From positions 1-64,000 of the forward strand of contig NZ_JADCKL010000015.1 of NCBI RefSeq assembly GCF_014982975.1: a stretch of 64,000 nt of DNA, read 5' to 3'. The position numbers and the translations under genes are program-made. The notes beneath the pieces were generated by a model. The model worked only from the letters and a program-made list of their open reading frames with translations. It was not told the DNA's origin and searched no databases. Shown in pieces: positions 1-64,000 of this stretch. This DNA is from Claveliimonas monacensis. Its GTDB lineage: Bacteria; Bacillota; Clostridia; Lachnospirales; Lachnospiraceae. How positions within the stretch are numbered: the first letter of the stretch is position 1; every line of letters begins with the position of its first letter.

Positions 1-127
1 TACGATTTCGCTATCCCTTCTTCTCGCCTGTACCTCACGATACAAACCTTGGGAGTCGCTCTGGGGTTCGTCGGCAACTACGCCCCTTGTGGACTTTCAC
101 CACAGACTGACGGCATGCCCGTCATAC
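1..127 (-). mobile_element. Group II intron, 5' end (class C-like), partial
   Basis: Read on the minus strand, the sequence starting near 127 opens with GTATG, followed by a GACGG/CCGTC hairpin (GACGGGCATGCCGTC) and then AGTCTGTGGTGAAAGTCC. This is the layout I remember for domain I of bacterial class C group II introns, where a GGGCATG hairpin is followed by a GGTGAAAGTCC-like segment. It begins just after the T-run of a terminator, the usual insertion site of this class. The ribozyme body and any reverse transcriptase lie outside the window to the left. The exact 5' boundary (127 or within a few bases) is inferred; the identification comes from motif memory and was not tested with a covariance model. 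Confidence 0.72.
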
Positions 128-128
128 C

Positions 129-163
129 GAAAAAAGAGCCTGCGCCACAAAGCGCAGACCCTC
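129..163 (-). terminator. Rho-independent terminator of the first NlpC/P60 gene
   Basis: On the minus strand a GC-rich stem containing CTGCGC/GCGCAG is followed by six Ts. It lies 18 bases after the stop codon of the hydrolase gene, and the putative group II intron starts directly after it. Confidence 0.8.
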
Positions 164-180
164 TGTCTGTTCACCAAGGA

Positions 181-1293
181 TTAGAGAACTCTCCTCACGC
201 AGCGTATCTGACGATACGTGCAGCTCGGAGACTCGATGATCCCCACCGACGGCGACGACGCATGTATCAGGCCGCCGCTTCCATTGTAGATACCCACATG
301 TCCATAGTAGACAACCAGGTCTCCCGCCTGAGCCTGGGAGAGAGGGATTTCCACTCCCGCCGATGCCTGGGCTGTGTCCGTCCTGCCGAGGCTGACTCCA
401 AAGGCCGCATAAATCTGCTGGGTAAATCCGGAGCAGTCGATGCCATTGGTCAGACTGTTGCCGCCATATACATAGGGATTGCCCAGGAACTGTCTCGCAT
501 AGGCCACTACCGCCCATCCGTCCCTCCCCTGGGGAGGTACCACCGTGCTGCTGCCGCCTCCGGAACCGCTGCCTCCGCTGGAGCTGCCCCCGCCGGAGCC
601 GCCGTTAGACGGCTGGCTGGGTGCGGTGTCCTGGGCTGCGGCTGCTGCCGCTGCCGCCTCCTGCTGCCTGCGGGCCTCTTCCGCCGCCTGCTGGGCCGCC
701 ACCGCCTCCTGGATGTCGGCGTCAAGCTGGGCAATCTCGGACTGCTTTCCCTCGATCATGGTGCCCAGGGAAGTCTTGTCCTCCTCCAGCTGGCTCTGCA
801 TCTGCGTCATGCTCTCCGCCTCCTCCTGGAGGCTCTCGGAGAGCTTCTCTATCTTCTTCGTTGTAGCTATGTACTCCTCCTGCTTTTCTCTGTCATATGT
901 ATGCACATTTTTTATGTACTCGGCCTTGTTCACCAGATCGGAAAAGCTTTCCGCCGACAGGAGCAGCTCCAGCTCGTTGCCGCTTCCGGACTCGTACATG
1001 TACTGGATACGCTTTTTCATATCCTCGTACTGCTGGTCCTGCTGGACAATAGCCTCCTCCAGGTCTATGTTCGCCTGGTCGATCTCCTCCTGCTTTTTCT
1101 GCAGATCTGCCTCCAGCGTGCTGATCTTGTCCAGGATGCCTGTCAGCTCTGACTGGAGCGAAACCACCTCGTCCTCTGCCGCCGCCTTGTCATTCTGCAG
1201 GTCCTCCACAGAGGGCGTGGCGAAGACGGGACTGACTGCCATGGAACTGATCAGTGCTGCTGTGATAAAAGCCTGTGCGATTTTTCTCTTCAT
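181..1293 (-). CDS. Secreted NlpC/P60 peptidoglycan hydrolase with coiled coil
   Basis: Probably a D,L-endopeptidase that cuts cell-wall stem peptides outside the cell. Residues 1-25 form a signal peptide (MKRK, hydrophobic core, VFA cleavage site). Residues 30-215 are a Glu/Lys/Gln-rich coiled coil like that of CwlO/PcsB-type hydrolases. A Gly/Ser-rich linker (about 218-252) leads to the C-terminal NlpC/P60 domain with catalytic Cys287 (DCSGF), His332 (GHVGIY) and His344 (HASS). The start is supported by a GGGAG ribosome-binding site. The next gene upstream (1497-2690) is a paralogue with the same architecture, suggesting tandem duplication. In CwlO-type enzymes the coiled coil contacts the FtsEX complex; whether that holds here is inference. 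Own terminator at 129-163. Confidence 0.93.
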   Translation of the reverse strand: MKRKIAQAFITAALISSMAVSPVFATPSVEDLQNDKAAAEDEVVSLQSELTGILDKISTLEADLQKKQEEIDQANIDLEEAIVQQDQQYEDMKKRIQYMYESGSGNELELLLSAESFSDLVNKAEYIKNVHTYDREKQEEYIATTKKIEKLSESLQEEAESMTQMQSQLEEDKTSLGTMIEGKQSEIAQLDADIQEAVAAQQAAEEARRQQEAAAAAAAAQDTAPSQPSNGGSGGGSSSGGSGSGGGSSTVVPPQGRDGWAVVAYARQFLGNPYVYGGNSLTNGIDCSGFTQQIYAAFGVSLGRTDTAQASAGVEIPLSQAQAGDLVVYYGHVGIYNGSGGLIHASSPSVGIIESPSCTYRQIRCVRRVL

Positions 1294-1437
1294 ATTCTCC
1301 CACCTGTCTGTTGTAAATTATTTATACTCTTATGAATTCAGTTTCACTTATTCAAATTACATGTTACTACATATTCCCGTTCAATTCAACAATTTCCCAA
1401 AATTCTCACAGAAAAATCTGCCGGTTCTTCTTCCACT

Positions 1438-1467
1438 CAAAAAACCGGAGACGCATCCGTCCCCGGT
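1438..1467 (-). terminator. Rho-independent terminator of the second NlpC/P60 gene
   Basis: On the minus strand ACCGGGGACG pairs with CGTCTCCGGT (one G-T wobble) and is followed by six Ts. It lies 30 bases after the stop codon at 1497, so the two paralogues are probably transcribed separately. Confidence 0.85.
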
Positions 1468-1496
1468 CCACATTTTTTAAGTATATCTTGAACAAT

Positions 1497-2612
1497 TTAC
1501 CAGCATCGCCTGTACCAGGGTGACCCGTATACGCTAGCGATCTTCACCACATCACCCGGCTTCGGTGCATGGATCATCTGTCCATTTCCGATGTAGATGC
1601 CTACATGGGTTCCGTAGCACACAATGTCTCCCGGCTGCGGGCTGCTGACCGCCACGCCGCATCCTCCCTGCGCCTGGGATGTCCTGGGAAGGGAAATCCC
1701 GGCCACCGCATGGCAGTACTGGACAAGTCCGGAACAGTCAAGTGCCACGCCTGCTGTAGAGCCGCCGTATACATAGGGAACTCCCAGCTGGCTGTAAGCC
1801 GCGTTTACGATCGCCTGGGCGGTAGAGGTGTTCCCGCTGGATGCACCGCCGGAAGATGATCCACTGCCACCGGTGGAGCCTCCCCCGGAAACTGTCCCGG
1901 ATGAGCTGCCTCCGCCGGAGCTGCTGTTTCCGCTGCCGGACCCGTTTGATGTGCTGCCTCCCGATGACTCTGCACTCTGGCTTTCCGCCTCCCTCTGCGC
2001 CGCCTCCGCAGCAGCAGCCTCGGCCGCAGCCTGTATCTGCTGGTCATAGTCAGCGATCTCCGCCTTCTTCTCCTCGAGGGTCGCATTCAGCTCCGCCTCC
2101 TGGGCTTCATACTCCTCCTGCATGGACTCCTGCTTTTTCTGCTCCTCCTCCAGCGTGGTCTTCAGATCCTGGATCTCTTTCTCTGTGTCTTCCAGGGCCT
2201 GAAGCTGCTGCCGGTCATAGGTATGTACATTTGATATATACTCAGCCTTGTTCACAAAATCCGAGAAATCTGTGGCCGACAGGAGCGTCTCTATAGCAGT
2301 GGCCTGCCCGTTTTCATACATGTACTGGATGCGCACCTTCATGGACGCATACTGCTCATTCGCCTTCTGCTGGGCCTCCTCAAGATCTGCCTGGGCCTCG
2401 ATGATCTTTTCTCCGGTGGTGATCATCTCCTCCTCAAGCTCTCCTGCTTTGTTGAGAAGCTCTGTCAGCTGCTCCTGCAGGGAGTCTGCCTCGCTCTGGG
2501 CCGCCGCTTTGCTGCTTTCAAGTTCATCTGTATCCGGCGCTGCAAACACCGGGGTCACGGCCATAGAACTGGCCAGTGCCACGGCAAGAGCCGCTCTTCC
2601 AAATCTTTTCAT
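1497..2612 (-). CDS. Secreted NlpC/P60 peptidoglycan hydrolase, paralogue
   Basis: Same plan as the gene at 181-1293: signal peptide (MKRFGRAAL, ending VFAAP), coiled coil to about residue 215, a long Ser/Gly linker (about 220-265), then NlpC/P60 with Cys293 (DCSGL), His336 (THVGIY) and His348 (HAPK). The open frame extends to 2690 with a TTG, but the signal peptide aligned with its paralogue points to the ATG at 2612, preceded closely by AGGAG. The linker is longer than in the paralogue. Predicted role: extracellular cleavage of wall peptides during growth or division. A strong promoter with a palindrome (2699-2727) precedes it. Confidence 0.92.
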   Translation of the reverse strand: MKRFGRAALAVALASSMAVTPVFAAPDTDELESSKAAAQSEADSLQEQLTELLNKAGELEEEMITTGEKIIEAQADLEEAQQKANEQYASMKVRIQYMYENGQATAIETLLSATDFSDFVNKAEYISNVHTYDRQQLQALEDTEKEIQDLKTTLEEEQKKQESMQEEYEAQEAELNATLEEKKAEIADYDQQIQAAAEAAAAEAAQREAESQSAESSGGSTSNGSGSGNSSSGGGSSSGTVSGGGSTGGSGSSSGGASSGNTSTAQAIVNAAYSQLGVPYVYGGSTAGVALDCSGLVQYCHAVAGISLPRTSQAQGGCGVAVSSPQPGDIVCYGTHVGIYIGNGQMIHAPKPGDVVKIASVYGSPWYRRCW

Positions 2613-2698
2613 TCTCCTGTCTTCACCCTTTCCGGTCACATTGTCTGGTATCAACATCTTGTCAATATCTGTCATTTCATTTCTGTTCAACAGATTTT

Positions 2699-2727
2699 AT
2701 TATAAATGACCGGTCATATTTTTGCAA
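2699..2727 (-). promoter_or_regulatory. Sigma-A promoter with palindromic operator candidate
   Basis: On the minus strand a -35 TTGCAA (2722-2727) and a consensus -10 TATAAT (2699-2704) are separated by 17 bases. The spacer contains the perfect 12-base palindrome ATGACCGGTCAT (2706-2717). The position between the two boxes suits a repressor site, but the binding protein is unknown. Confidence 0.65.
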
Positions 2728-2762
2728 TATTTTTTAACATTTTTGTAACATTTCATTTTTCT

Positions 2763-3761
2763 CTATACGACTGCTGTGTTCTTTTCCTCCGGCCCGCCCG
2801 GAAGTATCGGACGCTCATCGATCCGCTGGATCAGGACAAACATAACCGCCGCAAAAGCGCCGCAAAGGATCGTGATCACACTGATGCGCATATTGTTTTC
2901 CATCATCCAGCCGAAAAGTCCGAACCGGGAAGCGGCAACAGAAATGATATTAATCACTATATGCCCAACAGCCGGCGCTTTCACAGATCCATACTTTTCA
3001 TATACGTAGCAAAGGATCATGCCTGTTGCAAATGCATACAGCATCTGGACCATATTCCCATGCAAGATGGCAAACACAAGACTGGATAAGAAGGCCGCCT
3101 GCCCGAAACCAGACTGTTCCCGCATCCTCTTAAACATCATCCCGCGAAAAACCAGTTCCTCTGATATGGGAACCAGGATCCCGAGGCAGAGCAGCTGCAT
3201 CACGAAGGGGGCGCTGTACAGAGAGTCGGAAGTCTGCTGGTAGGCCGCGCTGTAGCTGGAAATATTGGAGATCAGGATCAGGTTGTTCAGTCCCACGCAC
3301 AGAGCAGCCGCAATGCCGATCACTGCTCCGTATTTCCACAGAGGAGCCTTCCGGTTAGGGATCACCCCCGCCATTTTTTCATTTTTTCTGTCCCTGTGGA
3401 ACATATACAGGATAACGGGGATAACGATCAGCGCAGTGATCCCCTCCAGCTGGGTGGTGTACTGCAGCATCCTCTCTGAGATGGACACGGACAGTTCCAA
3501 CATATCCTGCTGACTCTGCATGGCCCCTACCGTCTCCTCATAGTGCTGTGAGATATATACAAACGTGTATCCCATCACAGCGATCATGCTGACGGCAATG
3601 CTGATCAGGTATTTGATGAGCAGCGGCGTCCAGGCGTACCACGTCCCTTTCCTCCTTCCCATCGGAGGGGTCACAGGGCCCGTGGGCATCCCCTGGGGCA
3701 TTCTGTGGGGTTCATTGTTTTCTCCTGGCTCCTGGTTTGGGTTTTCCCAAGGATTACTCAT
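2763..3761 (-). CDS. CPBP-family intramembrane metalloprotease (CAAX/Rce1-like)
   Basis: Membrane protein of 332 residues with a Pro/Asn-rich cytosolic N-terminus (1-40) and about seven hydrophobic segments. The family's three motifs are present: EELVFR (Glu201, Glu202, Arg206), FAILHG (His234) and GHIVIN (His267, Asn271). Family members act as Glu/His-dependent proteases or as immunity and wall-related proteins; the substrate cannot be predicted here. It is transcribed alone, divergent from the ProX-like gene at 3942. Confidence 0.85.
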   Translation of the reverse strand: MSNPWENPNQEPGENNEPHRMPQGMPTGPVTPPMGRRKGTWYAWTPLLIKYLISIAVSMIAVMGYTFVYISQHYEETVGAMQSQQDMLELSVSISERMLQYTTQLEGITALIVIPVILYMFHRDRKNEKMAGVIPNRKAPLWKYGAVIGIAAALCVGLNNLILISNISSYSAAYQQTSDSLYSAPFVMQLLCLGILVPISEELVFRGMMFKRMREQSGFGQAAFLSSLVFAILHGNMVQMLYAFATGMILCYVYEKYGSVKAPAVGHIVINIISVAASRFGLFGWMMENNMRISVITILCGAFAAVMFVLIQRIDERPILPGGPEEKNTAVV

Positions 3762-3941
3762 ATATTAAAGCCTCGCTTTCTCAATCATAATACATGCTGC
3801 CCGCAGGCAGCCGTTCAAAATTCTTTTTTATTCTACTTCCGAAACGGGAAAGTTGCAATTAAAAAACTATAAACTCTTTTCTTTCTTCTGATTTCGCCCT
3901 ATAATAATAGAAACACCCCCACGAAAGGAGCTTAATTTATC

Positions 3942-4433
3942 ATGGAAGATCAGAAACAGCGAGTTTACGATGCCCTGAATAAACTGGGCATTAAATATGA
4001 AGTAGTAGAGCACGAGCCTGTCCACACTATGGAAGATATGGACCGTCTCGGACTTCCCCAGAAGGGAACCCTGTGCAAGAACCTGTTCCTGCGGGACGCC
4101 AAGGGAAAACGGCATTTTCTCGTCACCTGCGATGAGAAGAAGACCGTGGATCTCAAAGCGCTGGGCCGCACCCTGGGCGCCGGCAACTTAAGTTTTGCCT
4201 CCGAGGAGCGCCTGGAGAAATATCTGGGGCTGAAGCAGGGAAGCGTCTCCCCCTTCGGGCTGATGAACGACACAGACCACGCTGTAGAATTCTTTATTGA
4301 CAAGGATCTGAGCCGCTGCAAAAGCCTCGGCATACATCCCCTGGAAAACACAGCGACCGTCTTCCTGTCCTTTAAAGATCTGGACAAATTCCTCTGGGAC
4401 CTGGACGTAGACGTGATCAAGATCAAGCTGTAA
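3942..4433 (+). CDS. YbaK/ProX-type prolyl-tRNA editing deacylase
   Basis: Freestanding trans-editing domain of 163 residues that spans the family core: an N-terminal VEHEPVHT segment, LCKNLFLRD, a VTCDEKKTVD region and the SPFGLMND motif with the glycines that shape the pocket. Proteins of this group hydrolyse Ala-tRNA(Pro) or Cys-tRNA(Pro); the substrate cannot be decided from sequence alone. The ATG follows GGAG by about 11 bases, and a TATAAT lies upstream near 3900. It stands convergent to a second editing factor, the AlaX-type gene, across a shared terminator. Confidence 0.88.
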   Translation: MEDQKQRVYDALNKLGIKYEVVEHEPVHTMEDMDRLGLPQKGTLCKNLFLRDAKGKRHFLVTCDEKKTVDLKALGRTLGAGNLSFASEERLEKYLGLKQGSVSPFGLMNDTDHAVEFFIDKDLSRCKSLGIHPLENTATVFLSFKDLDKFLWDLDVDVIKIKL

Positions 4434-4446
4434 GCAAAGTATACAA

Positions 4447-4489
4447 GAGCCAGGAGCTCCCCTTCCTGAGGGAAAGCTCCTGGCTTTTT
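4447..4489. terminator. Bidirectional terminator between ProX-like and AlaX-like genes
   Basis: AGCCAGGAGCT pairs perfectly with AGCTCCTGGCT and is followed by TTTTT on the plus strand; on the minus strand the same hairpin lies just after the stop codon of the AlaX-type gene. Confidence 0.85.
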
Positions 4490-5693
4490 ATTCTTCTCTA
4501 TTCTCTTTTATAAAATGTTCTGCAAATGCGCGGATCTCATCCTGTCCGCCTGCCAGTGTTCCCTGGATCATGCCAGGTTTTCCTCCGCCCCGGCCTTCAA
4601 ACCGGCTGTTCATCGCTTTTCCAAGAGGTCTCACATCTGCCTGGCGGCTGCCGATCACATACCGGTAGCCATCTTCTTCTGTCCCTGCAAAGACCGCGCA
4701 GATATCGGCTCCCCGATCAAGGAGCAGATTCATCAGCTCTCTCGGCGCATCCCCTGCAAGACTTCCGTCAAAGACAGCGGTCACCGGGGATTCGATCTGG
4801 ATCTCTTTTGCACGGTACGCCAGGATCTGGTGCACAAGTTTTCCATTCTCATACTTCTGCTTCTCCAGCTCCTCCTTCTGCCTTTTCACCGCCCCGGCGA
4901 TCTGATTTTCCTTCTCGCACAGCAGCGCGCCGATCTCCTTCGCGCCTGCCAGCTTCACCTCGTAGTCCCGGAGCGCCCGGAAGCCGCAGAGCATCGTGAT
5001 CCGCTCTCCGCCTTTGTAGTTCATACGGTTCACCAGCTTGATCAGGCCGATCTCACCTGTCCGCTTCACATGGGGCGCACAGCAGGCGCACACATCATAT
5101 CCCGGCACGCTGACGATCCGGACCTGCCCCTCTATCTCGATCTTGCTGCGGTACTCCATCTGTTCCAGCTCTTCCTTCGAGGGGTACTGCACAAGGATCT
5201 CCAGATCCGACACCACCGCCCGGTTGGCCTCCCACTCAATCTGGCGGAGCTCCTCCGGCGTAATGGGACCGTCAAAGTCCATGGTGCAGTAGTCGCTGCC
5301 CAGATGGAAGCCCACATTGTTGTAGCCAAAGCGGCTGTGGACAAGACCGGAGACAATGTGCTCCCCTGTGTGCTGCTGCATTTTCTCAAAGCGCTCCTCC
5401 CAGTCGATCCGCCCGCAGACCAGATCTCCCGGCTCCAGGGGGGCCTCCGTCCTGTGGTACACCACGCCGTCCCGTTCCCGGGCATCCAGCACTTTCACCT
5501 CTCCCAGGTATCCGGTGTCCGCATACTGCCCTCCCCCTTCCGGGAAAAAGCAGGTCTGATCCAGCACAGTCCAGAAACCGCCGCCCTCTTTGCACGCCGC
5601 GCAGAAGAGGACACGCGCCTCAAATTCCTTCCGGTGGCTGTCCTCATAGAACAGCTTTCTCGTCATATCTCCAGTATATTCTGGCAGCTCCAT
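4488..5693 (-). CDS. Alanyl-tRNA editing protein, AlaX-L type with DHHA1 domain
   Basis: Trans-editing protein of 401 residues that removes Ser or Gly from mischarged tRNA(Ala). It is the editing half of AlaRS without the aminoacylation core. The zinc motif is HTGEH (His108, His112) and CCAPH (Cys204, His208). A coiled segment (about 265-300) leads to a C-terminal DHHA1-like region with RGGGKPG near residue 368, which marks the long AlaX-L form. It lies directly downstream of argS (36 bases) and opposite a prolyl editing gene, so two editing activities and a synthetase are clustered. Confidence 0.9.
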   Translation of the reverse strand: MELPEYTGDMTRKLFYEDSHRKEFEARVLFCAACKEGGGFWTVLDQTCFFPEGGGQYADTGYLGEVKVLDARERDGVVYHRTEAPLEPGDLVCGRIDWEERFEKMQQHTGEHIVSGLVHSRFGYNNVGFHLGSDYCTMDFDGPITPEELRQIEWEANRAVVSDLEILVQYPSKEELEQMEYRSKIEIEGQVRIVSVPGYDVCACCAPHVKRTGEIGLIKLVNRMNYKGGERITMLCGFRALRDYEVKLAGAKEIGALLCEKENQIAGAVKRQKEELEKQKYENGKLVHQILAYRAKEIQIESPVTAVFDGSLAGDAPRELMNLLLDRGADICAVFAGTEEDGYRYVIGSRQADVRPLGKAMNSRFEGRGGGKPGMIQGTLAGGQDEIRAFAEHFIKENREE

Positions 5694-5729
5694 CTATCTC
5701 TACATCCTTTCTGCCGCATTCCAGTCAGC

Positions 5730-7496
5730 TTACATTCTCTCCGGCGCCTCAAAGCCGAGCACATCGATACAGCTCTCCAGTATCTTCTTTGTCAGCACAA
5801 GAAGGGCGATGTAGCTCTTCTGCACTTCCTTATCTTCCTCTGCCAGGATCCTTGTCTCATGGTAGAACCGGTTAAATGCGTTGGCCAGCTCATAGATGTA
5901 CGCGCAGATCTTGTGGGGTGCCAGCTCCTCAAAGGCTGTCTCCATGACTCCGTTGTACTTGGCCGCCTCCAGCATCAGCGCCTTCTCCTCATCTCCGTGA
6001 GCGCCGGTGACCGAAAGGCCATCCAGTGTCTCTCCGGCCTCTGTGTATTTATTGAGGATGGACTTGATCCGCACGATGGTGTACAGAATATAGGGACCAG
6101 TATTTCCTTCAAAGGAAGTAAACCTGTCCACATCAAACACATAGTCTTTGGAAGCCTGGTTGGAGAGGTCCCCGTATTTGATAGCGGAAAGCCCCACAGT
6201 CCTGGCTGTCTCCCGGGCCTCCTCCTGGCTGACTGTCCGGTTGTCTGTGATCTTGCGGTACATCTCCTCGTTGATCTCCGCAATCAGGCTCTCCAGACGC
6301 ATTACACCGCCTTCTCTTGTCTTGAAAGGCTTTCCGTCCTTGCCGTTCATAGTTCCAAATCCCAGAAAACGCAGTCTCGTCTCCTCCGGCACGATACCGG
6401 TCTTCTTGGCCGCGCGGAACACCTGCGTAAAGTGAAGCTCCTGTCTCTTGTCCACCACATAGATCACCTGATCCGGGTGGTAGTCCTGCTCTCTCTGGAC
6501 CAAAGTGGCAAGATCCGTGGTGCCGTAGAGGGATGCTCCGTCCGATTTCTGGATCATACAGGGCGGGATTTCCTTTGTGTCGCTCTCCTCTTTCACGTCA
6601 ATGACAAGGGCCCCCTGGTCCACCCGGGCATATCCCTCCTCTTTCAGCTTCTCGATCATATCCGGGATATAGGCCTGAGCGTCAGCCTCCCCCTTCCAGA
6701 GATCAAAGTCCACATTCAGGTTGCTGTAGTTCTTTTTCAGATCCGTCACAGAGACCTGCATGATATGTTTCCACACAGCCGTGTATCCCCTGTGTCCGTT
6801 CTGAAGAAGATAGGTCGCATGCAATGCTTCTTCCCGGTAATCCTCGTGCTCTTTCGCGTAGGCGCTGGCTGTCGGATAAATCTCCTCCAGCTCCCCGATG
6901 GTGAAGGGCGCCTCCTCGGGATACTCTCCCTCAAAGGACTCGTCAAAGTATACCAGATCCGGCTGGCGCTTCTTCAGCTCTGTGATGATCAGGCCCATCT
7001 GGTAGCCCCAGTCGCCCATGTGGATGTCTCCCAGCACTTTGTGTCCCATAAGACGGCAGATCCTCTTGACGCTCTCTCCTATGATGGCAGAGCGGAGATG
7101 TCCTACATGGAGCGGCTTGGCCACGTTGGGTCCGCCGTAATCGATGACAATGGTCTGGGGATTGCTGGTCTCTTCCACGCCCAGTTTTTCGTCCGCTTCC
7201 ATCTCATTCAGATAGCCTGCTATATATTTATCGTCCAGTTTGATATTGATGAACCCTGGTTTCACCATCTCTGCTGAAAGGATACATCCTCCCCCCTTAA
7301 TCTGATCCACCACATCCTGGGCGATCATAAAAGGAGCTTTTTTGTATGCTTTGGCGCCGGCCATGGCGCCGTTGCACTGGTATTCACACAGATCCGGCCT
7401 GTTGGACAGGGTCACCTTTGCGTAGGAGCGGTCATATCCTGCCGCCTCAAACGCCTCTTCCATTTCTTCCGTGATCAGATCTATCAGTTGTTTCAT
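5730..7496 (-). CDS. argS: Arginyl-tRNA synthetase
   Basis: Class I synthetase of 588 residues. An N-terminal Arg-tRNA recognition domain (about 1-100) is followed by the catalytic fold with the HIGH-type motif HVGH at 130-133 in the context AKPLHVGHLRS, an FxTREGGVMRLE segment, and a C-terminal DALR helical domain (about 465-588). As in many ArgRS, a canonical KMSKS is not evident. I see no T-box upstream, unlike thrS in this window. It is probably co-transcribed with the AlaX-type gene downstream. Confidence 0.96.
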   Translation of the reverse strand: MKQLIDLITEEMEEAFEAAGYDRSYAKVTLSNRPDLCEYQCNGAMAGAKAYKKAPFMIAQDVVDQIKGGGCILSAEMVKPGFINIKLDDKYIAGYLNEMEADEKLGVEETSNPQTIVIDYGGPNVAKPLHVGHLRSAIIGESVKRICRLMGHKVLGDIHMGDWGYQMGLIITELKKRQPDLVYFDESFEGEYPEEAPFTIGELEEIYPTASAYAKEHEDYREEALHATYLLQNGHRGYTAVWKHIMQVSVTDLKKNYSNLNVDFDLWKGEADAQAYIPDMIEKLKEEGYARVDQGALVIDVKEESDTKEIPPCMIQKSDGASLYGTTDLATLVQREQDYHPDQVIYVVDKRQELHFTQVFRAAKKTGIVPEETRLRFLGFGTMNGKDGKPFKTREGGVMRLESLIAEINEEMYRKITDNRTVSQEEARETARTVGLSAIKYGDLSNQASKDYVFDVDRFTSFEGNTGPYILYTIVRIKSILNKYTEAGETLDGLSVTGAHGDEEKALMLEAAKYNGVMETAFEELAPHKICAYIYELANAFNRFYHETRILAEEDKEVQKSYIALLVLTKKILESCIDVLGFEAPERM

Positions 7497-7757
7497 TCTT
7501 TTTCCTCCATTCCTGCGGCCAGGATCCTTCCTCGCACCCTGACATCATCTTATAAGTCTACCATAATCAGGCTTTTCTCTCAATATCCTGTTTTTTATAT
7601 TCTGCACTTTTTTCTGGTTTTCTTCTTTCCTATATACCGGGCCGCGCAGGCTTGCATTTTGCGCCCAGGTGTGCTACCCTCATTGCCAGGCCCGGACAGT
7701 CATCGCAGCAATCCGGGGATCTGACAGAAGACTTTTCAGAAACGAGGGATATTCCAT

Positions 7758-8654
7758 ATGAAGATAGGTTCTCATGTGGGGATGAGCGGAAAGGACATGC
7801 TCCTTGGCTCCGCGAAGGAGGCCGTCTCCTACGGCGCGGATACATTCATGTTCTACACAGGCGCACCCCAGAATACAAGAAGGAAAGAGATCAGCGAGCT
7901 GAACACAGAGCCCGCCTGGGACTACATGAAGGAGCACGGCATAGAGGAGATCATTGTCCATGCTCCCTACATCATCAATCTTGCCAACACAGTGAAGCCG
8001 GAGACATACGAGCTGGCAGAGCGGTTCCTGGCCCTGGAGCTGGAGCGCACCGCCGCATGCCGCAGCCAGGTCCTCATCCTGCATCCCGGTTCCCATGTGG
8101 GCGCCGGAGTGGACGCAGGCATTGCCCAGATCATCCGCGGGCTGAACCATATCCTGACACCGGACACTCCGGTGTACATTGCCCTGGAGACCATGGCCGG
8201 GAAAGGATCCGAGATCGGCCGCAGCTTTGAGGAGCTGGCCCGCATCTACGACGGCGTCACATGCAGCGACAAGCTCCGGGTCTGCTTTGACACCTGCCAC
8301 ACAAGCGACAGCGGCTATGACATCATCCACGATTTTGACGGCGTCATAGAGAAATTTGACCGTCTCATCGGCAAAGACCAGATCGCTGTCTTCCACATCA
8401 ACGACAGCAAAAATCCGGCAGGAGCCTCAAAGGACAGACACGCCAATATTGGTTTCGGGCAGATCGGTTTTGAAGCCCTGAACTACATTGTGCATCATCC
8501 GGATTTCCAGGATGTGCCCAAGATCCTGGAGACGCCCTACGTCCCCTCACCCACACAGGCCAAGAAATCCTTTGCCCCTTATAAATATGAAATCGAAATG
8601 CTCAGACAGAAGACCTTTGATCCGGATTTTCTGGAGAAGATCGCCGGCGTTTAG
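7758..8654 (+). CDS. nfo: Endonuclease IV (AP endonuclease)
   Basis: TIM-barrel base-excision-repair enzyme of 298 residues that cuts 5' to abasic sites using three zinc ions. Visible family motifs are MKIGSHVG at the start, [21 protein letters not shown] (zinc His), [10 protein letters not shown] (Glu), [14 protein letters not shown] (Asp and His ligands), [23 protein letters not shown] and ILETPYV. The ATG follows a GAGGGA ribosome-binding site. The stop codon lies inside its own terminator. Confidence 0.96.
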
Positions 8655-8666
8655 TCCGGCTTTTTT
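8642..8666 (+). terminator. nfo terminator overlapping the stop codon
   Basis: GCCGG pairs with CCGGC around a short loop that contains the TAG stop of nfo, followed by six Ts. The promoter of the next operon begins two bases further on. Confidence 0.75.
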
Positions 8667-8667
8667 C

Positions 8668-8715
8668 TTGACATTTTCACTTAAATGTATTATTGTACTA
8701 CATAGATAATACATT
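8668..8715 (+). promoter_or_regulatory. Promoter with 10-bp inverted-repeat operator for the GntR/ABC operon
   Basis: A consensus -35 TTGACA (8668-8673), a 17-base spacer and -10 TATTGT (8691-8696) precede the regulator gene. A perfect inverted repeat, AATGTATTAT (8684-8693) and ATAATACATT (8706-8715) with 12 bases between, covers the -10 box. This geometry fits autorepression by the YtrA-type regulator encoded directly downstream; that the regulator binds here is inference. Confidence 0.8.
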
Positions 8716-8761
8716 CAATCTTAACATCCCGAAAACTCCACAAGAAAAGTGAGGTGATCAC

Positions 8762-9130
8762 ATGCCATGGGACTTAGATAACGACCGCCCCATCTACCTG
8801 CAGATCATGGAAAGGATCCAGCAGGACATTATATCGGGCGTCTACAAACCCGGCGACAAGCTTCCTTCTGTGCGGGACCTGGCGGTGGAAGCCGCAGTCA
8901 ACCCCAACACTATGCAGAAGGCTTTATCCGAACTGGAGCGCAGCGGACTTGTATATGCACAGCGGACCAGCGGACGTTTTATCACGGAGGATGAACAGAT
9001 GCTCAAAGAGATGAAAAAAGAACAGGCTTCCCGCCATATAGCGGAGTTCTTTGAGAAAATGAGAAGTCTTGGCTTCCGGGACGAAGAGACACTCTCCCTG
9101 ATCCAGGAAGCAGTAAAGGAGGAACACTGA
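8762..9130 (+). CDS. GntR-family regulator, YtrA subfamily
   Basis: Short regulator of 122 residues. A winged helix (about 10-75) carries the family signature in IYLQIMERIQQDIISGVYKPGDKLPSVRDLA, NPNTMQKALSELER and GLVYAQRTSGRFI, followed by a short helical dimerization tail instead of a large effector domain. That is typical of YtrA regulators controlling adjacent ABC exporters. A GAGGTGATCAC ribosome-binding site precedes the ATG. The inverted repeat over its promoter (8684-8715) is the likely operator. Its stop is two bases from the ATPase start, so the three genes form one operon. The usual inducers are wall-active compounds, but nothing in this sequence identifies one. Confidence 0.9.
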   Translation: MPWDLDNDRPIYLQIMERIQQDIISGVYKPGDKLPSVRDLAVEAAVNPNTMQKALSELERSGLVYAQRTSGRFITEDEQMLKEMKKEQASRHIAEFFEKMRSLGFRDEETLSLIQEAVKEEH

Positions 9131-9132
9131 TT

Positions 9133-9834
9133 ATGAAGCCGATATTGGAATGTAAGGGGCTTTCCAAAAAATACAACAACATGTACTACGCCCTCACCAA
9201 TCTGAATCTGGCGCTGGCCCCCGGCCAGATCGTAGGGCTCCTTGGACCTAACGGAAGCGGGAAGAGTACGCTGATCAAGCTTATCAACGATCTCCTTGTT
9301 CCCACAGAAGGCATGATTCTTGTAGACGGCATGACTCCCGGCGTGGAGACAAAAAAAATCGTCTCCTACCTGCCGGAGCGCAGCTATCTGGATCCTGCCA
9401 TGAAGATCAAGGACATGATTTCCTACTTTGCGGATTTCTATGAGGACTTTGTTACAGACAGAGCATGCCATATGATGACAGACCTGGAGATCGACGTAAA
9501 CGCCAGGATGCGCACGCTCTCCAAAGGGACAAAGGAAAAGGTGCAGCTTGCCCTGGTCATGAGCCGGGATGCCCGCCTCTATATCCTTGATGAGCCCATC
9601 GGAGGCGTGGACCCCGCTGCCAGGGACTACATCCTTCGGACCATCCTTACCAACTACAACGAGGACGCCACCATCCTTCTGTCCACCCATCTCATCACAG
9701 ACATCGAGAACATCCTGGACCGGGTGCTTTTCCTGAAGCAGGGGCAGATCGTGCTGAACCAAACTGTGGATGAGATCCGGATGAACCAGGGAAAATCCGT
9801 GGACGCTTTATTCAGGGAGGTATTCAGATGCTAG
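9133..9834 (+). CDS. ABC transporter ATP-binding protein (YtrB-like)
   Basis: ATPase of 233 residues powering the membrane subunit that follows. Walker A is GPNGSGKS (about 37-44), the signature is the divergent LSKGTKEKVQLAL rather than LSGGQ, Walker B is LYILDEP, and the switch His is in LLSTHLI. The divergent signature is common in YtrB/CcmA-type exporter ATPases. It overlaps the permease start by seven bases, indicating translational coupling. Confidence 0.93.
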   Translation: MKPILECKGLSKKYNNMYYALTNLNLALAPGQIVGLLGPNGSGKSTLIKLINDLLVPTEGMILVDGMTPGVETKKIVSYLPERSYLDPAMKIKDMISYFADFYEDFVTDRACHMMTDLEIDVNARMRTLSKGTKEKVQLALVMSRDARLYILDEPIGGVDPAARDYILRTILTNYNEDATILLSTHLITDIENILDRVLFLKQGQIVLNQTVDEIRMNQGKSVDALFREVFRC

Positions 9835-10649
9835 GAAAACTGATCAGATACGATTTAAAATCCACCACAAAATTTCTTGTCATCATCCATATTTTCCTGG
9901 TGGCAGCCTCCGTGTTCGGACGCATCTTCCTGACAGGAAGGCTGGATTTTGAGTCAGACGAACTCAACGAGCTTCTTCTGACGCTTGCTTTTGTCGTGTA
10001 CATTATCATATTTGCCGGCGTGTCTTACGGGACCTACATTGTCATTGCCGTACGGTTTTACAAAAATATGTTCTCGGACGAGGGATATCTTACCAACACC
10101 CTTCCTGTAACCAAGGGCATGCACCTTCTTTCCAAGACCATCTCCGGGAGCATCTGGTGCGTCATCGACATGCTGCTCATCTATGTCTGCGCCTACATCC
10201 TGCTGGCCATCCCGATCATAACAGACCCGTTAAGCGCACACTGGGATGAGTTCATCCGGCTGCTGGGCTTCCAGGGCCAGGGAGACTTTAACTTCTTCCT
10301 GTTTTACATGGCAGTCCTCACCATAGTCAGCGCCGTGGGCAATGTGATCACCATCGAGGCCTCCGTTGTCCTGGGACAGCTCTTTAACGGACACAAGGTA
10401 CTGGGATCCGTGGTATCCTACTTTGTCATCACCACGGTCATCGCCATCGCCTCCACTGTAATCATGGGTGTGCAGGGCATTTTAAGTGACAGTATCGCCA
10501 TGAACTCATCCACCACCCCGGAATCCATTGACCTTGCCGGATATATGATGGATATACTGAACATCAGCTTCGGCATTTCCGTTGCCATAGCCGTCATCCT
10601 CTATCTTCTTTCCTACTTCATTATGAAGCGGAAGGTCAATCTCTCATAA
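9828..10649 (+). CDS. ABC transporter permease
   Basis: Integral membrane protein of 273 residues with about six hydrophobic helices (near 16-36, 55-75, 108-132, 150-175, 185-210 and 245-265). It has no conserved enzymatic motif and resembles the permeases of ABC-2/YtrC-type exporters. Its coupling to the ATPase and the upstream GntR regulator suggests a regulated exporter or wall-stress detoxification system. The substrate is unknown. Confidence 0.8.
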   Translation: MLGKLIRYDLKSTTKFLVIIHIFLVAASVFGRIFLTGRLDFESDELNELLLTLAFVVYIIIFAGVSYGTYIVIAVRFYKNMFSDEGYLTNTLPVTKGMHLLSKTISGSIWCVIDMLLIYVCAYILLAIPIITDPLSAHWDEFIRLLGFQGQGDFNFFLFYMAVLTIVSAVGNVITIEASVVLGQLFNGHKVLGSVVSYFVITTVIAIASTVIMGVQGILSDSIAMNSSTTPESIDLAGYMMDILNISFGISVAIAVILYLLSYFIMKRKVNLS

Positions 10650-10654
10650 AATAA

Positions 10655-10679
10655 CAGGCGGCCTTTAAAAGACCGCCTG
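10655..10679. terminator. Convergent hairpin between permease and azlD
   Basis: CAGGCGG and CCGCCTG form a perfect 7-bp stem. On the minus strand it is followed by a T-rich TTATTTTA, so it works best for azlD, whose stop codon lies inside it. Confidence 0.65.
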
Positions 10680-10997
10680 CACAAGAAACATATAGAGCAC
10701 CGTACCGGCTCCGATACTGAGAAGATTATTTCTCTTCCATACGTGGAGCCCTGCGGTTACCAGCACCGCCGCTGCTTCCGGTATCCCGTACGGGGCCGAG
10801 AGCACCGGCGTTGTTTTTAGGCAGTACACCACCAGCATGCCGATGACAGCCGGCGTCAGCACCCTCCCAAGGTACTGCACCACATCCGGTATCTCCTTCC
10901 CTTTCGGAAAAATAAGGAAAGGAACCACTCTGGTGGCAAAAGTGGTCAATGCCACAGCCAGTATGATGAGCAGCGACATTCCAACGCTTAACGGCAT
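10665..10997 (-). CDS. azlD: Branched-chain amino acid export subunit AzlD
   Basis: Small membrane protein of 110 residues with about four hydrophobic segments and the typical TFATRVVPFLIF and LGRVLTPAVIGML segments of AzlD. It is the small partner of AzlC, and together they export branched-chain amino acids and analogues. It overlaps the azlC stop by ten bases. CodY, the branched-chain amino acid sensor, is also encoded in this window, but I saw no CodY site here. Confidence 0.9.
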   Translation of the reverse strand: MPLSVGMSLLIILAVALTTFATRVVPFLIFPKGKEIPDVVQYLGRVLTPAVIGMLVVYCLKTTPVLSAPYGIPEAAAVLVTAGLHVWKRNNLLSIGAGTVLYMFLVQAVF

Positions 10998-11695
10998 ACT
11001 TTCTCCCCCCCTCTCTCAAGGCGTGTCCGTCCCACAAAAAGCAGGAGGACGATAAGGAGCATGGAAGGCAGCACAAAATTGTCCGCCCCGAAGATCTGCA
11101 GGCAGACAAAAGCCGCTGCCACGCCGATCACCTCCGGCACCCTGTTCTTTTTATCCATCCACTGTTCCACAAAGATCACCACAAAGAGAGCTGTCATGGC
11201 AAAATCGATCCCCTCTGAATTAAAGGGGATCAGAGTCCCCGCAAGAGAACCGATGACAGACCCGATGACCCAGTAGGACTGATTCATGATGGAGATAGCA
11301 AAAAGAAACTTCTCCTCATCCACATCCTCCGGCACTTTTGTCGTACAGAGCAGGGAATATGTCTCGTCTGTCAGCCCGAAGATCATGTACCATCTTTTTT
11401 TCCCCATGGAATGAAACCTGTCCAGAAGGGAAATCCCATAGAAAATATGTCTCACATTCACCATCAGCGTCATAAAAATGACCTGCACAAAAGAAATACC
11501 CGGCACGAAAAAGTTCACTGCCAGATATTGCCCTGAGCCTGCATACACCAGAAGGCTCATCAGCATGGCCCACAAAAAATTATACCCTTTCTCTGCGTAC
11601 ATCACACCGAAGGCGATCCCGATAAACAGATACCCTGTCAACACAGGTATTGTATACGGGAACGCCTTCCGAAATGCATGTCTGTATCCTCTCAT
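10988..11695 (-). CDS. azlC: Branched-chain amino acid exporter AzlC
   Basis: Large subunit of the AzlCD exporter, 235 residues from the chosen start, with AzlC hallmarks: AFPYTIPVLTGYLFIGIAFG at the N-terminus, LLVYAGSGQYLAV and VNVRHIFYGISL. The frame stays open to 11740 with a GTG, but the ATG at 11695 has a better ribosome-binding site (AAGGA about ten bases upstream) and matches the family's length. It overlaps azlD. Confidence 0.9.
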   Translation of the reverse strand: MRGYRHAFRKAFPYTIPVLTGYLFIGIAFGVMYAEKGYNFLWAMLMSLLVYAGSGQYLAVNFFVPGISFVQVIFMTLMVNVRHIFYGISLLDRFHSMGKKRWYMIFGLTDETYSLLCTTKVPEDVDEEKFLFAISIMNQSYWVIGSVIGSLAGTLIPFNSEGIDFAMTALFVVIFVEQWMDKKNRVPEVIGVAAAFVCLQIFGADNFVLPSMLLIVLLLFVGRTRLERGGEKVCR

Positions 11696-11758
11696 ACTTT
11701 GTGCGTCCTTTATCTTTCTGTATTTCTGTATATACCCCACCGGCCAGAGCCTGGCGCT

Positions 11759-12400
11759 CTACTGCTGCCCGGCTGAGGCTTCCTCCAGATCAGAGAGCGC
11801 CTCCGCCAGAATGGCATCCGACGCCACTGCTCCGTCATAAGCTGCCTGTACCTCTGTCATCAGCTGCCCTGCATCCTCCTGGGATGCCAGAAGCTGCGAT
11901 GCCTCCCGGGTCTCCTGGTCCGGCATTTCCTCCTCCACACAGAGCTCTCCCGTCTCTTCATCCGGCTCTATATAGAGGATCTCCAGGCCGGGGGCCATGG
12001 TGTAGATATCCTTTATCTTCATATCATAGCGGACAAATGCCAGATATGTGTCCTTGTACTTCCCCCGCTTCGTGTAGGTCTTCAAATTTTCATACCCTTC
12101 CGCAAACGGGCTCTGCGCAGTTCTCTCTTCATAGTATTTCCGAACTGCCTTTGTGATCCCGGAGTCTGTCTCCTCCCGGAGAGGATTGTACTTTGCCTCC
12201 TGCCATCCTTCGTTCACTGTCTGCACGTCTTCATTCTGGACAGACACGGCCTGGGCCTTGTCATCCTTTGCAGATTTCTCCCCTGCGTAAAGAGTTCCGG
12301 CAGCTACAGCGGTCACGGCCAGCAGCACACAGAGCAGCATCGCTGCTGTGGATCTGCTGTTCCCCGCGCCCTGGCTGCCTTCTTTTCTTTTTCTTTTCAT
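11759..12400 (-). CDS. Membrane-anchored hypothetical protein
   Basis: Unrecognised protein of 213 residues. A basic N-terminus (MKRKRKEG) precedes one membrane helix (about 20-40), so most of the chain is probably outside. The exported part contains an ITKAVRKYYEERTAQSP helix followed by alternating hydrophobic strands (LAFVRYDMKIKDIY, LEILYIEPDEETGELCV), which resembles an NTF2-like fold in outline. The acidic C-terminus has no motif. Start chosen at 12400 because GGAGG lies seven bases upstream; an in-frame ATG at 12412 lies inside that site. Confidence 0.6.
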   Translation of the reverse strand: MKRKRKEGSQGAGNSRSTAAMLLCVLLAVTAVAAGTLYAGEKSAKDDKAQAVSVQNEDVQTVNEGWQEAKYNPLREETDSGITKAVRKYYEERTAQSPFAEGYENLKTYTKRGKYKDTYLAFVRYDMKIKDIYTMAPGLEILYIEPDEETGELCVEEEMPDQETREASQLLASQEDAGQLMTEVQAAYDGAVASDAILAEALSDLEEASAGQQ

Positions 12401-12519
12401 GACAACCTCCATTACTGTGTGATCATCAGTTGCCGGCAGACAAGGGGCACTACAAATGATACTAGCAAATATTTAAAAAGTCAAGGCAGGTCCCGGGGAC
12501 AGTTTTTTCGTTTTCCCCC

Positions 12520-12548
12520 TTGTATTTTCCCTACAGATATGGTATTAT
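12520..12548 (+). promoter_or_regulatory. tRNA-Arg promoter
   Basis: -35 TTGTAT (12520-12525) and -10 TATTAT (12543-12548) are 17 bases apart and end seven bases before the mature 5' end of the tRNA. Confidence 0.6.
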
Positions 12549-12555
12549 ACTTTTT

Positions 12556-12627
12556 GTCTCTGTAGCTCAGTGGATAGAGCACTGCCCTCCGGAGGCAGGT
12601 GCGCCAGTTCGACTCTGGTCAGAGACG
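12556..12627 (+). tRNA. tRNA-Arg (anticodon CCG)
   Basis: A full cloverleaf can be drawn: acceptor GTCTCTG/CAGAGAC, D arm GCTC/GAGC, anticodon stem CTGCC/GGCAG with loop CTCCGGA (anticodon CCG, reading CGG), and a T arm with TTCGACT. The discriminator is G and CCA is not encoded. It has its own promoter and terminator, so it is a single-gene unit. Confidence 0.95.
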
Positions 12628-12629
12628 TA

Positions 12630-12666
12630 AAGAGGAACAGCAAGATCAGCTGTTCCTCTTTTTTAT
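12630..12666 (+). terminator. tRNA-Arg terminator
   Basis: AAGAGGAACAGC pairs perfectly with GCTGTTCCTCTT and runs into a T tract, directly after the tRNA. Confidence 0.85.
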
Positions 12667-12688
12667 TCCTCAGATGTCAGGACCAAAG

Positions 12689-13612
12689 TCAGCTCTCTGC
12701 CCTGTCCATCTCCCACACAGGCAGACGCAGCCTTCCTTCTTTTCTCTTATAATGATAGGGGATATCCGAGAGAACTTCCTCCTCCCTCACCTGGGTCTCA
12801 TTGATCTCCTTCACGATCATGGCCGTCTCCCTCCAGGAGGGCGCACTGCTGTCCGGCACAATGATCATCTCATGGATGCTGCTGGGGAGCACGTAGAAAT
12901 CCTCCTTCAGATATTCTCCTATGTTCTTCAGAACATCTCGGTAGAGAACTGCCGCTGCCCCGAAATTCCGGATGCAGTTGGTGAGGATATACATGCTGTA
13001 CCCCTTCGTTTCATCCAGGTCCGGTGAGATATCCTCCCCCTCCACCCCTGCCAAAAGAGCGTACAGTGTTGTAAACTCCTCCGGCAGGAGTCTTCTTGTG
13101 TTGGCGCAGGCCTCCTCATAGATCTCCTCCCTGGTGACCTTCCACCAGCCCAGGTGCTCGTTTCTCACAAGCATGGTGGCAATCCGGTCATCCTCCTTCA
13201 TATCCACCAGCACATAAAAGACAATAGCAAGGTCCAGATAGGGGATATAGGGCACCTGCGCAAGGAGATCCCTGTTCTTTTCTCTGTTGATCAGCTGATA
13301 GATCAGCTTTGCCCGCACATTGGCATACTTTGTCACAAATTCGCCCTCCCAGGAGTGCCCCATGCGGACATGGCTGTACAGGCACATGATCTGAGCCGCC
13401 AGCTGTTCAAAAGAATATCCGCGCTTATACCTCTCATAGTATTCCTCCAGATAGATGGTGGGGGACACATTGATCCCGGGCTCACTAAATACGATCCCCT
13501 TCCTCTTTTTTCCGTTGTTCTTTGTCACCTGCCTGACACCAAGAGACCTGCCCCCGTCCAGGCTGCTTCTCAATTTTGCTTCCATCTGCTCTACAAACTG
13601 TTCATACGACAT
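12689..13612 (-). CDS. DUF5688-type protein of unknown function
   Basis: Cytosolic protein of 307 residues without signal or membrane segments. It has the layout I associate with the DUF5688 family common in Lachnospiraceae: an N-terminal NVSPTIYLEEYYERYKRG block, an LINREKNRDLLAQVPYIPYLDLAIVFY core and a C-terminal DSSAPSWRETAMIVKEIN block. The last two segments sit roughly where a peptidase-like domain would be, but no HExxH or other catalytic signature is visible. The function is not known to me. Single gene, convergent with the tRNA unit. Confidence 0.7.
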   Translation of the reverse strand: MSYEQFVEQMEAKLRSSLDGGRSLGVRQVTKNNGKKRKGIVFSEPGINVSPTIYLEEYYERYKRGYSFEQLAAQIMCLYSHVRMGHSWEGEFVTKYANVRAKLIYQLINREKNRDLLAQVPYIPYLDLAIVFYVLVDMKEDDRIATMLVRNEHLGWWKVTREEIYEEACANTRRLLPEEFTTLYALLAGVEGEDISPDLDETKGYSMYILTNCIRNFGAAAVLYRDVLKNIGEYLKEDFYVLPSSIHEMIIVPDSSAPSWRETAMIVKEINETQVREEEVLSDIPYHYKRKEGRLRLPVWEMDRAES

Positions 13613-13736
13613 AGTTCTCCTTTCTCTGCATGCTATTTTTGTGAAACGCTGCCTGAAACAGGCTGATCTGAAAACAGATATCCAGAATGGTCTGACCCGG
13701 CTTCACCGGAATGAATATTATGGTGACTTATATTAT

Positions 13737-13769
13737 AAAAAAGCCCTGCACAAAATGCAAGGCTTTTTC
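13737..13769 (-). terminator. efp terminator
   Basis: On the minus strand AAAAAGCCTTGCA pairs with TGCAGGGCTTTTTT (one wobble), 29 bases after the efp stop. Confidence 0.85.
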
Positions 13770-13797
13770 GTCATTCTTTTACTTTTCAAACTGCAGA

Positions 13798-14355
13798 TTA
13801 AACTCTGGACAGGTACTCTCCTGTACGTGTATCGATCTTCAGCACATCATCCTGATTTACGAACAGAGGAACCATGATCTGAGCCCCTGTCTCCACGATA
13901 GCCGGCTTTGTAGCACCTGTAGCTGTATCTCCCTTCACACCCGGCTCTGTCTCTGTCACGCGAAGCTCTACTGTGATAGGCGGTTCAATGGCAAATACAT
14001 TGCCCTGGTGAGAGATCACTTTTACAGTGTCGTTCTCTTTTACAAACTTGAGGGAGTCACCTACAACATCTGCGTTGACAGCCAGCTGGTCAAATGTCTC
14101 CATATCCATGAAGTTGTAGAGGTCTCCGTCTGAGTACAGATACTGCATATCTTTTCTGTCGATATGAGCCGTCTCAAACTTCTCTGTAGGACGGAATGTC
14201 TTCTCGACAACGCCGCCGTTGATGATATTTTTTAATTTTGTACGAACAAAAGCTGCTCCTTTTCCAGGTTTTACGTGCTGGAAATCAAGGATCTGATAAA
14301 TGTTTCCCTCGATCTCCACAGTTAATCCGTTTTTAAAATCTCCTGCTGAAACCAT
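13798..14355 (-). CDS. efp: Elongation factor P
   Basis: Relieves ribosome stalling at polyproline motifs. The protein has 185 residues with the three beta-barrel domains of EF-P: KOW-like N-terminus ([19 protein letters not shown]), the loop [15 protein letters not shown] carrying the modifiable lysine near position 32, and the C-terminal [23 protein letters not shown] signature. A good AGGAGG ribosome-binding site precedes the ATG. No lysyl-modification enzyme for EF-P is seen in the window. Confidence 0.97.
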
Positions 14356-14439
14356 TATAATCCTCCTTAAACTGTACCTTTAGATAGCACATGTCCTTCT
14401 TTTTCACTTGTTCCATTTTATAATACTCTGGTGCTTTTT

Positions 14440-14949
14440 TCAACCTTTTTTTCCATTCAGGCTCTTTCTGTAAAAGTAGAGCACGATTTTCTCCAGATAG
14501 CGCTTCAGCACGATCTGGATCTCCTCCCTGGGATGGATGGGTTTTACAAGGATATTGGGGATCCCCGCCCGCTTTGCTCCCCACACATCAGTAAAGAGCT
14601 GGTCTCCTATGAACACCGTGTTCTCCCGGTCTGTACCCATGATCTCCATGGCCCGGATATAGTTTTTCACAGAGGGCTTATGGGCGTTGTAAACATAGTC
14701 CACCTGGATGGGCTCGTTGAACATCTTCACCCGCTTCTCCTGATTGTTGGAGATCAGGCAGCACCTGAACCCGATATCTTTGAGCCTCTGAAACAGGCGG
14801 ACAGCCCGCTCGTCCGCAGGCGCCCCGTGGGGAACCAGCGTGTTGTCAATGTCAAAGATCAGGCCGCGCACACCCTCTTCATACAGTTTTTCAAAATCGA
14901 TCACATATGTGGAAGCCACATATCTGTCGGGAAAAAATCGATCAAGCAT
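14440..14949 (-). CDS. YqeG-family HAD phosphatase
   Basis: HAD IIIA-type phosphatase of 169 residues. Motif I is FDIDNTLVPHG (about 29-39), the Ser/Asn motif is CLISNN, the Lys is in NAHKPSV, and motif IV is FIGDQLFTDVWGAK. The start at 14949 (MLDRFFPDRYV) matches the family start; it overlaps the stop of the aroK-type gene in TAATG, indicating coupling. YqeG proteins dephosphorylate phosphatidylglycerophosphate or related substrates in some organisms; the substrate here is open. Confidence 0.85.
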   Translation of the reverse strand: MLDRFFPDRYVASTYVIDFEKLYEEGVRGLIFDIDNTLVPHGAPADERAVRLFQRLKDIGFRCCLISNNQEKRVKMFNEPIQVDYVYNAHKPSVKNYIRAMEIMGTDRENTVFIGDQLFTDVWGAKRAGIPNILVKPIHPREEIQIVLKRYLEKIVLYFYRKSLNGKKG

Positions 14950-15734
14950 TATTTCTCTTCCATCTCCGTCAGTTTCTGGATCATCTCCTCGCACACCTGG
15001 AGCACAGTCTTTCCGTCTGTGTTCACCACAACGTCAGCCGCCGCCTCATATTTCTCCCGGCGCTGCTCCATCAGCTCAGAGATCCCCTCTACATTCTTCC
15101 TGCCGTTGAGGACAGGACGGTTCCTGCTGTCTTTTACTCTCTCATAGATAGTCTCCGGACTTGCGGTGAGCAGGACAACCCGGCCGTTCTTTTTCATCTC
15201 CTCCACATTTCTCTCGCGCATGGCCACACCTCCGCCGCAGGAGATCACTGTGTTTTTCCGGGACTGCATCTCGATGAGCAGGCTTGTCTCCAGCTCACGG
15301 AAATACTCTTCTCCATATGTAGCGAAAATATCCTGGATGCTCATCTCCTCCCGCTCCTCGATCACCTGGTCCATCTCCACGATGTTCATGGCAAACATGG
15401 TGCTCAGGTAATCGGAGATGGTCGTCTTGCCGGCTCCCATAAATCCGATAAGGATGATATTGTAGTCAAACAGTTTCCTTGCCTGGATACGCTTGCTGTT
15501 GCGGTTGATCCGCCGGAAGACATCGTAGATCTCTTCTCTGTATTTATTGTCCCCCAGCTTTTCTTTCAGGCGCGCTGCCTGCTTCGCCTCCTGCTGGGGC
15601 TGGAGGATCGGCATACCGTACTCTTCCTTGTACGCCATGATCTTCTCAACTATAGCGTTTCTCTCTACCAGTGCATCAATAATCTTATCATCGCACAGCG
15701 CAAGCTGCTCGCGATACATCTCCAAGTCGTTCAT
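14949..15734 (-). CDS. Chorismate mutase - shikimate kinase fusion
   Basis: Bifunctional aromatic-pathway enzyme of 261 residues. Residues 1-85 form an all-helical AroQ-type chorismate mutase (MYREQLALCDDKIIDALVERNAIVEKI, then QEAKQAARLKEKL and EIYDVFRRINRNSKRIQ). Residues 90-261 are a shikimate kinase with Walker A GFMGAGKT (97-104), the substrate residues in EMDQVIEE, FRELE, SCGGGVA and RPVLNGR. It therefore joins a pre-chorismate step (shikimate phosphorylation) with a post-chorismate step. Other aro genes are not in the window. It is co-transcribed with yqeG. Confidence 0.9.
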   Translation of the reverse strand: MNDLEMYREQLALCDDKIIDALVERNAIVEKIMAYKEEYGMPILQPQQEAKQAARLKEKLGDNKYREEIYDVFRRINRNSKRIQARKLFDYNIILIGFMGAGKTTISDYLSTMFAMNIVEMDQVIEEREEMSIQDIFATYGEEYFRELETSLLIEMQSRKNTVISCGGGVAMRERNVEEMKKNGRVVLLTASPETIYERVKDSRNRPVLNGRKNVEGISELMEQRREKYEAAADVVVNTDGKTVLQVCEEMIQKLTEMEEK

Positions 15735-15897
15735 GGCTTTTCTCTCCTGATCATCTTTAAAAATACATTTTCATATTATAGCAAAATACATGCTGATTTT
15801 CAACGAAAACAGGCGAAAAACGCGCTTATTACGTCCAATTTCCATCTTTCTCCAGAAACCATAGACATATTCTATCATCCGGCACAAAAACATGAAT

Positions 15898-15926
15898 TTG
15901 TTTTATCTTTAACAATGTTTTATACT
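15898..15926 (+). promoter_or_regulatory. Promoter of the flavin oxidoreductase gene
   Basis: -35 TTGTTT (15898-15903) and -10 TATACT (15921-15926) are 17 bases apart in an AT-rich stretch, 57 bases before the start codon. Confidence 0.5.
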
Positions 15927-15982
15927 GTTGTTATAGCGAAGTTCTGCTTATCTGAAAAGCTACATTAACGGAGGTAAATCAA

Positions 15983-17983
15983 ATGAAGAACAACTTCAAA
16001 CACATCTTCAGCCCCCTCACGATCAACGGTATGACACTCCCGAACCGTGTTGTCATGATGCCCATGGGAAGCGACTTTGCCGGGCATACAGGAGAGCTGA
16101 GTGATGAACACATCAAATACTATGAGCTGCGCGCAAGAGGCGGCACAGGTCTCATCATCGTAGAAAATGTATGCGTAAAATATCCGGAGGGTTCCAACGG
16201 AACAACCCAGCTGCGCATTGATAAAGACTGCTACATCCCCCGCCTTTTCAATCTGACGGAGGCCTGTCACAAGTACGGTGCCTGCATGGGTGTACAGCTG
16301 AACCACGCCGGCGCTTCTGCCATGTCTTCAAGGATCGGCATGCAGCCTGTCTCCGCCTCCAATCTTCCTTCTAAAGAAGGCGGCGAAGAGCCACGCCCGC
16401 TGACAAGAGAAGAGCTTGAGAGCATTGCAAAGGACTACGGCGCTGCTGCACGCCGTGCGGTAAACGCAGGCTTTGACATGGTGGAGATCCACGCCGGACA
16501 CTCCTACCTGATCAGCCAGTTCCTCTCACCTACCATGAACAACCGTACAGACGAGTTCGGCGGCTGTGCCGAGAACCGCGCACGCTTCTGCCGCATGGTC
16601 ATCGACGAAGTCCGTACAGCAGTTGGCCCGAGAGTGCCGATCTCCCTCCGTCTGAGCGTGGACGAGCTGGTAGAGGGCGGAAACACAGTGGAGGACTGCC
16701 TGGAGTACCTGGAGTTCTTAAATGACGGTGTGGACATGTTCGACACCTCCTCTGCCCTGAACCCCTCCATCCAGTACCAGATCGACGCCAACTATTTAGA
16801 GGACGGATGGCGCTCCTACATGGCGAAGGCTGTCCGGGATAAATTCCACAAGCCTACCATTGCCATTGGAAACATCCGCAATCCTCAGGTGGCAGAGGAC
16901 ATCCTGGCAAGGGGCGACGCAGACCTGATCGGCATGGGCCGCGGACTGATCGCAGATCCTGACTGGTGCAACAAGGCAAGATACGGCAACGTGGAAGACA
17001 TCCGCAAATGTATCTCCTGCAACATCGGCTGCGTGGGCAACCGTATCGGAGGCAACAAGCCGCTGCGCTGTACCGTGAACCCGGACCTCATTAACGGAGA
17101 GGCCTACAAAAAACAGAAAGTGAACAAACCCTGCAATGTCGTTGTTGTGGGCGCCGGCACAGCCGGACTGGAAGCTGCCTGCACAGCTGCTGAAGTGGGC
17201 TGCCATGTCACACTTCTGGAAAAGCAGGATCATGTAGGCGGACTTTCCGTGGAGATCTCCAGGATTCCGGCCAAGAAGCGTCTGGCAGATTTCCCGACAT
17301 ACCTGAAGCACCGGGCAGAGAGCCTGGAAAACCTGACTATCAAGACAGGGGTGGACGTGACTGTGGATATGATCAAATCCTACAGCCCGGACCTGGTTGT
17401 AAACGCTACCGGCTCTGTACCGCTTCTTCCGCCTATCGAAGGGCTTCACGAGAACCTGAGCAAAAAGGATACAGGTGTATACGGCATTAAGGATCTGATG
17501 GATAACATCCCGGCCTTCGACAAAGACATGACCGGCAAGAAAGTCATCGTCATCGGCGGCGGCGCGGTAGGTCTTGATGTGGTAGAATTCTTCGCCCCCA
17601 GAGGCGCAGAGACAACCATTATCGAAATGATGCCCGTCATCGGCAAGGGGCTGGATGCCTCCACCACTTCCAGCATGAAGGAGTGCATGAAAAAGCACAG
17701 CGTGACACAGCTTGTGAACACAGCTCTGCTGAAAGTCAACCCCCACTCCTTCACCGTGAAACGCGACGGCCAGGAGGAGGAGCTGCCATTTGACTACGGC
17801 TTTGTATGCCTGGGCATGAAGGCTCACGCGCCCCTCTGGAACGACATTGTGGAAGGCTTCGAGGGTGAAGACACAGAGATCCTCAACATCGGTGACTCCG
17901 TGCGGGCACGCCGCATCATAGACGGAACCGACGCAGGCCGCCACATGGTGCTTGCCACATTAGACAGACTGGGATACCTGTAG
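15983..17983 (+). CDS. NADH:flavin/Fe-S oxidoreductase (old yellow enzyme / 2,4-dienoyl-CoA reductase / BaiCD-BaiH type)
   Basis: Flavin enzyme of 666 residues that reduces activated C=C bonds. Residues 1-335 are the FMN TIM barrel (FSPLTINGMTLPNRVVMMPM, VEIHAGHSYLISQFLSP). A 4Fe-4S cluster site follows (Cys343, Cys346, Cys350, Cys363). Then come two dinucleotide-binding motifs, VVVGAGTAGLEAA (about 387) and VIVIGGGAVGLDVV (about 525), for FAD and NAD(P)H. The family includes enoate reductases, dienoyl-CoA reductase and the bile-acid enzymes BaiCD and BaiH; no bai genes flank it here, so a general enoate or xenobiotic role is as likely. It is monocistronic, with a good GGAGG ribosome-binding site. 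Confidence 0.9.
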   Translation: MKNNFKHIFSPLTINGMTLPNRVVMMPMGSDFAGHTGELSDEHIKYYELRARGGTGLIIVENVCVKYPEGSNGTTQLRIDKDCYIPRLFNLTEACHKYGACMGVQLNHAGASAMSSRIGMQPVSASNLPSKEGGEEPRPLTREELESIAKDYGAAARRAVNAGFDMVEIHAGHSYLISQFLSPTMNNRTDEFGGCAENRARFCRMVIDEVRTAVGPRVPISLRLSVDELVEGGNTVEDCLEYLEFLNDGVDMFDTSSALNPSIQYQIDANYLEDGWRSYMAKAVRDKFHKPTIAIGNIRNPQVAEDILARGDADLIGMGRGLIADPDWCNKARYGNVEDIRKCISCNIGCVGNRIGGNKPLRCTVNPDLINGEAYKKQKVNKPCNVVVVGAGTAGLEAACTAAEVGCHVTLLEKQDHVGGLSVEISRIPAKKRLADFPTYLKHRAESLENLTIKTGVDVTVDMIKSYSPDLVVNATGSVPLLPPIEGLHENLSKKDTGVYGIKDLMDNIPAFDKDMTGKKVIVIGGGAVGLDVVEFFAPRGAETTIIEMMPVIGKGLDASTTSSMKECMKKHSVTQLVNTALLKVNPHSFTVKRDGQEEELPFDYGFVCLGMKAHAPLWNDIVEGFEGEDTEILNIGDSVRARRIIDGTDAGRHMVLATLDRLGYL

Positions 17984-17992
17984 AGCGTACTC

Positions 17993-18035
17993 TCCGGGAC
18001 AGACGTTGCTCATACGAGTTCACGCCTGCCCCGGA
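17993..18035 (+). terminator. Hairpin after the flavin oxidoreductase
   Basis: TCCGGGACAGACGT pairs with ACGCCTGCCCCGGA with two mismatches, followed by a short T-rich stretch. A plausible but weak terminator. Confidence 0.5.
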
Positions 18036-18139
18036 TTTCACTATATCCATCTCACAAAATGCCACATCGTTACCTCTGGACATTTCCACCGCTTTCTTTT
18101 AAAATAGAGAACGAAAACAGACAGAGAAAGGATACACCA

Positions 18140-18334
18140 ATGGCATCAAAAACACTGGAACAGATCACAAAAGAAATAGAGCAGGTGCTGGCCCTCAACG
18201 ATTCAGGCCAGACCATAAAGCAGATCAGCCAGGCTCTGGAGCTGGATGAGGACTACATCTACAGCATCCTGATCTGCCGTCAGAGCCACTCTGACGACGC
18301 AGCCTCCATCGCCCACATGGTTATGATGGACTAG
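18140..18334 (+). CDS. Small helix-turn-helix-like protein
   Basis: Unrecognised 64-residue protein starting MASKTLEQITKEIEQVLAL. The middle (GQTIKQISQALELDEDYIYSIL) reads like a helix-turn-helix, as in the recognition helices of small regulators, and the rest is helical. The ATG at 18140 has an AAAGGA site; the frame is open upstream to 18059 without one. It stands alone between the oxidoreductase and thrS and ends before a strong hairpin. Function unknown. Confidence 0.6.
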   Translation: MASKTLEQITKEIEQVLALNDSGQTIKQISQALELDEDYIYSILICRQSHSDDAASIAHMVMMD

Positions 18335-18370
18335 CGCCGCAGACACCTTTTACGGCACAAAAGAAGAGAC

Positions 18371-18420
18371 AAGGGCACATGTGGGAGGCTAATCCCTCCG
18401 CATGTGCCCTTGTCCGTTTT
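18371..18420. terminator. Strong bidirectional terminator between small HTH gene and thrS
   Basis: AAGGGCACATG with CATGTGCCCTT encloses a second stem, GGGAGG/CCCTCC. T-rich stretches follow on both strands (GTTTTTCTTTTT on plus), so it can end both convergent units. Confidence 0.8.
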
Positions 18421-18454
18421 TCTTTTTAAACGTTTATTCTTTTATCTGCGCTTA

Positions 18455-20206
18455 TTATTTATCTTCCAGCACAAGCTTTGCGAACTCACCCACGCTCATG
18501 CTGCCGATGTCACCCTCGTCTCTTCTGCGGACGGAGACGCACTCTCCCTCCACTTCCTTCTCGCCGACGATGAGCATGTAGGGAACTTTCTCCATCTGGG
18601 CGCTGCGGATCTTGTAGCCCAGCTTCTCACTTCTGTCGTCTGTCTCCACACGGACGCCTGCGGCCTTCAGCGCGTCAGACACCTTCTCTGCATAGTCAGC
18701 AAACTTCTCAGAAACCGGAAGGATCTTCACCTGCACAGGTGAGAGCCATACCGGGAATTTTCCGGCATAGTGCTCGATCAGGATACCGATAAACCGCTCG
18801 ATGGAACCAAAGGCCACTCTGTGGATCATGATCGGACGGTGTTTCTCTCCGTCTGCTCCTGTGTACTCCAGATCAAATCTCTGGGGCATCTGGAAGTCAA
18901 GCTGGATGGTTCCGCACTGCCATGTTCTTCCGATGGAGTCCTCCAGATGGAAGTCGATCTTCGGGCCATAGAAAGCGCCGTCTCCCTCGTTCACCACATA
19001 GTTCAGTCCAAGGGACTCCAGGGCGCCTCTGAGGGCGTTTGTAGCCATCTCCCACTCCTCGTCCGTACCCATGCTGTCCTCGGGCCTTGTGGAGAGCTCT
19101 ACGTGGTATTTAAAGCCGAATTTGGAGTACACCTCGTCGATCAGTCTTGCCACACCCTTGATCTCATCCTGGACCTGGTCCTCTGTCATAAAGATGTGGG
19201 CATCATCCTGGGTGAAGCAGCGCACACGCATCAGGCCGTGGAGCTGTCCGGATTTCTCGTGGCGGTGCACAAGTCCCAGCTCACCCACCCGCATGGGCAG
19301 ATCTTTATAGGAGCGGGGCTCTACCTTGTATACCAGCATGCCGCCGGGGCAGTTCATAGGTTTTACTGCGTAGTCTTCGTCATCGATGACTGTAGTGTAC
19401 ATATTGTCCTTATAGTGATCCCAGTGTCCGGAGTTTTCCCAGAGATGGCGGCTCAGGATGATAGGCGTGGAGATCTCCACATAGCCCTCTCTTGTGTGCA
19501 GCTTTCTCCAGTAGTCAATGAGAAGGTTTTTGAGCACCATTCCCTTCGGAAGGAAGAACGGGAAGCCCGGCCCCTCCTCCATGATGGCAAAAAGTCCAAG
19601 CTCTTTGCCCAGCTTTCTGTGATCTCTCTTCTTTGCCTCCTCGATCTTTGCCAGATACTCGTCCAGCTCGGCCGCCTTGGGGAATGAAGTTCCGTAGATC
19701 CTTGTCAGCATCTGGTTGTGCTCATCTCCATGCCAGTAGGCGCCTGCCACGCTCTGGAGCTTGAAGGCCTTCACAACGCTTGTATTGGACACGTGGGGGC
19801 CTGCACACAGGTCCACGAACTCTCCCTGCTTGTAGAGGCTGATCTCTTCACCCTCCGGAAGCTCCTCAATAAGCTCCACCTTGTAGGGCTCTCCTCTGTC
19901 CTCCATAAGCTTTAAGGCTTCCTCTCTGCTGACTGCGCTTCTCTCCAGGGGAAGGGCCTCTTTCACGATCTTCTTCATCTCTTTTTCCACGTCTGCCAGA
20001 TGCTCTGTGGTGAACGGGAAGCTGAATTCAAAGTCATAGTAAAATCCGTCTTTGATAGCCGGTCCGATGGCACATTTTGTGTCCGGCCAGAGACGTTTCA
20101 CTGCCTGTGCAAGGATGTGGGATGTGGTGTGGCGGAACGCCTCCTGTCCCACTTCGTCTGTGAATGCCAGATCCTGAACAGATCCGTCTTTCATGCTTAC
20201 TTTCAT
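18455..20206 (-). CDS. thrS: Threonyl-tRNA synthetase lacking a full TGS domain
   Basis: Class II synthetase of 583 residues. The N-terminus begins only about 17 residues before the editing domain, so the usual TGS domain of about 60 residues is missing. The editing domain (about 20-190) has RHTTSHILAQAVKRLWP and the VDLCAGPHV motif. The catalytic core has MNCPGGMLVYK (zinc Cys), LVHRHEKSGQLHGLMRVRCFTQDDAH, and MIHRVAFGSIERFIGILIEHYAGKFP; the anticodon domain fills the C-terminus. ThrRS forms without TGS are known in some Firmicutes, so this need not be damage. Controlled by the T-box upstream. Confidence 0.96.
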   Translation of the reverse strand: MKVSMKDGSVQDLAFTDEVGQEAFRHTTSHILAQAVKRLWPDTKCAIGPAIKDGFYYDFEFSFPFTTEHLADVEKEMKKIVKEALPLERSAVSREEALKLMEDRGEPYKVELIEELPEGEEISLYKQGEFVDLCAGPHVSNTSVVKAFKLQSVAGAYWHGDEHNQMLTRIYGTSFPKAAELDEYLAKIEEAKKRDHRKLGKELGLFAIMEEGPGFPFFLPKGMVLKNLLIDYWRKLHTREGYVEISTPIILSRHLWENSGHWDHYKDNMYTTVIDDEDYAVKPMNCPGGMLVYKVEPRSYKDLPMRVGELGLVHRHEKSGQLHGLMRVRCFTQDDAHIFMTEDQVQDEIKGVARLIDEVYSKFGFKYHVELSTRPEDSMGTDEEWEMATNALRGALESLGLNYVVNEGDGAFYGPKIDFHLEDSIGRTWQCGTIQLDFQMPQRFDLEYTGADGEKHRPIMIHRVAFGSIERFIGILIEHYAGKFPVWLSPVQVKILPVSEKFADYAEKVSDALKAAGVRVETDDRSEKLGYKIRSAQMEKVPYMLIVGEKEVEGECVSVRRRDEGDIGSMSVGEFAKLVLEDK

Positions 20207-20251
20207 AGTCTTTCTTCTCCTTTCTTCGCTTTCATCCAGACAGCATTCCAG

Positions 20252-20626
20252 AGGACTTTTCCAGAATCAAAAACACCCCTGCCGGGACTGCTTCTTTCGT
20301 CCTCTGCAAGGGTGCATCATTTCTCTGCACGGTTCCACCTTTATTTTTCACTCAAAAGGATTTCCATATAATAAAATCCTGTCCCTTAACGCGGGCTGCG
20401 TCACTGCTTACTCGGCCGGTCTGACCCAGATCCCTATCCGTGCCTTCCGCTGTTCTGCAGTGCAGCTCGGGAATGGTTTTCATCGTCCATCTGCTATAAG
20501 GGACTTCCAGCATACTGTCCCTCTCTCTGGATAGTTCCGGATGATTACTCTTTTCCGTCTCTGCCTTTCCTGTCTGAGATTGTTTTCTGCTATCTGCCGG
20601 CTGTCCATGCTGTGAACCTGCCAGCT
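20252..20626 (-). promoter_or_regulatory. T-box riboswitch (threonine) of thrS
   Basis: On the minus strand the leader contains the T-box core AAAGGTGGAACCGTGC (complement at about 20327-20342), which pairs with uncharged tRNA and forms the antiterminator. Downstream, CACCCTTGC can pair with GGCAGGGGTG before TTTTT (about 20268-20314), forming the terminator. A stem I region precedes it with an AGTA motif in AAGAGTAATC, and GAAAACCATTCC offers ACC, a Thr codon, as specifier (complement at 20475-20477). Expected effect: uncharged tRNA(Thr) allows read-through into thrS. The specifier call is inferred from context. Confidence 0.88.
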
Positions 20627-20633
20627 ATTTTTT

Positions 20634-20661
20634 ATTATATCCATCTGGCGGAAAAAGTCAA
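20634..20661 (-). promoter_or_regulatory. thrS promoter
   Basis: -35 TTGACT (20656-20661) and consensus -10 TATAAT (20634-20639) on the minus strand with a 16-base spacer, just upstream of the T-box leader. Confidence 0.75.
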
Positions 20662-20691
20662 TCTTTTTATCCCGGAAAAGGCTCTTCCGCC

Positions 20692-21384
20692 CTAGGTACG
20701 GGCAATGGCCTCTCCCACATCCGCCCTGAACTGGTCCCAGGCGTCCTCGTTCTCCACAAAATACTTGGGGCAGTTCTTACCTGTCACATCATAGTGGCGG
20801 ATCACGTCATTTTCATCCAGCCCGAACTTCAGGCACAGCCAGGCTGTGAGCTGAACCATGGATCGGTAGGTCTCGTCATTGAACTGTCCCGTCTCATCCG
20901 GATGACAGCACTCGATGGACACGGTGTCAATGTTTCTGGAATTAGAAGCATAGGCAACCTCCCAGGTGGGAACGCACTGGACGATCTCCCCCTCCAGTCC
21001 CACAATAAAATTGCTGCTGGCCTGGGTCTCATGGCTGTCCTTCAGCCCCTCAAAATAGTTCCGGTTATCCATGGCAGTGGAGCCCGGGTTGGCTGTATAG
21101 TGGATTACGATCCCGTTGATCCGCCCGGTGGCGTCCCCCGGCCTGGAGTAGGGATTGACTGTCAATAGCTCCACGTCTATGTTCGGCTTGGATGCATCCA
21201 CCTTTTCATTTTCATACTCTATGTATCCGCCGCCCAGCCACTGGGGGCGGACTACCCGGACAACCGCCAGAACGGCAAGCAGGGCTGCCAGAATGATCAG
21301 CCCTGCCTTCCAGTATTTTTTCATCTGTCTCTGATGCTGTACTTTTGTCTTTCTCTTCTTTATTCTTCGGGTTCTGCTGCTCAT
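20692..21384 (-). CDS. Membrane-anchored N-acetylmuramoyl-L-alanine amidase (amidase_2)
   Basis: Zinc amidase of 230 residues that cuts the bond between MurNAc and L-Ala. It has a very basic N-terminus (RTRRIKKRKTK), one membrane helix (about 27-45), then the PGRP/amidase_2 fold with zinc ligands His95 (IVIHYTANP), His197 (IRHYDV) and Cys205 (TGKNCP), and the catalytic Glu158 in VSIECCHP. The basic tail and single helix suggest an outward-facing anchored enzyme, possibly for wall remodelling or spore cortex work. No partner gene is adjacent. Confidence 0.9.
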   Translation of the reverse strand: MSSRTRRIKKRKTKVQHQRQMKKYWKAGLIILAALLAVLAVVRVVRPQWLGGGYIEYENEKVDASKPNIDVELLTVNPYSRPGDATGRINGIVIHYTANPGSTAMDNRNYFEGLKDSHETQASSNFIVGLEGEIVQCVPTWEVAYASNSRNIDTVSIECCHPDETGQFNDETYRSMVQLTAWLCLKFGLDENDVIRHYDVTGKNCPKYFVENEDAWDQFRADVGEAIART

Positions 21385-21469
21385 TACACGATCTCCAACT
21401 TTTCTACCTGCTTATTCTATCATATTCAGAGAAAGAAAATGTGAAGACTTACTTATGATTTTATAAATT

Positions 21470-22504
21470 TTATCTCCCGGATGTAAATTTATAGCTGGTC
21501 GTGGTGTCGTATGTCTCCCCGGCTTTCACCACCGGTCCGGCAAAATTTTCTTTGTGCACAGCGTCCGGGAAATACTGTGTCTCAAAGCAGACACCGCTCC
21601 TCTTTCCGTAAGCGCAGCCGCCTTTTCCCACATCTCCCGCAAGGAAATTGCCGCAGTAGAGCTGCATGCCCGGAAGGTCTGTGTTCACTTCCATGGATAT
21701 GCCGCTCTGTCCGCAGCTCAGGCTGGCCACCTTCCGGAAACCGGTCCCGTTCAGCGCCCAGTTGTGGTCGTAGCCGCCTCCGAACTTCAGAGCCTGGTAA
21801 TCTTCCTCTATATCCCTGCCAATCTCTTTGCCCTCCCGGAAATCCATGGGAGTTCCCTCCACCGGTGTGATCTCTCCTGTGGGGATGGACTGGGCGTCCG
21901 CCTCTGTGTAGGCGTCCGCGTCGATCCACACCTCCTGGTCCAGGATGGTGCCGGAGCTCTGGCCTGCAAGATTAAAATAGCTGTGATTGGTCATATTGAG
22001 AAGTGTGTCCGCCTTTGGCACAGCGTGATAGTGGATCTTCACCTCATTGTCCTCTGTCAGGGTGTAGGTGACTGTGATATCCACTTCTCCCGGGTATCCC
22101 TGATCTCCGTCCGGGCTGTGAAGGCTCAGCACGATGTGATCCTTCCCGTACTCTTCCACCTTCCACATCCGCTTGCTGAAGAAGTCCATGCCGCTGTGGA
22201 GATTGTTTCCATTGTCATTTTTGTCCAGCTGGAAGGTCCTGCCATTCAGCTCAAAGGAGGCGCCGCCAATGCGGTTAGCCACTCTTCCCACGATAGCTCC
22301 GAAAAATTTGTCTCCGGTTTCATATCCGGCCGCATCGTCATAACCAAGAACAACGTCGACCAGCTTTCCTTCCCGATCCGGCACAAGCACCTTTACCAGG
22401 GTGGCGCCGTAATCTGCAACCGCGATCTGCATGCCGTTTTTGTTTTCAAGTGTGTACAGAGCAGTCTCCCACCCTGCGGATGTCTTCCCAAATGTCTCTG
22501 TCAT
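21470..22504 (-). CDS. galM: Aldose 1-epimerase (galactose mutarotase)
   Basis: Interconverts alpha and beta anomers of galactose or glucose. The protein has 344 residues in the beta-sandwich mutarotase fold, with GAIVGRVANRIGGASFELNG near residues 69-88, NNLHSGMDFFSKRMW, the catalytic His in MTNHSYFNLAGQ, YDHNWALN and the C-terminal catalytic Glu in GVCFETQYFPDAVH. No Leloir-pathway genes lie nearby, so it may act in general sugar uptake. It is 75 bases downstream of guaB, separated by a hairpin. Confidence 0.94.
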   Translation of the reverse strand: MTETFGKTSAGWETALYTLENKNGMQIAVADYGATLVKVLVPDREGKLVDVVLGYDDAAGYETGDKFFGAIVGRVANRIGGASFELNGRTFQLDKNDNGNNLHSGMDFFSKRMWKVEEYGKDHIVLSLHSPDGDQGYPGEVDITVTYTLTEDNEVKIHYHAVPKADTLLNMTNHSYFNLAGQSSGTILDQEVWIDADAYTEADAQSIPTGEITPVEGTPMDFREGKEIGRDIEEDYQALKFGGGYDHNWALNGTGFRKVASLSCGQSGISMEVNTDLPGMQLYCGNFLAGDVGKGGCAYGKRSGVCFETQYFPDAVHKENFAGPVVKAGETYDTTTSYKFTSGR

Positions 22505-22526
22505 GGTCCTTTCCCCCTATCTGTCA

Positions 22527-22551
22527 GAAGCCCGCCCAGAGGGCAGGCTTC
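22527..22551 (-). terminator. Hairpin between guaB and galM
   Basis: GAAGCCTGCCC pairs with GGGCGGGCTTC (minus strand, one wobble) but no T-run follows, so it may only attenuate or stabilise the transcript. Confidence 0.4.
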
Positions 22552-22579
22552 GTCCTGAAATTTTATAATTATTTTTATT

Positions 22580-24037
<1,458 letters not shown>

Positions 24038-24072
24038 TTATTCCTCTCTTTCTTTTGTTATGTTTAACTGCT

Positions 24073-24102
24073 ATCATACCCAAAGACAGCCGTCTTTGTC
24101 AA
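24073..24102 (-). promoter_or_regulatory. guaB promoter with inverted repeat in the spacer
   Basis: -35 TTGACA (24097-24102) and -10 TATGAT (24073-24078) on the minus strand, spacer 18 bases. CAAAGAC and GTCTTTG with a 4-base loop (24081-24098) form a perfect 7-bp inverted repeat that fills the spacer and touches the -35 box: a candidate repressor site. Confidence 0.6.
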
Positions 24103-24125
24103 CAACTTTTCCCGTATTATTCCGA

Positions 24126-24620
24126 TTATTTCCGAACTACTTTTCTCGGAGCCATGAGGAAAAATCCCTCCACCAGATCACTGTTTGGCTCAAAAAGTAC
24201 CTTGAATGTCTCCCCGGATCTTGTAAATACAAGTACATAGCGATTCGGGGCAGAGGGAATGCCGCTGCTGTAATCATAGATCTTTCCTGCTTTGTAGGAC
24301 TGCAGCTGGAAGGCTCCCTCCGGAGCAAGCATCTCCACATCTTTCACATTTACAGAGAGCATGTGCTTTCTGCGCTCCTTGTGCATCACCTTGTCGATAT
24401 CCAGATCCCCATTGATGTAGATGTATTCATACTCCACATCCATCCTTCTGAACAGAAATACGTCGGCCACGATGAACAGTATAGGCACAAGAATTAAAAG
24501 GGGCAATAAAAAAGCGATAAAAAAGCTGATTACTGTCAGCACGATCAGCAGAATTTTTATCGCTATATCCTTTCCGTCGGTCTTCTTTTTGATCAATTGT
24601 TCTGTATAGAAGTCACCCAT
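24126..24620 (-). CDS. DUF6106-type membrane protein
   Basis: Protein of 164 residues with a short N-terminal tail (GDFYTEQLIKKKTDGKD), two closely spaced membrane helices (about 20-58) and a cytosolic beta-rich domain (60-164) starting FRRMDVEYEYIYINGDLDIDKV. This matches a protein I know only as a conserved Lachnospiraceae family (DUF6106); no biochemical role is known to me. The soluble part is strand-rich, like a PH-type domain. Probably monocistronic between guaB and groEL. Confidence 0.65.
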   Translation of the reverse strand: MGDFYTEQLIKKKTDGKDIAIKILLIVLTVISFFIAFLLPLLILVPILFIVADVFLFRRMDVEYEYIYINGDLDIDKVMHKERRKHMLSVNVKDVEMLAPEGAFQLQSYKAGKIYDYSSGIPSAPNRYVLVFTRSGETFKVLFEPNSDLVEGFFLMAPRKVVRK

Positions 24621-24687
24621 CTTTCTTCCTCCAATGTCAGTTTCTCAGGCAGAATATACCTGTGGACATTATAGCACATCCAAATAC

Positions 24688-24717
24688 AAAAAGAAAACTC
24701 CCCTAAGGGAGTTTTCT
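24688..24717 (-). terminator. groESL terminator
   Basis: Minus strand AAACTCCC pairs with GGGAGTTT around a TTAG loop, followed by TCTTTTT, 34 bases after the groEL stop. Confidence 0.85.
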
Positions 24718-24750
24718 AAATTTTCATATTTCTTTCAAGAGGGGAAGAGA

Positions 24751-26397
<1,647 letters not shown>

Positions 26398-26437
26398 TTA
26401 AGTTTCTATGCTTATATTCTGTATGATATGCCGCTTT

Positions 26438-26722
26438 CTACTCGATCACTGCAAGGATATCGCTCTGTCTTACGATGATGTAGCTTTCCTCGTCCAGTTC
26501 CACTTCTGTTCCGGCGTATTTGGAATAGATAACCTGCTGTCCTTCCTTCACGTGCATCTCTACTTCCTTGCCGTCTACCACTCCACCCGGGCCTACTGCG
26601 ATCACTTCTGCCTGCTGGGGTTTCTCTTTGGACTGTCCCGGCAGAACGATACCGGACTTTGTCGTCTCTTCAGCAACTAACTGTTTTAATACAACTCTGT
26701 CTCCCAATGGTACTAATTTCAT
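26438..26722 (-). CDS. groES: Co-chaperonin GroES
   Basis: Lid of the GroEL cage, 94 residues: MKLVPLGDRVVLKQL at the start, a mobile loop in EETTKSGIVLPG, and the family segment GPGGVVDGKEVEMHVKEGQQVIYSKYAGTEVELDEESYIIVRQSDILAVIE-like C-terminus (shown here in part). AGGAGG lies upstream of the ATG. First gene of a CIRCE-controlled operon with groEL. Confidence 0.98.
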   Translation of the reverse strand: MKLVPLGDRVVLKQLVAEETTKSGIVLPGQSKEKPQQAEVIAVGPGGVVDGKEVEMHVKEGQQVIYSKYAGTEVELDEESYIIVRQSDILAVIE

Positions 26723-26767
26723 GAATGGTTCCTCCTTTAAGCTATCAATATATAAAATATATATTTG

Positions 26768-26794
26768 TCAGCACTCTTAAAAAGAGAGTGCTAA
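26768..26794 (-). promoter_or_regulatory. CIRCE operator (HrcA) of groESL
   Basis: On the minus strand TTAGCACTC, nine bases, GAGTGCTGA: one mismatch from the CIRCE consensus. It lies in the 5' untranslated region 46 bases before groES. HrcA, the repressor known to bind CIRCE, is not encoded in the window. Confidence 0.92.
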
Positions 26795-26808
26795 TAAACT
26801 CTAGTAAT

Positions 26809-26837
26809 AAAATAGCACTCTCTTTTTATTTTGTCAA
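26809..26837 (-). promoter_or_regulatory. groESL promoter with an extra CIRCE half-site
   Basis: -35 TTGACA (26832-26837), 17-base spacer and -10 TATTTT (26809-26814) on the minus strand. GAGTGCTATT (complement at 26811-26820), a CIRCE-like half-site, overlaps the -10 box, in addition to the full CIRCE downstream. Confidence 0.75.
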
Positions 26838-26848
26838 CACACTTTATT

Positions 26849-27148
26849 TTAGTTTAGATTATTTTTATAAAATCCGTTTTCCACAGAAAAGACGAGCCGG
26901 CTCCCTTCTTTGTCGAAATACCGCTCTCTGACAGAACCCTGGCAGCTGACATCTTCCTCGCAGATCCGGCAGTCGTACTCCGCATCCAGGGAAATGCCTG
27001 TCAGATCCCCCTCTTCCAGTGTCATATACATATATTCTCTCTCCGGATCATACTCTGTGATCCGGCACCTGTACTCGTTTTCGTCCATCGGCTCTCCCTC
27101 CAGATAGACGTGGAGCATCTTCAGTATTGCAGTGCTTCCCTCGTACAT
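26849..27148 (-). CDS. Small hypothetical protein
   Basis: Unrecognised 99-residue acidic protein between codY and groES. Predicted strands alternate (YRCRITEYDPEREYMYMTLEEGDLTGISLDAEYDCRI), which looks like a small beta-barrel of PilZ type but lacks the RxxxR and D/NxSxxG signature. Two Cys residues close together (DCRICEEDVSC) are of note. An AGGAGG site supports the start. Function unknown. Confidence 0.6.
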   Translation of the reverse strand: MYEGSTAILKMLHVYLEGEPMDENEYRCRITEYDPEREYMYMTLEEGDLTGISLDAEYDCRICEEDVSCQGSVRERYFDKEGSRLVFSVENGFYKNNLN

Positions 27149-27162
27149 AACAGCCTCCTTCC

Positions 27163-27194
27163 GAAAAGAAGGGCATCAGTTTCCCGATACCCTT
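27163..27194 (-). terminator. codY terminator
   Basis: Minus strand AAGGGTATCG pairs with CTGATGCCCTT (imperfect) followed by CTTTTC, between codY and the next small gene. Confidence 0.6.
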
Positions 27195-27221
27195 TCTCTT
27201 TCTCGTTTGTTCTGCAGTTTT

Positions 27222-28004
27222 CTACTTATTTCTCTCGGCTTTGATCTTTTCCAGCTCTGTAAATACGTAGTCATTGACTACTTTAATGTATGTTCCCTTC
27301 ATACCGGATGATCTGGACTCGATCACGCCGGCACTCTCGAACTTGCGCAGCGCATTTACAATAACAGATCTTGTAATTCCAACGCGGTCAGCGATCTTGC
27401 TGGCAACCAGTATGCCCTCCGTGCCTTCCAGTTCGTCAAAGATATGGATGATGGCTTCCAGCTCTGAGAATGACAGTGTGCTGATAGCTGACTGGACAAT
27501 GTGTTCTTTGCGGGTCTCCTCCGCATTTTCTTCATTGACGGACCTGAGCATCTCCAATCCTACGATCATCGTTCCATATTCACTTAAAATAATATCGTCA
27601 ATCTCATAGTATTCGCCCTGTTTGTAGATAAACAGAGTTCCCAGTCTCTCTCCCGCAATCTCGATGGGGGTGACGATCGCCTGATAGCCCTTGGCTGTCT
27701 CCTGGGAAAATCCCAGCGTCTCCAGATTGACATTCTCTTTTGTGGAAAGGATGTTCAGCAGACGCTCATTGAGCATCTCGTCTATGTGGCATCCAACCTC
27801 TCCTTTTATCAGTTCCGTGATCACACCTACACCACTGCACCTGCTGACACCGAGCACTTTCCCCTTCTTGCTGATAACCAGGACATTGGAATCCAGGATT
27901 TCTGTCAGCACCTCACAGATATCATTAAAGACAACCTTGCTGGAGTTATTGTTGTGCAGTAATTTATTGATTTTTCTTGTTTTATCTAATAATTGTACAC
28001 TCAT
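27222..28004 (-). CDS. codY: GTP/branched-chain amino acid sensor CodY
   Basis: Global repressor of nutrient-limitation genes, 260 residues. An N-terminal GAF domain (about 1-155) starts MSVQLLDKTRKINKLL and includes the LYRCSGVGV-like segment read here as GVSRCSGVGV; the C-terminal winged helix has ASKIADRVGITRSVIVNALRKFESAGVIESRS. The frame extends to 28061, but GGAGG six bases before the ATG at 28004 fixes the start. It ends the yifB-dprA-topA-codY cluster common in clostridia. Confidence 0.97.
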   Translation of the reverse strand: MSVQLLDKTRKINKLLHNNNSSKVVFNDICEVLTEILDSNVLVISKKGKVLGVSRCSGVGVITELIKGEVGCHIDEMLNERLLNILSTKENVNLETLGFSQETAKGYQAIVTPIEIAGERLGTLFIYKQGEYYEIDDIILSEYGTMIVGLEMLRSVNEENAEETRKEHIVQSAISTLSFSELEAIIHIFDELEGTEGILVASKIADRVGITRSVIVNALRKFESAGVIESRSSGMKGTYIKVVNDYVFTELEKIKAERNK

Positions 28005-28099
28005 ACGCAACCTCCATCCTTTGTTGAATATATTATCATACAATTCTGGAAATATCAACAATCCTCTGTTAATTTATGCGCATTTTTTATAAATAATAT

Positions 28100-30175
28100 C
28101 TATGAATTTTCCTTTTTGTTTTCATTATATCCGCATTCCGCATTCATACAGACGAGTTTGCTGCCTTTTTCCACCATGTATCCGCCGCATTTCGGGCATT
28201 TCTTTTCTGACGGCTTCTGCCAGGACATAAAATCACATTCCGGATTGTCCTCACAGCCATAGTACCTTCTGCCCTTCTTGGTCTTGCGGATCACAATGTC
28301 CTTGCCGCACTGCGGACATTTGACGCCAATCTTCTCAAGGTACGGTTTTGTGTTGCGACACTCCGGGAACCCTGGACAGGCCAGGAACTTGCCGTGGGGG
28401 CCGTACTTGACAACCATGTTGCGGCCGCACTCCTCGCAGATCACGTCTGTGACTTCATCCTCGATCTTCACAGTCTCCAGCTCTTTTTCCGCTGTCTTCA
28501 CCGCCTCGTCAAGATCCGGGTAGAAGTTCTCGATAACAGACTTCCACTCTACTTTCCCCTCTGCTACTTTGTCCAGAAGTCCTTCCATGTTGGCTGTAAA
28601 GTTCACATCCACAATGGCCGGGAAAGACTGCTTCATGATATTGTTTACCACTTCTCCAAGCTCTGTCAGATACAGATTTTTGTTCTCCTTTGCCACGTAT
28701 CTTCTGGCAATGATGGTGGAGATAGTCGGAGCGTAGGTACTTGGGCGTCCGATCCCAAGCTCCTCCAGCGTCTTTACCAGCGCCGCTTCTGTGTAGTGTG
28801 CCGGCGGCTGTGTGAAATGCTGTTTTGTATCAAACTCCTTCTTGGTGAGGACCGAATTCTCATCCAACCCTTTCAGGAGTACATTGGCCTCTTCCTTCTC
28901 CTCGTCGGACTCTGTGTACACGGTGCGGAAGCCCTCAAAAACGACCTTGGAGGCTGCCACTGTAAAGCGGTAGTCATCCGCATCTATCTTCACAGACGTT
29001 GTCTCGTATTTTGCGGGCTGCATGCGGCTTGCCACAAAACGCTTCCAGATCAGCTGATACAGGCGGAACTGATCCCTTGTCAGAGAGTCCTTCATGGCTG
29101 CCGGCGTCCTGGTCACATCTGTGGGGCGGATGGCCTCATGGGCATCCTGGATCTTCTTATTGTCAGACTGCTTTGCTGTGCTGGTGGCCACAAACTGCTC
29201 CCCGTAACTTTTTCCTATGAACTCGCGGACACTGCTCTCCGCTTCATCGGACACACGGGTGGAGTCTGTACGCAGGTAGGTGATCAGACCTACTGTGCCG
29301 TTGCCCTTGATATCAATTCCCTCGTAGAGCTGCTGGGCGATCCGCATGGTCTTCTGGGTGGCAAAGTTCAGGACCTTGGACGCCTCCTGCTGCATGGTAC
29401 TGGTGGTGAAGGGCACCGGCGCCTTCTTGTACCGCTCGCCCTTTTTCACCTCTTCCACGCTGTAGGACGCACCTTCCAGATCATTCAGGATCTTATCCAG
29501 CTCCTCCCTAGAACGGATGGTCATCTTCTCTTTTTCTGTGCCGTAGAATTTAGCCCGGAGGGGTTTCTTCTCCCCTTTTACATTCAGGATAGCCTCCAGG
29601 GTCCAGTACTCCTCCGGTATGAACGCGTTGATCTCATCCTCCCGGTCTGCAATGATACGCAGAGCTACAGACTGGACACGTCCGGCACTTAAGCCCCTCT
29701 TGACCTTAGCCCACAGAAGAGGGCTGATCTCGTACCCCACGATCCTGTCCAGGGCCCGGCGGGCCTGCTGGGCGTCTACCAGATCCATATCGATCTCGCG
29801 GGCGTTCTTGATGGATGCCTTCACCGCGTTCTTGGTGATCTCATTAAAGCTGATGCGGTAGGTTTTCTTATCCTCCAGCTTCAGGGCTTTGCACAGATGC
29901 CAGGAGATGGCTTCCCCCTCCCGGTCCGGGTCAGTCGCCAGATACACCTTGTCAGCTTTCTTGACTTCCTTCCGAAGGCTTGCAAGGATCTCTCCTTTCC
30001 CGCGTATTGTAATATATTTGGGCTCAAAGTCATGCTCTACGTCAATTCCGAGCTGGCTTTTGGGCAGGTCTCGCACATGCCCATTGGAAGCCATCACTGT
30101 ATAATTGCTTCCCAGGAATTTTTTGATCGTCTTCACTTTTGCAGGAGACTCCACGATTACAAGATAATGAGCCAT
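28100..30175 (-). CDS. topA: DNA topoisomerase I
   Basis: Type IA topoisomerase relaxing negative supercoils, 691 residues from ATG 30175 (MAHYLVIVESPAKVKTI; GGAAG site). The TOPRIM domain has TDPDREGEAISWH, and the catalytic Tyr sits in GLITYLRTDSTRVSDEA. The C-terminus carries three four-cysteine zinc ribbons (CEECGRNM..CPGFPEC, CPQCGKD..CEDNPEC, CPKCGGY..CMNAEC). The open frame runs on to 30364, overlapping dprA, but without a start signal. Third gene of the yifB-dprA-topA-codY cluster. Confidence 0.97.
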   Translation of the reverse strand: MAHYLVIVESPAKVKTIKKFLGSNYTVMASNGHVRDLPKSQLGIDVEHDFEPKYITIRGKGEILASLRKEVKKADKVYLATDPDREGEAISWHLCKALKLEDKKTYRISFNEITKNAVKASIKNAREIDMDLVDAQQARRALDRIVGYEISPLLWAKVKRGLSAGRVQSVALRIIADREDEINAFIPEEYWTLEAILNVKGEKKPLRAKFYGTEKEKMTIRSREELDKILNDLEGASYSVEEVKKGERYKKAPVPFTTSTMQQEASKVLNFATQKTMRIAQQLYEGIDIKGNGTVGLITYLRTDSTRVSDEAESSVREFIGKSYGEQFVATSTAKQSDNKKIQDAHEAIRPTDVTRTPAAMKDSLTRDQFRLYQLIWKRFVASRMQPAKYETTSVKIDADDYRFTVAASKVVFEGFRTVYTESDEEKEEANVLLKGLDENSVLTKKEFDTKQHFTQPPAHYTEAALVKTLEELGIGRPSTYAPTISTIIARRYVAKENKNLYLTELGEVVNNIMKQSFPAIVDVNFTANMEGLLDKVAEGKVEWKSVIENFYPDLDEAVKTAEKELETVKIEDEVTDVICEECGRNMVVKYGPHGKFLACPGFPECRNTKPYLEKIGVKCPQCGKDIVIRKTKKGRRYYGCEDNPECDFMSWQKPSEKKCPKCGGYMVEKGSKLVCMNAECGYNENKKENS

Positions 30176-30221
30176 TTCTATTTTCTTCCTCCAATACCTC
30201 TTGCTGCCTATATCCCTCCGC

Positions 30222-31337
30222 TCAGCTGGTCCGGATATAGTAGCCTTTTGAAATTTCCTTAATGTATCCCCTGATTTGCAGAGCGACCAGCGTCTCCATG
30301 AGGGCTGCCGGCGAAAGTCCTGTCTCTTCCAGCAGCGAACTGGTGTCTCTGGGATACAGACCAAGGCAACTATACACTATATTTTCGGCACTTTCAAGCA
30401 CTTTTTTATTTTTGTCTGATTTTTCACATTCCCTTTGCCCCTCCCTTTCGCCCGGCAGAAGAGCTGCCAGGGCGGGTTCACTGACCATCTCCTCCAGCAG
30501 TTCCTCGGGGCCAAGAAGGATCCCCGCCCCCTGCCGGATCAGCCGGTTGCAGCCTTTGCTAAGAGTACTGTCCACAGGCCCAGGCAGGGCATACACATCC
30601 CGCCCCTGCTCCAGGGCCATGTCCGCCGTGATCAGGGAACCGCTGCGCTCCCTGGCCTCCATCACAAGGACAGCGTCCGCAAGCCCGCTGATGATCCTGT
30701 TCCTGGCGGGGAAATGCTCCTTCCTGGGGGCTGTTCCCGGGAGCTGCTCAGACAGAATGCCTCCCCTGTTCGTAATATCCGCGTAGAGTCCCCTGTTCTG
30801 CGCAGGATAGCACACATCCACTCCGGACCCCAGTACAGCATATGTGTCGCCCCCTCCATTTATGGCTCCTCTTCCTGCCGCGCCATCAATCCCTCTGGCC
30901 ATGCCGCTTATGATCTGGACGCCCCGACCTGCCAGATACTCTGCAAAGCGCAGCGCCTGCCTCTCCCCGTAGGCGCTGCACTGCCTGGCCCCCACAATAG
31001 CCACGGAGAGTCTGTCATCGTCGGGCAGACGGCCTTTCACAAAGAGAGCGTAGGGATACCCGGCAGACCTTTTCAAGCGCCTTGGATAAGCCGGATCATG
31101 ACAGGCTACAAGACGGATTCCTCGCTCCAGCAGCCTGTCATATTCTGTCTCCAGATCTCCTTTTTTCTGGAAGTTCCGGATGGTCTCCCTGTCTTTTTCT
31201 GTCAGAAAAGCCATCTCCCGGAGCTTTTTTTCTTCTATATAATATACATCTCTGGCGCTCCCCACACTGCTCCTGAGCAGCTCCTTTTTCTTCCCTGCCA
31301 GAGGACGGATACAGGAAAGCCAGTATTCATACTTCAT
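30222..31337 (-). CDS. dprA: DNA processing protein DprA/Smf
   Basis: Loads RecA on incoming single-stranded DNA during transformation. 371 residues from ATG 31337 (MKYEYWLSCIRPL) with GGAGGAG upstream. The Rossmann core has SVAIVGARQCSAYG, IISGMARGIDGAAGRGAI, YAVLGSGVDVCYP and LPGTAPRKEHFPARNRIISGL; a C-terminal winged helix (about 300-371, ETGLSPAALMETLVALQIRGYI) follows. YifB upstream is another competence-linked gene, although no other com genes are seen. Confidence 0.96.
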   Translation of the reverse strand: MKYEYWLSCIRPLAGKKKELLRSSVGSARDVYYIEEKKLREMAFLTEKDRETIRNFQKKGDLETEYDRLLERGIRLVACHDPAYPRRLKRSAGYPYALFVKGRLPDDDRLSVAIVGARQCSAYGERQALRFAEYLAGRGVQIISGMARGIDGAAGRGAINGGGDTYAVLGSGVDVCYPAQNRGLYADITNRGGILSEQLPGTAPRKEHFPARNRIISGLADAVLVMEARERSGSLITADMALEQGRDVYALPGPVDSTLSKGCNRLIRQGAGILLGPEELLEEMVSEPALAALLPGEREGQRECEKSDKNKKVLESAENIVYSCLGLYPRDTSSLLEETGLSPAALMETLVALQIRGYIKEISKGYYIRTS

Positions 31338-31372
31338 TGCGCACTCTCCTCCTTTTGCCTTCTCAGTCTCTG

Positions 31373-32917
31373 TCAGCACAGATTGCCCCAGTATTTTGTA
31401 TCCGGCAGCCGATAGCCGATAGCCTCCGACAGATGGCAGGACTGGATCTTATCTTTTCCGTCAAGATCCGCAATAGTTCTTGCCACCTTCAGCACTTTGT
31501 GGTAGGTCCTGGCGGTAAGGCCCATCTTCTGGAAGGCATGCTCCATGATGGCCTCCTCTTTGTCTCCCAGGGCACAGTATTCCGGTATCTTTTTGGCTGG
31601 AAGCGAGGCGTTTGTCTTCCACGGCTCCGCTCTGTACCGCCAAAGCTGCCTCTCTCTCGCCAGGCACACTCTCTGTCGTATTTTTTCCGATGTCTCCTCC
31701 CCGGCGCTTCCCTGCAGGTTCCTGTACTCCACAGCAGGGGTGTCCATGCAGATATCGATGCGGCTAAGAAAAGGCTGGCTGACTTTGCCCAGATACTGGC
31801 TGATGCTGGCAGGCGTACAAGTGCATCTGCCTGCATCCGGATAGTATCCGCAGGGGCACGGGTTCATGGCCGCTGCCAGCATAAAGTCCGCCGGGAACTC
31901 GTACACTCCCTGTTTTCTGGTGAGGCGTATTCTCTTCTCCTCCAGAGGCTGGCGCAGCACCTCCAGCACAGGGCGGGAGAATTCTGTCAACTCGTCCAGG
32001 AAGAGAACTCCTTTATGAGCCAGGGAGATCTCCCCCGGGGCCGGGATCAGCCCGCCGCCTATGAGAGCCGCCTTTGTGACTGTGTGGTGCACCTCCCGGA
32101 ATGGCCGGTGTCGTATGAGCGGCGTATCCTTTTCCAGCATTCCCTGGACACTGTATATCTTCGTGATCTCCAGCGCCTCCTCCATCTCAAGGGGCGGCAG
32201 TATCGTAGGAATCCGTCTGGCGATCATGGATTTCCCGCTGCCCGGCGGGCCCACCATGAGAAAATTGTGGCCGCCTGCCACAGCGATCTCCGCAGCCCTC
32301 TTCACAGCCCCTTGCCCCCTCACCTCCTGGAAATCTCCCACAAACGCGGTCTCTGCATTCTTCCCCTTCTGGATGGCCGTCTTCCTTTTTCCAGACGGCA
32401 GCTTATTCCCCTCCAGCAGATCCAGAAGCTGGGCCAGACTGCCTGCTGCCAGCACAGGGACTCCCTCCACAAGGGCTGCCTCCGCCTCATTGCCCGCCGG
32501 CACAATGCACAGCCGGTATCCCTGCTTTCTCGCCTCCCACACAATGGGCAGGACACCTGGCACATCCCGGATGCTGCCGTCCAGCCCCAGCTCCCCCACC
32601 GTCAGCACACGCTCCAGTGCCTCCTGCCTGACCAGATTCTGGGACGCCAGGATAGCCAGGGCAATGGGCAGGTCAAAGGAAGCCCCTCTCTTTCTCACGC
32701 TGCCGGGAGACAGGTTAATCACTGTCTTCTTCACCGGGATCTCCAGACCGCTGTTGCGGATTGCCGTGCGCACCCGCTCCCCTGCCTCCTTTACCTCCGA
32801 GGACAGATAGCCCACCATGTGGAACATGGGCAGGCCATTGCTCAGATCCGCCTCCACGCGGATGAATTTCACCTCCATGCCGTGAAGGGCCGCAGAATAG
32901 ACCATACCAAGACTCAT
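31373..32917 (-). CDS. YifB/ComM-family Mg-chelatase-like AAA+ ATPase
   Basis: 514 residues from ATG 32917 (MSLGMVYSAALHGMEVKFI); AGGAGG is seven bases upstream, while a second ATG at 32923 is too near to it. An N-terminal Lon-protease-like fold domain (about 20-150) precedes an AAA+ module with Walker A GPPGSGKSM and Walker B VLFLDELTEF, and a cysteine cluster CPCGYYPDAGRCTC. Known ComM drives branch migration of heteroduplex DNA during transformation, which fits its place 35 bases before dprA. Confidence 0.94.
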   Translation of the reverse strand: MSLGMVYSAALHGMEVKFIRVEADLSNGLPMFHMVGYLSSEVKEAGERVRTAIRNSGLEIPVKKTVINLSPGSVRKRGASFDLPIALAILASQNLVRQEALERVLTVGELGLDGSIRDVPGVLPIVWEARKQGYRLCIVPAGNEAEAALVEGVPVLAAGSLAQLLDLLEGNKLPSGKRKTAIQKGKNAETAFVGDFQEVRGQGAVKRAAEIAVAGGHNFLMVGPPGSGKSMIARRIPTILPPLEMEEALEITKIYSVQGMLEKDTPLIRHRPFREVHHTVTKAALIGGGLIPAPGEISLAHKGVLFLDELTEFSRPVLEVLRQPLEEKRIRLTRKQGVYEFPADFMLAAAMNPCPCGYYPDAGRCTCTPASISQYLGKVSQPFLSRIDICMDTPAVEYRNLQGSAGEETSEKIRQRVCLARERQLWRYRAEPWKTNASLPAKKIPEYCALGDKEEAIMEHAFQKMGLTARTYHKVLKVARTIADLDGKDKIQSCHLSEAIGYRLPDTKYWGNLC

Positions 32918-33238
32918 AGGCATTCCTCCTTTGTCTACCGTACTGCATTTTGCTGTTGTCTGCCTGTTTCTTTTTGAAATCGTCCGGGCGATATGCCCTG
33001 TCATAAAAGATCATCAAAACAATGAACTGATAATAAAGTGAATCTAAGAAAGTATGTTTAGTATACGCTCATTACGTAGACTTATCAAGCATTTTTTGCT
33101 TTTTAAAGGAAATATCAGAAAAAATGTCCATTTTCCCTCTGATATCTCCTTAGATAACACTGTTGTTTAAAGCTGATAATAATCTCCCGCCACGCTCCAG
33201 TCCAACAATAATTTTCTTCTTCCTTTTGGAAAAGCACA

Positions 33239-33286
33239 AAACACCTCTTTTTGACATAGACTGTAATTAACCACGCCAGAGAGGTG
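33239..33286 (+). promoter_or_regulatory. Inverted repeat that could mask the sigK ribosome-binding site
   Basis: CACCTCT (33242-33248) can pair with AGAGGTG (33280-33286), which is the ribosome-binding site of sigK. TTGACA at 33251-33256 lies in the loop, so if transcription starts inside the loop this structure would not form. Role uncertain. Confidence 0.35.
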
Positions 33287-33292
33287 CTTCAT

Positions 33293-33910
33293 TTGAAATC
33301 CTTTCCCCAACCACTGACAGCGGCCGAAGAGCAATATTACCTGCAGAAATATACGGAAGGTGACCAGGAAGCGAAGCACATTCTGATCGAGCGGAACATG
33401 CGTCTTGTGGCACATATTGTCCGAAAATATCAGTCCATGGACGAGGAGACGGAGGATCTTCTCTCTATCGGGACAATCGGCCTCATCAAGGGAGTGGTGA
33501 CCTTCAACCCTGACAAGGCTGTGCGGCTTGGAACCTACGCCGCAAGATGTATAGAAAACGAAGTTCTCATGTACCTGCGCACCAGGAAGAAGTCTGCCCG
33601 GGATGTGTCCCTCTATGAGCCCATCGGTACGGATCGGGAGGGAAATGAAATACAGCTCTTTGACATCATCGAGTCAGACACAGATGATGCCCATGAAAAA
33701 GTCGCACTCAGCGATGATGTCCGGCTCCTCTATTCCAGGATAGAAACCGTTCTCTCTCCCCGGGAACGGATTGTTCTGAAAATGCGGTATGGTCTCTACA
33801 ATGGAGATGAATTTACACAGCGGGAGATTGCCAAGGAACTTGGGATCTCCCGTTCTTATGTCTCAAGGATTGAAAAGAGCGCAATAGAAAAGCTGCGGGA
33901 CTATTTCTAA
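33293..33910 (+). CDS. sigK: Sporulation sigma factor SigK
   Basis: Late mother-cell sigma factor of 205 residues. Region 2 has EERNMRLVAHIVRKY-like text (read as IERNMRLVAHIVRKY), EDLLSIGTIGLIKGVVTFNPDKAVRLGTYAARCIENEVLM; region 4 has LSPRERIVLKMRYGL and REIAKELGISRSYVSRIEKSA. The start is taken as TTG 33293 because it gives MKSFPQPLT, the family N-terminus, eight bases after AGAGG; a GTG at 33284 lies inside that site. The gene is intact, with no skin element, and the long pro-sequence of Bacillus is not evident. Direct evidence that the organism is a spore former. Confidence 0.95.
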   Translation: MKSFPQPLTAAEEQYYLQKYTEGDQEAKHILIERNMRLVAHIVRKYQSMDEETEDLLSIGTIGLIKGVVTFNPDKAVRLGTYAARCIENEVLMYLRTRKKSARDVSLYEPIGTDREGNEIQLFDIIESDTDDAHEKVALSDDVRLLYSRIETVLSPRERIVLKMRYGLYNGDEFTQREIAKELGISRSYVSRIEKSAIEKLRDYF

Positions 33911-33932
33911 ACTCCCGCAGCCATTTTGTCTG

Positions 33933-35162
33933 TTATGCTTCTTCTTTTCTTCTCAAGATGTCATAGAGGTCTGCCTCAGCTCCCAAATCCACATAGATGG
34001 TCTGTTTTGCGTGGGGCGCGCTCTCCTGCTCCTGTCCGTCCTCATTTACGATCCGGCGCACCGTCACTTCCACATTTCTGCCGTCCGGCTTCATGATCTC
34101 GATCTGCTCACCCACAGAAAATTTATTTCTCTGCTCGATCTGGTAAAGCCCGTCTTTCTCGCTGCCAATGATACCCAGATAGGTGTAGTCCTTAGCATAG
34201 GTATTATTGTCGTAGATCTGGGCACTCTCATCCGGCTTTCCAAAATAAAATCCCGTTGTGAACTGGCGGTAGGTACAGTTGGATATCTGATCCAGATACC
34301 AGGGCATATTTTTCTCGTAGAGAGCCGGGTCCTCCAGGTAATCGTCTATGGCCTTCCGGTAGGTCCGGGCCACTGTGGCCACGTAGAGTGCGGTCTTCAT
34401 CCTTCCCTCGATCTTAAAGCTGTCGATGCCTGCATCAATGAGCTCGGGAATGTGCTGGATCATGCACAGATCCTTGGAGTTAAAGATAAACGTGCCTCTC
34501 TCATTTTCATAGACAGGCATGTACTCCCCGGGCCTTGTCTCCTCCACAATGGAATATTTCCAGCGGCAGGGATGAGTACAGGCCCCCTGGTTGGCATCTC
34601 TTCCGGTAAAATAGTTGCTTAAGAGACATCTGCCTGAATAGGAGATGCACATAGCTCCGTGGATAAAGCTCTCGATCTCCATATCCTCCGGTATGTTCTG
34701 CCGGATCTCCTTGATCTCCTTAAGAGAAAGTTCCCGGGCGGACACCACCCTCTTAGCGCCCTGTTTCCACCAGAAATTGTAGGTTCCATAGTTGGTGTTG
34801 TTGGCCTGGGTGCTGATGTGTCTCTCGATCTCCGGGCAGACTTCTTTGGCTATCTCAAAGACTGCCGGATCAGCAATGATGAGGGCATCCGGTTTCATTT
34901 CCCTAAGTTCCTCAAAGTACGCCCGCACACCGAGAAGGTCGTCATTGTGGGCCAGGATATTGGCTGTCACATGCACCCGCACGCCGTGCTCGTGGGCGAA
35001 TCGGATTCCCTCCGCCATGTCCTCTCTGGAAAAGTTTTTCGCCTTTGCCCGCAGGCCAAAGGCCTCACCGCCTATATACACTGCGTCCGCGCCAAAGATC
35101 ACTGCTGTCTTCAGCACCTCCAGGCTGCTGGCCGGGATGAGCAGTTCAGGATGTCTGTTCAT
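33933..35162 (-). CDS. U32-family tRNA hydroxylation protein (TrhP-like)
   Basis: Peptidase-U32-type protein of 409 residues. The N-terminal barrel has ELLIPASSLEVLKTAVIFGADAVYIGG; the signature ESFIHGAMCISYSGRCLLSNYFTGRDANQGACTHPCRW carries Cys residues for an Fe-S cluster; a C-terminal U32 domain follows (GFYFGKPDES). TrhP makes 5-hydroxyuridine at tRNA wobble position 34 from prephenate. The gene directly upstream is an O-methyltransferase of the TrmR kind, which converts that base to 5-methoxyuridine in Bacillus subtilis, so function is supported by context. Confidence 0.88.
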   Translation of the reverse strand: MNRHPELLIPASSLEVLKTAVIFGADAVYIGGEAFGLRAKAKNFSREDMAEGIRFAHEHGVRVHVTANILAHNDDLLGVRAYFEELREMKPDALIIADPAVFEIAKEVCPEIERHISTQANNTNYGTYNFWWKQGAKRVVSARELSLKEIKEIRQNIPEDMEIESFIHGAMCISYSGRCLLSNYFTGRDANQGACTHPCRWKYSIVEETRPGEYMPVYENERGTFIFNSKDLCMIQHIPELIDAGIDSFKIEGRMKTALYVATVARTYRKAIDDYLEDPALYEKNMPWYLDQISNCTYRQFTTGFYFGKPDESAQIYDNNTYAKDYTYLGIIGSEKDGLYQIEQRNKFSVGEQIEIMKPDGRNVEVTVRRIVNEDGQEQESAPHAKQTIYVDLGAEADLYDILRRKEEA

Positions 35163-35812
35163 AATGTTTTTCCTTTCTTTACGCTGACTGCCAGTCCGTC
35201 TCCCAGGGGAAGAATGCTGGTCAACAGCCGTTCATCGTGTTTCAGCTGATACAAATACTCCCTCATCCTCTTGTGGATCGTCCTGTTCCGTCTCTCCACA
35301 GCAAAGCGGGACTCCATAATATCTCCGTCCTGGAGCACATTATCTGTCACAAGGACGCCCCCCTCTTCCAGAAGCCGGAAGGCCTCAGGCAGATAGTGGA
35401 TATACTGCGCCTTTGCGGCATCCATGAAGATCAGGTCAAAGGGGCCTTCCAGCCCTCTCATCACTTCCAGGGCATCCCCCTCCAGAAGGGTGATCGTCTC
35501 TTCTTTCCCCATCCGCCGGAAATTCTCCCGTGCAATGGGAATCCTCTTTTCATAATTCTCTATAGTCGTGATCCGGCATCCCTCCGGGGCGTATTCGCTC
35601 ATAAGCAGGGCAGAAAAGCCCACAGCTGTGCCCAGTTCCAGTATCCTTAGGGGCCTCTTGATCTGCAGCAGCACCTTCAGAAAGCTCTGGGTCTCCTTTC
35701 GGATAATGGGCACGTGATCTGCCAGCGCTTTTTCCTCGATCTCCTCCAGCGCCGGGCATTCCGGCGTCTCCAGAGAGTGGATAAAAGTCGTAATTCTCTC
35801 GTCATTAATCAT
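35159..35812 (-). CDS. O-methyltransferase, TrmR/YrrM-like
   Basis: SAM-dependent methyltransferase of 217 residues. LELGTAVGFSALLM (SAM motif I), TTIENYEKRIPIARENF, FDLIFMDAAKAQYIHYLPEAF (metal-binding Asp) and VTDNVLQDGDI follow the catechol-O-methyltransferase-like pattern. Start taken at ATG 35812; the ribosome-binding site is weak, and the frame continues to 35836. It overlaps the TrhP-like gene by four bases (ATGA type). Predicted to methylate 5-hydroxyuridine-34 made by its neighbour. Confidence 0.85.
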   Translation of the reverse strand: MINDERITTFIHSLETPECPALEEIEEKALADHVPIIRKETQSFLKVLLQIKRPLRILELGTAVGFSALLMSEYAPEGCRITTIENYEKRIPIARENFRRMGKEETITLLEGDALEVMRGLEGPFDLIFMDAAKAQYIHYLPEAFRLLEEGGVLVTDNVLQDGDIMESRFAVERRNRTIHKRMREYLYQLKHDERLLTSILPLGDGLAVSVKKGKTL

Positions 35813-35859
35813 ATCTGCACACCAGTCTATACACAATTACACACCAGTTACGTTAATTT

Positions 35860-35892
35860 GGGACGTAATACTTTTAAAAAGTATTACGTCCC
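35860..35892. terminator. 33-base perfect palindrome between rnj and trmR
   Basis: GGGACGTAATACTTTT, one A, and AAAAGTATTACGTCCC: 16-bp arms without a mismatch. It lies 18 bases after the RNase J stop. No T-run follows on the minus strand, so it may be an atypical terminator, an RNA-processing site or a mobile remnant. Confidence 0.6.
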
Positions 35893-35910
35893 TCTTTACA
35901 CTTTTTTAAA

Positions 35911-37584
35911 TTATCTGTCAACATCCATAATAATCGGCAGAATCATCGGTCTTCTCTTTGTCCTCTTCCAGATGAACTCGTTCATCGTGTCACGGACAAC
36001 CAGTTTGATCTTGCTCCAGTCCGCGCCTCTCTGGCGGTGGAGGCAGTTGTCCACTGCGTCCACAAGGACTTTCCTTGCGTCCTCCATCAGTCCCTCGGAC
36101 TCCCGCACGTAGACGAAACCGCGGGATACGATGTCCGGGCCGGCCAGGAGCCGGTTGGTTCCCTTCTCCAGGGTCATGACCACAATGAGGATACCGTCCT
36201 CCGCCAGGTGCTGGCGGTCACGAAGGACAATATTTCCAACATCGCCGACGCCAAGTCCGTCTACCAGCACTTCTCCGGTGTGCACCTTGTCCACCACCTT
36301 GGCCTCCTTGCTGTCAAGCTCCAGCACATCGCCGGACTGCAGCATAAAGACATTCTCTTTTGGAATGCCAAGAGACAGGGCCAGGCCTGCGTTGGCTTTC
36401 CTGTGACGGAATTCGCCGTGAATCGGGATCGCGTACTTCGGTTTTACAAGGGAGTAGATCAGCTTCAACTCCTCCTGACAGGCATGTCCGGATACGTGGG
36501 CATCCTGGAAGATCACGTTCGCACCCTTCTCGGAAAGCTCGTTGATGACCTTGGAGACAGATTTCTCATTTCCCGGAATGGGGTTCGAGCTGAAGATAAC
36601 TGTGTCTCCGGGCATAATGGTCACTTTCTTGTGAATGTCCGCCGCCATTCTGGACAGGGCTGCCATGGACTCTCCCTGGCTTCCTGTGGTGATGAGCACG
36701 GTCTTCTCCGGCGGATAGTTCTTCAGCTGGTCGATCTCGATGAGGGTCTTGTCCGGCACGTTCAGATAGCCAAGCTCCTGGGCTGTGGAGATGATGTTCA
36801 CCATGCTCCGGCCTTCCACAACTACTTTCCTGTCATACTTGTAAGCAGAGTTGATAATCTGCTGCACACGGTCCACATTGGACGCAAAGGTGGCAATGAT
36901 GATCCTTGTGTTCTTGTACTCTGCAAAGAGGTGGTCAAATGTATGTCCCACCGTTCTCTCTGACTGGGTAAATCCGGGACGCTCTGCGTTTGTACTGTCT
37001 GACATAAGAGCAAGCACGCCCTTTTTACCGATCTCACCGAATCTTTGCAGGTCAATGGCATCTCCGAAGACCGGTGTGTAATCCACCTTAAAGTCTCCTG
37101 TGTGTACCACGATACCTGCCGGGGAGTAGATGGCAAGGGCTGACGCATCCTGGATACTGTGGTTTGTCTTGATAAACTCGATCCGGAACTGTCCCAGATT
37201 GATAGACTGTCCAAATCTTACCACTTTTCTTCTGGTAGACCGCAGCAGATTGTGCTCTGTCAGCTTCTTTTCAATAATACCCATTGTCAGCTTTGTAGCG
37301 TAAATGGGAAGGTTCATCTCACGCAGCACATAGGAGAGGGCACCTATGTGGTCCTCGTGTCCGTGGGTGATCACAAAACCTTTGACTTTCTGGATATTGT
37401 CCTTCAGATAGGTAATATCCGGGATGACCAGGTCAATTCCCAGCATGTCATCCTCAGGGAACGCAAGACCGCAGTCCACCACAATAATACTGTCTCCGTA
37501 CTCAAAGGCAGTAATATTCATTCCGATCTTCTCCAGGCCCCCAAGCGGAATGATGCGCAATTTTCCATTGTTTTCTTTCTTCAA
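35911..37584 (-). CDS. rnj: Ribonuclease J
   Basis: Main 5'-3' exonuclease and endonuclease of mRNA decay in low-GC Gram-positives, 557 residues. Metallo-beta-lactamase core with THGHEDHIGAL (zinc ligands), the HTGDFKVDYTP segment, and the beta-CASP motifs ALMSDSTNAERPG, TTGSQGESMAALSRMA, and SGHACQEELKLIYSLVKPKYAIPIHGEFRH. It follows the fur-like gene after 29 bases and is probably in the same transcript as ireB-ruvX-DUF1292-fur. Confidence 0.96.
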   Translation of the reverse strand: MKKENNGKLRIIPLGGLEKIGMNITAFEYGDSIIVVDCGLAFPEDDMLGIDLVIPDITYLKDNIQKVKGFVITHGHEDHIGALSYVLREMNLPIYATKLTMGIIEKKLTEHNLLRSTRRKVVRFGQSINLGQFRIEFIKTNHSIQDASALAIYSPAGIVVHTGDFKVDYTPVFGDAIDLQRFGEIGKKGVLALMSDSTNAERPGFTQSERTVGHTFDHLFAEYKNTRIIIATFASNVDRVQQIINSAYKYDRKVVVEGRSMVNIISTAQELGYLNVPDKTLIEIDQLKNYPPEKTVLITTGSQGESMAALSRMAADIHKKVTIMPGDTVIFSSNPIPGNEKSVSKVINELSEKGANVIFQDAHVSGHACQEELKLIYSLVKPKYAIPIHGEFRHRKANAGLALSLGIPKENVFMLQSGDVLELDSKEAKVVDKVHTGEVLVDGLGVGDVGNIVLRDRQHLAEDGILIVVMTLEKGTNRLLAGPDIVSRGFVYVRESEGLMEDARKVLVDAVDNCLHRQRGADWSKIKLVVRDTMNEFIWKRTKRRPMILPIIMDVDR

Positions 37585-37613
37585 GCTTACACCTCCATAG
37601 GTTTATTTTTCCG

Positions 37614-38075
37614 TTATTCTTTTTCTTCACGGCATTTTCTGCACACGCCGTAAAATTTCAGTTCATGATCTGTCACCTGAAAGCCTGTCTCTTTTTCAAT
37701 GTAGGCTTCCAGATCTTCCAGAAGATCGTCTCTGAACGCAGAGACGTTTCCGCATTCCGTGCATATCAGATGATGATGGTGATGACGATGTCCCTCCTGT
37801 TCATCCAGAAAATCTCCGATCTCATACCGCACACATCCGTCATCCAGCATGATCCGGTCCACAAGCTGCATGTCCAGAAGGAGCTGGACTGTCCGGTAGA
37901 TGGTCGCCAGACCGATCTCCGGGTAATCTTCCTTGACCAGCTCAAAGATATCCTCCGCGGTCATATGCTCATCTCCGTGCTCTGCAAGCACCTGCAGAAC
38001 AAGGAGCCTCTGATTGGTCACCTTCAGACCTTTCTCCTTCAGCATCTCTTTGAATTTTTCCTGGCTTATAGACAT
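37614..38075 (-). CDS. Fur-family transcriptional regulator
   Basis: Metal-dependent repressor of 153 residues. Winged helix (about 10-85: KVTNQRLLVLQVLAEHGDEHMTAEDIF, GLATIYRTVQLL), regulatory site with the run HRHHHHHLICTECGN, and structural zinc cysteines CTEC and CRKC. The sensed metal (iron, zinc or peroxide state) cannot be told apart from sequence. Located between the DUF1292 gene (6 bases) and rnj. Confidence 0.92.
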   Translation of the reverse strand: MSISQEKFKEMLKEKGLKVTNQRLLVLQVLAEHGDEHMTAEDIFELVKEDYPEIGLATIYRTVQLLLDMQLVDRIMLDDGCVRYEIGDFLDEQEGHRHHHHHLICTECGNVSAFRDDLLEDLEAYIEKETGFQVTDHELKFYGVCRKCREEKE

Positions 38076-38081
38076 AGTACA

Positions 38082-38339
38082 TTACCTTTCTATCTCGATA
38101 TCCTCAAGAAGTTCTTCAAACACTTTCGACACAGCGGAAAGCTCCGTGTCATCCTCTACGATCTCGTAAATGCTGTCTGTATCTTCTGCCTCTGATCTGT
38201 CTCTTAAGATGAGACACTCCGCGTCTCCCTCTTCTGAGTCTGTGACCAGAATATAGGACGTTCCATTGATCTTTGTCTGCTCCAGGACAAAAAATTCTGC
38301 CTCTTCCATCCCGTCAGACTGAAATTTAATTTTTTCCAT
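38082..38339 (-). CDS. DUF1292 (YrzB-like) protein
   Basis: Small very acidic protein of 85 residues, MEKIKFQSDGMEEAEFFVLEQTKINGTSYILVTD and so on, matching the DUF1292 family that in Firmicutes sits next to ruvX. Start at ATG 38339 with a GAGGTG site; the frame is open to 38354. Function unknown; conserved neighbourhood ireB-ruvX-yrzB. Confidence 0.88.
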   Translation of the reverse strand: MEKIKFQSDGMEEAEFFVLEQTKINGTSYILVTDSEEGDAECLILRDRSEAEDTDSIYEIVEDDTELSAVSKVFEELLEDIEIER

Positions 38340-38366
38340 TACAATACACCTCAAAAAATCCAGTAT

Positions 38367-38816
38367 TTAAAGACGGTCCTTACTGATGGCCGCCTCATGG
38401 TATTTCGAGTCCAGATATCCCTGCAATATAAAAACAGCCGCAATCTTGTCAATGTATTTCTTGCGGTCTTCCCTTCTTACGTTGCTCTCAATTAAAGTCC
38501 GCTCTGCTTCTGCCGTAGTCAGACGCTCGTCCCACATAATGACCTCAAGGCCAGTACGCCGGCGCAGCATCTCACCGAATTCCAAAGATTTTTCCGCCCG
38601 ATCTCCCACGTCGTTGTTCATATGGCGCGGCAGCCCGAGTACAATGCTCTCGACTTCATACTCCCGGATCAGCTCCTCAATCCGGGCACATGTCTTTCTC
38701 AGCTTGTTCTCGTCCTTGCGCCAGATGGTCTCAATTCCCTGGGCTGTAAGACCTAAGGGATCGCTCACAGCCACCCCCACTGTCTTAGAGCCATAGTCCA
38801 GTCCCATCACTCTCAT
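38367..38816 (-). CDS. ruvX: Putative Holliday junction resolvase / pre-16S rRNA nuclease RuvX (YqgF)
   Basis: RNase H-fold nuclease of 149 residues. [20 protein letters not shown] contains the first catalytic Asp; [16 protein letters not shown] and [14 protein letters not shown] carry the other acidic residues; the third Asp is in [18 protein letters not shown]. Proposed roles are maturation of 16S rRNA or junction resolution. It is 6 bases from ireB, in a conserved cluster. Confidence 0.95.
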
Positions 38817-38822
38817 AAAAAA

Positions 38823-39086
38823 TTATTCCCATCCGTGATACTTGATATACGCTTTCAGCATCTCTTCTACCAGTTCGTCCCGCTCCACCTTCATGATCAG
38901 GCTCCTGGCGCCGTTGTGGCTTGTGATATAGGTAGGATCACCTGACATGATGTAACCGACGATCTGATTGACCGGATTATAGCCTTTCTCACTTAATGCC
39001 TTGTACACAATCTCAAGTATATCTTTTGCCTGAATTTGCGGGCCGCTTTCTACCTGGAAAAACTGGGTGTTGGTTAATTCTTTCAT
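38823..39086 (-). CDS. IreB-family regulatory phosphoprotein (UPF0297)
   Basis: 87-residue protein with the invariant N-terminus TNTQFF and the segments KALSEKGYNPVNQIVGYIMSGDPTYITSHNGARSLI. In Enterococcus IreB is a target of the Ser/Thr kinase IreK and affects cephalosporin resistance; the threonines near the N-terminus are kept here. First gene of the ireB-ruvX-DUF1292-fur-rnj series. Confidence 0.95.
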   Translation of the reverse strand: MKELTNTQFFQVESGPQIQAKDILEIVYKALSEKGYNPVNQIVGYIMSGDPTYITSHNGARSLIMKVERDELVEEMLKAYIKYHGWE

Positions 39087-39143
39087 ATACTCACGTCCTC
39101 CAAAAATACTTCATATTTATTCTACTCTATTCCAATCTGAAAT

Positions 39144-40454
39144 TCAATGAATTATTTGTAAACGGTTCTCAATTTCTACATTTATCAACTGATTTGACAA
39201 ATTCTCTGTCGTTTTTTGTCCGACTTTCACATATTCTTTCGTGTGTCCCACCTGGTAAATGCCGTCCTCTCTCTCCACGGCCTCCTCCATCAGGACTTCC
39301 ACGCAGGTTCCTATGAGCCGCTCCTCATAAGCCTGCTGCTTGCGCCTGCCAAGGGCAATGAGTCTGGCGCTCCTGGCATTTTTGATCTGCTCCGGCACCT
39401 GTCCGTCCATGGCGGCAGCCTTCGTCCCCTCCCGTCGGGAGTACTTGAAAATATGGGTCTCATAGAAGTCCACTTTGTCCACAAAGGCCATGGACTTTTC
39501 AAACTCCTCCTCGCTCTCCTGGGGAAATCCCACGATCACATCCGTGGTCAGAGCCGGATGGTCAAAATACTGCCGCAGAAGCTGACATTTTTCATAGTAC
39601 TCCTGGGTCGTGTACCTCCGGTTCATGCGCCGCAGCGTCTCATCGCAGCCACTCTGCAAAGAGAGATGGAAATGAGGACACATCTTGGGCAGGGAGGCGA
39701 TTGTCTTCACAAACTCCTCTGTGATGATCCTTGGCTCCAGGGAACCCAGGCGGATCCGGCAAATCCCCTCCACCTCATGGACGGCACAGATCAGCGAGAG
39801 CAGGTCCTCCCCCTGATCCAGATCCAGCCCGTAGGAGCTCAAATGAATACCGGTCAGCACTACTTCCTTGTAGCCGCTTTCTGCCAGCGTCCGCACCTCG
39901 GACACCACATCCTCCTTGCGCCTGCTGCGCACCCGCCCCCTTGCGTAGGGAATGATGCAGTAGGAACAGAACTGGTTGCAGCCGTCCTGCACTTTGATGT
40001 AAGCCCGGGTATGCTCGCCTGTGCGGGTCAGGCGCATCTCCTCGTACTCCGGGGTATGGCTGATGTCGATGATCTCCTTCCATCCTGCCCCTGCCTGCTC
40101 TCCTTCTCTGGCTCTGAAATACTCTTCCAGAATGGAGGCCAGCTCATGCTTTTTGTTGTTTCCGATGACAATATCCACGCAGGCATCGACTTCCCCCTCC
40201 TTGGCCTGGACATAGCATCCGGCCGCCACTACCACAGCGTCCGGATTCAGCTTTTTTGCCCGGTGGAGCATCTGGCGGGATTTGCGGTCTGCCATATTCG
40301 TGACTGTGCAGGTGTTGATGACGTAGACATCCGCCTTCTCGTGGAAGGGCACGATCTCGTAGCCACTTTGCTCCAGTATTTCCTGCATAGCTTCCGTCTC
40401 ATATGCGTTTACCTTGCATCCCAGATTGTGAAGTGCTGCCTTTTTCATTTTCAT
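39144..40454 (-). CDS. mtaB: tRNA t6A37 methylthiotransferase MtaB
   Basis: Radical-SAM enzyme of 436 residues that turns t6A into ms2t6A at tRNA position 37. An N-terminal UPF0004 domain has three Fe-S cysteines (NLGCKVN, INTCTVTN, AAGCY); the radical-SAM motif is CNQFCSYC within VQDGCNQFCSYCIIPYARG; a C-terminal TRAM-like domain ends the chain. Among methylthiotransferases the KAALHNLGCKVNAYE start points to MtaB rather than MiaB or RimO. Confidence 0.93.
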   Translation of the reverse strand: MKMKKAALHNLGCKVNAYETEAMQEILEQSGYEIVPFHEKADVYVINTCTVTNMADRKSRQMLHRAKKLNPDAVVVAAGCYVQAKEGEVDACVDIVIGNNKKHELASILEEYFRAREGEQAGAGWKEIIDISHTPEYEEMRLTRTGEHTRAYIKVQDGCNQFCSYCIIPYARGRVRSRRKEDVVSEVRTLAESGYKEVVLTGIHLSSYGLDLDQGEDLLSLICAVHEVEGICRIRLGSLEPRIITEEFVKTIASLPKMCPHFHLSLQSGCDETLRRMNRRYTTQEYYEKCQLLRQYFDHPALTTDVIVGFPQESEEEFEKSMAFVDKVDFYETHIFKYSRREGTKAAAMDGQVPEQIKNARSARLIALGRRKQQAYEERLIGTCVEVLMEEAVEREDGIYQVGHTKEYVKVGQKTTENLSNQLINVEIENRLQIIH

Positions 40455-40532
40455 CCTCTCTTTTCTTCTGTTCTCGTGTAAATTGTTGTATGCTTTAACG
40501 AAATTTGTCCCAATTCTTTGGCAAATTGTTCC

Positions 40533-40561
40533 TTGACTTTTAACCTTTCAGCTCTTAAGAT
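40533..40561 (+). promoter_or_regulatory. Promoter of the HPr-like gene
   Basis: -35 TTGACT (40533-40538), 17 bases, -10 TAAGAT (40556-40561); an AAGGAGG ribosome-binding site follows before ATG 40602. Confidence 0.65.
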
Positions 40562-40601
40562 GATTATAGAAACTGATTAAGAAATCAAGGAGGTTATTCC
40601 A

Positions 40602-40832
40602 ATGAAAACAGTACAAATTTCTTTAAACTCAATCGACAAAGTAAAATCTTTTGTAAATGATATTACAAAATTTGATTATGACTTTGATCTTGTATCCGGA
40701 AGATACGTAATCGATGCAAAATCTATCATGGGTATCTTCAGCCTGGATCTGTCCAAGCCTATCGACCTGAACATCCACGCTGACGCAGGCATCGATGAAG
40801 TGCTTGAGACTCTGAAACCATACCTTGTATAA
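40602..40832 (+). CDS. HPr-like protein without the phosphorylatable histidine
   Basis: 76-residue protein with the HPr fold pattern. HPr normally carries the active His15 in a GLHARPA context; here that place reads SLNSIDKVKSFVN and has no His at all, so PEP-dependent phosphotransfer is unlikely. The regulatory Ser46 context is kept in AKSIMGIFSLDL, as in the catabolite protein Crh, which also lacks His15. The C-terminus (DLNIHADAGIDEVLETLKPYL) matches the family. A Crh-like role in carbon control is inferred. Single gene with its own promoter and terminator. Confidence 0.8.
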   Translation: MKTVQISLNSIDKVKSFVNDITKFDYDFDLVSGRYVIDAKSIMGIFSLDLSKPIDLNIHADAGIDEVLETLKPYLV

Positions 40833-40857
40833 TCGGACAGGTTTACAGCGAACATAT

Positions 40858-40898
40858 TAAATACGCCGAAATGTTCTGACATTCCGGCGTATTTTTTA
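40858..40898. terminator. Terminator after the HPr-like gene
   Basis: AATACGCCG with CGGCGTATT and an inner AATGT/ACATT stem, followed by six Ts on the plus strand; on the minus strand it lies beyond the thiI end and may serve it too. Confidence 0.8.
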
Positions 40899-40944
40899 TT
40901 TTGTGGAGAAACCCTTCGGACTCCCCCACAAAACAAAAGCGCTC

Positions 40945-42129
40945 CTATCCCTGCACGTCTATGATCTCCACTGTCTCAATGGCTGTCTGTACCAGCTCAT
41001 CAATCTTCTCTGCCAGATTTTCCTCTGACCTGTGAATGATGTTGATGTTCGGCTTTGTCACCGGATGTTTTGCCACAAAGATGGTGCAGCAGTCCTCGAA
41101 GGGCTGTATGGATGTCTCGTAGGAGCCGATCTTCTCAGACACTTCCACGATCTCCTTCTTGTCAAAACCGATTAGCGGCCGGTACACCGGCAGCGTACAC
41201 ACTTCATTGGTAGCCGCCAGGCTCTGCATGGTCTGGCTTGCCACCTGGCCGATGCTCTCGCCTGTGATCAGTCCGAGGCAGCCATCCTCTTTGGCAAAGT
41301 GCTCCGCGATCTTCATCATATATCTTCTCATGATAATGGTCAGCTCATCGTGGGGACACTGGTCATAGATGTAGAGCTGAATGTCTGTAAAATTCACCAC
41401 GTGGAGACGGATCGGTCCCGCGTAGGCTGCGATGATCCTTGCCAGATCCACCACCTTCTCCTTGGCCCTCTCACTTGTGTAGGGCGGCGCGTGGAAATAG
41501 GTGGCCTCCAGGGCAACGCCCCTCTTTGCGATCATGTAGCCTGCCACCGGGCTGTCAATACCGCCGGACAGAAGGAGCATGGCCTTTCCGTTGGTTCCCA
41601 CAGGCATACCTCCCGGGCCCGGAATGATCCTGGAGTATACATAGATGTCCTCCCGGATCTCAATATTCAGCATCACATCCGGATGGTGCACATCCACCCG
41701 GATCTCGGGAAACGCATCTAAAATAGCCTCACCGATATCGCAGTTGATCTCCATGGAGTTCTTGGGATAATTCTTCCGGCTTCTCCTTGCCTCCACCTTG
41801 AAGGTGATGTTTTTGTCCGGATACAGCTCATCCATGTAGGCAACCACGTCTTTTTTCAGCTGTTCAAATCCCTGGTCCTCCAGCCGCACCACAGGGCAGA
41901 TGCCCACAATGCCGAAGACCTTCTGAAGACATTCTGTCACCTCGTCATAGTCGTAGATCCCCTCGCAGTCCACATAGATCCTGCCTCTTGTCTTATACAC
42001 TTTAAAGCTTCCGTCCGCTCCCCGCAGGGCATAGCGGATCTGACGCACCAGGGCGTCCTCGAACATGTAGCGGTTCTTTCCTTTTATCCCGATCTCACCG
42101 TACTTGATCAAAAAAGTGTGAAATGTCAT
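40945..42129 (-). CDS. thiI: tRNA 4-thiouridine synthetase ThiI
   Basis: Adenylates U8 of tRNA and inserts sulfur; also serves thiazole synthesis in some bacteria. 394 residues: N-terminal ferredoxin-like domain, THUMP domain (about 60-165), and PP-loop pyrophosphatase with LLSGGIDSPVAGYM. There is no C-terminal rhodanese domain, as in Bacillus, where a dedicated cysteine desulfurase delivers the sulfur. That desulfurase is encoded 56 bases upstream. Confidence 0.96.
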   Translation of the reverse strand: MTFHTFLIKYGEIGIKGKNRYMFEDALVRQIRYALRGADGSFKVYKTRGRIYVDCEGIYDYDEVTECLQKVFGIVGICPVVRLEDQGFEQLKKDVVAYMDELYPDKNITFKVEARRSRKNYPKNSMEINCDIGEAILDAFPEIRVDVHHPDVMLNIEIREDIYVYSRIIPGPGGMPVGTNGKAMLLLSGGIDSPVAGYMIAKRGVALEATYFHAPPYTSERAKEKVVDLARIIAAYAGPIRLHVVNFTDIQLYIYDQCPHDELTIIMRRYMMKIAEHFAKEDGCLGLITGESIGQVASQTMQSLAATNEVCTLPVYRPLIGFDKKEIVEVSEKIGSYETSIQPFEDCCTIFVAKHPVTKPNINIIHRSEENLAEKIDELVQTAIETVEIIDVQG

Positions 42130-42185
42130 GGTTTTTTCCTCTTTTCTTCCTGTGGCGCAGACAAACGGTCCCAGCCCCGGCGCTG

Positions 42186-43343
42186 TTACCGTCTTGTGTA
42201 TCTGCGCAATACTGGTACTAAATTATATAAGGTTTCCAGTGTATAGTCAATCTCTTCTTCTGTTGTAAATTCTGACATGCTGAAACGCAGGGTGGCATCC
42301 AGATACTCCTTCTGGGCTCCGATCCCCTTCAGCACGCCGCTGATGGCTGGATGATTGGAGGCGCAGGCTGAGCCGGAGGACACGTAGATCCCCTTCTCCT
42401 CCAACGCGTGCAGCAGAACCTCACTTCTCACCCCGGCGAATCCAACACTGATAATATGCGGCGCGCTGGTCTCATCGTAGAGGCCGTGGATGGTAATATC
42501 ATCCAGCTTCTGCACGCCTTCGATGAACCGGGCTTTCAGCGCCCGCATACGGGCCACTTTCTCTTCCAGACCGTCGTAGATCGTTTTCGCCGCCAGGCCA
42601 AGGCCTGCAATGCCGGGCACGTTCTCCGTTCCGGAGCGGATATTCTTCTGCTGCTCTCCCCCGAAGACGATGGGCCTTATCTTCACCTGCTCTCCGATAT
42701 AGAGAGCACCCGTTCCCTTGGGACCGTGGATCTTGTGCCCGCTTAAGGAGAGCATGTCAATCTTCTCCTTTTTGGGATAAATCCTGTATTTTCCAAATCC
42801 CTGGACTGCATCCACATGGAACAGGATATCTTTATTATATGCCTTTACTATATCAGCTGCCTGCTGGACAGGCTGCACGGATCCCACCTCATTGTTCACG
42901 TACATGATGGACACAAGGATGGTCTCCGGACAGAGGGCCTCCTTCAGAGCCTCCAGCTTCACTCTCCCGTACCGGTCCACCGGCAGGAAGGTGACGCGGA
43001 AGTCCTCTTCCTCCTCCAGATAGCGCATGGTGTTCAGGATCGCCGGATGCTCGATGGAGGAGGTGATCAGGTGGTTTCCCCGTCGCCTGTTGGCCCTGGC
43101 CGCACCAATGAGGGCCAGGTTATCGCTCTCCGTGCCTCCGGATGTGAAGACAATCTCCTTGTCCTTCACTTTCAAGAGTTTTGCCAGTATCTCTTTTGTC
43201 TCTTTTATATAATGTTCCGCCTGCACTCCCTTGGCGTGCATGGAGGAGGGGTTGCCGTAGTCCTGGCACATGACTTTGCGCACAAGATCCCCCACACAGT
43301 CATACGCCCGGGTGGTGGCAGAATTATCAAGATAAACTTCCAT
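42186..43343 (-). CDS. Cysteine desulfurase (IscS/NifZ type)
   Basis: PLP enzyme of 385 residues that releases sulfur from cysteine as a persulfide. MEVYLDNSATT at the start, GGTESDNLALIG, HVDAVQGFGK, PLP lysine in SLSGHKIHGPKG, and the catalytic loop Cys in SSGSACAS. Its position directly upstream of thiI, which lacks a rhodanese domain, indicates it is the NifZ-like dedicated sulfur donor for tRNA thiolation. Confidence 0.94.
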   Translation of the reverse strand: MEVYLDNSATTRAYDCVGDLVRKVMCQDYGNPSSMHAKGVQAEHYIKETKEILAKLLKVKDKEIVFTSGGTESDNLALIGAARANRRRGNHLITSSIEHPAILNTMRYLEEEEDFRVTFLPVDRYGRVKLEALKEALCPETILVSIMYVNNEVGSVQPVQQAADIVKAYNKDILFHVDAVQGFGKYRIYPKKEKIDMLSLSGHKIHGPKGTGALYIGEQVKIRPIVFGGEQQKNIRSGTENVPGIAGLGLAAKTIYDGLEEKVARMRALKARFIEGVQKLDDITIHGLYDETSAPHIISVGFAGVRSEVLLHALEEKGIYVSSGSACASNHPAISGVLKGIGAQKEYLDATLRFSMSEFTTEEEIDYTLETLYNLVPVLRRYTRR

Positions 43344-43418
43344 CAAAGATCACTCCTGTACTTTTTACTATTAATTTATGCACCGCAAAGCCGCAGGTGC
43401 CATCTGTTCTCCAGCCGG

Positions 43419-44156
43419 CTATGGCTCCAGGTGATAGCCCAGGATAGACAGCACCATAAGGGGCGCTGTCTCCGTGCGCAGGATCCGCCTTCCCAGGGTG
43501 ATCACCCTGGCTCCGGCCTCCAGCGCCTTCTCTTCCTCTTCCCGCTCAAAGCCGCCCTCAGGCCCGATAAAAATGCCCACAGACTGGCCCGGCTGTATCT
43601 CCTCTATGACCTTTCTCGTATAGTCCATGCCCTCTGCCAGTTCGTAGGGAAAGAGGATCACATCCAGGCTGCCTGCCGCCTTAAGAGCCGCGTCGAAGCT
43701 GCACACGCTCTTCACCTCCGGGATGATCCCCCGCCCTGCCTGCTTGGCCGCGCTCTTGGCGATCTCGTTCCACCGCTTTACTTTTTTCTCCGCCTTGGGG
43801 CCGTCAAGCTTTACCACAGAGCGCTTTGCCGCCACGGGAACCACCGCGTAGGCGCCAAGCTCCACCGCCTTCTGTACCACCAGCTCCATCTTGTCGCTTT
43901 TGGGAAGCCCCTGGAACAGCCAGATCTGTGAAGGGAGTTCTGTGTCCAGCTCTCTCTCCTCCAGGATCTCAAGCTGCGCCCGGCCCTCCACATAGTCACA
44001 GACCTGGCACACATACTTACGGTTGTCTCCGTCGCTGATTTCCAGCTTCTCCCCTGCCCGCATGCGGAGCACATTTTTCATGTGGTTCACATCAGAACCT
44101 TCTATATAAATGTATGGCTTTTCCACCTGATCCGGTGTCACAAAAAAATGCTGCAT
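43419..44156 (-). CDS. rsmE: 16S rRNA (uracil-1498-N3)-methyltransferase
   Basis: SPOUT methyltransferase of 245 residues. An N-terminal PUA-like domain (MQHFFVTPDQVEK, HMKNVLRMRAGEKLEI) precedes the knotted SAM-binding part with GIFIGPEGGFEREEEE and VITLGRRILRTETAPL. It abuts prmA with no spacing (stop next to start), the common prmA-rsmE pairing. Confidence 0.95.
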   Translation of the reverse strand: MQHFFVTPDQVEKPYIYIEGSDVNHMKNVLRMRAGEKLEISDGDNRKYVCQVCDYVEGRAQLEILEERELDTELPSQIWLFQGLPKSDKMELVVQKAVELGAYAVVPVAAKRSVVKLDGPKAEKKVKRWNEIAKSAAKQAGRGIIPEVKSVCSFDAALKAAGSLDVILFPYELAEGMDYTRKVIEEIQPGQSVGIFIGPEGGFEREEEEKALEAGARVITLGRRILRTETAPLMVLSILGYHLEP

Positions 44157-45110
44157 CTATTTTTTCCTCGCTGTGACAGAGACCCACTCGCCCTGGTGGT
44201 GCACTTCCAAAAGTTCCATGCCTGCCGCCTTCACAGCCTCCACCACAGTCTCCTCTTTGTCATCGATGATCCCGCTTGTGATATAAATGCCGCCGCTCTT
44301 CAGCTGATCCTGGATCACCGGCGTCAGCGGGACAAGCACCTCCGCCAAAATGTTAGCTGCCACAATATCATACTGACCGTACCCCACCTTGTCCTGCACG
44401 TCTTTATCGTCAATAATGTTTCCGATCATGACTTCATACTGGTCCCTGGCAATATCGTTGACAGCCATGTTCTCGTGGGTGGCATCAATGGCGCAGGGAT
44501 CCAGATCTGTCCCCACAGAATAACCGGCGCCGAACTTCAGGGCCAGCATTCCCAGGATGCCGCTGCCGCAGCCCACATCCAGGATCTTCATGCCCGGCTC
44601 CACATATTTTTTCAGCTGACGGATACACAGCTGTGTCGTCTCATGCATACCAGTCCCAAAAGCTGTGCCCGGATCGATGTGGATGATCAGCTTGTCCTCA
44701 TCCTCCGGCTTTACGTCCTCCCAGGAAGGGATGATCAGCACATCGTCCACCGTAAACTGATGGAAATACTGTTTCCAGTTGTTCACCCAGTCCACGTCCT
44801 CTGTCTGGGACTCCTCGATGGATGCCTCCCCGATATCCACAAAGGCCGCGATCTCCTCAAGCTCCTGGCGCACCCTGGAGAGCATCTCTTCCTTGTCATC
44901 TTCCTCCTCCAGATAGAACGTGATGTAAGCCACACCGTCGTCCGCCTCTGTCTGGGGAAGGATGTCCACAAACATCTGCTCCTTGTCCGACTGGGTAAGA
45001 GGGATCTTATCCTCGATCTCCACTCCCTGGATGCCCAGCTCCATGAGAGAGCTGCTGACGATCTCCTCAGCCGCAGTCGTTGTCTTCAAGCGAAATTTAT
45101 TCCATTTCAT
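44157..45110 (-). CDS. prmA: Ribosomal protein L11 methyltransferase
   Basis: Trimethylates ribosomal protein L11. 317 residues with an N-terminal substrate-recognition domain (MKWNKFRLKTTTAAEEIVSSSL) and a Rossmann methyltransferase with IDPGTAFGTGMHETTQLC, ILDVGCGSGILGMLALKFG (SAM motif I), ATDLDPCAI-like text (read as GTDLDPCAID) and YDIVAANILAEVLVPL. Directly upstream of rsmE. Confidence 0.95.
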   Translation of the reverse strand: MKWNKFRLKTTTAAEEIVSSSLMELGIQGVEIEDKIPLTQSDKEQMFVDILPQTEADDGVAYITFYLEEEDDKEEMLSRVRQELEEIAAFVDIGEASIEESQTEDVDWVNNWKQYFHQFTVDDVLIIPSWEDVKPEDEDKLIIHIDPGTAFGTGMHETTQLCIRQLKKYVEPGMKILDVGCGSGILGMLALKFGAGYSVGTDLDPCAIDATHENMAVNDIARDQYEVMIGNIIDDKDVQDKVGYGQYDIVAANILAEVLVPLTPVIQDQLKSGGIYITSGIIDDKEETVVEAVKAAGMELLEVHHQGEWVSVTARKK

Positions 45111-45169
45111 ACCGTCTCACCACTGTTCCCGCCTCTTTTTTGCGGGACATTCCTTTCCACATCAGTTTA

Positions 45170-45733
45170 TCATATGAGTCCCAAATGCTCAACGAGGATT
45201 TTCACACCCAGACAGATGAGGATCACACCTCCTGCGATCTGGGCTCCCTTCTGCCAGCGGGAGCCAAATACATTGCCAATCTTCACGCCCGCCACGGAAA
45301 TGATGAAAGTCGTAACTCCGATGAAAGACACCGCAGGCACGATCTCCACCTGCAGGAAAGCAAATGTGATCCCCACCGCCAACGCATCGATGCTGGTGGC
45401 TACCGCCAGAGTCAGCATGGTCTTCACATCCAGGGAATCATCCGCCTCCTGACAGTCCTCCTCACCAAAAGCTTCCCTGATCATGCTGACACCGATCAGT
45501 CCCAGCAGGATAAAGGCGATCCAGTGGTCTATAGAGGTGATGACCTCCTTGAACTGGCTCCCCAGCAGATACCCTACAGCCGGCATTCCCGCCTGAAATA
45601 CGCCAAAATAAAGTCCAACGACCCCCGCCTTGGTCCAGGTACATTTTTTCATGGCGAGGCCCTTACAGACTGACACGGCAAAAGCATCCATAGACAGCCC
45701 CACCGCCATCAGAAAAAGTTCGATCAGTCCCAT
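45170..45733 (-). CDS. mntP: Manganese efflux pump MntP
   Basis: Six-helix exporter of 187 residues from ATG 45733 ([32 protein letters not shown] site). Two DAFAVS/DALAVG repeats (in SMDAFAVS and [13 protein letters not shown]) carry the Asp residues of the transport path. The frame is open to 45838 through the leader but without a start signal. A Mn-sensing riboswitch (45825-45952) sits upstream, which supports both the substrate and the mode of control. Confidence 0.95.
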
Positions 45734-45824
45734 TATTCTTTCTCCTTTTATCTTCTTTTGTTCCGCCGCGGAACACAAAACCCGTCCCCGCAGCGCGTGG
45801 TGCAGCAGGAGCAGCACACCGCGC

Positions 45825-45872
45825 AAAAAAAGACCCACCCGCGGCAGAGATTCCCTCTGCGCGGATAAGTCT
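45825..45872 (-). terminator. Riboswitch-controlled terminator before mntP
   Basis: On the minus strand AGACTTATCCGCG pairs with CGCGGGTGGGTCT (13 bp, three wobbles) around an inner CAGAG/CTCTG stem, followed by seven Ts. Its 5' arm contains the CTTATC that closes the aptamer stem, so the two structures exclude each other. Confidence 0.8.
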
Positions 45873-45952
45873 CATTATTTCAAGTAATGCCAGATGCCCG
45901 GGGCATCAGTATGTTGACAGTACTGCGCTCACACGCCAACTACTCCCTTATC
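45864..45952 (-). promoter_or_regulatory. yybP-ykoY manganese riboswitch aptamer
   Basis: On the minus strand GATAAG (45947-45952) closes with CTTATC (45864-45869). Inside are GGGAGTAG right after the closing stem, and GTCAACATACTGATGCC with GGCATC plus a second short hairpin. These match the two-legged yybP-ykoY layout (GGGGAGTAG and GTTGACATAC in the Lactococcus example). Mn binding should hold the closing stem, break the terminator at 45825-45872 and switch mntP on. Recognised by eye only. Confidence 0.82.
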
Positions 45953-45962
45953 ACTTCTGTTC

Positions 45963-45991
45963 ATTATAAAAAGGAAGGCGGGGCTTGTCAA
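45963..45991 (-). promoter_or_regulatory. mntP promoter (perfect sigma-A consensus)
   Basis: TTGACA (45986-45991), 17 bases, TATAAT (45963-45968) on the minus strand, just upstream of the riboswitch. Confidence 0.9.
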
Positions 45992-46022
45992 CAATTTTTA
46001 TCAACTTCCCCTCTTTTTCAGT

Positions 46023-46841
46023 TTACATTTTGCCATTCAGATCATAATAAAAAATATACTGCTGAAGCACCCCCTGAAATCCCTTGTACCTGTCAAACGG
46101 GAACCCTTCCGGATACCGGGCAGCCAGGACTTTCTTTATGTGCGTATCCACAGGGAACGCTTCCAGATGATGAAGGGCAAACAGGCAGATGCAGTCCGCC
46201 ACCTTGCCTCCCACACCGCACAGTTTCATAAGCTCTTTCCTGGCCTTCGGGTAGTCCATATGTTTCACAGCCTCAAGATCCACTTCTTTTTCCAGAACAC
46301 TGCGCACCACGGAAACAAAGTAACGGCTCCTATAGCCAAGACCACAGGCGCGGAATTCTTCTTCCGAGACACCGGCAAACTCTTCCGGGGCCGGAAAGGC
46401 GTAATAGATCCTCCCCTCTGCGGATCTGCATTCCCGCCCATATTTCTCTGACAAAGTGCGGATGATTCCCCGGATCCGCCGGATATTATTCTGCTGCGAG
46501 ATCACAAATGTCAGGATCATTTCCCAGAGATCCTGCTGCAGGATGCGGATCCCGCTTCCATATTCTGCAGCAGCGGCAAGGTATGTGTCCGCTGGATCTA
46601 TCTTCCGCAGGTAGTCCTCATAGCAGCCATCCAGATCAAAATATCTCCTCCAGAATGTCTGATATTCTTCCTCCCCGCAGTAGAACAGACAGGTGTCCGG
46701 CTCCTCCGTCTGCCGGATCCTGAGGTACCTGTCCCCTGCGATCACCTCATAGACGTTTTCCTCTGTCTGCTCCATGCGAAAGCACTGGCCGGACGCCAGA
46801 ATCTGCCCCGGGGAAAAATGCTCTTTTGTAACTGTTATCAT
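46023..46841 (-). CDS. OGG1-type DNA glycosylase
   Basis: Base-excision repair glycosylase/AP lyase of 272 residues. The N-terminal beta domain has the ASGQCFR(M) motif of OGG1 proteins; the helical part has EMILTFVISQQNNIRRIRGII; the HhH-GPD motif LCGVGGKVADCICLFALHHLEAFPVDTHI contains the catalytic Lys (GGKVAD) and Asp (VDTH). The preferred lesion is probably 8-oxoguanine, by similarity to bacterial OGG. Confidence 0.9.
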   Translation of the reverse strand: MITVTKEHFSPGQILASGQCFRMEQTEENVYEVIAGDRYLRIRQTEEPDTCLFYCGEEEYQTFWRRYFDLDGCYEDYLRKIDPADTYLAAAAEYGSGIRILQQDLWEMILTFVISQQNNIRRIRGIIRTLSEKYGRECRSAEGRIYYAFPAPEEFAGVSEEEFRACGLGYRSRYFVSVVRSVLEKEVDLEAVKHMDYPKARKELMKLCGVGGKVADCICLFALHHLEAFPVDTHIKKVLAARYPEGFPFDRYKGFQGVLQQYIFYYDLNGKM

Positions 46842-46918
46842 GGTCTTCCTCTCTTATCGCTCTTTTGTCTTTTTATGATTTTACAGGTAAAGAGTTGCTT
46901 TTGCAATCCAAAATCAAT

Positions 46919-47026
46919 GTGCGCAGGTGCGCCGTTCGATGGTCTCCGCTCCGCTACGGTCAGCGCCGTTACCCGTCGGATGCCCGCTCGTGCAAGCACG
47001 GCGGTCGCCCTCCGGGCGTATCGCAC
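46919..47026. other. GC-rich structured block of unknown nature
   Basis: About 108 bases, far richer in G and C than both flanks, in the gap between the dnaJ-like gene and the glycosylase. It contains several small hairpins: CGCCC/GGGCG, CGTG/CACG, ACGG/CCGT, and outer ends GTGCG and CGCAC. On the minus strand it starts directly after the T-run of the dnaJ terminator. No plausible protein is encoded. It may be a repeat unit, a structured RNA or a mobile remnant. Confidence 0.5.
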
Positions 47027-47053
47027 AAAAAAGCGCCTGGAAACTCAGACGCC
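47027..47053 (-). terminator. Terminator of the dnaJ-like gene
   Basis: Minus strand GCGTCTG pairs with CAGGCGC (one wobble) and is followed by six Ts, 38 bases after the stop. Confidence 0.8.
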
Positions 47054-47090
47054 TTATCTGTATATCTATCTGTATCTATGTCAAAATGGC

Positions 47091-48173
47091 TTATGCCGCA
47101 TTTCTTCCGTGGGCACTTGTGCCGTGGCCGCCGCTTCCCTGTCTTCCAGAGCCGCCTGCTGCCCGCTCATATTCTCTCAGCTTCTGCCTGGCCTCCTGGC
47201 TTAAGTTCCTGGGAACCTGGATCTGGACCGTCACATAGTGGTCGCCGTGTACAGCCGGGTCCTTCATAGAGACAATCCCCTTGCCCCGCAGCCGGATTTT
47301 TGTGCCAGACTGGGTGCCCTCGTGGATCTTGCACATGACATTTCCGTAGATCGTATTTACAAGGGCCTCGCCGCCGAATACAGCCGTCGTAAAGGGAATC
47401 TGCACAGTGGTGTACACATCCATTCCCTTCCGCTCAAAGCCCGGCTTTGTCCCCACCTGTACCTTAAGGAGAAGGTCGCCCGGCTCACCACCGCCGGTTC
47501 CCGGCATACCCTTGCCCTTCAGGCGGATGCTCTTGCCGCTGTCAATGCCGGCCGGAATGTGGACCTGCAGAGTCTGGGCATTGCCCGACCCGGACGGGTC
47601 CTGGAAGGTAATGATCTTATCGCATCCAAAGGCTGCCTCGTCAAAGGACACCTCGGTCTGCGCCCGCAGGTCAGAGCCCTTCTGCCGGAAGGAGCCGCCT
47701 CCGAAGCCGCCACGTCCAAAGCCGCCGGTCCCTCCGTAGTAGGACTGGCGGAAGCCGCTCCCGTCTCCAGTGTGGAAGCTACCGGAAAATCCTCCTTTGT
47801 TTTTCCCGTGGAAAATATCTCCGAACAGGTCATCAAATATATCGTCCATATTGCCGTTTTCGAAATGGAATTCTCTGTAGCCGCCGTTGCCGGTATTATA
47901 GGCGCCTCCGGTGTAGCCGCCTGCCCCCGCTCCGGCTCCGGTCCCGTCAAAGGCCGCATGCCCAAACTGGTCATACAGCTTCTTCTTTTCCGGGTCGTTG
48001 AGCACCGTGTAGGCCTCTGTTACCTCTTTAAACTTCTGTTCTGCCTGTGGATTTCCCGCATTTGTATCCGGGTGATATTTCTTTGCAAGCTTCCGGTACG
48101 CTTTCTTTATCGCATTTTGATCCGCGTTTCTGTCAACGCCAAGCACTTCATAGTAGTCTCTCTTTGCTTCCAT
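47091..48173 (-). CDS. DnaJ-like co-chaperone without zinc domain (CbpA type)
   Basis: Co-chaperone of DnaK, 360 residues. J domain 1-70 ([31 protein letters not shown]), a Gly/Phe-rich stretch (about 80-155), then the two C-terminal beta domains ([41 protein letters not shown]). The CXXCXGXG zinc finger of true DnaJ is absent. Start at ATG 48173 with GGGAGGTG upstream. It sits beside hsp20, forming a small heat-shock cluster; the hsp20 terminator separates them. Confidence 0.93.
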
Positions 48174-48323
48174 CTCTATCACCTCCCGATCATCCACATC
48201 CGTAAGCTGTCAAGATCTATATAAATTTCTATATTTATTTTAATATATTTGTTATATGTTATATCTGAAATCTATATGAACGGCCCTCAAGCCGGAATAT
48301 TTTCTATACTCCAAATACCATAT

Positions 48324-48354
48324 AAAACCTCCCCGGGACAGGCTGCCCGGGGAG
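48324..48354 (-). terminator. hsp20 terminator
   Basis: Minus strand CTCCCCGGG pairs perfectly with CCCGGGGAG followed by GTTTTA, directly after the hsp20 stop. Confidence 0.8.
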
Positions 48355-48362
48355 AAATCTCA

Positions 48363-48800
48363 TTATCCTTCGATGGTCACGTAGCGGTTCTCCTCTACCT
48401 GCTTCTGGTCCTTCTTCGGGATATCCAGAGTGAGGATACCATTTTCAAACTTCGCGTGGATATCTTCCTGCGTCAGGTTCTTGCCCACATAGAAGCTTCT
48501 GCTCACATTTCCTGTGAAGCGCTCCTGCCTGATGTACTTGCCATCCTTCTTCTCGTCATTGTTCACATTCTTAGCCGCGCTGATGGTCAGGTAGCCTTCC
48601 TTCAGCTCTGCCTTGATCTCGTCCTTCTTAAATCCCGGCAGGTCAATCTCTACTTCGTAAGCGTCGTCCTTCTCTTTCACGTCTGTCCGCATCACCTGAT
48701 CTGCTGAGTGTCTTCCGTAATACTTTCTGTCAACATCCGGGAAGGAAAAATCAAACCAGTCATTAAATAAATTTTCTCCAAAAATACTAGGCATCATCAT
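48363..48800 (-). CDS. Small heat-shock protein (Hsp20/alpha-crystallin)
   Basis: ATP-independent holdase of 145 residues. An N-terminal MPSIFGENLFNDWFDF segment precedes the alpha-crystallin domain (about 38-135: DAYEVEIDLPGFKKDEIKAELKEGYLTI, EERFTGNVSRSFYV-like text, ILTLDIPKK). Start ATGs in a row at 48795-48800 follow AAAGGAGAG. Upstream lie a promoter overlapping a CIRCE element and a second CIRCE-like hairpin in the leader, so control by HrcA together with groESL is likely. Confidence 0.94.
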   Translation of the reverse strand: MMMPSIFGENLFNDWFDFSFPDVDRKYYGRHSADQVMRTDVKEKDDAYEVEIDLPGFKKDEIKAELKEGYLTISAAKNVNNDEKKDGKYIRQERFTGNVSRSFYVGKNLTQEDIHAKFENGILTLDIPKKDQKQVEENRYVTIEG

Positions 48801-48831
48801 AAGTCATCTCTCCTTTGATCATTCATTTATA

Positions 48832-48859
48832 TTGGCACTCCGTGTAATCGGAGTGTTGG
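48832..48859 (-). promoter_or_regulatory. CIRCE-like hairpin in the hsp20 leader
   Basis: TTGGCACTC, ten bases, GAGTGTTGG (plus strand): the arms match CIRCE imperfectly and the spacer has ten bases instead of nine. CACTCCG/CGGAGTG would also fold as an RNA hairpin 30 bases before the start codon. Confidence 0.5.
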
Positions 48860-48911
48860 TTTTGAACTGCTGGAAGAGGATTTTTTATTCCCTTTCCTTT
48901 GTTCTAAATGT

Positions 48912-48954
48912 AATATAACACTTGTTATCAGCACTGTCAAGCCTTGAGTGCTAA
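48912..48954 (-). promoter_or_regulatory. hsp20 promoter overlapping a CIRCE element
   Basis: Minus strand -35 TTGACA (48935-48940), 17 bases, -10 TATATT (48912-48917). The CIRCE element, TCAGCACTG, nine bases, GAGTGCTAA on plus (48928-48954, two mismatches), covers the -35 box. Confidence 0.8.
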
Positions 48955-48959
48955 TTTTT

Positions 48960-49231
48960 TAAATATTTTTTTTGGAAAACCTCAAAAAAGCTTGATTTTA
49001 CGGGCTTTTTCAGGCTTTCCAAATTTTTGATTTTTTCAAAAAATGGCTTACTACACCATTTTTACACCATTTCTACACCAATTTCAGAATCGGGGACCTC
49101 CAAAATCCCCTGTAAATTCAAGGAAATCTGAGTTAATTTACTACACCATCAAAAGCAGGAAAATCCGATTTTTTTCATAATTTTCACTCCAAGGCGAGCA
49201 AAAATCTCTGATTTAGAGACTGAAAATCCAG
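48960..49231. other. Junction region of the mobile element with putative integrase arm sites
   Basis: No gene. The palindrome ATTTTTTCAAAAAAT (49030-49044) resembles T-tract/A-tract targets of Tn916-type elements. TACACCA occurs at 49052, 49063 and 49074 (spaced 11 and 11 bases, one helical turn each) and again at 49142. Such repeats next to an integrase gene at an element end suit arm-type binding sites for its N-terminal domain. The exact junction cannot be fixed without the other end. Confidence 0.5.
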
Positions 49232-50443
49232 TCACATGATCTGAACCAGATCCATCTTCGCAATCTCTTTTTCAATCCTGGACCGGTCTGTGATATGGTT
49301 ATAAACTTCCATCGTGACACTGATGTTGGCGTGTCCCATCACATACTGAACGACCTTCATGTCCAGATCTGTCTCTGCCATCCGTGTATAGGCTGTATGT
49401 CGGAGAATGTGGGCGGAAATGTGCGGCAGCTCTTCCGGCTTTCTCCTCTCCCGCTTTGCCCGCTCATTTTCTTCCTCGTTATACGCCTTCACAATATCCC
49501 GGAGAATAAAGTTCACGGTAGTCGGCATCATCGGACGCCCGCTCCTGCTCATGAATACAAAATTCGAAAGCCCTTCGATCTTCACATCCCTTGGGATTCC
49601 CATCTGAAAATTCAGCCGTCTCTGGGTCTCAAAGGCTTTTGCCACCATTTTGCTCATGGGTATCTCCCGGATCCCGGCTTCTGTCTTCGGCATGGTCACA
49701 TGAAAATCACACCCGTCTCCATAGTTCTTATAGATCAGCTGATGATTCACGTATACAGTCCGGGTCTTCAGATCCACGTCCTTCCAGGTGAGCCCGATCA
49801 GTTCTCCACAGCGAAGTCCGGTTCCGATCATCACCTGCAAAAGCGGCAGATAGATATGGAATACCTCGCTGTTCTTAACATAGTTCAACAGATTTTTCTG
49901 CTGATCAAAAGACAGGGCGGTGCGTTTCTTTTCCGGTTCTCCATAATCTCCCAGCGTTCTCTTGGCCGGATTCTTCCGGATGATATCGTCATCTACAGCC
50001 ACCTCAAAGCTCGGTAAGATCATATTATGGAGAAACTTGATGGTACTGTGGGAATATTTCTGTTTGCTCAGCCGGGAATAAAACAGGCGTACATGAGATG
50101 GTCTTACCTGTACCACTTTCATCTGTCCGAGTTCATTCCTCACAAGACTATTCCACATCCTTCTGTAATTGGCCTGTGTACTCTCTGCCAGCTTTCTGGT
50201 ATCCATGTGGATCTCAAACAGGTCATTGAGAGTCATGTTCTTGCATTGGGTATCGGTCATAATTCCTTCGCTCTGGTCTTTCTCAATCTCTTTTTCTTTT
50301 TTCCTGAGTTCAGCCAGATCCGGAGAATAAACGGCCAGGCGTCTGCCGGTCCGTTCATCTTTGTACCGGTACATATAGAGTCCATCCTTGCGCTGGGATT
50401 CCCCGGTCCTCAGATTTCTTCCTCTATTGTCTTTTCTTGCCAC
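49232..50443 (-). CDS. Tyrosine integrase, Tn916/ICE type
   Basis: Site-specific recombinase of 403 residues. An N-terminal arm-binding domain (DNRGRNLRTGESQRKDGLYMYRY, very close to the start of Tn916 Int), a SAM-like core-binding domain (about 70-160) and a catalytic domain with Arg (GTGLRCGELIGL), Lys strand, HILRHT (His-x-x-Arg), GHAN (His) and the Tyr nucleophile in MEVYNH. It starts at a GTG after GGA. It catalyses integration and excision of the element; the gene lies at the left end, reading towards the chromosome junction. Confidence 0.95.
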   Translation of the reverse strand: MARKDNRGRNLRTGESQRKDGLYMYRYKDERTGRRLAVYSPDLAELRKKEKEIEKDQSEGIMTDTQCKNMTLNDLFEIHMDTRKLAESTQANYRRMWNSLVRNELGQMKVVQVRPSHVRLFYSRLSKQKYSHSTIKFLHNMILPSFEVAVDDDIIRKNPAKRTLGDYGEPEKKRTALSFDQQKNLLNYVKNSEVFHIYLPLLQVMIGTGLRCGELIGLTWKDVDLKTRTVYVNHQLIYKNYGDGCDFHVTMPKTEAGIREIPMSKMVAKAFETQRRLNFQMGIPRDVKIEGLSNFVFMSRSGRPMMPTTVNFILRDIVKAYNEEENERAKRERRKPEELPHISAHILRHTAYTRMAETDLDMKVVQYVMGHANISVTMEVYNHITDRSRIEKEIAKMDLVQIM

Positions 50444-50461
50444 AAAACCATTCCTTTCTGG

Positions 50462-50603
50462 AACAGTTCAGCCATCATTCGTATGTAGTGCGGTTTTGCG
50501 AATGGCACATGCTGAACTGTTTCTTCTGTAATCTTCACACCTCCCTGTTGTGGGGAATGGTCTTGTCCTGTCTATGAAAAGTATAGCACAAAACCATCCC
50601 CAC
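50462..50603 (-). promoter_or_regulatory. Nested inverted repeats between xis-like gene and integrase
   Basis: AACAGTTCAGC (50462-50472) pairs perfectly with GCTGAACTGTT (50511-50521), enclosing ATTCG/CGAAT. A second imperfect repeat of 16-17 bases (50550-50566 with 50588-50603) flanks a TATACT box on the minus strand. Probably leader structures or operators controlling integrase expression. Confidence 0.5.
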
Positions 50604-50619
50604 GCACATCCGTGTTCCT

Positions 50620-50814
50620 CTATTCCGCTATTGCTTCCAGATATTTCTCCACCTTCTGTACGGAGTACAATACCCGGCGGCCGATGGTGATCCGGGCTCC
50701 CGCATCTTCCGCAATCTTCCTTGCAGTCATCTGTCCGCAGGAAAGCATAGCGGCCAGACCTTCAATATCCACTGCCAGACGGCAGCTGCTCTCTCTTTCT
50801 TTTGTCTGTCTCAT
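50620..50814 (-). CDS. Small excisionase-like DNA-binding protein
   Basis: 64-residue basic protein whose middle (IEGLAAMLSCGQMTARKIAEDAGARITIGRRVLYSVQKVEKYL) has the MerR-like winged-helix pattern of excisionases (helix, turn, helix, wing with GRRVLY). It starts one base after the stop of the DnaC-like gene with GGAGGAG upstream, and ends before int. By position and size it is the likely Xis that directs excision; it might also repress the operon. Confidence 0.75.
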   Translation of the reverse strand: MRQTKERESSCRLAVDIEGLAAMLSCGQMTARKIAEDAGARITIGRRVLYSVQKVEKYLEAIAE

Positions 50815-51669
50815 TTATCTCATCTCCTCCTTTATTCTTTTCTGCATCCGCCCCAGCTTTTCCTGAGCCGTACGTTTTCGAAAACTCTCCCCTTTAAACT
50901 GAACCGGCACGCACATCTCCAGCAACCGGTCATAAATCCTGGCATGCGCTGTATCCTGCGGATTCTTTAACTCCTGCAGTGTCAGATTGGTCGTCGCGAT
51001 CAGGGGCTTCCCACTCCGATATCTGCCATCGATCACCGCATAGATCTGTTCCAGTCCGTACTCTGTCCCCCGCTCCATTCCAAAATCATCCAGAATCAGC
51101 AACGGAACTCTGCACAGATTTTTTATGTATGTATTCTTCTCTGAAAAATTAGCAGACAGATCATTCAGCACTTCCGCAAAATTGTTCATACGTACTTCTA
51201 CCTCCTGTTCCAACAGTGCATTGGCAATACAGCCCGCCAGAAAACTTTTCCCGGTTCCCACTGCTCCCCAGAAGAGATAGCCTGTATTCTCCGCCTTCAT
51301 GGTTTCCCAGTCTTTCACATACAGCTTTGCAAGCACGGTATTTTCGGAAAGCCCTTTATCATTCTCAAATGTCCATTCCTGCATGGATTTATTCGAAAAA
51401 CAATGTTCCTTCAATTCTCTGACTACAGCTTCATGACGCTGTTGTTCCCGGTACTGTTCCTCCTCTTTTCTCTTTTGTCTCCGGCACTCACATTCACGCG
51501 GATGTTTTTTTATTCCCAAAACTCCGATTTTCTCCTGATCGAAATAAGCCTCCTTCGGTTCATGGCATTGTCCACAATACAGGAGCCCATCTTCTCCGAT
51601 ATAATCCTCCCCGGTTCTTTCTCCCGGCTGCCTCATGTTCTTTACTGTTTCTTCTACCACCTTGTTCAT
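50815..51669 (-). CDS. DnaC/IstB-like ATPase of the mobile element
   Basis: AAA+ protein of 284 residues, probably a helicase loader. An N-terminal zinc-like cluster (CGQCHEP, CECRRQ) is followed by Walker A GAVGTGKSFLAGCIANALL (about 137-155), Walker B LLILDDFGMERG and the sensor segment LIATTNLTLQELK. It overlaps the stop of the RepA-type gene by four bases (ATGA), so both are translated together. The pair suggests that the element replicates at some stage, for example after excision. Confidence 0.9.
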   Translation of the reverse strand: MNKVVEETVKNMRQPGERTGEDYIGEDGLLYCGQCHEPKEAYFDQEKIGVLGIKKHPRECECRRQKRKEEEQYREQQRHEAVVRELKEHCFSNKSMQEWTFENDKGLSENTVLAKLYVKDWETMKAENTGYLFWGAVGTGKSFLAGCIANALLEQEVEVRMNNFAEVLNDLSANFSEKNTYIKNLCRVPLLILDDFGMERGTEYGLEQIYAVIDGRYRSGKPLIATTNLTLQELKNPQDTAHARIYDRLLEMCVPVQFKGESFRKRTAQEKLGRMQKRIKEEMR

Positions 51670-52412
51670 AGACTTTCCTCCTCACTGCAGGTATAATCCG
51701 GAATGTTTTTTACCGGGGCTGACCGTTCTGCCCATCTTCTCAAGGTAACGGCATGATCAGCATATTGCTTTCCACTGGAACGCATATAACTGGACAATTC
51801 CTCGATCAGCCTGTCTAATTCCCGGATCTCCTGTTTCAATTCTCCATATTCTGTTTCGGAGAGAAACACATTGTGATATTTGCCATAGGCAGAGCGCGCT
51901 TCTCTCTCTTTATTTGTTTGGCTATATATCAAGTAACTATTATTTAAGTAATTAGGGGATACTTTTCTATCCATCACAGGGACAGGTTTCTTTCCCTCAT
52001 AAGTATCATTTTCTTTCCCTTTGAGGGACACTTTTCTTTCCTTCACAGGGAAACTTTTCTTTCCCTCTGCCGGGATTTTGATATACAGCAGATTCGGTTT
52101 TGAAAATCCCTGTTTTTTTCTCACCAGAAGTCCGGCTTCTTCCAGTTCATTCAATGCCTTTTTTACAGTCATGTGACTCTTTCTAAGATCGTCAGCCAGA
52201 TAAGCAATGGGATAAACCACAAAAATGTGGCCTTCCTCATCCTTCCACCCTGTCTTCCTGGAAAGACTCGCCCGATCCAGCAACAGAGCATACAGGACCT
52301 TGGCTGTCTGAGTCAGATCCATCCCCAGCAGAAACCGTGGGTAAGGAAGATACACCGGAATCTGGGTCTGATTCGTCATGTATATCATTTGATCTTTATT
52401 CTTCACATCCAT
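51666..52412 (-). CDS. Replication initiator, RepA/DnaD-like
   Basis: 248 residues. An N-terminal winged helix (about 15-110: VYLPYPRFLLGMDLTQTAKVLYALLLDRASLS, YLADDLRKSHMTVKKALNELEEAGLLVRKKQG) is the RepA_N pattern of Firmicute plasmids and integrative elements. A low-complexity linker has repeated basic PV(K/M)ERKVS units (three copies in about 120-165), and the tail is helical. The start at ATG 52412 overlaps the end of the upstream Cys-rich ORF; a frame to 52478 is open. It works with the DnaC-like ATPase. Confidence 0.82.
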   Translation of the reverse strand: MDVKNKDQMIYMTNQTQIPVYLPYPRFLLGMDLTQTAKVLYALLLDRASLSRKTGWKDEEGHIFVVYPIAYLADDLRKSHMTVKKALNELEEAGLLVRKKQGFSKPNLLYIKIPAEGKKSFPVKERKVSLKGKENDTYEGKKPVPVMDRKVSPNYLNNSYLIYSQTNKEREARSAYGKYHNVFLSETEYGELKQEIRELDRLIEELSSYMRSSGKQYADHAVTLRRWAERSAPVKNIPDYTCSEEESL

Positions 52413-52611
52413 CCTTTTGTTTCTGTCTGATTTTCCGCCGGCGGCTTCGCTTGGATTCATAACAGGGGCAACAGACAATCACAGTCCGGAAACTCTGCTT
52501 GCAGTCCCCGACACATTTCCTGCAGGTGTCATTGTGGGCGATGCGCCCTCTTTCATTGAGAAAAAAGGCCAATTCCTGTTTCCTTTTCTTGCTCATTCTC
52601 GGCACAGACAT
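52396..52611 (-). CDS. Small Cys-rich basic protein
   Basis: 71 residues with four cysteines in two pairs (DTCRKCVGDCKQS, VCCPCYES) and a very basic tail (KRSRRRKIRQKQKDG), so a zinc-binding nucleic-acid-binding protein is likely. GGAGGA lies directly before the first ATG; a GTG two codons in has better spacing. It overlaps the RepA-type gene by 17 bases. Small proteins of this kind are common between mob and rep genes in clostridial elements; the function is unknown to me. Confidence 0.6.
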   Translation of the reverse strand: MSVPRMSKKRKQELAFFLNERGRIAHNDTCRKCVGDCKQSFRTVIVCCPCYESKRSRRRKIRQKQKDGCEE

Positions 52612-52659
52612 TCCTCCTTCCTGCCATCCTGCCAGTACCTGGTACAGGACAGCGAAATA

Positions 52660-52793
52660 TGGTCGCGTTTCGGTATCATTTTTTGCATTTTTTGCCCTTT
52701 ACGGCAGGCTTTTTTGACTTCAAATATATTTACCTGGGGTTTATCCTGTCTGACGGCAGAAAACGCTGTTTGGTCGTGTTTCGGTATCATTTT
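52660..52793. repeat. 23-base direct repeat near the replication genes
   Basis: Two copies (52660-52682 and 52771-52793), 22 of 23 bases identical, start 111 bases apart, core GTTTCGGTATCATTTT. They lie between the mobC-like and rep genes and may be iterons of an origin. An 82-residue frame also spans them on the minus strand (52593-52841) and would contain two KMIPK repeats. Confidence 0.6.
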
Positions 52794-52815
52794 GGAACAA
52801 TTCATCTGGACTACT

Positions 52816-53202
52816 TTAACCGCCCCGATAATCCCGTTCAAAATCCCCTGCCATCTTCAACACCTCTTCCCTGAGTGCGAACAATTCCGCGATGCAGTGA
52901 CGGATTTCATCCTCCATAGCCAGAGAGCGTTCTCCGCCCGTATTGAAGTACCCTGCGATCTGATTCAGGTTCACACCGATCTTTCCATATGCCTCCACCA
53001 GACTTCGCAGTTCTTCCATATCGGCGACCACTTCTACTCGATGCACGATCTCCTTTTCCACCAAAAGTTTCCGCAGGCATTCGGATCTGGACACCCCCAG
53101 GATCTCCGCCTTCTTGTCCAGAAGTTCCAGCTCAATATCGGAAAGCCGGACTCCGACAAAACGCGGATGGTTCAGTTCCTGTTCCATTCTCCTTTTTCTC
53201 AT
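52816..53202 (-). CDS. MobC-like relaxosome accessory protein
   Basis: 128-residue DNA-binding protein. A ribbon-helix-helix start (RFVGVRLSDIELELLDKKAEILGVSRSECLRKLL) and the C-terminal family motif GVNLNQIAGYFNTGG are typical of MobC proteins that help a relaxase nick oriT. GGAG lies eight bases before the ATG. No relaxase follows it; the next genes are the Cys-rich ORF and rep. The hairpin cluster directly upstream (53224-53360) is the natural candidate for oriT. Confidence 0.85.
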   Translation of the reverse strand: MRKRRMEQELNHPRFVGVRLSDIELELLDKKAEILGVSRSECLRKLLVEKEIVHRVEVVADMEELRSLVEAYGKIGVNLNQIAGYFNTGGERSLAMEDEIRHCIAELFALREEVLKMAGDFERDYRGG

Positions 53203-53223
53203 GACTTCATCTCCTTTCTTTCA

Positions 53224-53360
53224 GTTACTTCAGTAACACCACAAAGGGGAGAACCGGCAGTCCTGCCGGAATCTACCTTTTGTGCTGCGTCCCACTTTCC
53301 AGTGGACGCCAATATCTGCCAAATCGGCAGATCATCGAGGGTATGGGGAATCGAAATCCC
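53224..53360. other. Candidate oriT: five consecutive inverted repeats
   Basis: Upstream of mobC lie GTTACT/AGTAAC (53224-53237), CCGGCAG/CTGCCGG (53254-53269), GTCCCACT/AGTGGAC (53289-53307), CTGCC/GGCAG (53316-53330) and GGGA/TCCC around TCGA (53346-53360). Position and hairpin density are typical of an origin of transfer. The nick site is not identified. Confidence 0.55.
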
Positions 53361-53387
53361 AAGCAAGAGCCCTACACAGGAAAACAC

Positions 53388-53700
53388 GATAGTGTATTAC
53401 GGGGTGGATCTTGCCCTATAATATCTACCCCCTCACTTAACGTAACCGGGAGCGGCTATTATACAGGGGCAAAAAGAAATAAATTTTATTTTTATCAACC
53501 AGATCCGCTCTTATCCTTTTTATTCTTTAAAGATCCCCTCACTTAACCCAATCGTCAGAGGAAGAAATACAAGGAGATTCGAAAATCTTTTTAATTTTCT
53601 GCTTCAAAAAATATTTCCTCTCACTTATAGAAAGGAAATTCAAGGATTATACAGTGTTTGGAGACAAAGTTTTTAATAAAGTGCATAAAAAAACATCCCG
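53388..53700. repeat. AT-rich gene-free stretch with CCTCACTTA repeats
   Basis: No convincing gene. CCCCTCACTTAAC occurs at 53429-53441 and 53535-53547, and a related CCTCTCACTTATAG at 53617-53630. The spacing is about 106 and 82 bases. They may be protein-binding sites or scars; base composition drops sharply here compared with the mob/rep module. Confidence 0.45.
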
Positions 53701-53717
53701 TCTTTTTTGACCGGATG
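53686..53717 (-). terminator. Terminator of the 117-residue acidic gene
   Basis: Minus strand CATCCGGTC pairs with GACGGGATG (one mismatch) around a six-A loop and is followed by seven Ts. Confidence 0.8.
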
Positions 53718-53774
53718 CCTGATTTTAATTCATAGATTTCTGTTATAAAAAATAGCCACCAGATTTTCCGGCAG

Positions 53775-54128
53775 CTATTCACATGTTAAATCATCACCAT
53801 ATTCTTTTTTTATCCTTGCACATAATCGATTCCAACTCTCTTCTTCCTCTTCTGGAGTTCTCTCTGGCAACACTACATCCTTTATATCATCCTCGATAGC
53901 TTTTACGTACTTATCTGATAATTCCGGATACTCATCCAGCAACCTTTCAAAGAGTTTATAAAGTCCATGCTCCGTACATTTAGCCAGGCATGAAGAAAAA
54001 AGTTCCATTGTCATTGGCTTTTGTTTATCGATTGCCGCCAGTTCATCATCGGAAAACTCGAATGTTAAGATAAGGAATTCTTCAAAATTATGTTTTTCTT
54101 TGTTGGATAGTTCATCATATTTTTTCAT
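53775..54128 (-). CDS. Small acidic hypothetical protein
   Basis: Unrecognised 117-residue soluble helical protein, about a quarter Asp or Glu (31 residues), with an EEEEE run near residue 97. No known motif. The AT-rich codon use matches the accessory island. GGGAG precedes the ATG and a clear terminator follows, so it is likely a real single gene. It is divergent from a small XRE-type regulator 107 bases away, an arrangement common for regulated accessory pairs. Confidence 0.6.
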   Translation of the reverse strand: MKKYDELSNKEKHNFEEFLILTFEFSDDELAAIDKQKPMTMELFSSCLAKCTEHGLYKLFERLLDEYPELSDKYVKAIEDDIKDVVLPERTPEEEEESWNRLCARIKKEYGDDLTCE

Positions 54129-54235
54129 CCCAGTTCTCCCTCCATATGCCTCTATTATAGATACATTTTTCAGTATAGTAAACCGTTATTTTTCCCATGA
54201 TAATGATTATATTACAAACTGGGAAGTGAGCAGAA

Positions 54236-54436
54236 ATGATAAGCTATTCTCCATTATGGGAGACCATGAAGAAACGGGATATCTCCACCTATACACTGAT
54301 TCATAAGTATGGTATCAATCCCCGGACGATCAATAATTTAAAACATAATAAGTCTATTACTATGTTTACACTGGAAAGGCTATGTGAGATTTTGAATTGT
54401 GAACCGAATGATATTATCAAGTTTGAGAAAGAATAA
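54236..54436 (+). CDS. Small XRE-family (Cro/CI-like) regulator
   Basis: 66-residue single-domain helix-turn-helix protein: MKKRDISTYTLIHKYGINPRTINNLKHNKSITMFTLERLCEILNCEPNDIIKFEKE is its core pattern (given in part by motif: YTLIHKYGI, TINNLKHN, LERLCEILNCEPNDII). GAAGTGAG lies upstream of the ATG. It is close in type to the decayed regulator at 60636-60850. It may control itself, the acidic gene or the nearby hsd operon. Confidence 0.88.
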   Translation: MISYSPLWETMKKRDISTYTLIHKYGINPRTINNLKHNKSITMFTLERLCEILNCEPNDIIKFEKE

Positions 54437-54471
54437 AAGCTACTGGAATTAATTATTGTCCAGTAGCTTTT
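54435..54471 (+). terminator. Terminator of the XRE gene, convergent with hsdM
   Basis: AAAAGCTACTGGA pairs perfectly with TCCAGTAGCTTTT; A/T runs on both sides allow action in both directions. Confidence 0.8.
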
Positions 54472-54541
54472 CATCATATCTAATATTTCAATCACAAAAC
54501 GTTGTGAATTTTTAACACATCGTATTATTCAATTTTTAAAT

Positions 54542-56032
54542 CTAATTTTTATTTAGCTTTTCTTGCAACAGGCTAAAACTCTCAAGAGCACTTTGCAAAT
54601 TTTCAATGATATCACTTGCAAGCTCATCAGGAGACGGAAGATTATCAAGATCTGCTAATGACTTATCTTTGATCCAGAAAATATCCAAGCTTGTCTTGTC
54701 CCGCTCCATAATTTCATCTACTGAGAATTTGCGAAAACGACCATCCGGATTATCTGCCGAATAGGTTTCTGTTCGTTCGTATCGGTTTTCAGGATTATAG
54801 CAACGAATAAAATCTTCAAGATCAGCGTCGCTCATTGGGTGCTGTTTGAGCGTGAAATGTATATTGGTACGGAAATCATAAATCCAAACATCTTTTGTCT
54901 GGCGATGAGCGCTGGCAGAACGCTTGTCAAAAAACAAAACATTTGCTTTTACTCCCGGTTTATAAAAAATACCGGTTGGCAAGCGAAGAATGGTATGTAA
55001 ATCGGTTGTTTCAAGCAGCTTTTTTCGAATTGTTTCACCTGCACCGCCCTCAAACAAGACATTATCTGGCACAACGACTGCTGCCTTTCCGGTAGCTTTG
55101 AGAATCGTGTTGATATGCTGTACGAAATTTAACTGCTTGTTTGAACTGGTTGTCCAGAAATCCTGCCGATTATAGACAAGGTCTTCGTCCTCTTGCTCGC
55201 CTCTCTCGTTGGTAAAAGTGATAGACGACTTTTTACCGAAAGGTGGGTTTGTCAGCACATAGTCTACACGGTATCCCGGGTCTGTCAGTAATGCATCTCC
55301 TAGCGTAACCGGAACATTTCCATAAATATCCCCGATATTGTGTAAATACAGGTTCATCAGTGCAGTTTTATAGGTGGCAGGGACAATTTCATTCCCATAA
55401 AAGGTCTCATTTTTCAAAAATTCTTTCTGCTCTCTATCTAGAGTAAAATTCTTCGGGTCTGCAAGAAAAGATTGCGATGCAAGGAAAAAACCGCCGCTAC
55501 CGCAGCAAGGATCAGCAATGGTTTTCATCGGCTCGGGACGCAGACAGCGCACCATTGCACGAATGAGCGGACGAGGAGTAAAGTACTGTCCCGCACCGCT
55601 TTTGATATCTTCTGCGTTCTTTTGTAACAAACCTTCGTAAATCTCTCCTTTTACATCGGAGGACATTGCCACCCATTTTTCTTTGTCTATCATCTGCACC
55701 ACACGGTACAAAATCGCCGCATTGTTGATTTTATTGACAGCCCCTTTAAAGATCTGCCCAAGAATACCGCTCTGATCTCCTAACTTTTCCAGTGTGGCTT
55801 TATATTGATTTTCAAGCTCCGCACCTTTTAACATATTCATATCCGCCCAACCATAACCAGTAGGAATACCGGTATCCCGCTTATAGGGCGGTTTTGCATA
55901 TTCGTCGGACATTTTCAAAAAGATGAGGTAGGTAAGCTGTTCGAGATAATCGCCGTAAGATACGCCGTCATCCCGAAGGGGATTGCACAGCCCCCATACT
56001 TTTGAAATAATAGTTGTAGTTTGTTCAGCCAC
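54542..56032 (-). CDS. hsdM: Type I restriction-modification methyltransferase subunit HsdM
   Basis: Adenine-N6 methyltransferase subunit of 496 residues. A helical N-terminal domain (about 1-140, YLEQLTYLIFLKMSDEY) precedes the catalytic domain, with GQYFTPRPLIRAMV, SAM motif ADPCCGSGGFFLAS (about 172-185) and catalytic motif NPPFGKK (about 262). Starts at GTG 56032 after GGGGG; only two bases separate it from the stop of the small ORF upstream. It is the last gene of the hsd operon, an unusual order (R-S-x-x-M). Confidence 0.95.
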   Translation of the reverse strand: MAEQTTTIISKVWGLCNPLRDDGVSYGDYLEQLTYLIFLKMSDEYAKPPYKRDTGIPTGYGWADMNMLKGAELENQYKATLEKLGDQSGILGQIFKGAVNKINNAAILYRVVQMIDKEKWVAMSSDVKGEIYEGLLQKNAEDIKSGAGQYFTPRPLIRAMVRCLRPEPMKTIADPCCGSGGFFLASQSFLADPKNFTLDREQKEFLKNETFYGNEIVPATYKTALMNLYLHNIGDIYGNVPVTLGDALLTDPGYRVDYVLTNPPFGKKSSITFTNERGEQEDEDLVYNRQDFWTTSSNKQLNFVQHINTILKATGKAAVVVPDNVLFEGGAGETIRKKLLETTDLHTILRLPTGIFYKPGVKANVLFFDKRSASAHRQTKDVWIYDFRTNIHFTLKQHPMSDADLEDFIRCYNPENRYERTETYSADNPDGRFRKFSVDEIMERDKTSLDIFWIKDKSLADLDNLPSPDELASDIIENLQSALESFSLLQEKLNKN

Positions 56033-56034
56033 AA

Positions 56035-56220
56035 TTATTTGCCCCCTTTTTCATCCGATATTTTTGTAAATCTATCAATACGAATTCCGGAGAAATTTTC
56101 TCCCCTCTTTTCAATGGTTATTCCAGACTGTTTAGGGGTTGTCTGAGGAGAAGATATCGGTTTTAATCCATTACCTTTTAAAATATCATTATTTGTTGAA
56201 TTCTTTGAATTTTCAGCCAT
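56035..56220 (-). CDS. 61-residue ORF coupled to hsdM
   Basis: Hydrophilic, probably disordered protein with Asn/Ser/Thr-rich N-terminus (MAENSKNSTNNDILKGNG) and basic centre (GITIEKRGENFSGIRIDRFTKIS). No family recognised. It begins one base after the stop of the membrane-protein gene and ends two bases before the hsdM start, so it is inside the hsd operon and probably translated. It might be a regulatory peptide or a partner of the membrane protein. Confidence 0.55.
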   Translation of the reverse strand: MAENSKNSTNNDILKGNGLKPISSPQTTPKQSGITIEKRGENFSGIRIDRFTKISDEKGGK

Positions 56221-56221
56221 A

Positions 56222-56770
56222 TTATATCCCTTTCTCTATGATAAGAACTAACGAATACAGAAGAAGCGCAATCACTACTTTGGTAACCGCAGAATCATAT
56301 TTTTTCTGTTTTTCAGCTATTATTTCACGCAAATTTGCAACAACTATGGTGTATTTATCAATCAACCATACCGCTGCAGCATCAGGATTCCATCGGTAGA
56401 TTTCTTCGTTGCGGATATCCATACTATCAAAAACAAGCAAAGCCTTGCTACGCATCAATAACAGCAATTGAATCACTGCCCATATAATGCAAACAGCACA
56501 TGCCACAGAACAGAGCAAAAGTAGAAGCAAAGAGAACAACTCTGAATTTGACTGTGTTCTGCAAATATCAGCAACATAAGTATAATTTACGCTGCCAAGG
56601 ATAACTAATAAAATGACGCCGCAGAATGCCAGTGTTACATTTACTTTCTCATAAATTTTATCGTAAGTATCAATCAACCGATGATAATCTTCAAAACACG
56701 CCTGTTGAACCAATTCCGCAGATGGGTATTGAACAGCCTGTTTTTCATCATCAATAACTTGTTCTTTCAA
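56222..56770 (-). CDS. Three-helix membrane protein inside the hsd operon
   Basis: 182 residues, not recognised. A cytosolic N-terminal helical region (about 1-40, KIYEKVNVT near its end) leads to two membrane helices (about 45-66 and 80-106), a soluble segment with MDIRNEEIYRWNPDAAAVWLIDKYTIVV, and a C-terminal membrane helix (about 160-180). TTG 56770 is favoured as start because GGGGGG at the end of hsdS is well spaced; a TTG at 56791 lacks a site. The outline recalls small membrane effectors of defence systems such as SLATT proteins, but I cannot show homology. Confidence 0.6.
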   Translation of the reverse strand: MKEQVIDDEKQAVQYPSAELVQQACFEDYHRLIDTYDKIYEKVNVTLAFCGVILLVILGSVNYTYVADICRTQSNSELFSLLLLLLCSVACAVCIIWAVIQLLLLMRSKALLVFDSMDIRNEEIYRWNPDAAAVWLIDKYTIVVANLREIIAEKQKKYDSAVTKVVIALLLYSLVLIIEKGI

Positions 56771-56774
56771 CCCT

Positions 56775-57896
56775 TTATATCCCCCCTTCAAACGCCTGTT
56801 TTAAAATACTCTGCCGCATCGCTTCGGCTTGTTGCAAGGCGGTATCAACTGTTTTTTCTATACTGTCGCAAATTGACATTTTAGCTTGAATATTTTCTAA
56901 TATTTTATTCTGCATCATTATGTCACATATTTTAATCTGTAGTTTTCTTGCTTTTTTAATACCAAAAGCCGGTTGACTTGTGGCCGTAGCACCTTTCATT
57001 AACTGTTGAGTTATATACGGAGAAGTAAATTGCCAAAATAAAAATTCTGGCAATATAAACTCTGAATTAGGTTGAATCAAAATCACATTTGCCGACAAAG
57101 TATAGTTTTGTGGTAATGGTAATTTGAAAGGCTTCCCAATTGTTCCAATTTTACCCATAACAAAGTCGCCTTTTTGAAGAGTGTATCTTTCAAAATGTTC
57201 TTTTGCTATCTGAGCAGAAACTTTTCGAGCAATATTAAAATTAATAATTTTTGCGTCATAATCTATATCTCCTATACCAATATAGGGGATTCCTCCTTCT
57301 ACTTCTGGTGGGGTTCTATGGCTCGGATGAGGATCTAACATAGTTGCAATCTTTTCCATATCGACTGCATTATTTAATGGTTCAAACGCCTCTTTCAGCA
57401 CTGCCTGACGGTAGACGGTAAGCTGCTGCTTGGTGGTTTTCAGTGTTTCAACCACCTTGTCCAGCTCGGGAAACAACTCCTCAATCCGTGCGACAATTCG
57501 TTCCTGCTCGGGCAAAGGGCGAACGATTAGTTCTTTTTTCTCAAGATGTTGATAATGTCTTGCGTATCCCTTATCCTCAATACGAAATGTAAGATATTGT
57601 GTTCCATAATAAAGATATTTAGGGAGTATTTCTTTCTTCGGTTGTAATACTTTTATACCATCTGCTCCTGGAGCAAAAGGAAATGTAATGAATTTTACAC
57701 ACTTCGTATGATCCCCAAATACGATAACAGGATAATCACATGCAAGCGCCTTAGTAAAATCATCTGTATATCCACCAATCAGCAAATGTCCTTGGTCTAT
57801 AATTGGCAATAAGCCTTTATCTAAATATTCTTTTTGCTTAATCTTTTTATCTGACGGAACACTTACTTTTTTGACTAATTCTTTATATATCGCCAT
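56775..57896 (-). CDS. hsdS: Type I restriction specificity subunit HsdS
   Basis: DNA-recognition subunit of 373 residues with two target-recognition domains (about 1-130 and 185-320), each followed by a conserved helix (LPEQERIVARIEELFPELDKVVETLKTTKQQL; ILENIQAKMSICDSIEKTVDTALQQAEAMRQSIL). The tails of the two helices share a QAVLKEAFE/QSILKQAFEGG repeat, as expected from the pseudo-symmetry of HsdS. The first domain is short compared with usual. It starts one base after the hsdR stop. Confidence 0.92.
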   Translation of the reverse strand: MAIYKELVKKVSVPSDKKIKQKEYLDKGLLPIIDQGHLLIGGYTDDFTKALACDYPVIVFGDHTKCVKFITFPFAPGADGIKVLQPKKEILPKYLYYGTQYLTFRIEDKGYARHYQHLEKKELIVRPLPEQERIVARIEELFPELDKVVETLKTTKQQLTVYRQAVLKEAFEPLNNAVDMEKIATMLDPHPSHRTPPEVEGGIPYIGIGDIDYDAKIINFNIARKVSAQIAKEHFERYTLQKGDFVMGKIGTIGKPFKLPLPQNYTLSANVILIQPNSEFILPEFLFWQFTSPYITQQLMKGATATSQPAFGIKKARKLQIKICDIMMQNKILENIQAKMSICDSIEKTVDTALQQAEAMRQSILKQAFEGGI

Positions 57897-57897
57897 T

Positions 57898-60636
57898 TTA
57901 CGCCACCAATTCTATATTCATTTCCTGTAAAATTTCCTCATACTGATCTCCAAACGCATCATAAAAGGCAAGCAGTCCGCCTTTTCTGTCAAAGGGCGTC
58001 AAATCTAAATCCTCTGGCAGAATACTTAAAGAGCTTGCAATGTGGTCTTTGATCAGCCGCAGCCATTCCATCTGCACCTCAGTAAAATGCACGGCGCCGG
58101 CGTTTTTCCGGAGCGTCCACTGCATAAAATTGTAATTTACCTTGTCTGCAAAGGGCGAAAGTTGATCTGTATAACCCATTTCAAAACGGATAATAGAAAT
58201 CAGGTCGGCAAGCTGAGCCATAACGCCTTTTTTCACTTTATTCGGCTTCTTAATGGCATAGCAATCCCACAGGCGTTCCACAGTAACGCCCTTTGACCTT
58301 AGCTTTTCATACAGCGCTTTCAGCTGTTCCACCGCCATTGCACGATTTGCGTACGGTTCGCTGTAAATAATCCGCAGGGCAAGGATTTCATCCCGGTTCT
58401 CCTCAATAAAGGTGCGGAATGTCTGTATCACACGGTCAGCATTTTCTTCCTTCTGCGTGTCATATCCGGCAAACAAAACCGAATCGAGATTTACATTGTC
58501 GATGATCTGGTCATGACTTCGGCGGACATTTTCAATAAAATCACGTGTATCGGGATTCATAAACGGAGCGACTGCCTGTACAATCAAATCCTTTTGCGCC
58601 TGTTTGAGTGCTTCGTCTGATGGTTTTTCCATTTTCGTATCTGTCTTTGCTTTTTCTGCAATCACATCTTCGTCAAAGGCATTGAGCAGATTTTCAGCAA
58701 CCTTTCCCGCACTTTCTCCGACTTTTTCTTCAAACTTCCTCCGCTCAGAAGTGTTCATCTGGTTGTTCAAACGAATTACACGGTTTGCAAGCGAAGTAAG
58801 TGTATCCTCGTCTTTAGCACCAAGCGCTACATTCATCATCAATTCTTTCATTGAAACAGATGGTTTGCGTTCCAGCGGACGAGTATCACATTTCTTTGAT
58901 TTGGTAACCCCCACTGCATCTATAATCACAAAATGATCTTTGTTTTCCATTGCGGAAGGTGTGACCTTTTGCAAATCGTCTTTTCCAAGCGTTCGGGTAC
59001 CACGTCCTTTCATCTGCTCAAAATAGTTCTTGCTACGCACATCACGCATAAAAATCAAGCATTCGATTGGTTTTACATCCGTACCGGTAGCAATCATATC
59101 TACGGTGACTGCAATACGGGGATTATAGTCGTTTCTGAAAGAGCTTAATACCGATTCTGGATTTTCTGCAGAATATGTAATTTTACGGCAGAAATCATTT
59201 CCTTCACCAAATTCGTCCCGTACAATCTGGACAATATCATCGGCGTGGCTGTCTGTCTTTGCAAAAATCAAAGTTTTTGGAACTTCTTTCCTCCTTGGGA
59301 ACAACGTTGTAAACAAGTTTTCTTTAAAAGTGCGTATCACAGTTCGGATCTGACTGGGATTGACAATATCTCTATCTAACTGAGGTGGCACATAGTCTAC
59401 GTCTTCATCCATCTGCATCCAGCGTTTTTTACGTGAAAGCCGATTGCGATACTCAATCAGCTGTTTCATCAGGCGTGCACCGTTTTTGGTGATTTCGGTT
59501 TCAATCAAGAAAATATCTTCCCCTACATTTACACCATCTACAATTGCTTGTTCGCGGGGGTATTCGCTGACAATGTTTTCATCAAAAAAAGCAAAAGTTC
59601 TCTTATCTGGTGTAGCAGTCAACCCAATAATAAATGCATCAAAATACGAAAGAACTTGACTCCACACATTGTAAATGGAACGATGACATTCATCTACAAT
59701 AATGCAGTCGAAAAATTCAGGGGGATATTTTTCGTTATAAACCACTTCTTTTGGCGCTCTGTTATTAGCGGTTGCATATTCCGCAAAGGATGTTTCTTCA
59801 GCAGATTCATCCAATTCTTCACCTTTGAGAATGGAATACATTCTCTGAATCGTGCTAATACAAATTTGAACATCCGAAGGAATATAAGAAGATTTTAACC
59901 GTCTCACCCCATAAAGCTGTGAAAAAGAACGAGGATCATCATTCGGAGTATATGCAAGAAATTCACGCTCAGCTTGTTCTCCAAGGCTTTTCGTATCCAC
60001 TAAAAATAAAATACGATTCATTTTACCATATTTCAATAAGCGATAGGCTGCTGTAATAGCCGTAAATGTTTTTCCAGCACCAGTTGCCATTTGAACAAGG
60101 GCTTTTTGACGGTTGTTGGAAAAAGAAATATCTAAATTCCGAATCGCATTAATTTGGCACTTTCGAAAGCCGGCTTCATCAAGTGGAGGAAAATTCTTCA
60201 TATTATTTCTGATCGTGCCCTCATTTGCAAGCAAACGCTCTAGGGTTTCTGGCCTGTGAAACGAAAATACTGTACGGGAACGGAACTTAATATCATTATA
60301 ATCAGTAAAACGAATTAGATTGTCCGTTGCTTCATAGGCAAAGCGAATTGAATATTCAATTTTAATCCATTTAAAAGTGCTATTTGCATAACGTGCGGAC
60401 TGTTCCTCTACAGTAGTGATATTTTCACCCGCCTCACTCTTTTTTGCTTCAATAACGCCAACAGGTATTCCATTCACAAAAAGCGCATAATCGACCGGCC
60501 CTGTATCCGTCGGAAACTCACGTACGGCGACACCTAGCGAAGCTATCGGATTCAATTTCTTCACGTCCTGTACTATCCAACCAGATTGTTCTAATTTTTT
60601 ATCAATCACTTTTCTCGCTTTTTGTTCAGGTTCCAT
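57898..60636 (-). CDS. hsdR: Type I restriction endonuclease subunit HsdR
   Basis: Motor and nuclease subunit of 912 residues. The N-terminal nuclease domain has DYALFVNGIPVGVIEAKKS (PD-ExK type, Asp and Glu-x-Lys). The SF2 helicase core has Walker A MATGAGKTFTAI (about 183-194), DEAD-type box VDECHRS, motif III LTATP, and C-terminal helicase motifs (TLIFAKTDSHADDI, MIATGTDVKPIECLIFMR). A helical C-terminus (about 620-912) assembles with HsdMS. Its ATG overlaps the stop of the decayed XRE gene (TAATG). Confidence 0.95.
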   Translation of the reverse strand: MEPEQKARKVIDKKLEQSGWIVQDVKKLNPIASLGVAVREFPTDTGPVDYALFVNGIPVGVIEAKKSEAGENITTVEEQSARYANSTFKWIKIEYSIRFAYEATDNLIRFTDYNDIKFRSRTVFSFHRPETLERLLANEGTIRNNMKNFPPLDEAGFRKCQINAIRNLDISFSNNRQKALVQMATGAGKTFTAITAAYRLLKYGKMNRILFLVDTKSLGEQAEREFLAYTPNDDPRSFSQLYGVRRLKSSYIPSDVQICISTIQRMYSILKGEELDESAEETSFAEYATANNRAPKEVVYNEKYPPEFFDCIIVDECHRSIYNVWSQVLSYFDAFIIGLTATPDKRTFAFFDENIVSEYPREQAIVDGVNVGEDIFLIETEITKNGARLMKQLIEYRNRLSRKKRWMQMDEDVDYVPPQLDRDIVNPSQIRTVIRTFKENLFTTLFPRRKEVPKTLIFAKTDSHADDIVQIVRDEFGEGNDFCRKITYSAENPESVLSSFRNDYNPRIAVTVDMIATGTDVKPIECLIFMRDVRSKNYFEQMKGRGTRTLGKDDLQKVTPSAMENKDHFVIIDAVGVTKSKKCDTRPLERKPSVSMKELMMNVALGAKDEDTLTSLANRVIRLNNQMNTSERRKFEEKVGESAGKVAENLLNAFDEDVIAEKAKTDTKMEKPSDEALKQAQKDLIVQAVAPFMNPDTRDFIENVRRSHDQIIDNVNLDSVLFAGYDTQKEENADRVIQTFRTFIEENRDEILALRIIYSEPYANRAMAVEQLKALYEKLRSKGVTVERLWDCYAIKKPNKVKKGVMAQLADLISIIRFEMGYTDQLSPFADKVNYNFMQWTLRKNAGAVHFTEVQMEWLRLIKDHIASSLSILPEDLDLTPFDRKGGLLAFYDAFGDQYEEILQEMNIELVA

Positions 60637-60850
60637 TACTTATTCACCTCATCATTTCCATCAAAATTAAGCTCTAAAATATCATCTACATTGCTTTGCA
60701 TATACGCTCTATGCTTTCCAAAGAAATATAGCTGCCTCTTTTCATTCGGGTAATGATATTTGCAAAAAAGCCTGTTTGTTCCACTAGCTGAGTATTGCTC
60801 ATATTCTATTCGATCATCATATGAAAAAGTTTTTTATAACTAACAGCCAT
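60636..60850 (-). pseudogene. Decayed XRE-family regulator upstream of hsdR
   Basis: A conceptual reading gives MAVSYKKLFHMMIE, a TAG stop, NMSNTQLVEQTGFFANIITRMKRGSYISLESIERICKAM-type text, then a frame change to NVDDILELNFDGNDEVNK and a stop that overlaps the hsdR start. This is a complete small Cro/CI-type regulator broken by one in-frame stop at codon 15 and a short deletion near codon 50. A normal GGAGG site and start remain. It was probably the controller of the hsd operon. Confidence 0.82.
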
Positions 60851-60877
60851 ATTATTTCCTCCGTATACAGAATAATA

Positions 60878-60895
60878 TATCACGAAAGAGTGATA
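60878..60895. promoter_or_regulatory. Inverted-repeat operator candidate before the hsd operon
   Basis: TATCAC, six bases, GTGATA: perfect arms, 28 bases upstream of the decayed regulator's start. A likely former binding site of that regulator. Confidence 0.5.
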
Positions 60896-60917
60896 AAACC
60901 AACTCAGAACAATAATA

Positions 60918-62027
60918 TCAGCCCTGCATTCTTATTCTTGAATGCAAACACATAACTTTCTGATATTTTATATCTTCATCAACTTTATCATACAAAAAAA
61001 TGGTCGGATCAATATTTTTCATAATACACTTTCCAATTTCAAAGGAAATCGGATTGGGAGCCGCAATAATTAACTGTATTATAACTTGTTCACCATGTAT
61101 CTCTCGAATCTCATTCAGCAATTCTCGAAATTTAATTTGAAATTCTACTATTTGTTCTTTACTCTGAATAAACATAAACCCAGGATTATCTGCCTTTATT
61201 GAATATGTCAAATTATCCGGTATTAACGCATGGTCGATATTTCCGCTTATTTCCACTAATAAATTTACTTCAGCTCTCTGATTTTCCTTTTCTGGTTTTA
61301 TTACTTGAAAATGACCAAACTCTCCATTTTTCCATTTCCAATCCTGAGTATCTCTAAAGAACTGATATGGTTCAGACTTAACTTTATTTCCCAGCATATA
61401 TCCTAGATAACATGCATATGGTATTTTTGACATTATAAAAATACAATAACTTTCTTGCTTTTGATCAGATATTATATGCAAATCTATTAGCCTTTCTATT
61501 TGCTTTTTAGCTGATGTAATATCTTCGACATTTGTTAAATCAATAACAATATCTGACTCCAAAGGGTAATATGGCATAATTGCTTCGGAAACTGCTTTAT
61601 CACTTATTATCGGAACCTGGTTTTGTATCTTACTAATCATCTTAATAATACGAACTCCATATTCCTGTCCCATTCCGGTAACTCTATATATTCGCTCTTC
61701 ATGTTCTCTTTTGTATTGTTGCAATAATTCCACTGGATATAATTCTACATATTGCGGGTCGTCAATCAAATTATTATGTTCTGAACAAGTTAACATTAAA
61801 TTTGAAATATCCGCAGCCAATCTTTCGGAATTCTCATTTCCACGTGGGCCTGTTTCTGTCCAACTAATAATATGTGCAATATTGGCTAAATTTCTCGGTT
61901 GCTTTGTCACTCCATCTTTATACAGATATTTATTACATCCTCGAAATTCGCAACGTCCACCAGCTTTTATCCACAGTTCACGTTTCACAGACTCTGGTAT
62001 CCTCGGTCTGTTCTTTTTTTCTCCCAT
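60918..62027 (-). CDS. HNH-SAVED nuclease effector (Cap5 type)
   Basis: CBASS effector of 369 residues. The N-terminal HNH domain (about 1-110) has CEFRGC, NIAHIISW (general-base His) and SNLMLTCSEHNNLID (metal-binding Asn and His). The C-terminal SAVED domain (about 150-369) has DIVIDLTNVEDITSAKKQIERL, KWKNGEFGHF-type strands and LLVEISGNIDHALIP, the alternating pattern that binds cyclic oligonucleotides. On binding its signal, Cap5 degrades double-stranded DNA. The start at ATG 62027 has GAGGAG seven bases upstream and overlaps the cap3 end by 50 bases; the frame is open to 62078. Confidence 0.85.
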   Translation of the reverse strand: MGEKKNRPRIPESVKRELWIKAGGRCEFRGCNKYLYKDGVTKQPRNLANIAHIISWTETGPRGNENSERLAADISNLMLTCSEHNNLIDDPQYVELYPVELLQQYKREHEERIYRVTGMGQEYGVRIIKMISKIQNQVPIISDKAVSEAIMPYYPLESDIVIDLTNVEDITSAKKQIERLIDLHIISDQKQESYCIFIMSKIPYACYLGYMLGNKVKSEPYQFFRDTQDWKWKNGEFGHFQVIKPEKENQRAEVNLLVEISGNIDHALIPDNLTYSIKADNPGFMFIQSKEQIVEFQIKFRELLNEIREIHGEQVIIQLIIAAPNPISFEIGKCIMKNIDPTIFLYDKVDEDIKYQKVMCLHSRIRMQG

Positions 62028-62550
62028 ACTCTTTCTCCTCGTATACCTTATAAATTCCTTCACTATGAGCACATTCAAATATTTCTATTATGTTCTTACT
62101 TTTAAAATCCCCCACCCAAACTCTTATTTCCTTCACTCCTGCAATAACAAAAAACACGTATTCGCAACCTGTTTTATCTACTTCTAATGTTTCATACCAG
62201 TCTTTCCAATCAATAGACGAAGGTTCAGGAATAATCTGCGGATGGGTATGCCACACTCCCATATAAAAACTCTTTTTTCGCATATTGTTCAGCAAAAAAA
62301 TTTTATGTCTCGGATCCCTCATAACGAAGAAAAAACGTCTTCGATTATCCAACATATATGGATGTGAAATGTATTCCAGAGTGATATTTTTTGTCCCGCA
62401 ATGTTGGTATCCTACAACATAACCCCCCGCCTCTGTTTTTTCATCTGAATCTTGTAACCACTTGTTTATTTCTTCAAAAACTGTTGATAAGATATCTACG
62501 ACTTTTCCATTTGGTAATTTCATTTTTCTACAGCTATTTGTTATTTTCAT
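61978..62550 (-). CDS. JAMM-family isopeptidase (Cap3-like)
   Basis: Metalloprotease of 190 residues. The JAMM motif is complete: Glu in TEAGGYVVG (about 40), HTHP, seven residues, then Ser-x-x-Asp (HTHPQIIPEPSSIDW, about 101-115). In type II CBASS, Cap3 removes the cyclase from targets to which Cap2 has attached it. It overlaps the end of the E1-like gene and the start of the HNH-SAVED gene, so the three are one operon. Start taken at ATG 62550; a GTG lies two codons earlier. Confidence 0.88.
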   Translation of the reverse strand: MKITNSCRKMKLPNGKVVDILSTVFEEINKWLQDSDEKTEAGGYVVGYQHCGTKNITLEYISHPYMLDNRRRFFFVMRDPRHKIFLLNNMRKKSFYMGVWHTHPQIIPEPSSIDWKDWYETLEVDKTGCEYVFFVIAGVKEIRVWVGDFKSKNIIEIFECAHSEGIYKVYEEKEYGRKKEQTEDTRVCET

Positions 62551-64000
62551 CTCCACAACACCCGCACTTTCTTTCTACAAACATGTCCTCCATATCCATC
62601 ACACTTATTGGTGTAATATCTATCAATTTATTTAAAGATTCGGGCATTTCAAAAACTTTTCTAATCACATCCAATAACACAGCAGTCGTTCTTAAAAGCA
62701 CTGCATTTCCATAGGCAACTCTCGTTCCTCCACATCCATTTCTGATTTTATACACCTCTACATCAGAATTCTTGTTTACCTTATTATTAATTAAACCGCC
62801 ATTTCTATCTGTAAATAGACATTGGAAACAGCCTTTCTTACTATAGTCTATTACTAAAACATGACTGTTTTCTCCGCCTGCTTCTAACCATGTATAAACA
62901 ACTTTTGCAGTACACTTTTTGTTTTTCAAAACTTTGTTCATTTCCAATTGAACATCACTTGAACCAACAGTAAAAAGAACTAAATCAACTTTTTTAATCT
63001 CTGAAATAAGCAAATTATTATCTATATTCTTATTAACTGCATTAATATGAATTTCCGGATGAATTGTCTCTAATTCGTATTTCAGCCCCACAGCTTTTGA
63101 ATGTCCAACCCAAAAATCGCATACTGTATGTCTCAACAAATTTTCATCTACTAACGATTCTTTATCATAAATTGTAATTTCTTTCACTCCAGCTTTCACA
63201 ATCTCTTTTGCAATATAACTGCCTAGTGATCCTGCTCCTACCAATAGCACTTTTTTATCTAATAAACTAGTTTCATTTCCAATCTGTTTACAGAGGTAAT
63301 AATAGTCGACTCTTCGACTTACTACAGGTAACACTTCAATAATTTCCTGCCTTATTTTATTTAGTAATGTGTCGTTTTTTGCACTTTTGAATCGTATAAT
63401 AGCAGTAAAATCAATATAATTTCCTGCGACCTCCATTTCAAATACTATTGCTACATTGTTAGTCTTTATTTTTTCTTTTCCAAGACTGATATAGCTATCA
63501 TGTGAAATACGATTAAATTTTTTTCCACATACAATCATCTGTATATTTTCTGCAGTCCACTTTTTATCACGTGTCGGTGGCAATATTCTCCGTTTATCTG
63601 TTATAGGAATATAGAAAGCTGGAAGTTCTGGCAAATGTTTCCACTTTTTCTTTCCGTTAATTTCTTCATCTACATCATTTAAAGATATTCCATTTGCAAC
63701 AAATCGAATCTTTCCATTATTATTCTTATATACATTTAATCTTTGAAATTTTCGTTCTTGCCCGAGATATACATTAAAAATCCCAGAACAATCAGCCACT
63801 TCATTCCAATAAAACAGAAACTCTTTTTGAAATTCTTCTTCCTTCTCTATATCAGATAAGGACAATAACTTTATGAGCTTTTCAATCAAACCTACTATCT
63901 TTTCTTCGAAACTTTGTAAAAAAATAACCGTACTATCATTTTCATCCAGGCACACATATCTATATTGATTCGCCAAGTTCTTATCTACCGGAATACTTGT
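62534..64000 (-). CDS. E1-like ubiquitin-activating protein (Cap2-like), N-terminus cut by window edge
   Basis: At least 488 residues, open to the right edge; a TTG at 63976 has no ribosome-binding site, so the true start is probably beyond 64,000. The visible N-terminal 240 residues (EEFQKEFLFYWNE, LPAFYIPITDKRRILPP) resemble the linker of Cap2. The adenylation domain follows with KKVLLVGAGSLGSYIAKEIVKAG (nucleotide site), IYDKESLVDENLLRH, and the probable thioester Cys in NGCGGTRVAYGN; zinc pairs CFQC and CGCC flank it. Cap2 normally also has an E2 part at its N-terminus, expected just outside the window. It ligates a CD-NTase to targets. Confidence 0.82.
   Translation of the reverse strand, partial: TSIPVDKNLANQYRYVCLDENDSTVIFLQSFEEKIVGLIEKLIKLLSLSDIEKEEEFQKEFLFYWNEVADCSGIFNVYLGQERKFQRLNVYKNNNGKIRFVANGISLNDVDEEINGKKKWKHLPELPAFYIPITDKRRILPPTRDKKWTAENIQMIVCGKKFNRISHDSYISLGKEKIKTNNVAIVFEMEVAGNYIDFTAIIRFKSAKNDTLLNKIRQEIIEVLPVVSRRVDYYYLCKQIGNETSLLDKKVLLVGAGSLGSYIAKEIVKAGVKEITIYDKESLVDENLLRHTVCDFWVGHSKAVGLKYELETIHPEIHINAVNKNIDNNLLISEIKKVDLVLFTVGSSDVQLEMNKVLKNKKCTAKVVYTWLEAGGENSHVLVIDYSKKGCFQCLFTDRNGGLINNKVNKNSDVEVYKIRNGCGGTRVAYGNAVLLRTTAVLLDVIRKVFEMPESLNKLIDITPISVMDMEDMFVERKCGCCGDENNK

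Follow-up and report, generated by a model that had tools for sequence, protein, structure and literature searches.

A type II CBASS locus with an AbiL-like gene pair at its head in a putative integrative element of Claveliimonas monacensis

The window analysed here, the first 64,000 nucleotides of a Claveliimonas monacensis contig (C7), breaks off within a row of minus-strand genes, which raises the question of what defence system these genes belong to and what precedes it past the edge. An earlier note had read three overlapping minus-strand genes at the edge as part of a type II CBASS operon that includes Cap2, Cap3 and an effector of the HNH-SAVED kind. Their coordinates are borne out by the open reading frames, their profile scores are far above chance, and the type II assignment is upheld by the profile matches together with a cyclase gene: a rightward search for a CD-NTase, named beforehand as a test, located this gene further along contig C7, 194 to 1,216 bases to the right of position 64,000. 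The sequence is very probably best explained as a complete four-gene type II CBASS carried in a putative integrative element and preceded by an AbiL-like pair that is likely a separate system. Published work is cited here by PMC number from the portions available.

The CBASS genes at the window edge

The cyclase gene (C7:64194-65216, minus strand like the rest of the row) encodes a protein that matches the PADLOC Cyclase model over residues 1-331 (E 7.3e-94) and has the GS..DxD motif and third aspartate, with G60, S61, D74, D76 and D132 each present in 27 of 27 aligned sequences. By phmmer, it matches over nearly its whole length the solved nucleotidyltransferases 8ysn, 8ysd and 8ysc (E 2e-29 to 1e-28), and it also matches the CD-NTase 7ljo_A (E 7.6e-14), which we take to be a CdnG. 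The protein ends in the residues HGFG, i.e. in a terminal glycine, and its counterpart in a related locus (L055) ends in NFG; the rule given for the C terminus of type II CBASS cyclases is Gly or Ala, and thioester formation by Cap2 requires the C-terminal glycine of the cyclase (PMC10097602, in the part available). No relatives of the cyclase were found in the viral_contigs or phages collections. Among plasmids, 128 records match it, every one at less than 60% identity, and an ATPase pair upstream of the cyclase is absent from the four of these records examined.

The cap2 gene (C7 62534-64207, minus strand, 557 aa) runs off the right edge, with 62534..64000 in the window and 69 codons outside it. 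The full protein matches the PADLOC E1-E2 model almost end to end (E 5.1e-206, residues 4-555 of 557 to model positions 2-550 of 551), the visible part alone matches it with E 4.3e-186, and Pfam ThiF is also matched (E 1.6e-22 to 2.1e-22); sequence alignment with solved Cap2 is limited to the E1 part. C86, C492 and C548 are invariant in 25 of 25 aligned Cap2 proteins, and C460, C463 and C551 are conserved in 24 of 25. The N-terminal location and conservation of Cys86 (RYVCL; codon at 63950..63952, minus strand) suggest that it is the E2 catalytic cysteine, and Cys492 (codon at 62732..62734, minus strand) is the putative E1 catalytic cysteine. The earlier note had seen no obvious E2 cysteine motif in the visible part, which was mistaken, as the codon of Cys86 lies inside the window. 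It had also allowed for either a classical Cap2 or a variant; the full-length E1-E2 match, Cys86 and Cys492 favour the former, and a variant without E2 was rejected on this match and the invariant cysteines. By its sequence the protein is thus a classical Cap2, predicted to have both E2 and E1 parts. In Cap2 of Bacillus cereus, C91 and a second cysteine, C403, were mutated (PMC11153139, available portion); C91, which would be the E2 cysteine, is near C86 here.

Cap3 (61978..62556, minus strand, 192 aa) is a JAMM isopeptidase by its matches to PADLOC JAB (E 1.2e-41), Pfam Prok-JAB (E 2.3e-8) and the solved chain 9ild_A (E 1e-11). Its JAMM motif, already described as complete from the window alone, proves to be so, with E42, H103, H105, S113 and D116 each conserved in 24 of 24 aligned proteins. 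The NCBIfam model CDNTaseCGASCap3 is matched with E 1.2e-17, under its curated cut-off; the equivalog models for both cGAS and Cap3 give matches below their curated cut-offs, so the CBASS here is divergent.

The effector gene (60918..62027, minus strand) encodes 369 aa from an ATG with GGAGAAAGAGT ahead of the start, or 386 aa from an upstream TTG at 62078. The protein matches the PADLOC endonuclease (E 1.8e-85 to 2.1e-85) and SAVED_HNH (E 4.6e-81) models and Pfam SAVED (E about 1e-28), and by phmmer it matches 8ysq_A near full length (residues 4-361, E 2.9e-51) and the solved Cap5 chains 7rwm_A and 7rwk_A (E 5e-27). By these matches it is a Cap5-type HNH-SAVED protein. The available part of PMC8568899 identifies 7RWK as Cap5 of Asticcacaulis and 7RWM as Cap5 of Lactococcus.

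The set is therefore CD-NTase, Cap2, Cap3 and HNH-SAVED Cap5, as gene content, order, spacing and intact motifs show. As far as homology can tell, the genes at the window edge are part of a complete type II CBASS of the conventional kind, a system of defence against phages. An E1-JAB module of a non-CBASS kind, to which the weak match of the NCBIfam 6A-MBL cap2_3 model might point (this model also has E1 and JAB parts; E 1.7e-18, 66.5 bits versus a cut-off of 320), is extremely improbable and was ruled out, since the E1 and JAB genes adjoin genes for a CD-NTase and a SAVED effector. The type II CBASS of B. cereus, as described in the available portion of PMC11153139, has the same set of cyclase, Cap2, Cap3 and nuclease-SAVED protein in an operon of four genes, whereas two more genes stand before the cyclase here. 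The CdnG and Cap5 systems of Asticcacaulis and Lactococcus lactis (PMC8568899, in part) are similar in their HNH-SAVED effector and DncV-like cyclase partner, but here an ATPase pair precedes the cyclase. As clues to clade G, whose cyclases make 3',2'-cGAMP, the cyclase matches 7ljo_A and the effector matches Cap5 of CdnG systems; by these sequence matches clade G is a candidate assignment.

By analogy with characterised relatives, from which the activity, nucleotide product and trigger of this CBASS are extrapolated, phage infection would lead the cyclase to synthesise a cyclic oligonucleotide. Cap2 would attach the C-terminal glycine of the cyclase to target proteins via its E1 and E2 cysteines, priming the cyclase, and Cap3 would cleave the conjugates. 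Binding of the nucleotide by the SAVED domain would turn on the HNH nuclease, which would degrade DNA and abort the infection.

The putative integrative element

A HsdR type I restriction gene (57898..60636, minus strand; Pfam ResIII, EcoEI_R_C and HSDR_N) lies 281 nt downstream of the effector and is not part of CBASS. It is accompanied on the minus strand by HsdS (56775..57896; Pfam Methylase_S, E 1.7e-10) and an open reading frame for an HsdM-like N6 methylase (54542..56032; family read from the sequence, from the list of open reading frames). Further left, also on the minus strand, are a NikA/MobC-like mobilisation gene (52816-53202; Pfam NikA-like, E 3.3e-10), a RepA_N initiator (51666-52478; Pfam RepA_N, E 3.8e-14) and a Tn916-type tyrosine integrase (49232..50443; Pfam Phage_integrase, E 2e-30, and Integrase_DNA, E 2.6e-17), which may mark the left end of an integrative element carrying cargo. 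The CBASS cassette thus apparently resides in a putative integrative mobile element that also bears type I restriction genes. A two-gene mobile-element context recurs in L054, L055, L060, L064 and L066, the last three being near-copies, and the L055 cassette is flanked by a 205-nt direct duplication (92.7%). The idea that the contig ends in a repeated insertion element found no support, the last 213 bases occurring once in the genome.

The AbiL-like pair ahead of the cyclase

Outside the window on the same contig, an AbiLi-like ATPase (Li) and a small AbiLii-like protein (Lii) are encoded upstream of the cyclase. Li matches PADLOC AbiLi (E 6.9e-65) and Pfam AAA_21 (E 2.8e-20), and a Walker A motif, GSNNAGKT, can be read off its sequence. 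Lii has a patchy match to PADLOC AbiLii (E 9.7e-8); it has no Pfam match above cut-off, including RloB and TOPRIM, and no profile match in NCBIfam, PHROGs or solved chains. Alignment of Lii with the RloB/AbiLii profile by hhalign gave a probability of 0.9% (E 0.063) with shallow profiles. Lii residues E26, E29, E30 and D81 are invariant in 10 of 10 aligned sequences. No solved relatives were found for Li, Lii or the Lii profile, the two hits having E values of 0.16 and 0.88. The ribosome-binding site of the cyclase gene overlaps the end of the Lii gene.

The pair resembles AbiL of Lactococcus lactis (PMC10440598 and PMC12409363, in part) and RloA/RloB pairs in consisting of two genes, for an ATPase and a small partner, but its small protein is without a Pfam RloB or TOPRIM match, and here the two genes stand in front of a CBASS cassette. 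PARIS AriA/AriB (PMC9122126 and PMC12409363, available parts) shares the broad ATPase family; it was rejected as the identity of the pair, as Li scores far better with AbiLi (E 6.9e-65) than with AriA (E 1.5e-22) and Lii has no DUF4435 (AriB) match.

Li, Lii, cyclase, cap2, cap3 and cap5 form a row of six genes on one strand of contig C7, with overlaps of 32 nt (Li/Lii), 14 nt (cyclase/Cap2), 23 nt (Cap2/Cap3) and 50 nt (Cap3/Cap5) and a gap of 5 nt between Lii and the cyclase. Gene spacing alone suggests a single transcript; a promoter scan gave 28 sites versus 33.9 expected in shuffles. All six genes recur in identical order in L055, and the first four in L056, where similarity to cap2 ends at residue 460, 108 nt short of the contig end. 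Most likely, Li-Lii is an abortive-infection pair distinct from CBASS that shares its transcript. The CBASS itself is ordinary, and the AbiL-like pair at the head of its row is the new element here. No AbiL-CBASS operon is described in the available portions of the open-licence literature searched (PMC10440598, PMC12839542, PMC10568477, PMC11305592, PMC10855318, PMC12447246).

The slot upstream of related cyclases

Two explanations of why the pair sits there were compared across cyclase loci, of which those with cyclases at least 56% identical were considered close, a small sample among the matches listed. The first, more likely and on balance probable, is that mobile elements gather defence genes head-to-tail on one strand, where read-through is useful, so that the pair would have come to lie before CBASS through this accumulation and nothing more. 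Such stacking is favoured by the genes that the window holds for an integrase, a RepA_N initiator and mobilisation, by the similar context of related loci and by the duplication around the L055 cassette, as well as by the varied restriction genes that occupy the slot in distant loci (Eco47II, Eco57I/ResIII, HsdR, and EcoRII plus Vsr). A further argument is that the window Li is closer to Li of another genome, G028 (85%; support 100/99), which has no cyclase match, than to the CBASS-linked Li of L056 (73%), while the window cyclase is closest to that of L056 among the matches listed (82%; support 100/98).

The second explanation, tentative and rather doubtful, is that the pair is a backup layer tied to CBASS. 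Once a phage had shut CBASS off, the pair would release its toxic partner, in a way comparable to the sensing of an anti-restriction protein by PARIS. Among the matches listed, an ATPase and small-partner pair lies directly upstream of the cyclase, on the same strand and at gaps of 5 to 62 nt, in 8 of 14 close loci, or 5 of 11 when the near-copies L060, L061, L064 and L066 (small partners 93-100% identical) are collapsed. The same matches have no pair directly downstream of the effector (0/9 loci) and none upstream in distant loci (0 of 13 readable; 14 were examined, one being unreadable). The corresponding Fisher p values, 0.038 for upstream versus downstream and 0.011 versus the 13 readable distant loci, come from this small set of listed matches and were computed after the pattern was seen. 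The pairs in the slot are of three kinds: AbiL-like (window, L055 and L056), AAA_21/AAA_15 with a sub-threshold DUF4276 match (L054), and AbiLi with RloB (L060 group). A short GGAGGA match before the L054 cyclase, once taken for a remnant of Lii, is no more than a ribosome-binding site and was dropped. Stacking alone does not account for the finding that, in the close group, the slot is filled most often by ATPase pairs, of three kinds, nor for the overlap between the ribosome-binding site of the cyclase and the end of Lii. A precedent for a tie to the host system is the recruitment by BREX operons of OLD-ABC/TOPRIM modules as backup effectors (PMC12839542, in part), likewise ATPase-nuclease pairs within the operon of another system, but there the recruiter is BREX, and the word CBASS is absent from the main text as available.

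Several observations weigh against the backup reading. Linkage is evident, but does not imply function. Li-Lii pairs stand by themselves in many genomes, and they also open a type I restriction operon in L041 and precede an OLD gene in L090 and a gene of unknown function in L039; the slot is also occupied by AlbA_2 (L059, 35 nt from the cyclase) and SduA (L063, 226 nt), besides restriction genes. The three kinds of pair are not unrelated, since AbiLi models match the ATPase of each. With two differently labelled rows of the cyclase tree compared, the starred branches force only one label change, so a single gain of the pair is compatible with the tree. It is also rather unlikely that the locus represents a recurrent composite operon, in which interchangeable modules of an ATPase and a small toxic partner, coming in three or more kinds, would have been recruited to the front of type II CBASS operons to provide another layer of abortive defence, an anti-anti-CBASS guard set off by phages that disable the cyclic-nucleotide pathway.

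The locus provides a well-bounded clostridial example of type II CBASS, in which the sequence past the edge settles the doubt about Cap2. If the pair is tied to CBASS, the guard idea of PARIS, also proposed for BREX, would extend to cyclic-nucleotide immunity, and a direct question would be whether an AbiL-like pair responds to the anti-CBASS proteins of phages. Otherwise, the locus would be a clear case of mobile elements stacking defence genes head to tail.

A type II CBASS operon crossing the window edge

The contig (C7) comprises 67,471 bases and the window ends at position 64,000, so that the right-hand remainder could be read on C7. Six genes lie on the minus strand, in 5' to 3' order: an AbiLi-like ATPase, Li (C7:67127-65844, 427 amino acids), its small AbiLii-like partner, Lii (C7:65875-65222, 217 amino acids), the cyclase (C7:65216-64194, 340 amino acids), Cap2 (C7:64207-62534, 557 amino acids), Cap3 (C7:62556-61978, 192 amino acids) and a Cap5-like HNH-SAVED effector (C7:62027-60918, 369 amino acids), with successive junctions of -32, +5, -14, -23 and -50 nt (negative values are overlaps). 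The GGAGG site of the cyclase overlaps the end of Lii here and in the related loci L055 and L056. HsdR follows on the same strand 281 nt beyond the effector; short frames in that gap (window 60637-60917) give the impression of a regulator remnant. The earlier note had placed an E1-like enzyme, an isopeptidase and an HNH-SAVED protein within the window, and their positions, minus strand and mutual overlap are all borne out.

PADLOC profiles match the cyclase (E 7.3e-94), Cap2 (E 5.1e-206, almost full length) and the effector (E 1.8e-85), and Cap3 matches the JAB profile (E 1.2e-41). Solved relatives were found by sequence for the cyclase (8ysn, 8ysd, 8ysc, 7ljo), Cap2 (7tsx, 7tsq, 7to3, aligned over the E1 part only), Cap3 (9ild) and the effector (8ysq, 7rwm, 7rwk, most of its length covered). 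In a motif alignment leaving out L046 (which duplicates L055), L077 (nearly a copy of L078), L079 (broken), and L066 and L067 (both cut), cyclase G60, S61, D74, D76 and D132 are each present in 27/27 relatives and Cap3 E42, H103, H105, S113 and D116 in 24/24; among Cap2 sequences of at least 480 amino acids (excluding, for example, L056 and L065), C86, C492 and C548 are kept in 25/25 and C460, C463 and C551 in 24/25. By position and conservation, Cys86 is the putative E2 catalytic cysteine, and C91, one of two cysteines mutated in Bacillus cereus Cap2 along with C403 (PMC11153139), is its candidate counterpart. The earlier note had seen no obvious E2 cysteine motif in the visible E1 protein, a doubt answered within the window itself because the Cys86 codon lies at 63952-63950. 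The cyclase ends in glycine, which fits the Gly or Ala usual where an operon has complete Cap2 and Cap3 genes, as described in PMC10097602. With cyclase, Cap2, Cap3 and HNH-SAVED effector all present and their motifs kept, the type II CBASS proposed in the earlier note stands, and judged from sequence the locus is conventional and apparently intact.

An ATPase pair ahead of the cyclase

Li matches PADLOC AbiLi (E 6.9e-65) and Pfam AAA_21 (E 2.8e-20). The sole PADLOC match of Lii is AbiLii (E 9.7e-8); it has no match above cut-off in Pfam, no family in NCBIfam or PHROGs and no solved chain in a profile search, and its comparison with the RloB/AbiLii profile gave a probability of 0.9% (E 0.063) from shallow alignments. 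A distant Lii relative in L090 matches phrog_16255 (function unknown). The aligned Lii proteins keep a core in 10/10 (E26, E29, E30, D81 and NPCTMQII..HW), which we take to be reminiscent of RloB-type motifs; a TOPRIM fold for Lii is at most a possibility. The G028 genome has a Lii with an internal deletion beside an intact Li (L038 210-651), and a second genome of its genus has a partial Lii match (G589:C1:273-575), as if the small partner had been lost while the ATPase was kept.

Close cyclase loci (at least 56% identity to the window cyclase, n=14) comprised 12 of at least 14 listed loci, the window and L081; L065 (42%) was counted as distant, and L067 (a 49% fragment preceded by an SduA-like ORF instead of an ATPase pair) was left out. 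An ATPase and small partner lie directly upstream on the same strand in 8/14 of these, drawn from the matches listed (the window, L054, L055, L056, L060, L061, L064 and L066, the last with its cyclase cut at residue 132 near a contig end), or in 5/11 once near-copies are collapsed; the small partners of L060, L061, L064 and L066 share 93-100% identity. The pairs are of three kinds, the first AbiL-like, the second an AAA_21/AAA_15 ATPase with a DUF4276 match below cut-off (L054) and the third AbiLi with RloB (L060, E 5.9e-35); since all their ATPases match AbiLi models, they form one broad family. Elsewhere the slot holds AlbA_2 at 35 nt (L059), SduA at 226 nt (L063) or a small PDC-S07-like gene at 51 nt (L081), and L057, L058 and L062 have no ORF of at least 90 amino acids within 300 nt upstream of the cyclase.

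No pair lies within 100 nt downstream of the effector in the 9 collapsed close loci with readable sequence (upstream versus downstream, Fisher p 0.038, computed after the pattern was seen). None of 14 distant loci (collapsed from 16) has the pair; 13 of them are readable, L052 starting too close to a contig end to judge, and the count comes from matching against the three known pairs plus a Pfam search with six chosen upstream neighbours (close versus 13 distant, Fisher p 0.011, likewise computed post hoc). Effectors vary among close cyclases (HNH, phosphoesterase, PADLOC 2TM type); in Clostridium magnum, whose CBASS belongs to this cyclase group (L057 13502-15190), a calcineurin-like phosphoesterase is fused to SAVED.

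Separate histories and probable cargo stacking

The cyclase tree groups the window with L054, L055 and L056 (support 92/88, branch not starred) and L060 with L061 and L064 (100/100), with loci of other kinds falling between these pair-bearing groups. Starred branches force only one change of the pair label, only two differently labelled rows having been tested, and a single gain with later losses is possible. The window cyclase joins L056 (100/98), whereas in the Li tree, built without the L054 ATPase, the window Li joins that of G028 (100/99) rather than L055 or L056; the G028 genome has no cyclase match. At least once, therefore, pair and CBASS have parted, either through separate exchange or through loss of one of the two. 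On the Li tree the CBASS label requires three changes, two of them forced by starred branches, with the remote L060 kind included.

Stacking of cargo accounts for the lone pairs, other gene partners, restriction neighbours and mobile flanks alike, and a functional tie between pair and CBASS is the less likely reading. A putative integrative element (window 49232-64000, on to C7 67471, the contig end, with its right end beyond C7) encodes a Tn916-type integrase, a DnaC/IstB-like ATPase (assigned by reading the sequence), RepA_N and a mobilisation gene, followed on one strand by type I restriction genes, CBASS and the AbiL-like pair; hsp20-like and DnaJ-like ORFs, likewise assigned by reading, lie alongside. 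Mobile-element genes border this cargo. A single two-gene mobile context recurs in five relatives, of which three are near-copies. In L055 the six-gene cassette is bracketed by a 205-nt direct duplication (4213-4417 and 10916-11118, 92.7%) taken from the terminal part of a mobile-element gene, which suggests cassette insertion with partial duplication. Li relatives (E 1e-10 or better) are far commoner than the cyclase in the family sample (89/299 versus 5/299 genomes); at E 1e-20 the cyclase occurs in 5/392 order and 8/391 class genomes, in samples that share members and contain the genome of the window. Li-Lii pairs close to this one frequently occur on their own, and the same pair heads other defence genes: in L041 (4984-12970) it directly precedes HsdR, HsdM and a further ORF in a type I restriction operon (4-nt Lii/HsdR overlap by ORF calls), resembling restriction-linked RloAB, and in L090 (8104-11902, a contig from a viral collection) an OLD-family gene follows after 12 nt among recombinase-like ORFs. 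In L039 (6958-9024) a 688-amino-acid protein encoded 41 nt after Lii, which neither Pfam nor PADLOC matches at E 0.01, is possibly the product of a so far unrecognised defence gene. In some distant CBASS loci the immediate upstream neighbour of the cyclase is a restriction gene, namely Eco47II (L051), Eco57I/ResIII (L088) or HsdR (L089), and EcoRII with Vsr lies upstream at 106 nt in L083. ATPase pairs ahead of the cyclase are a testable lead.
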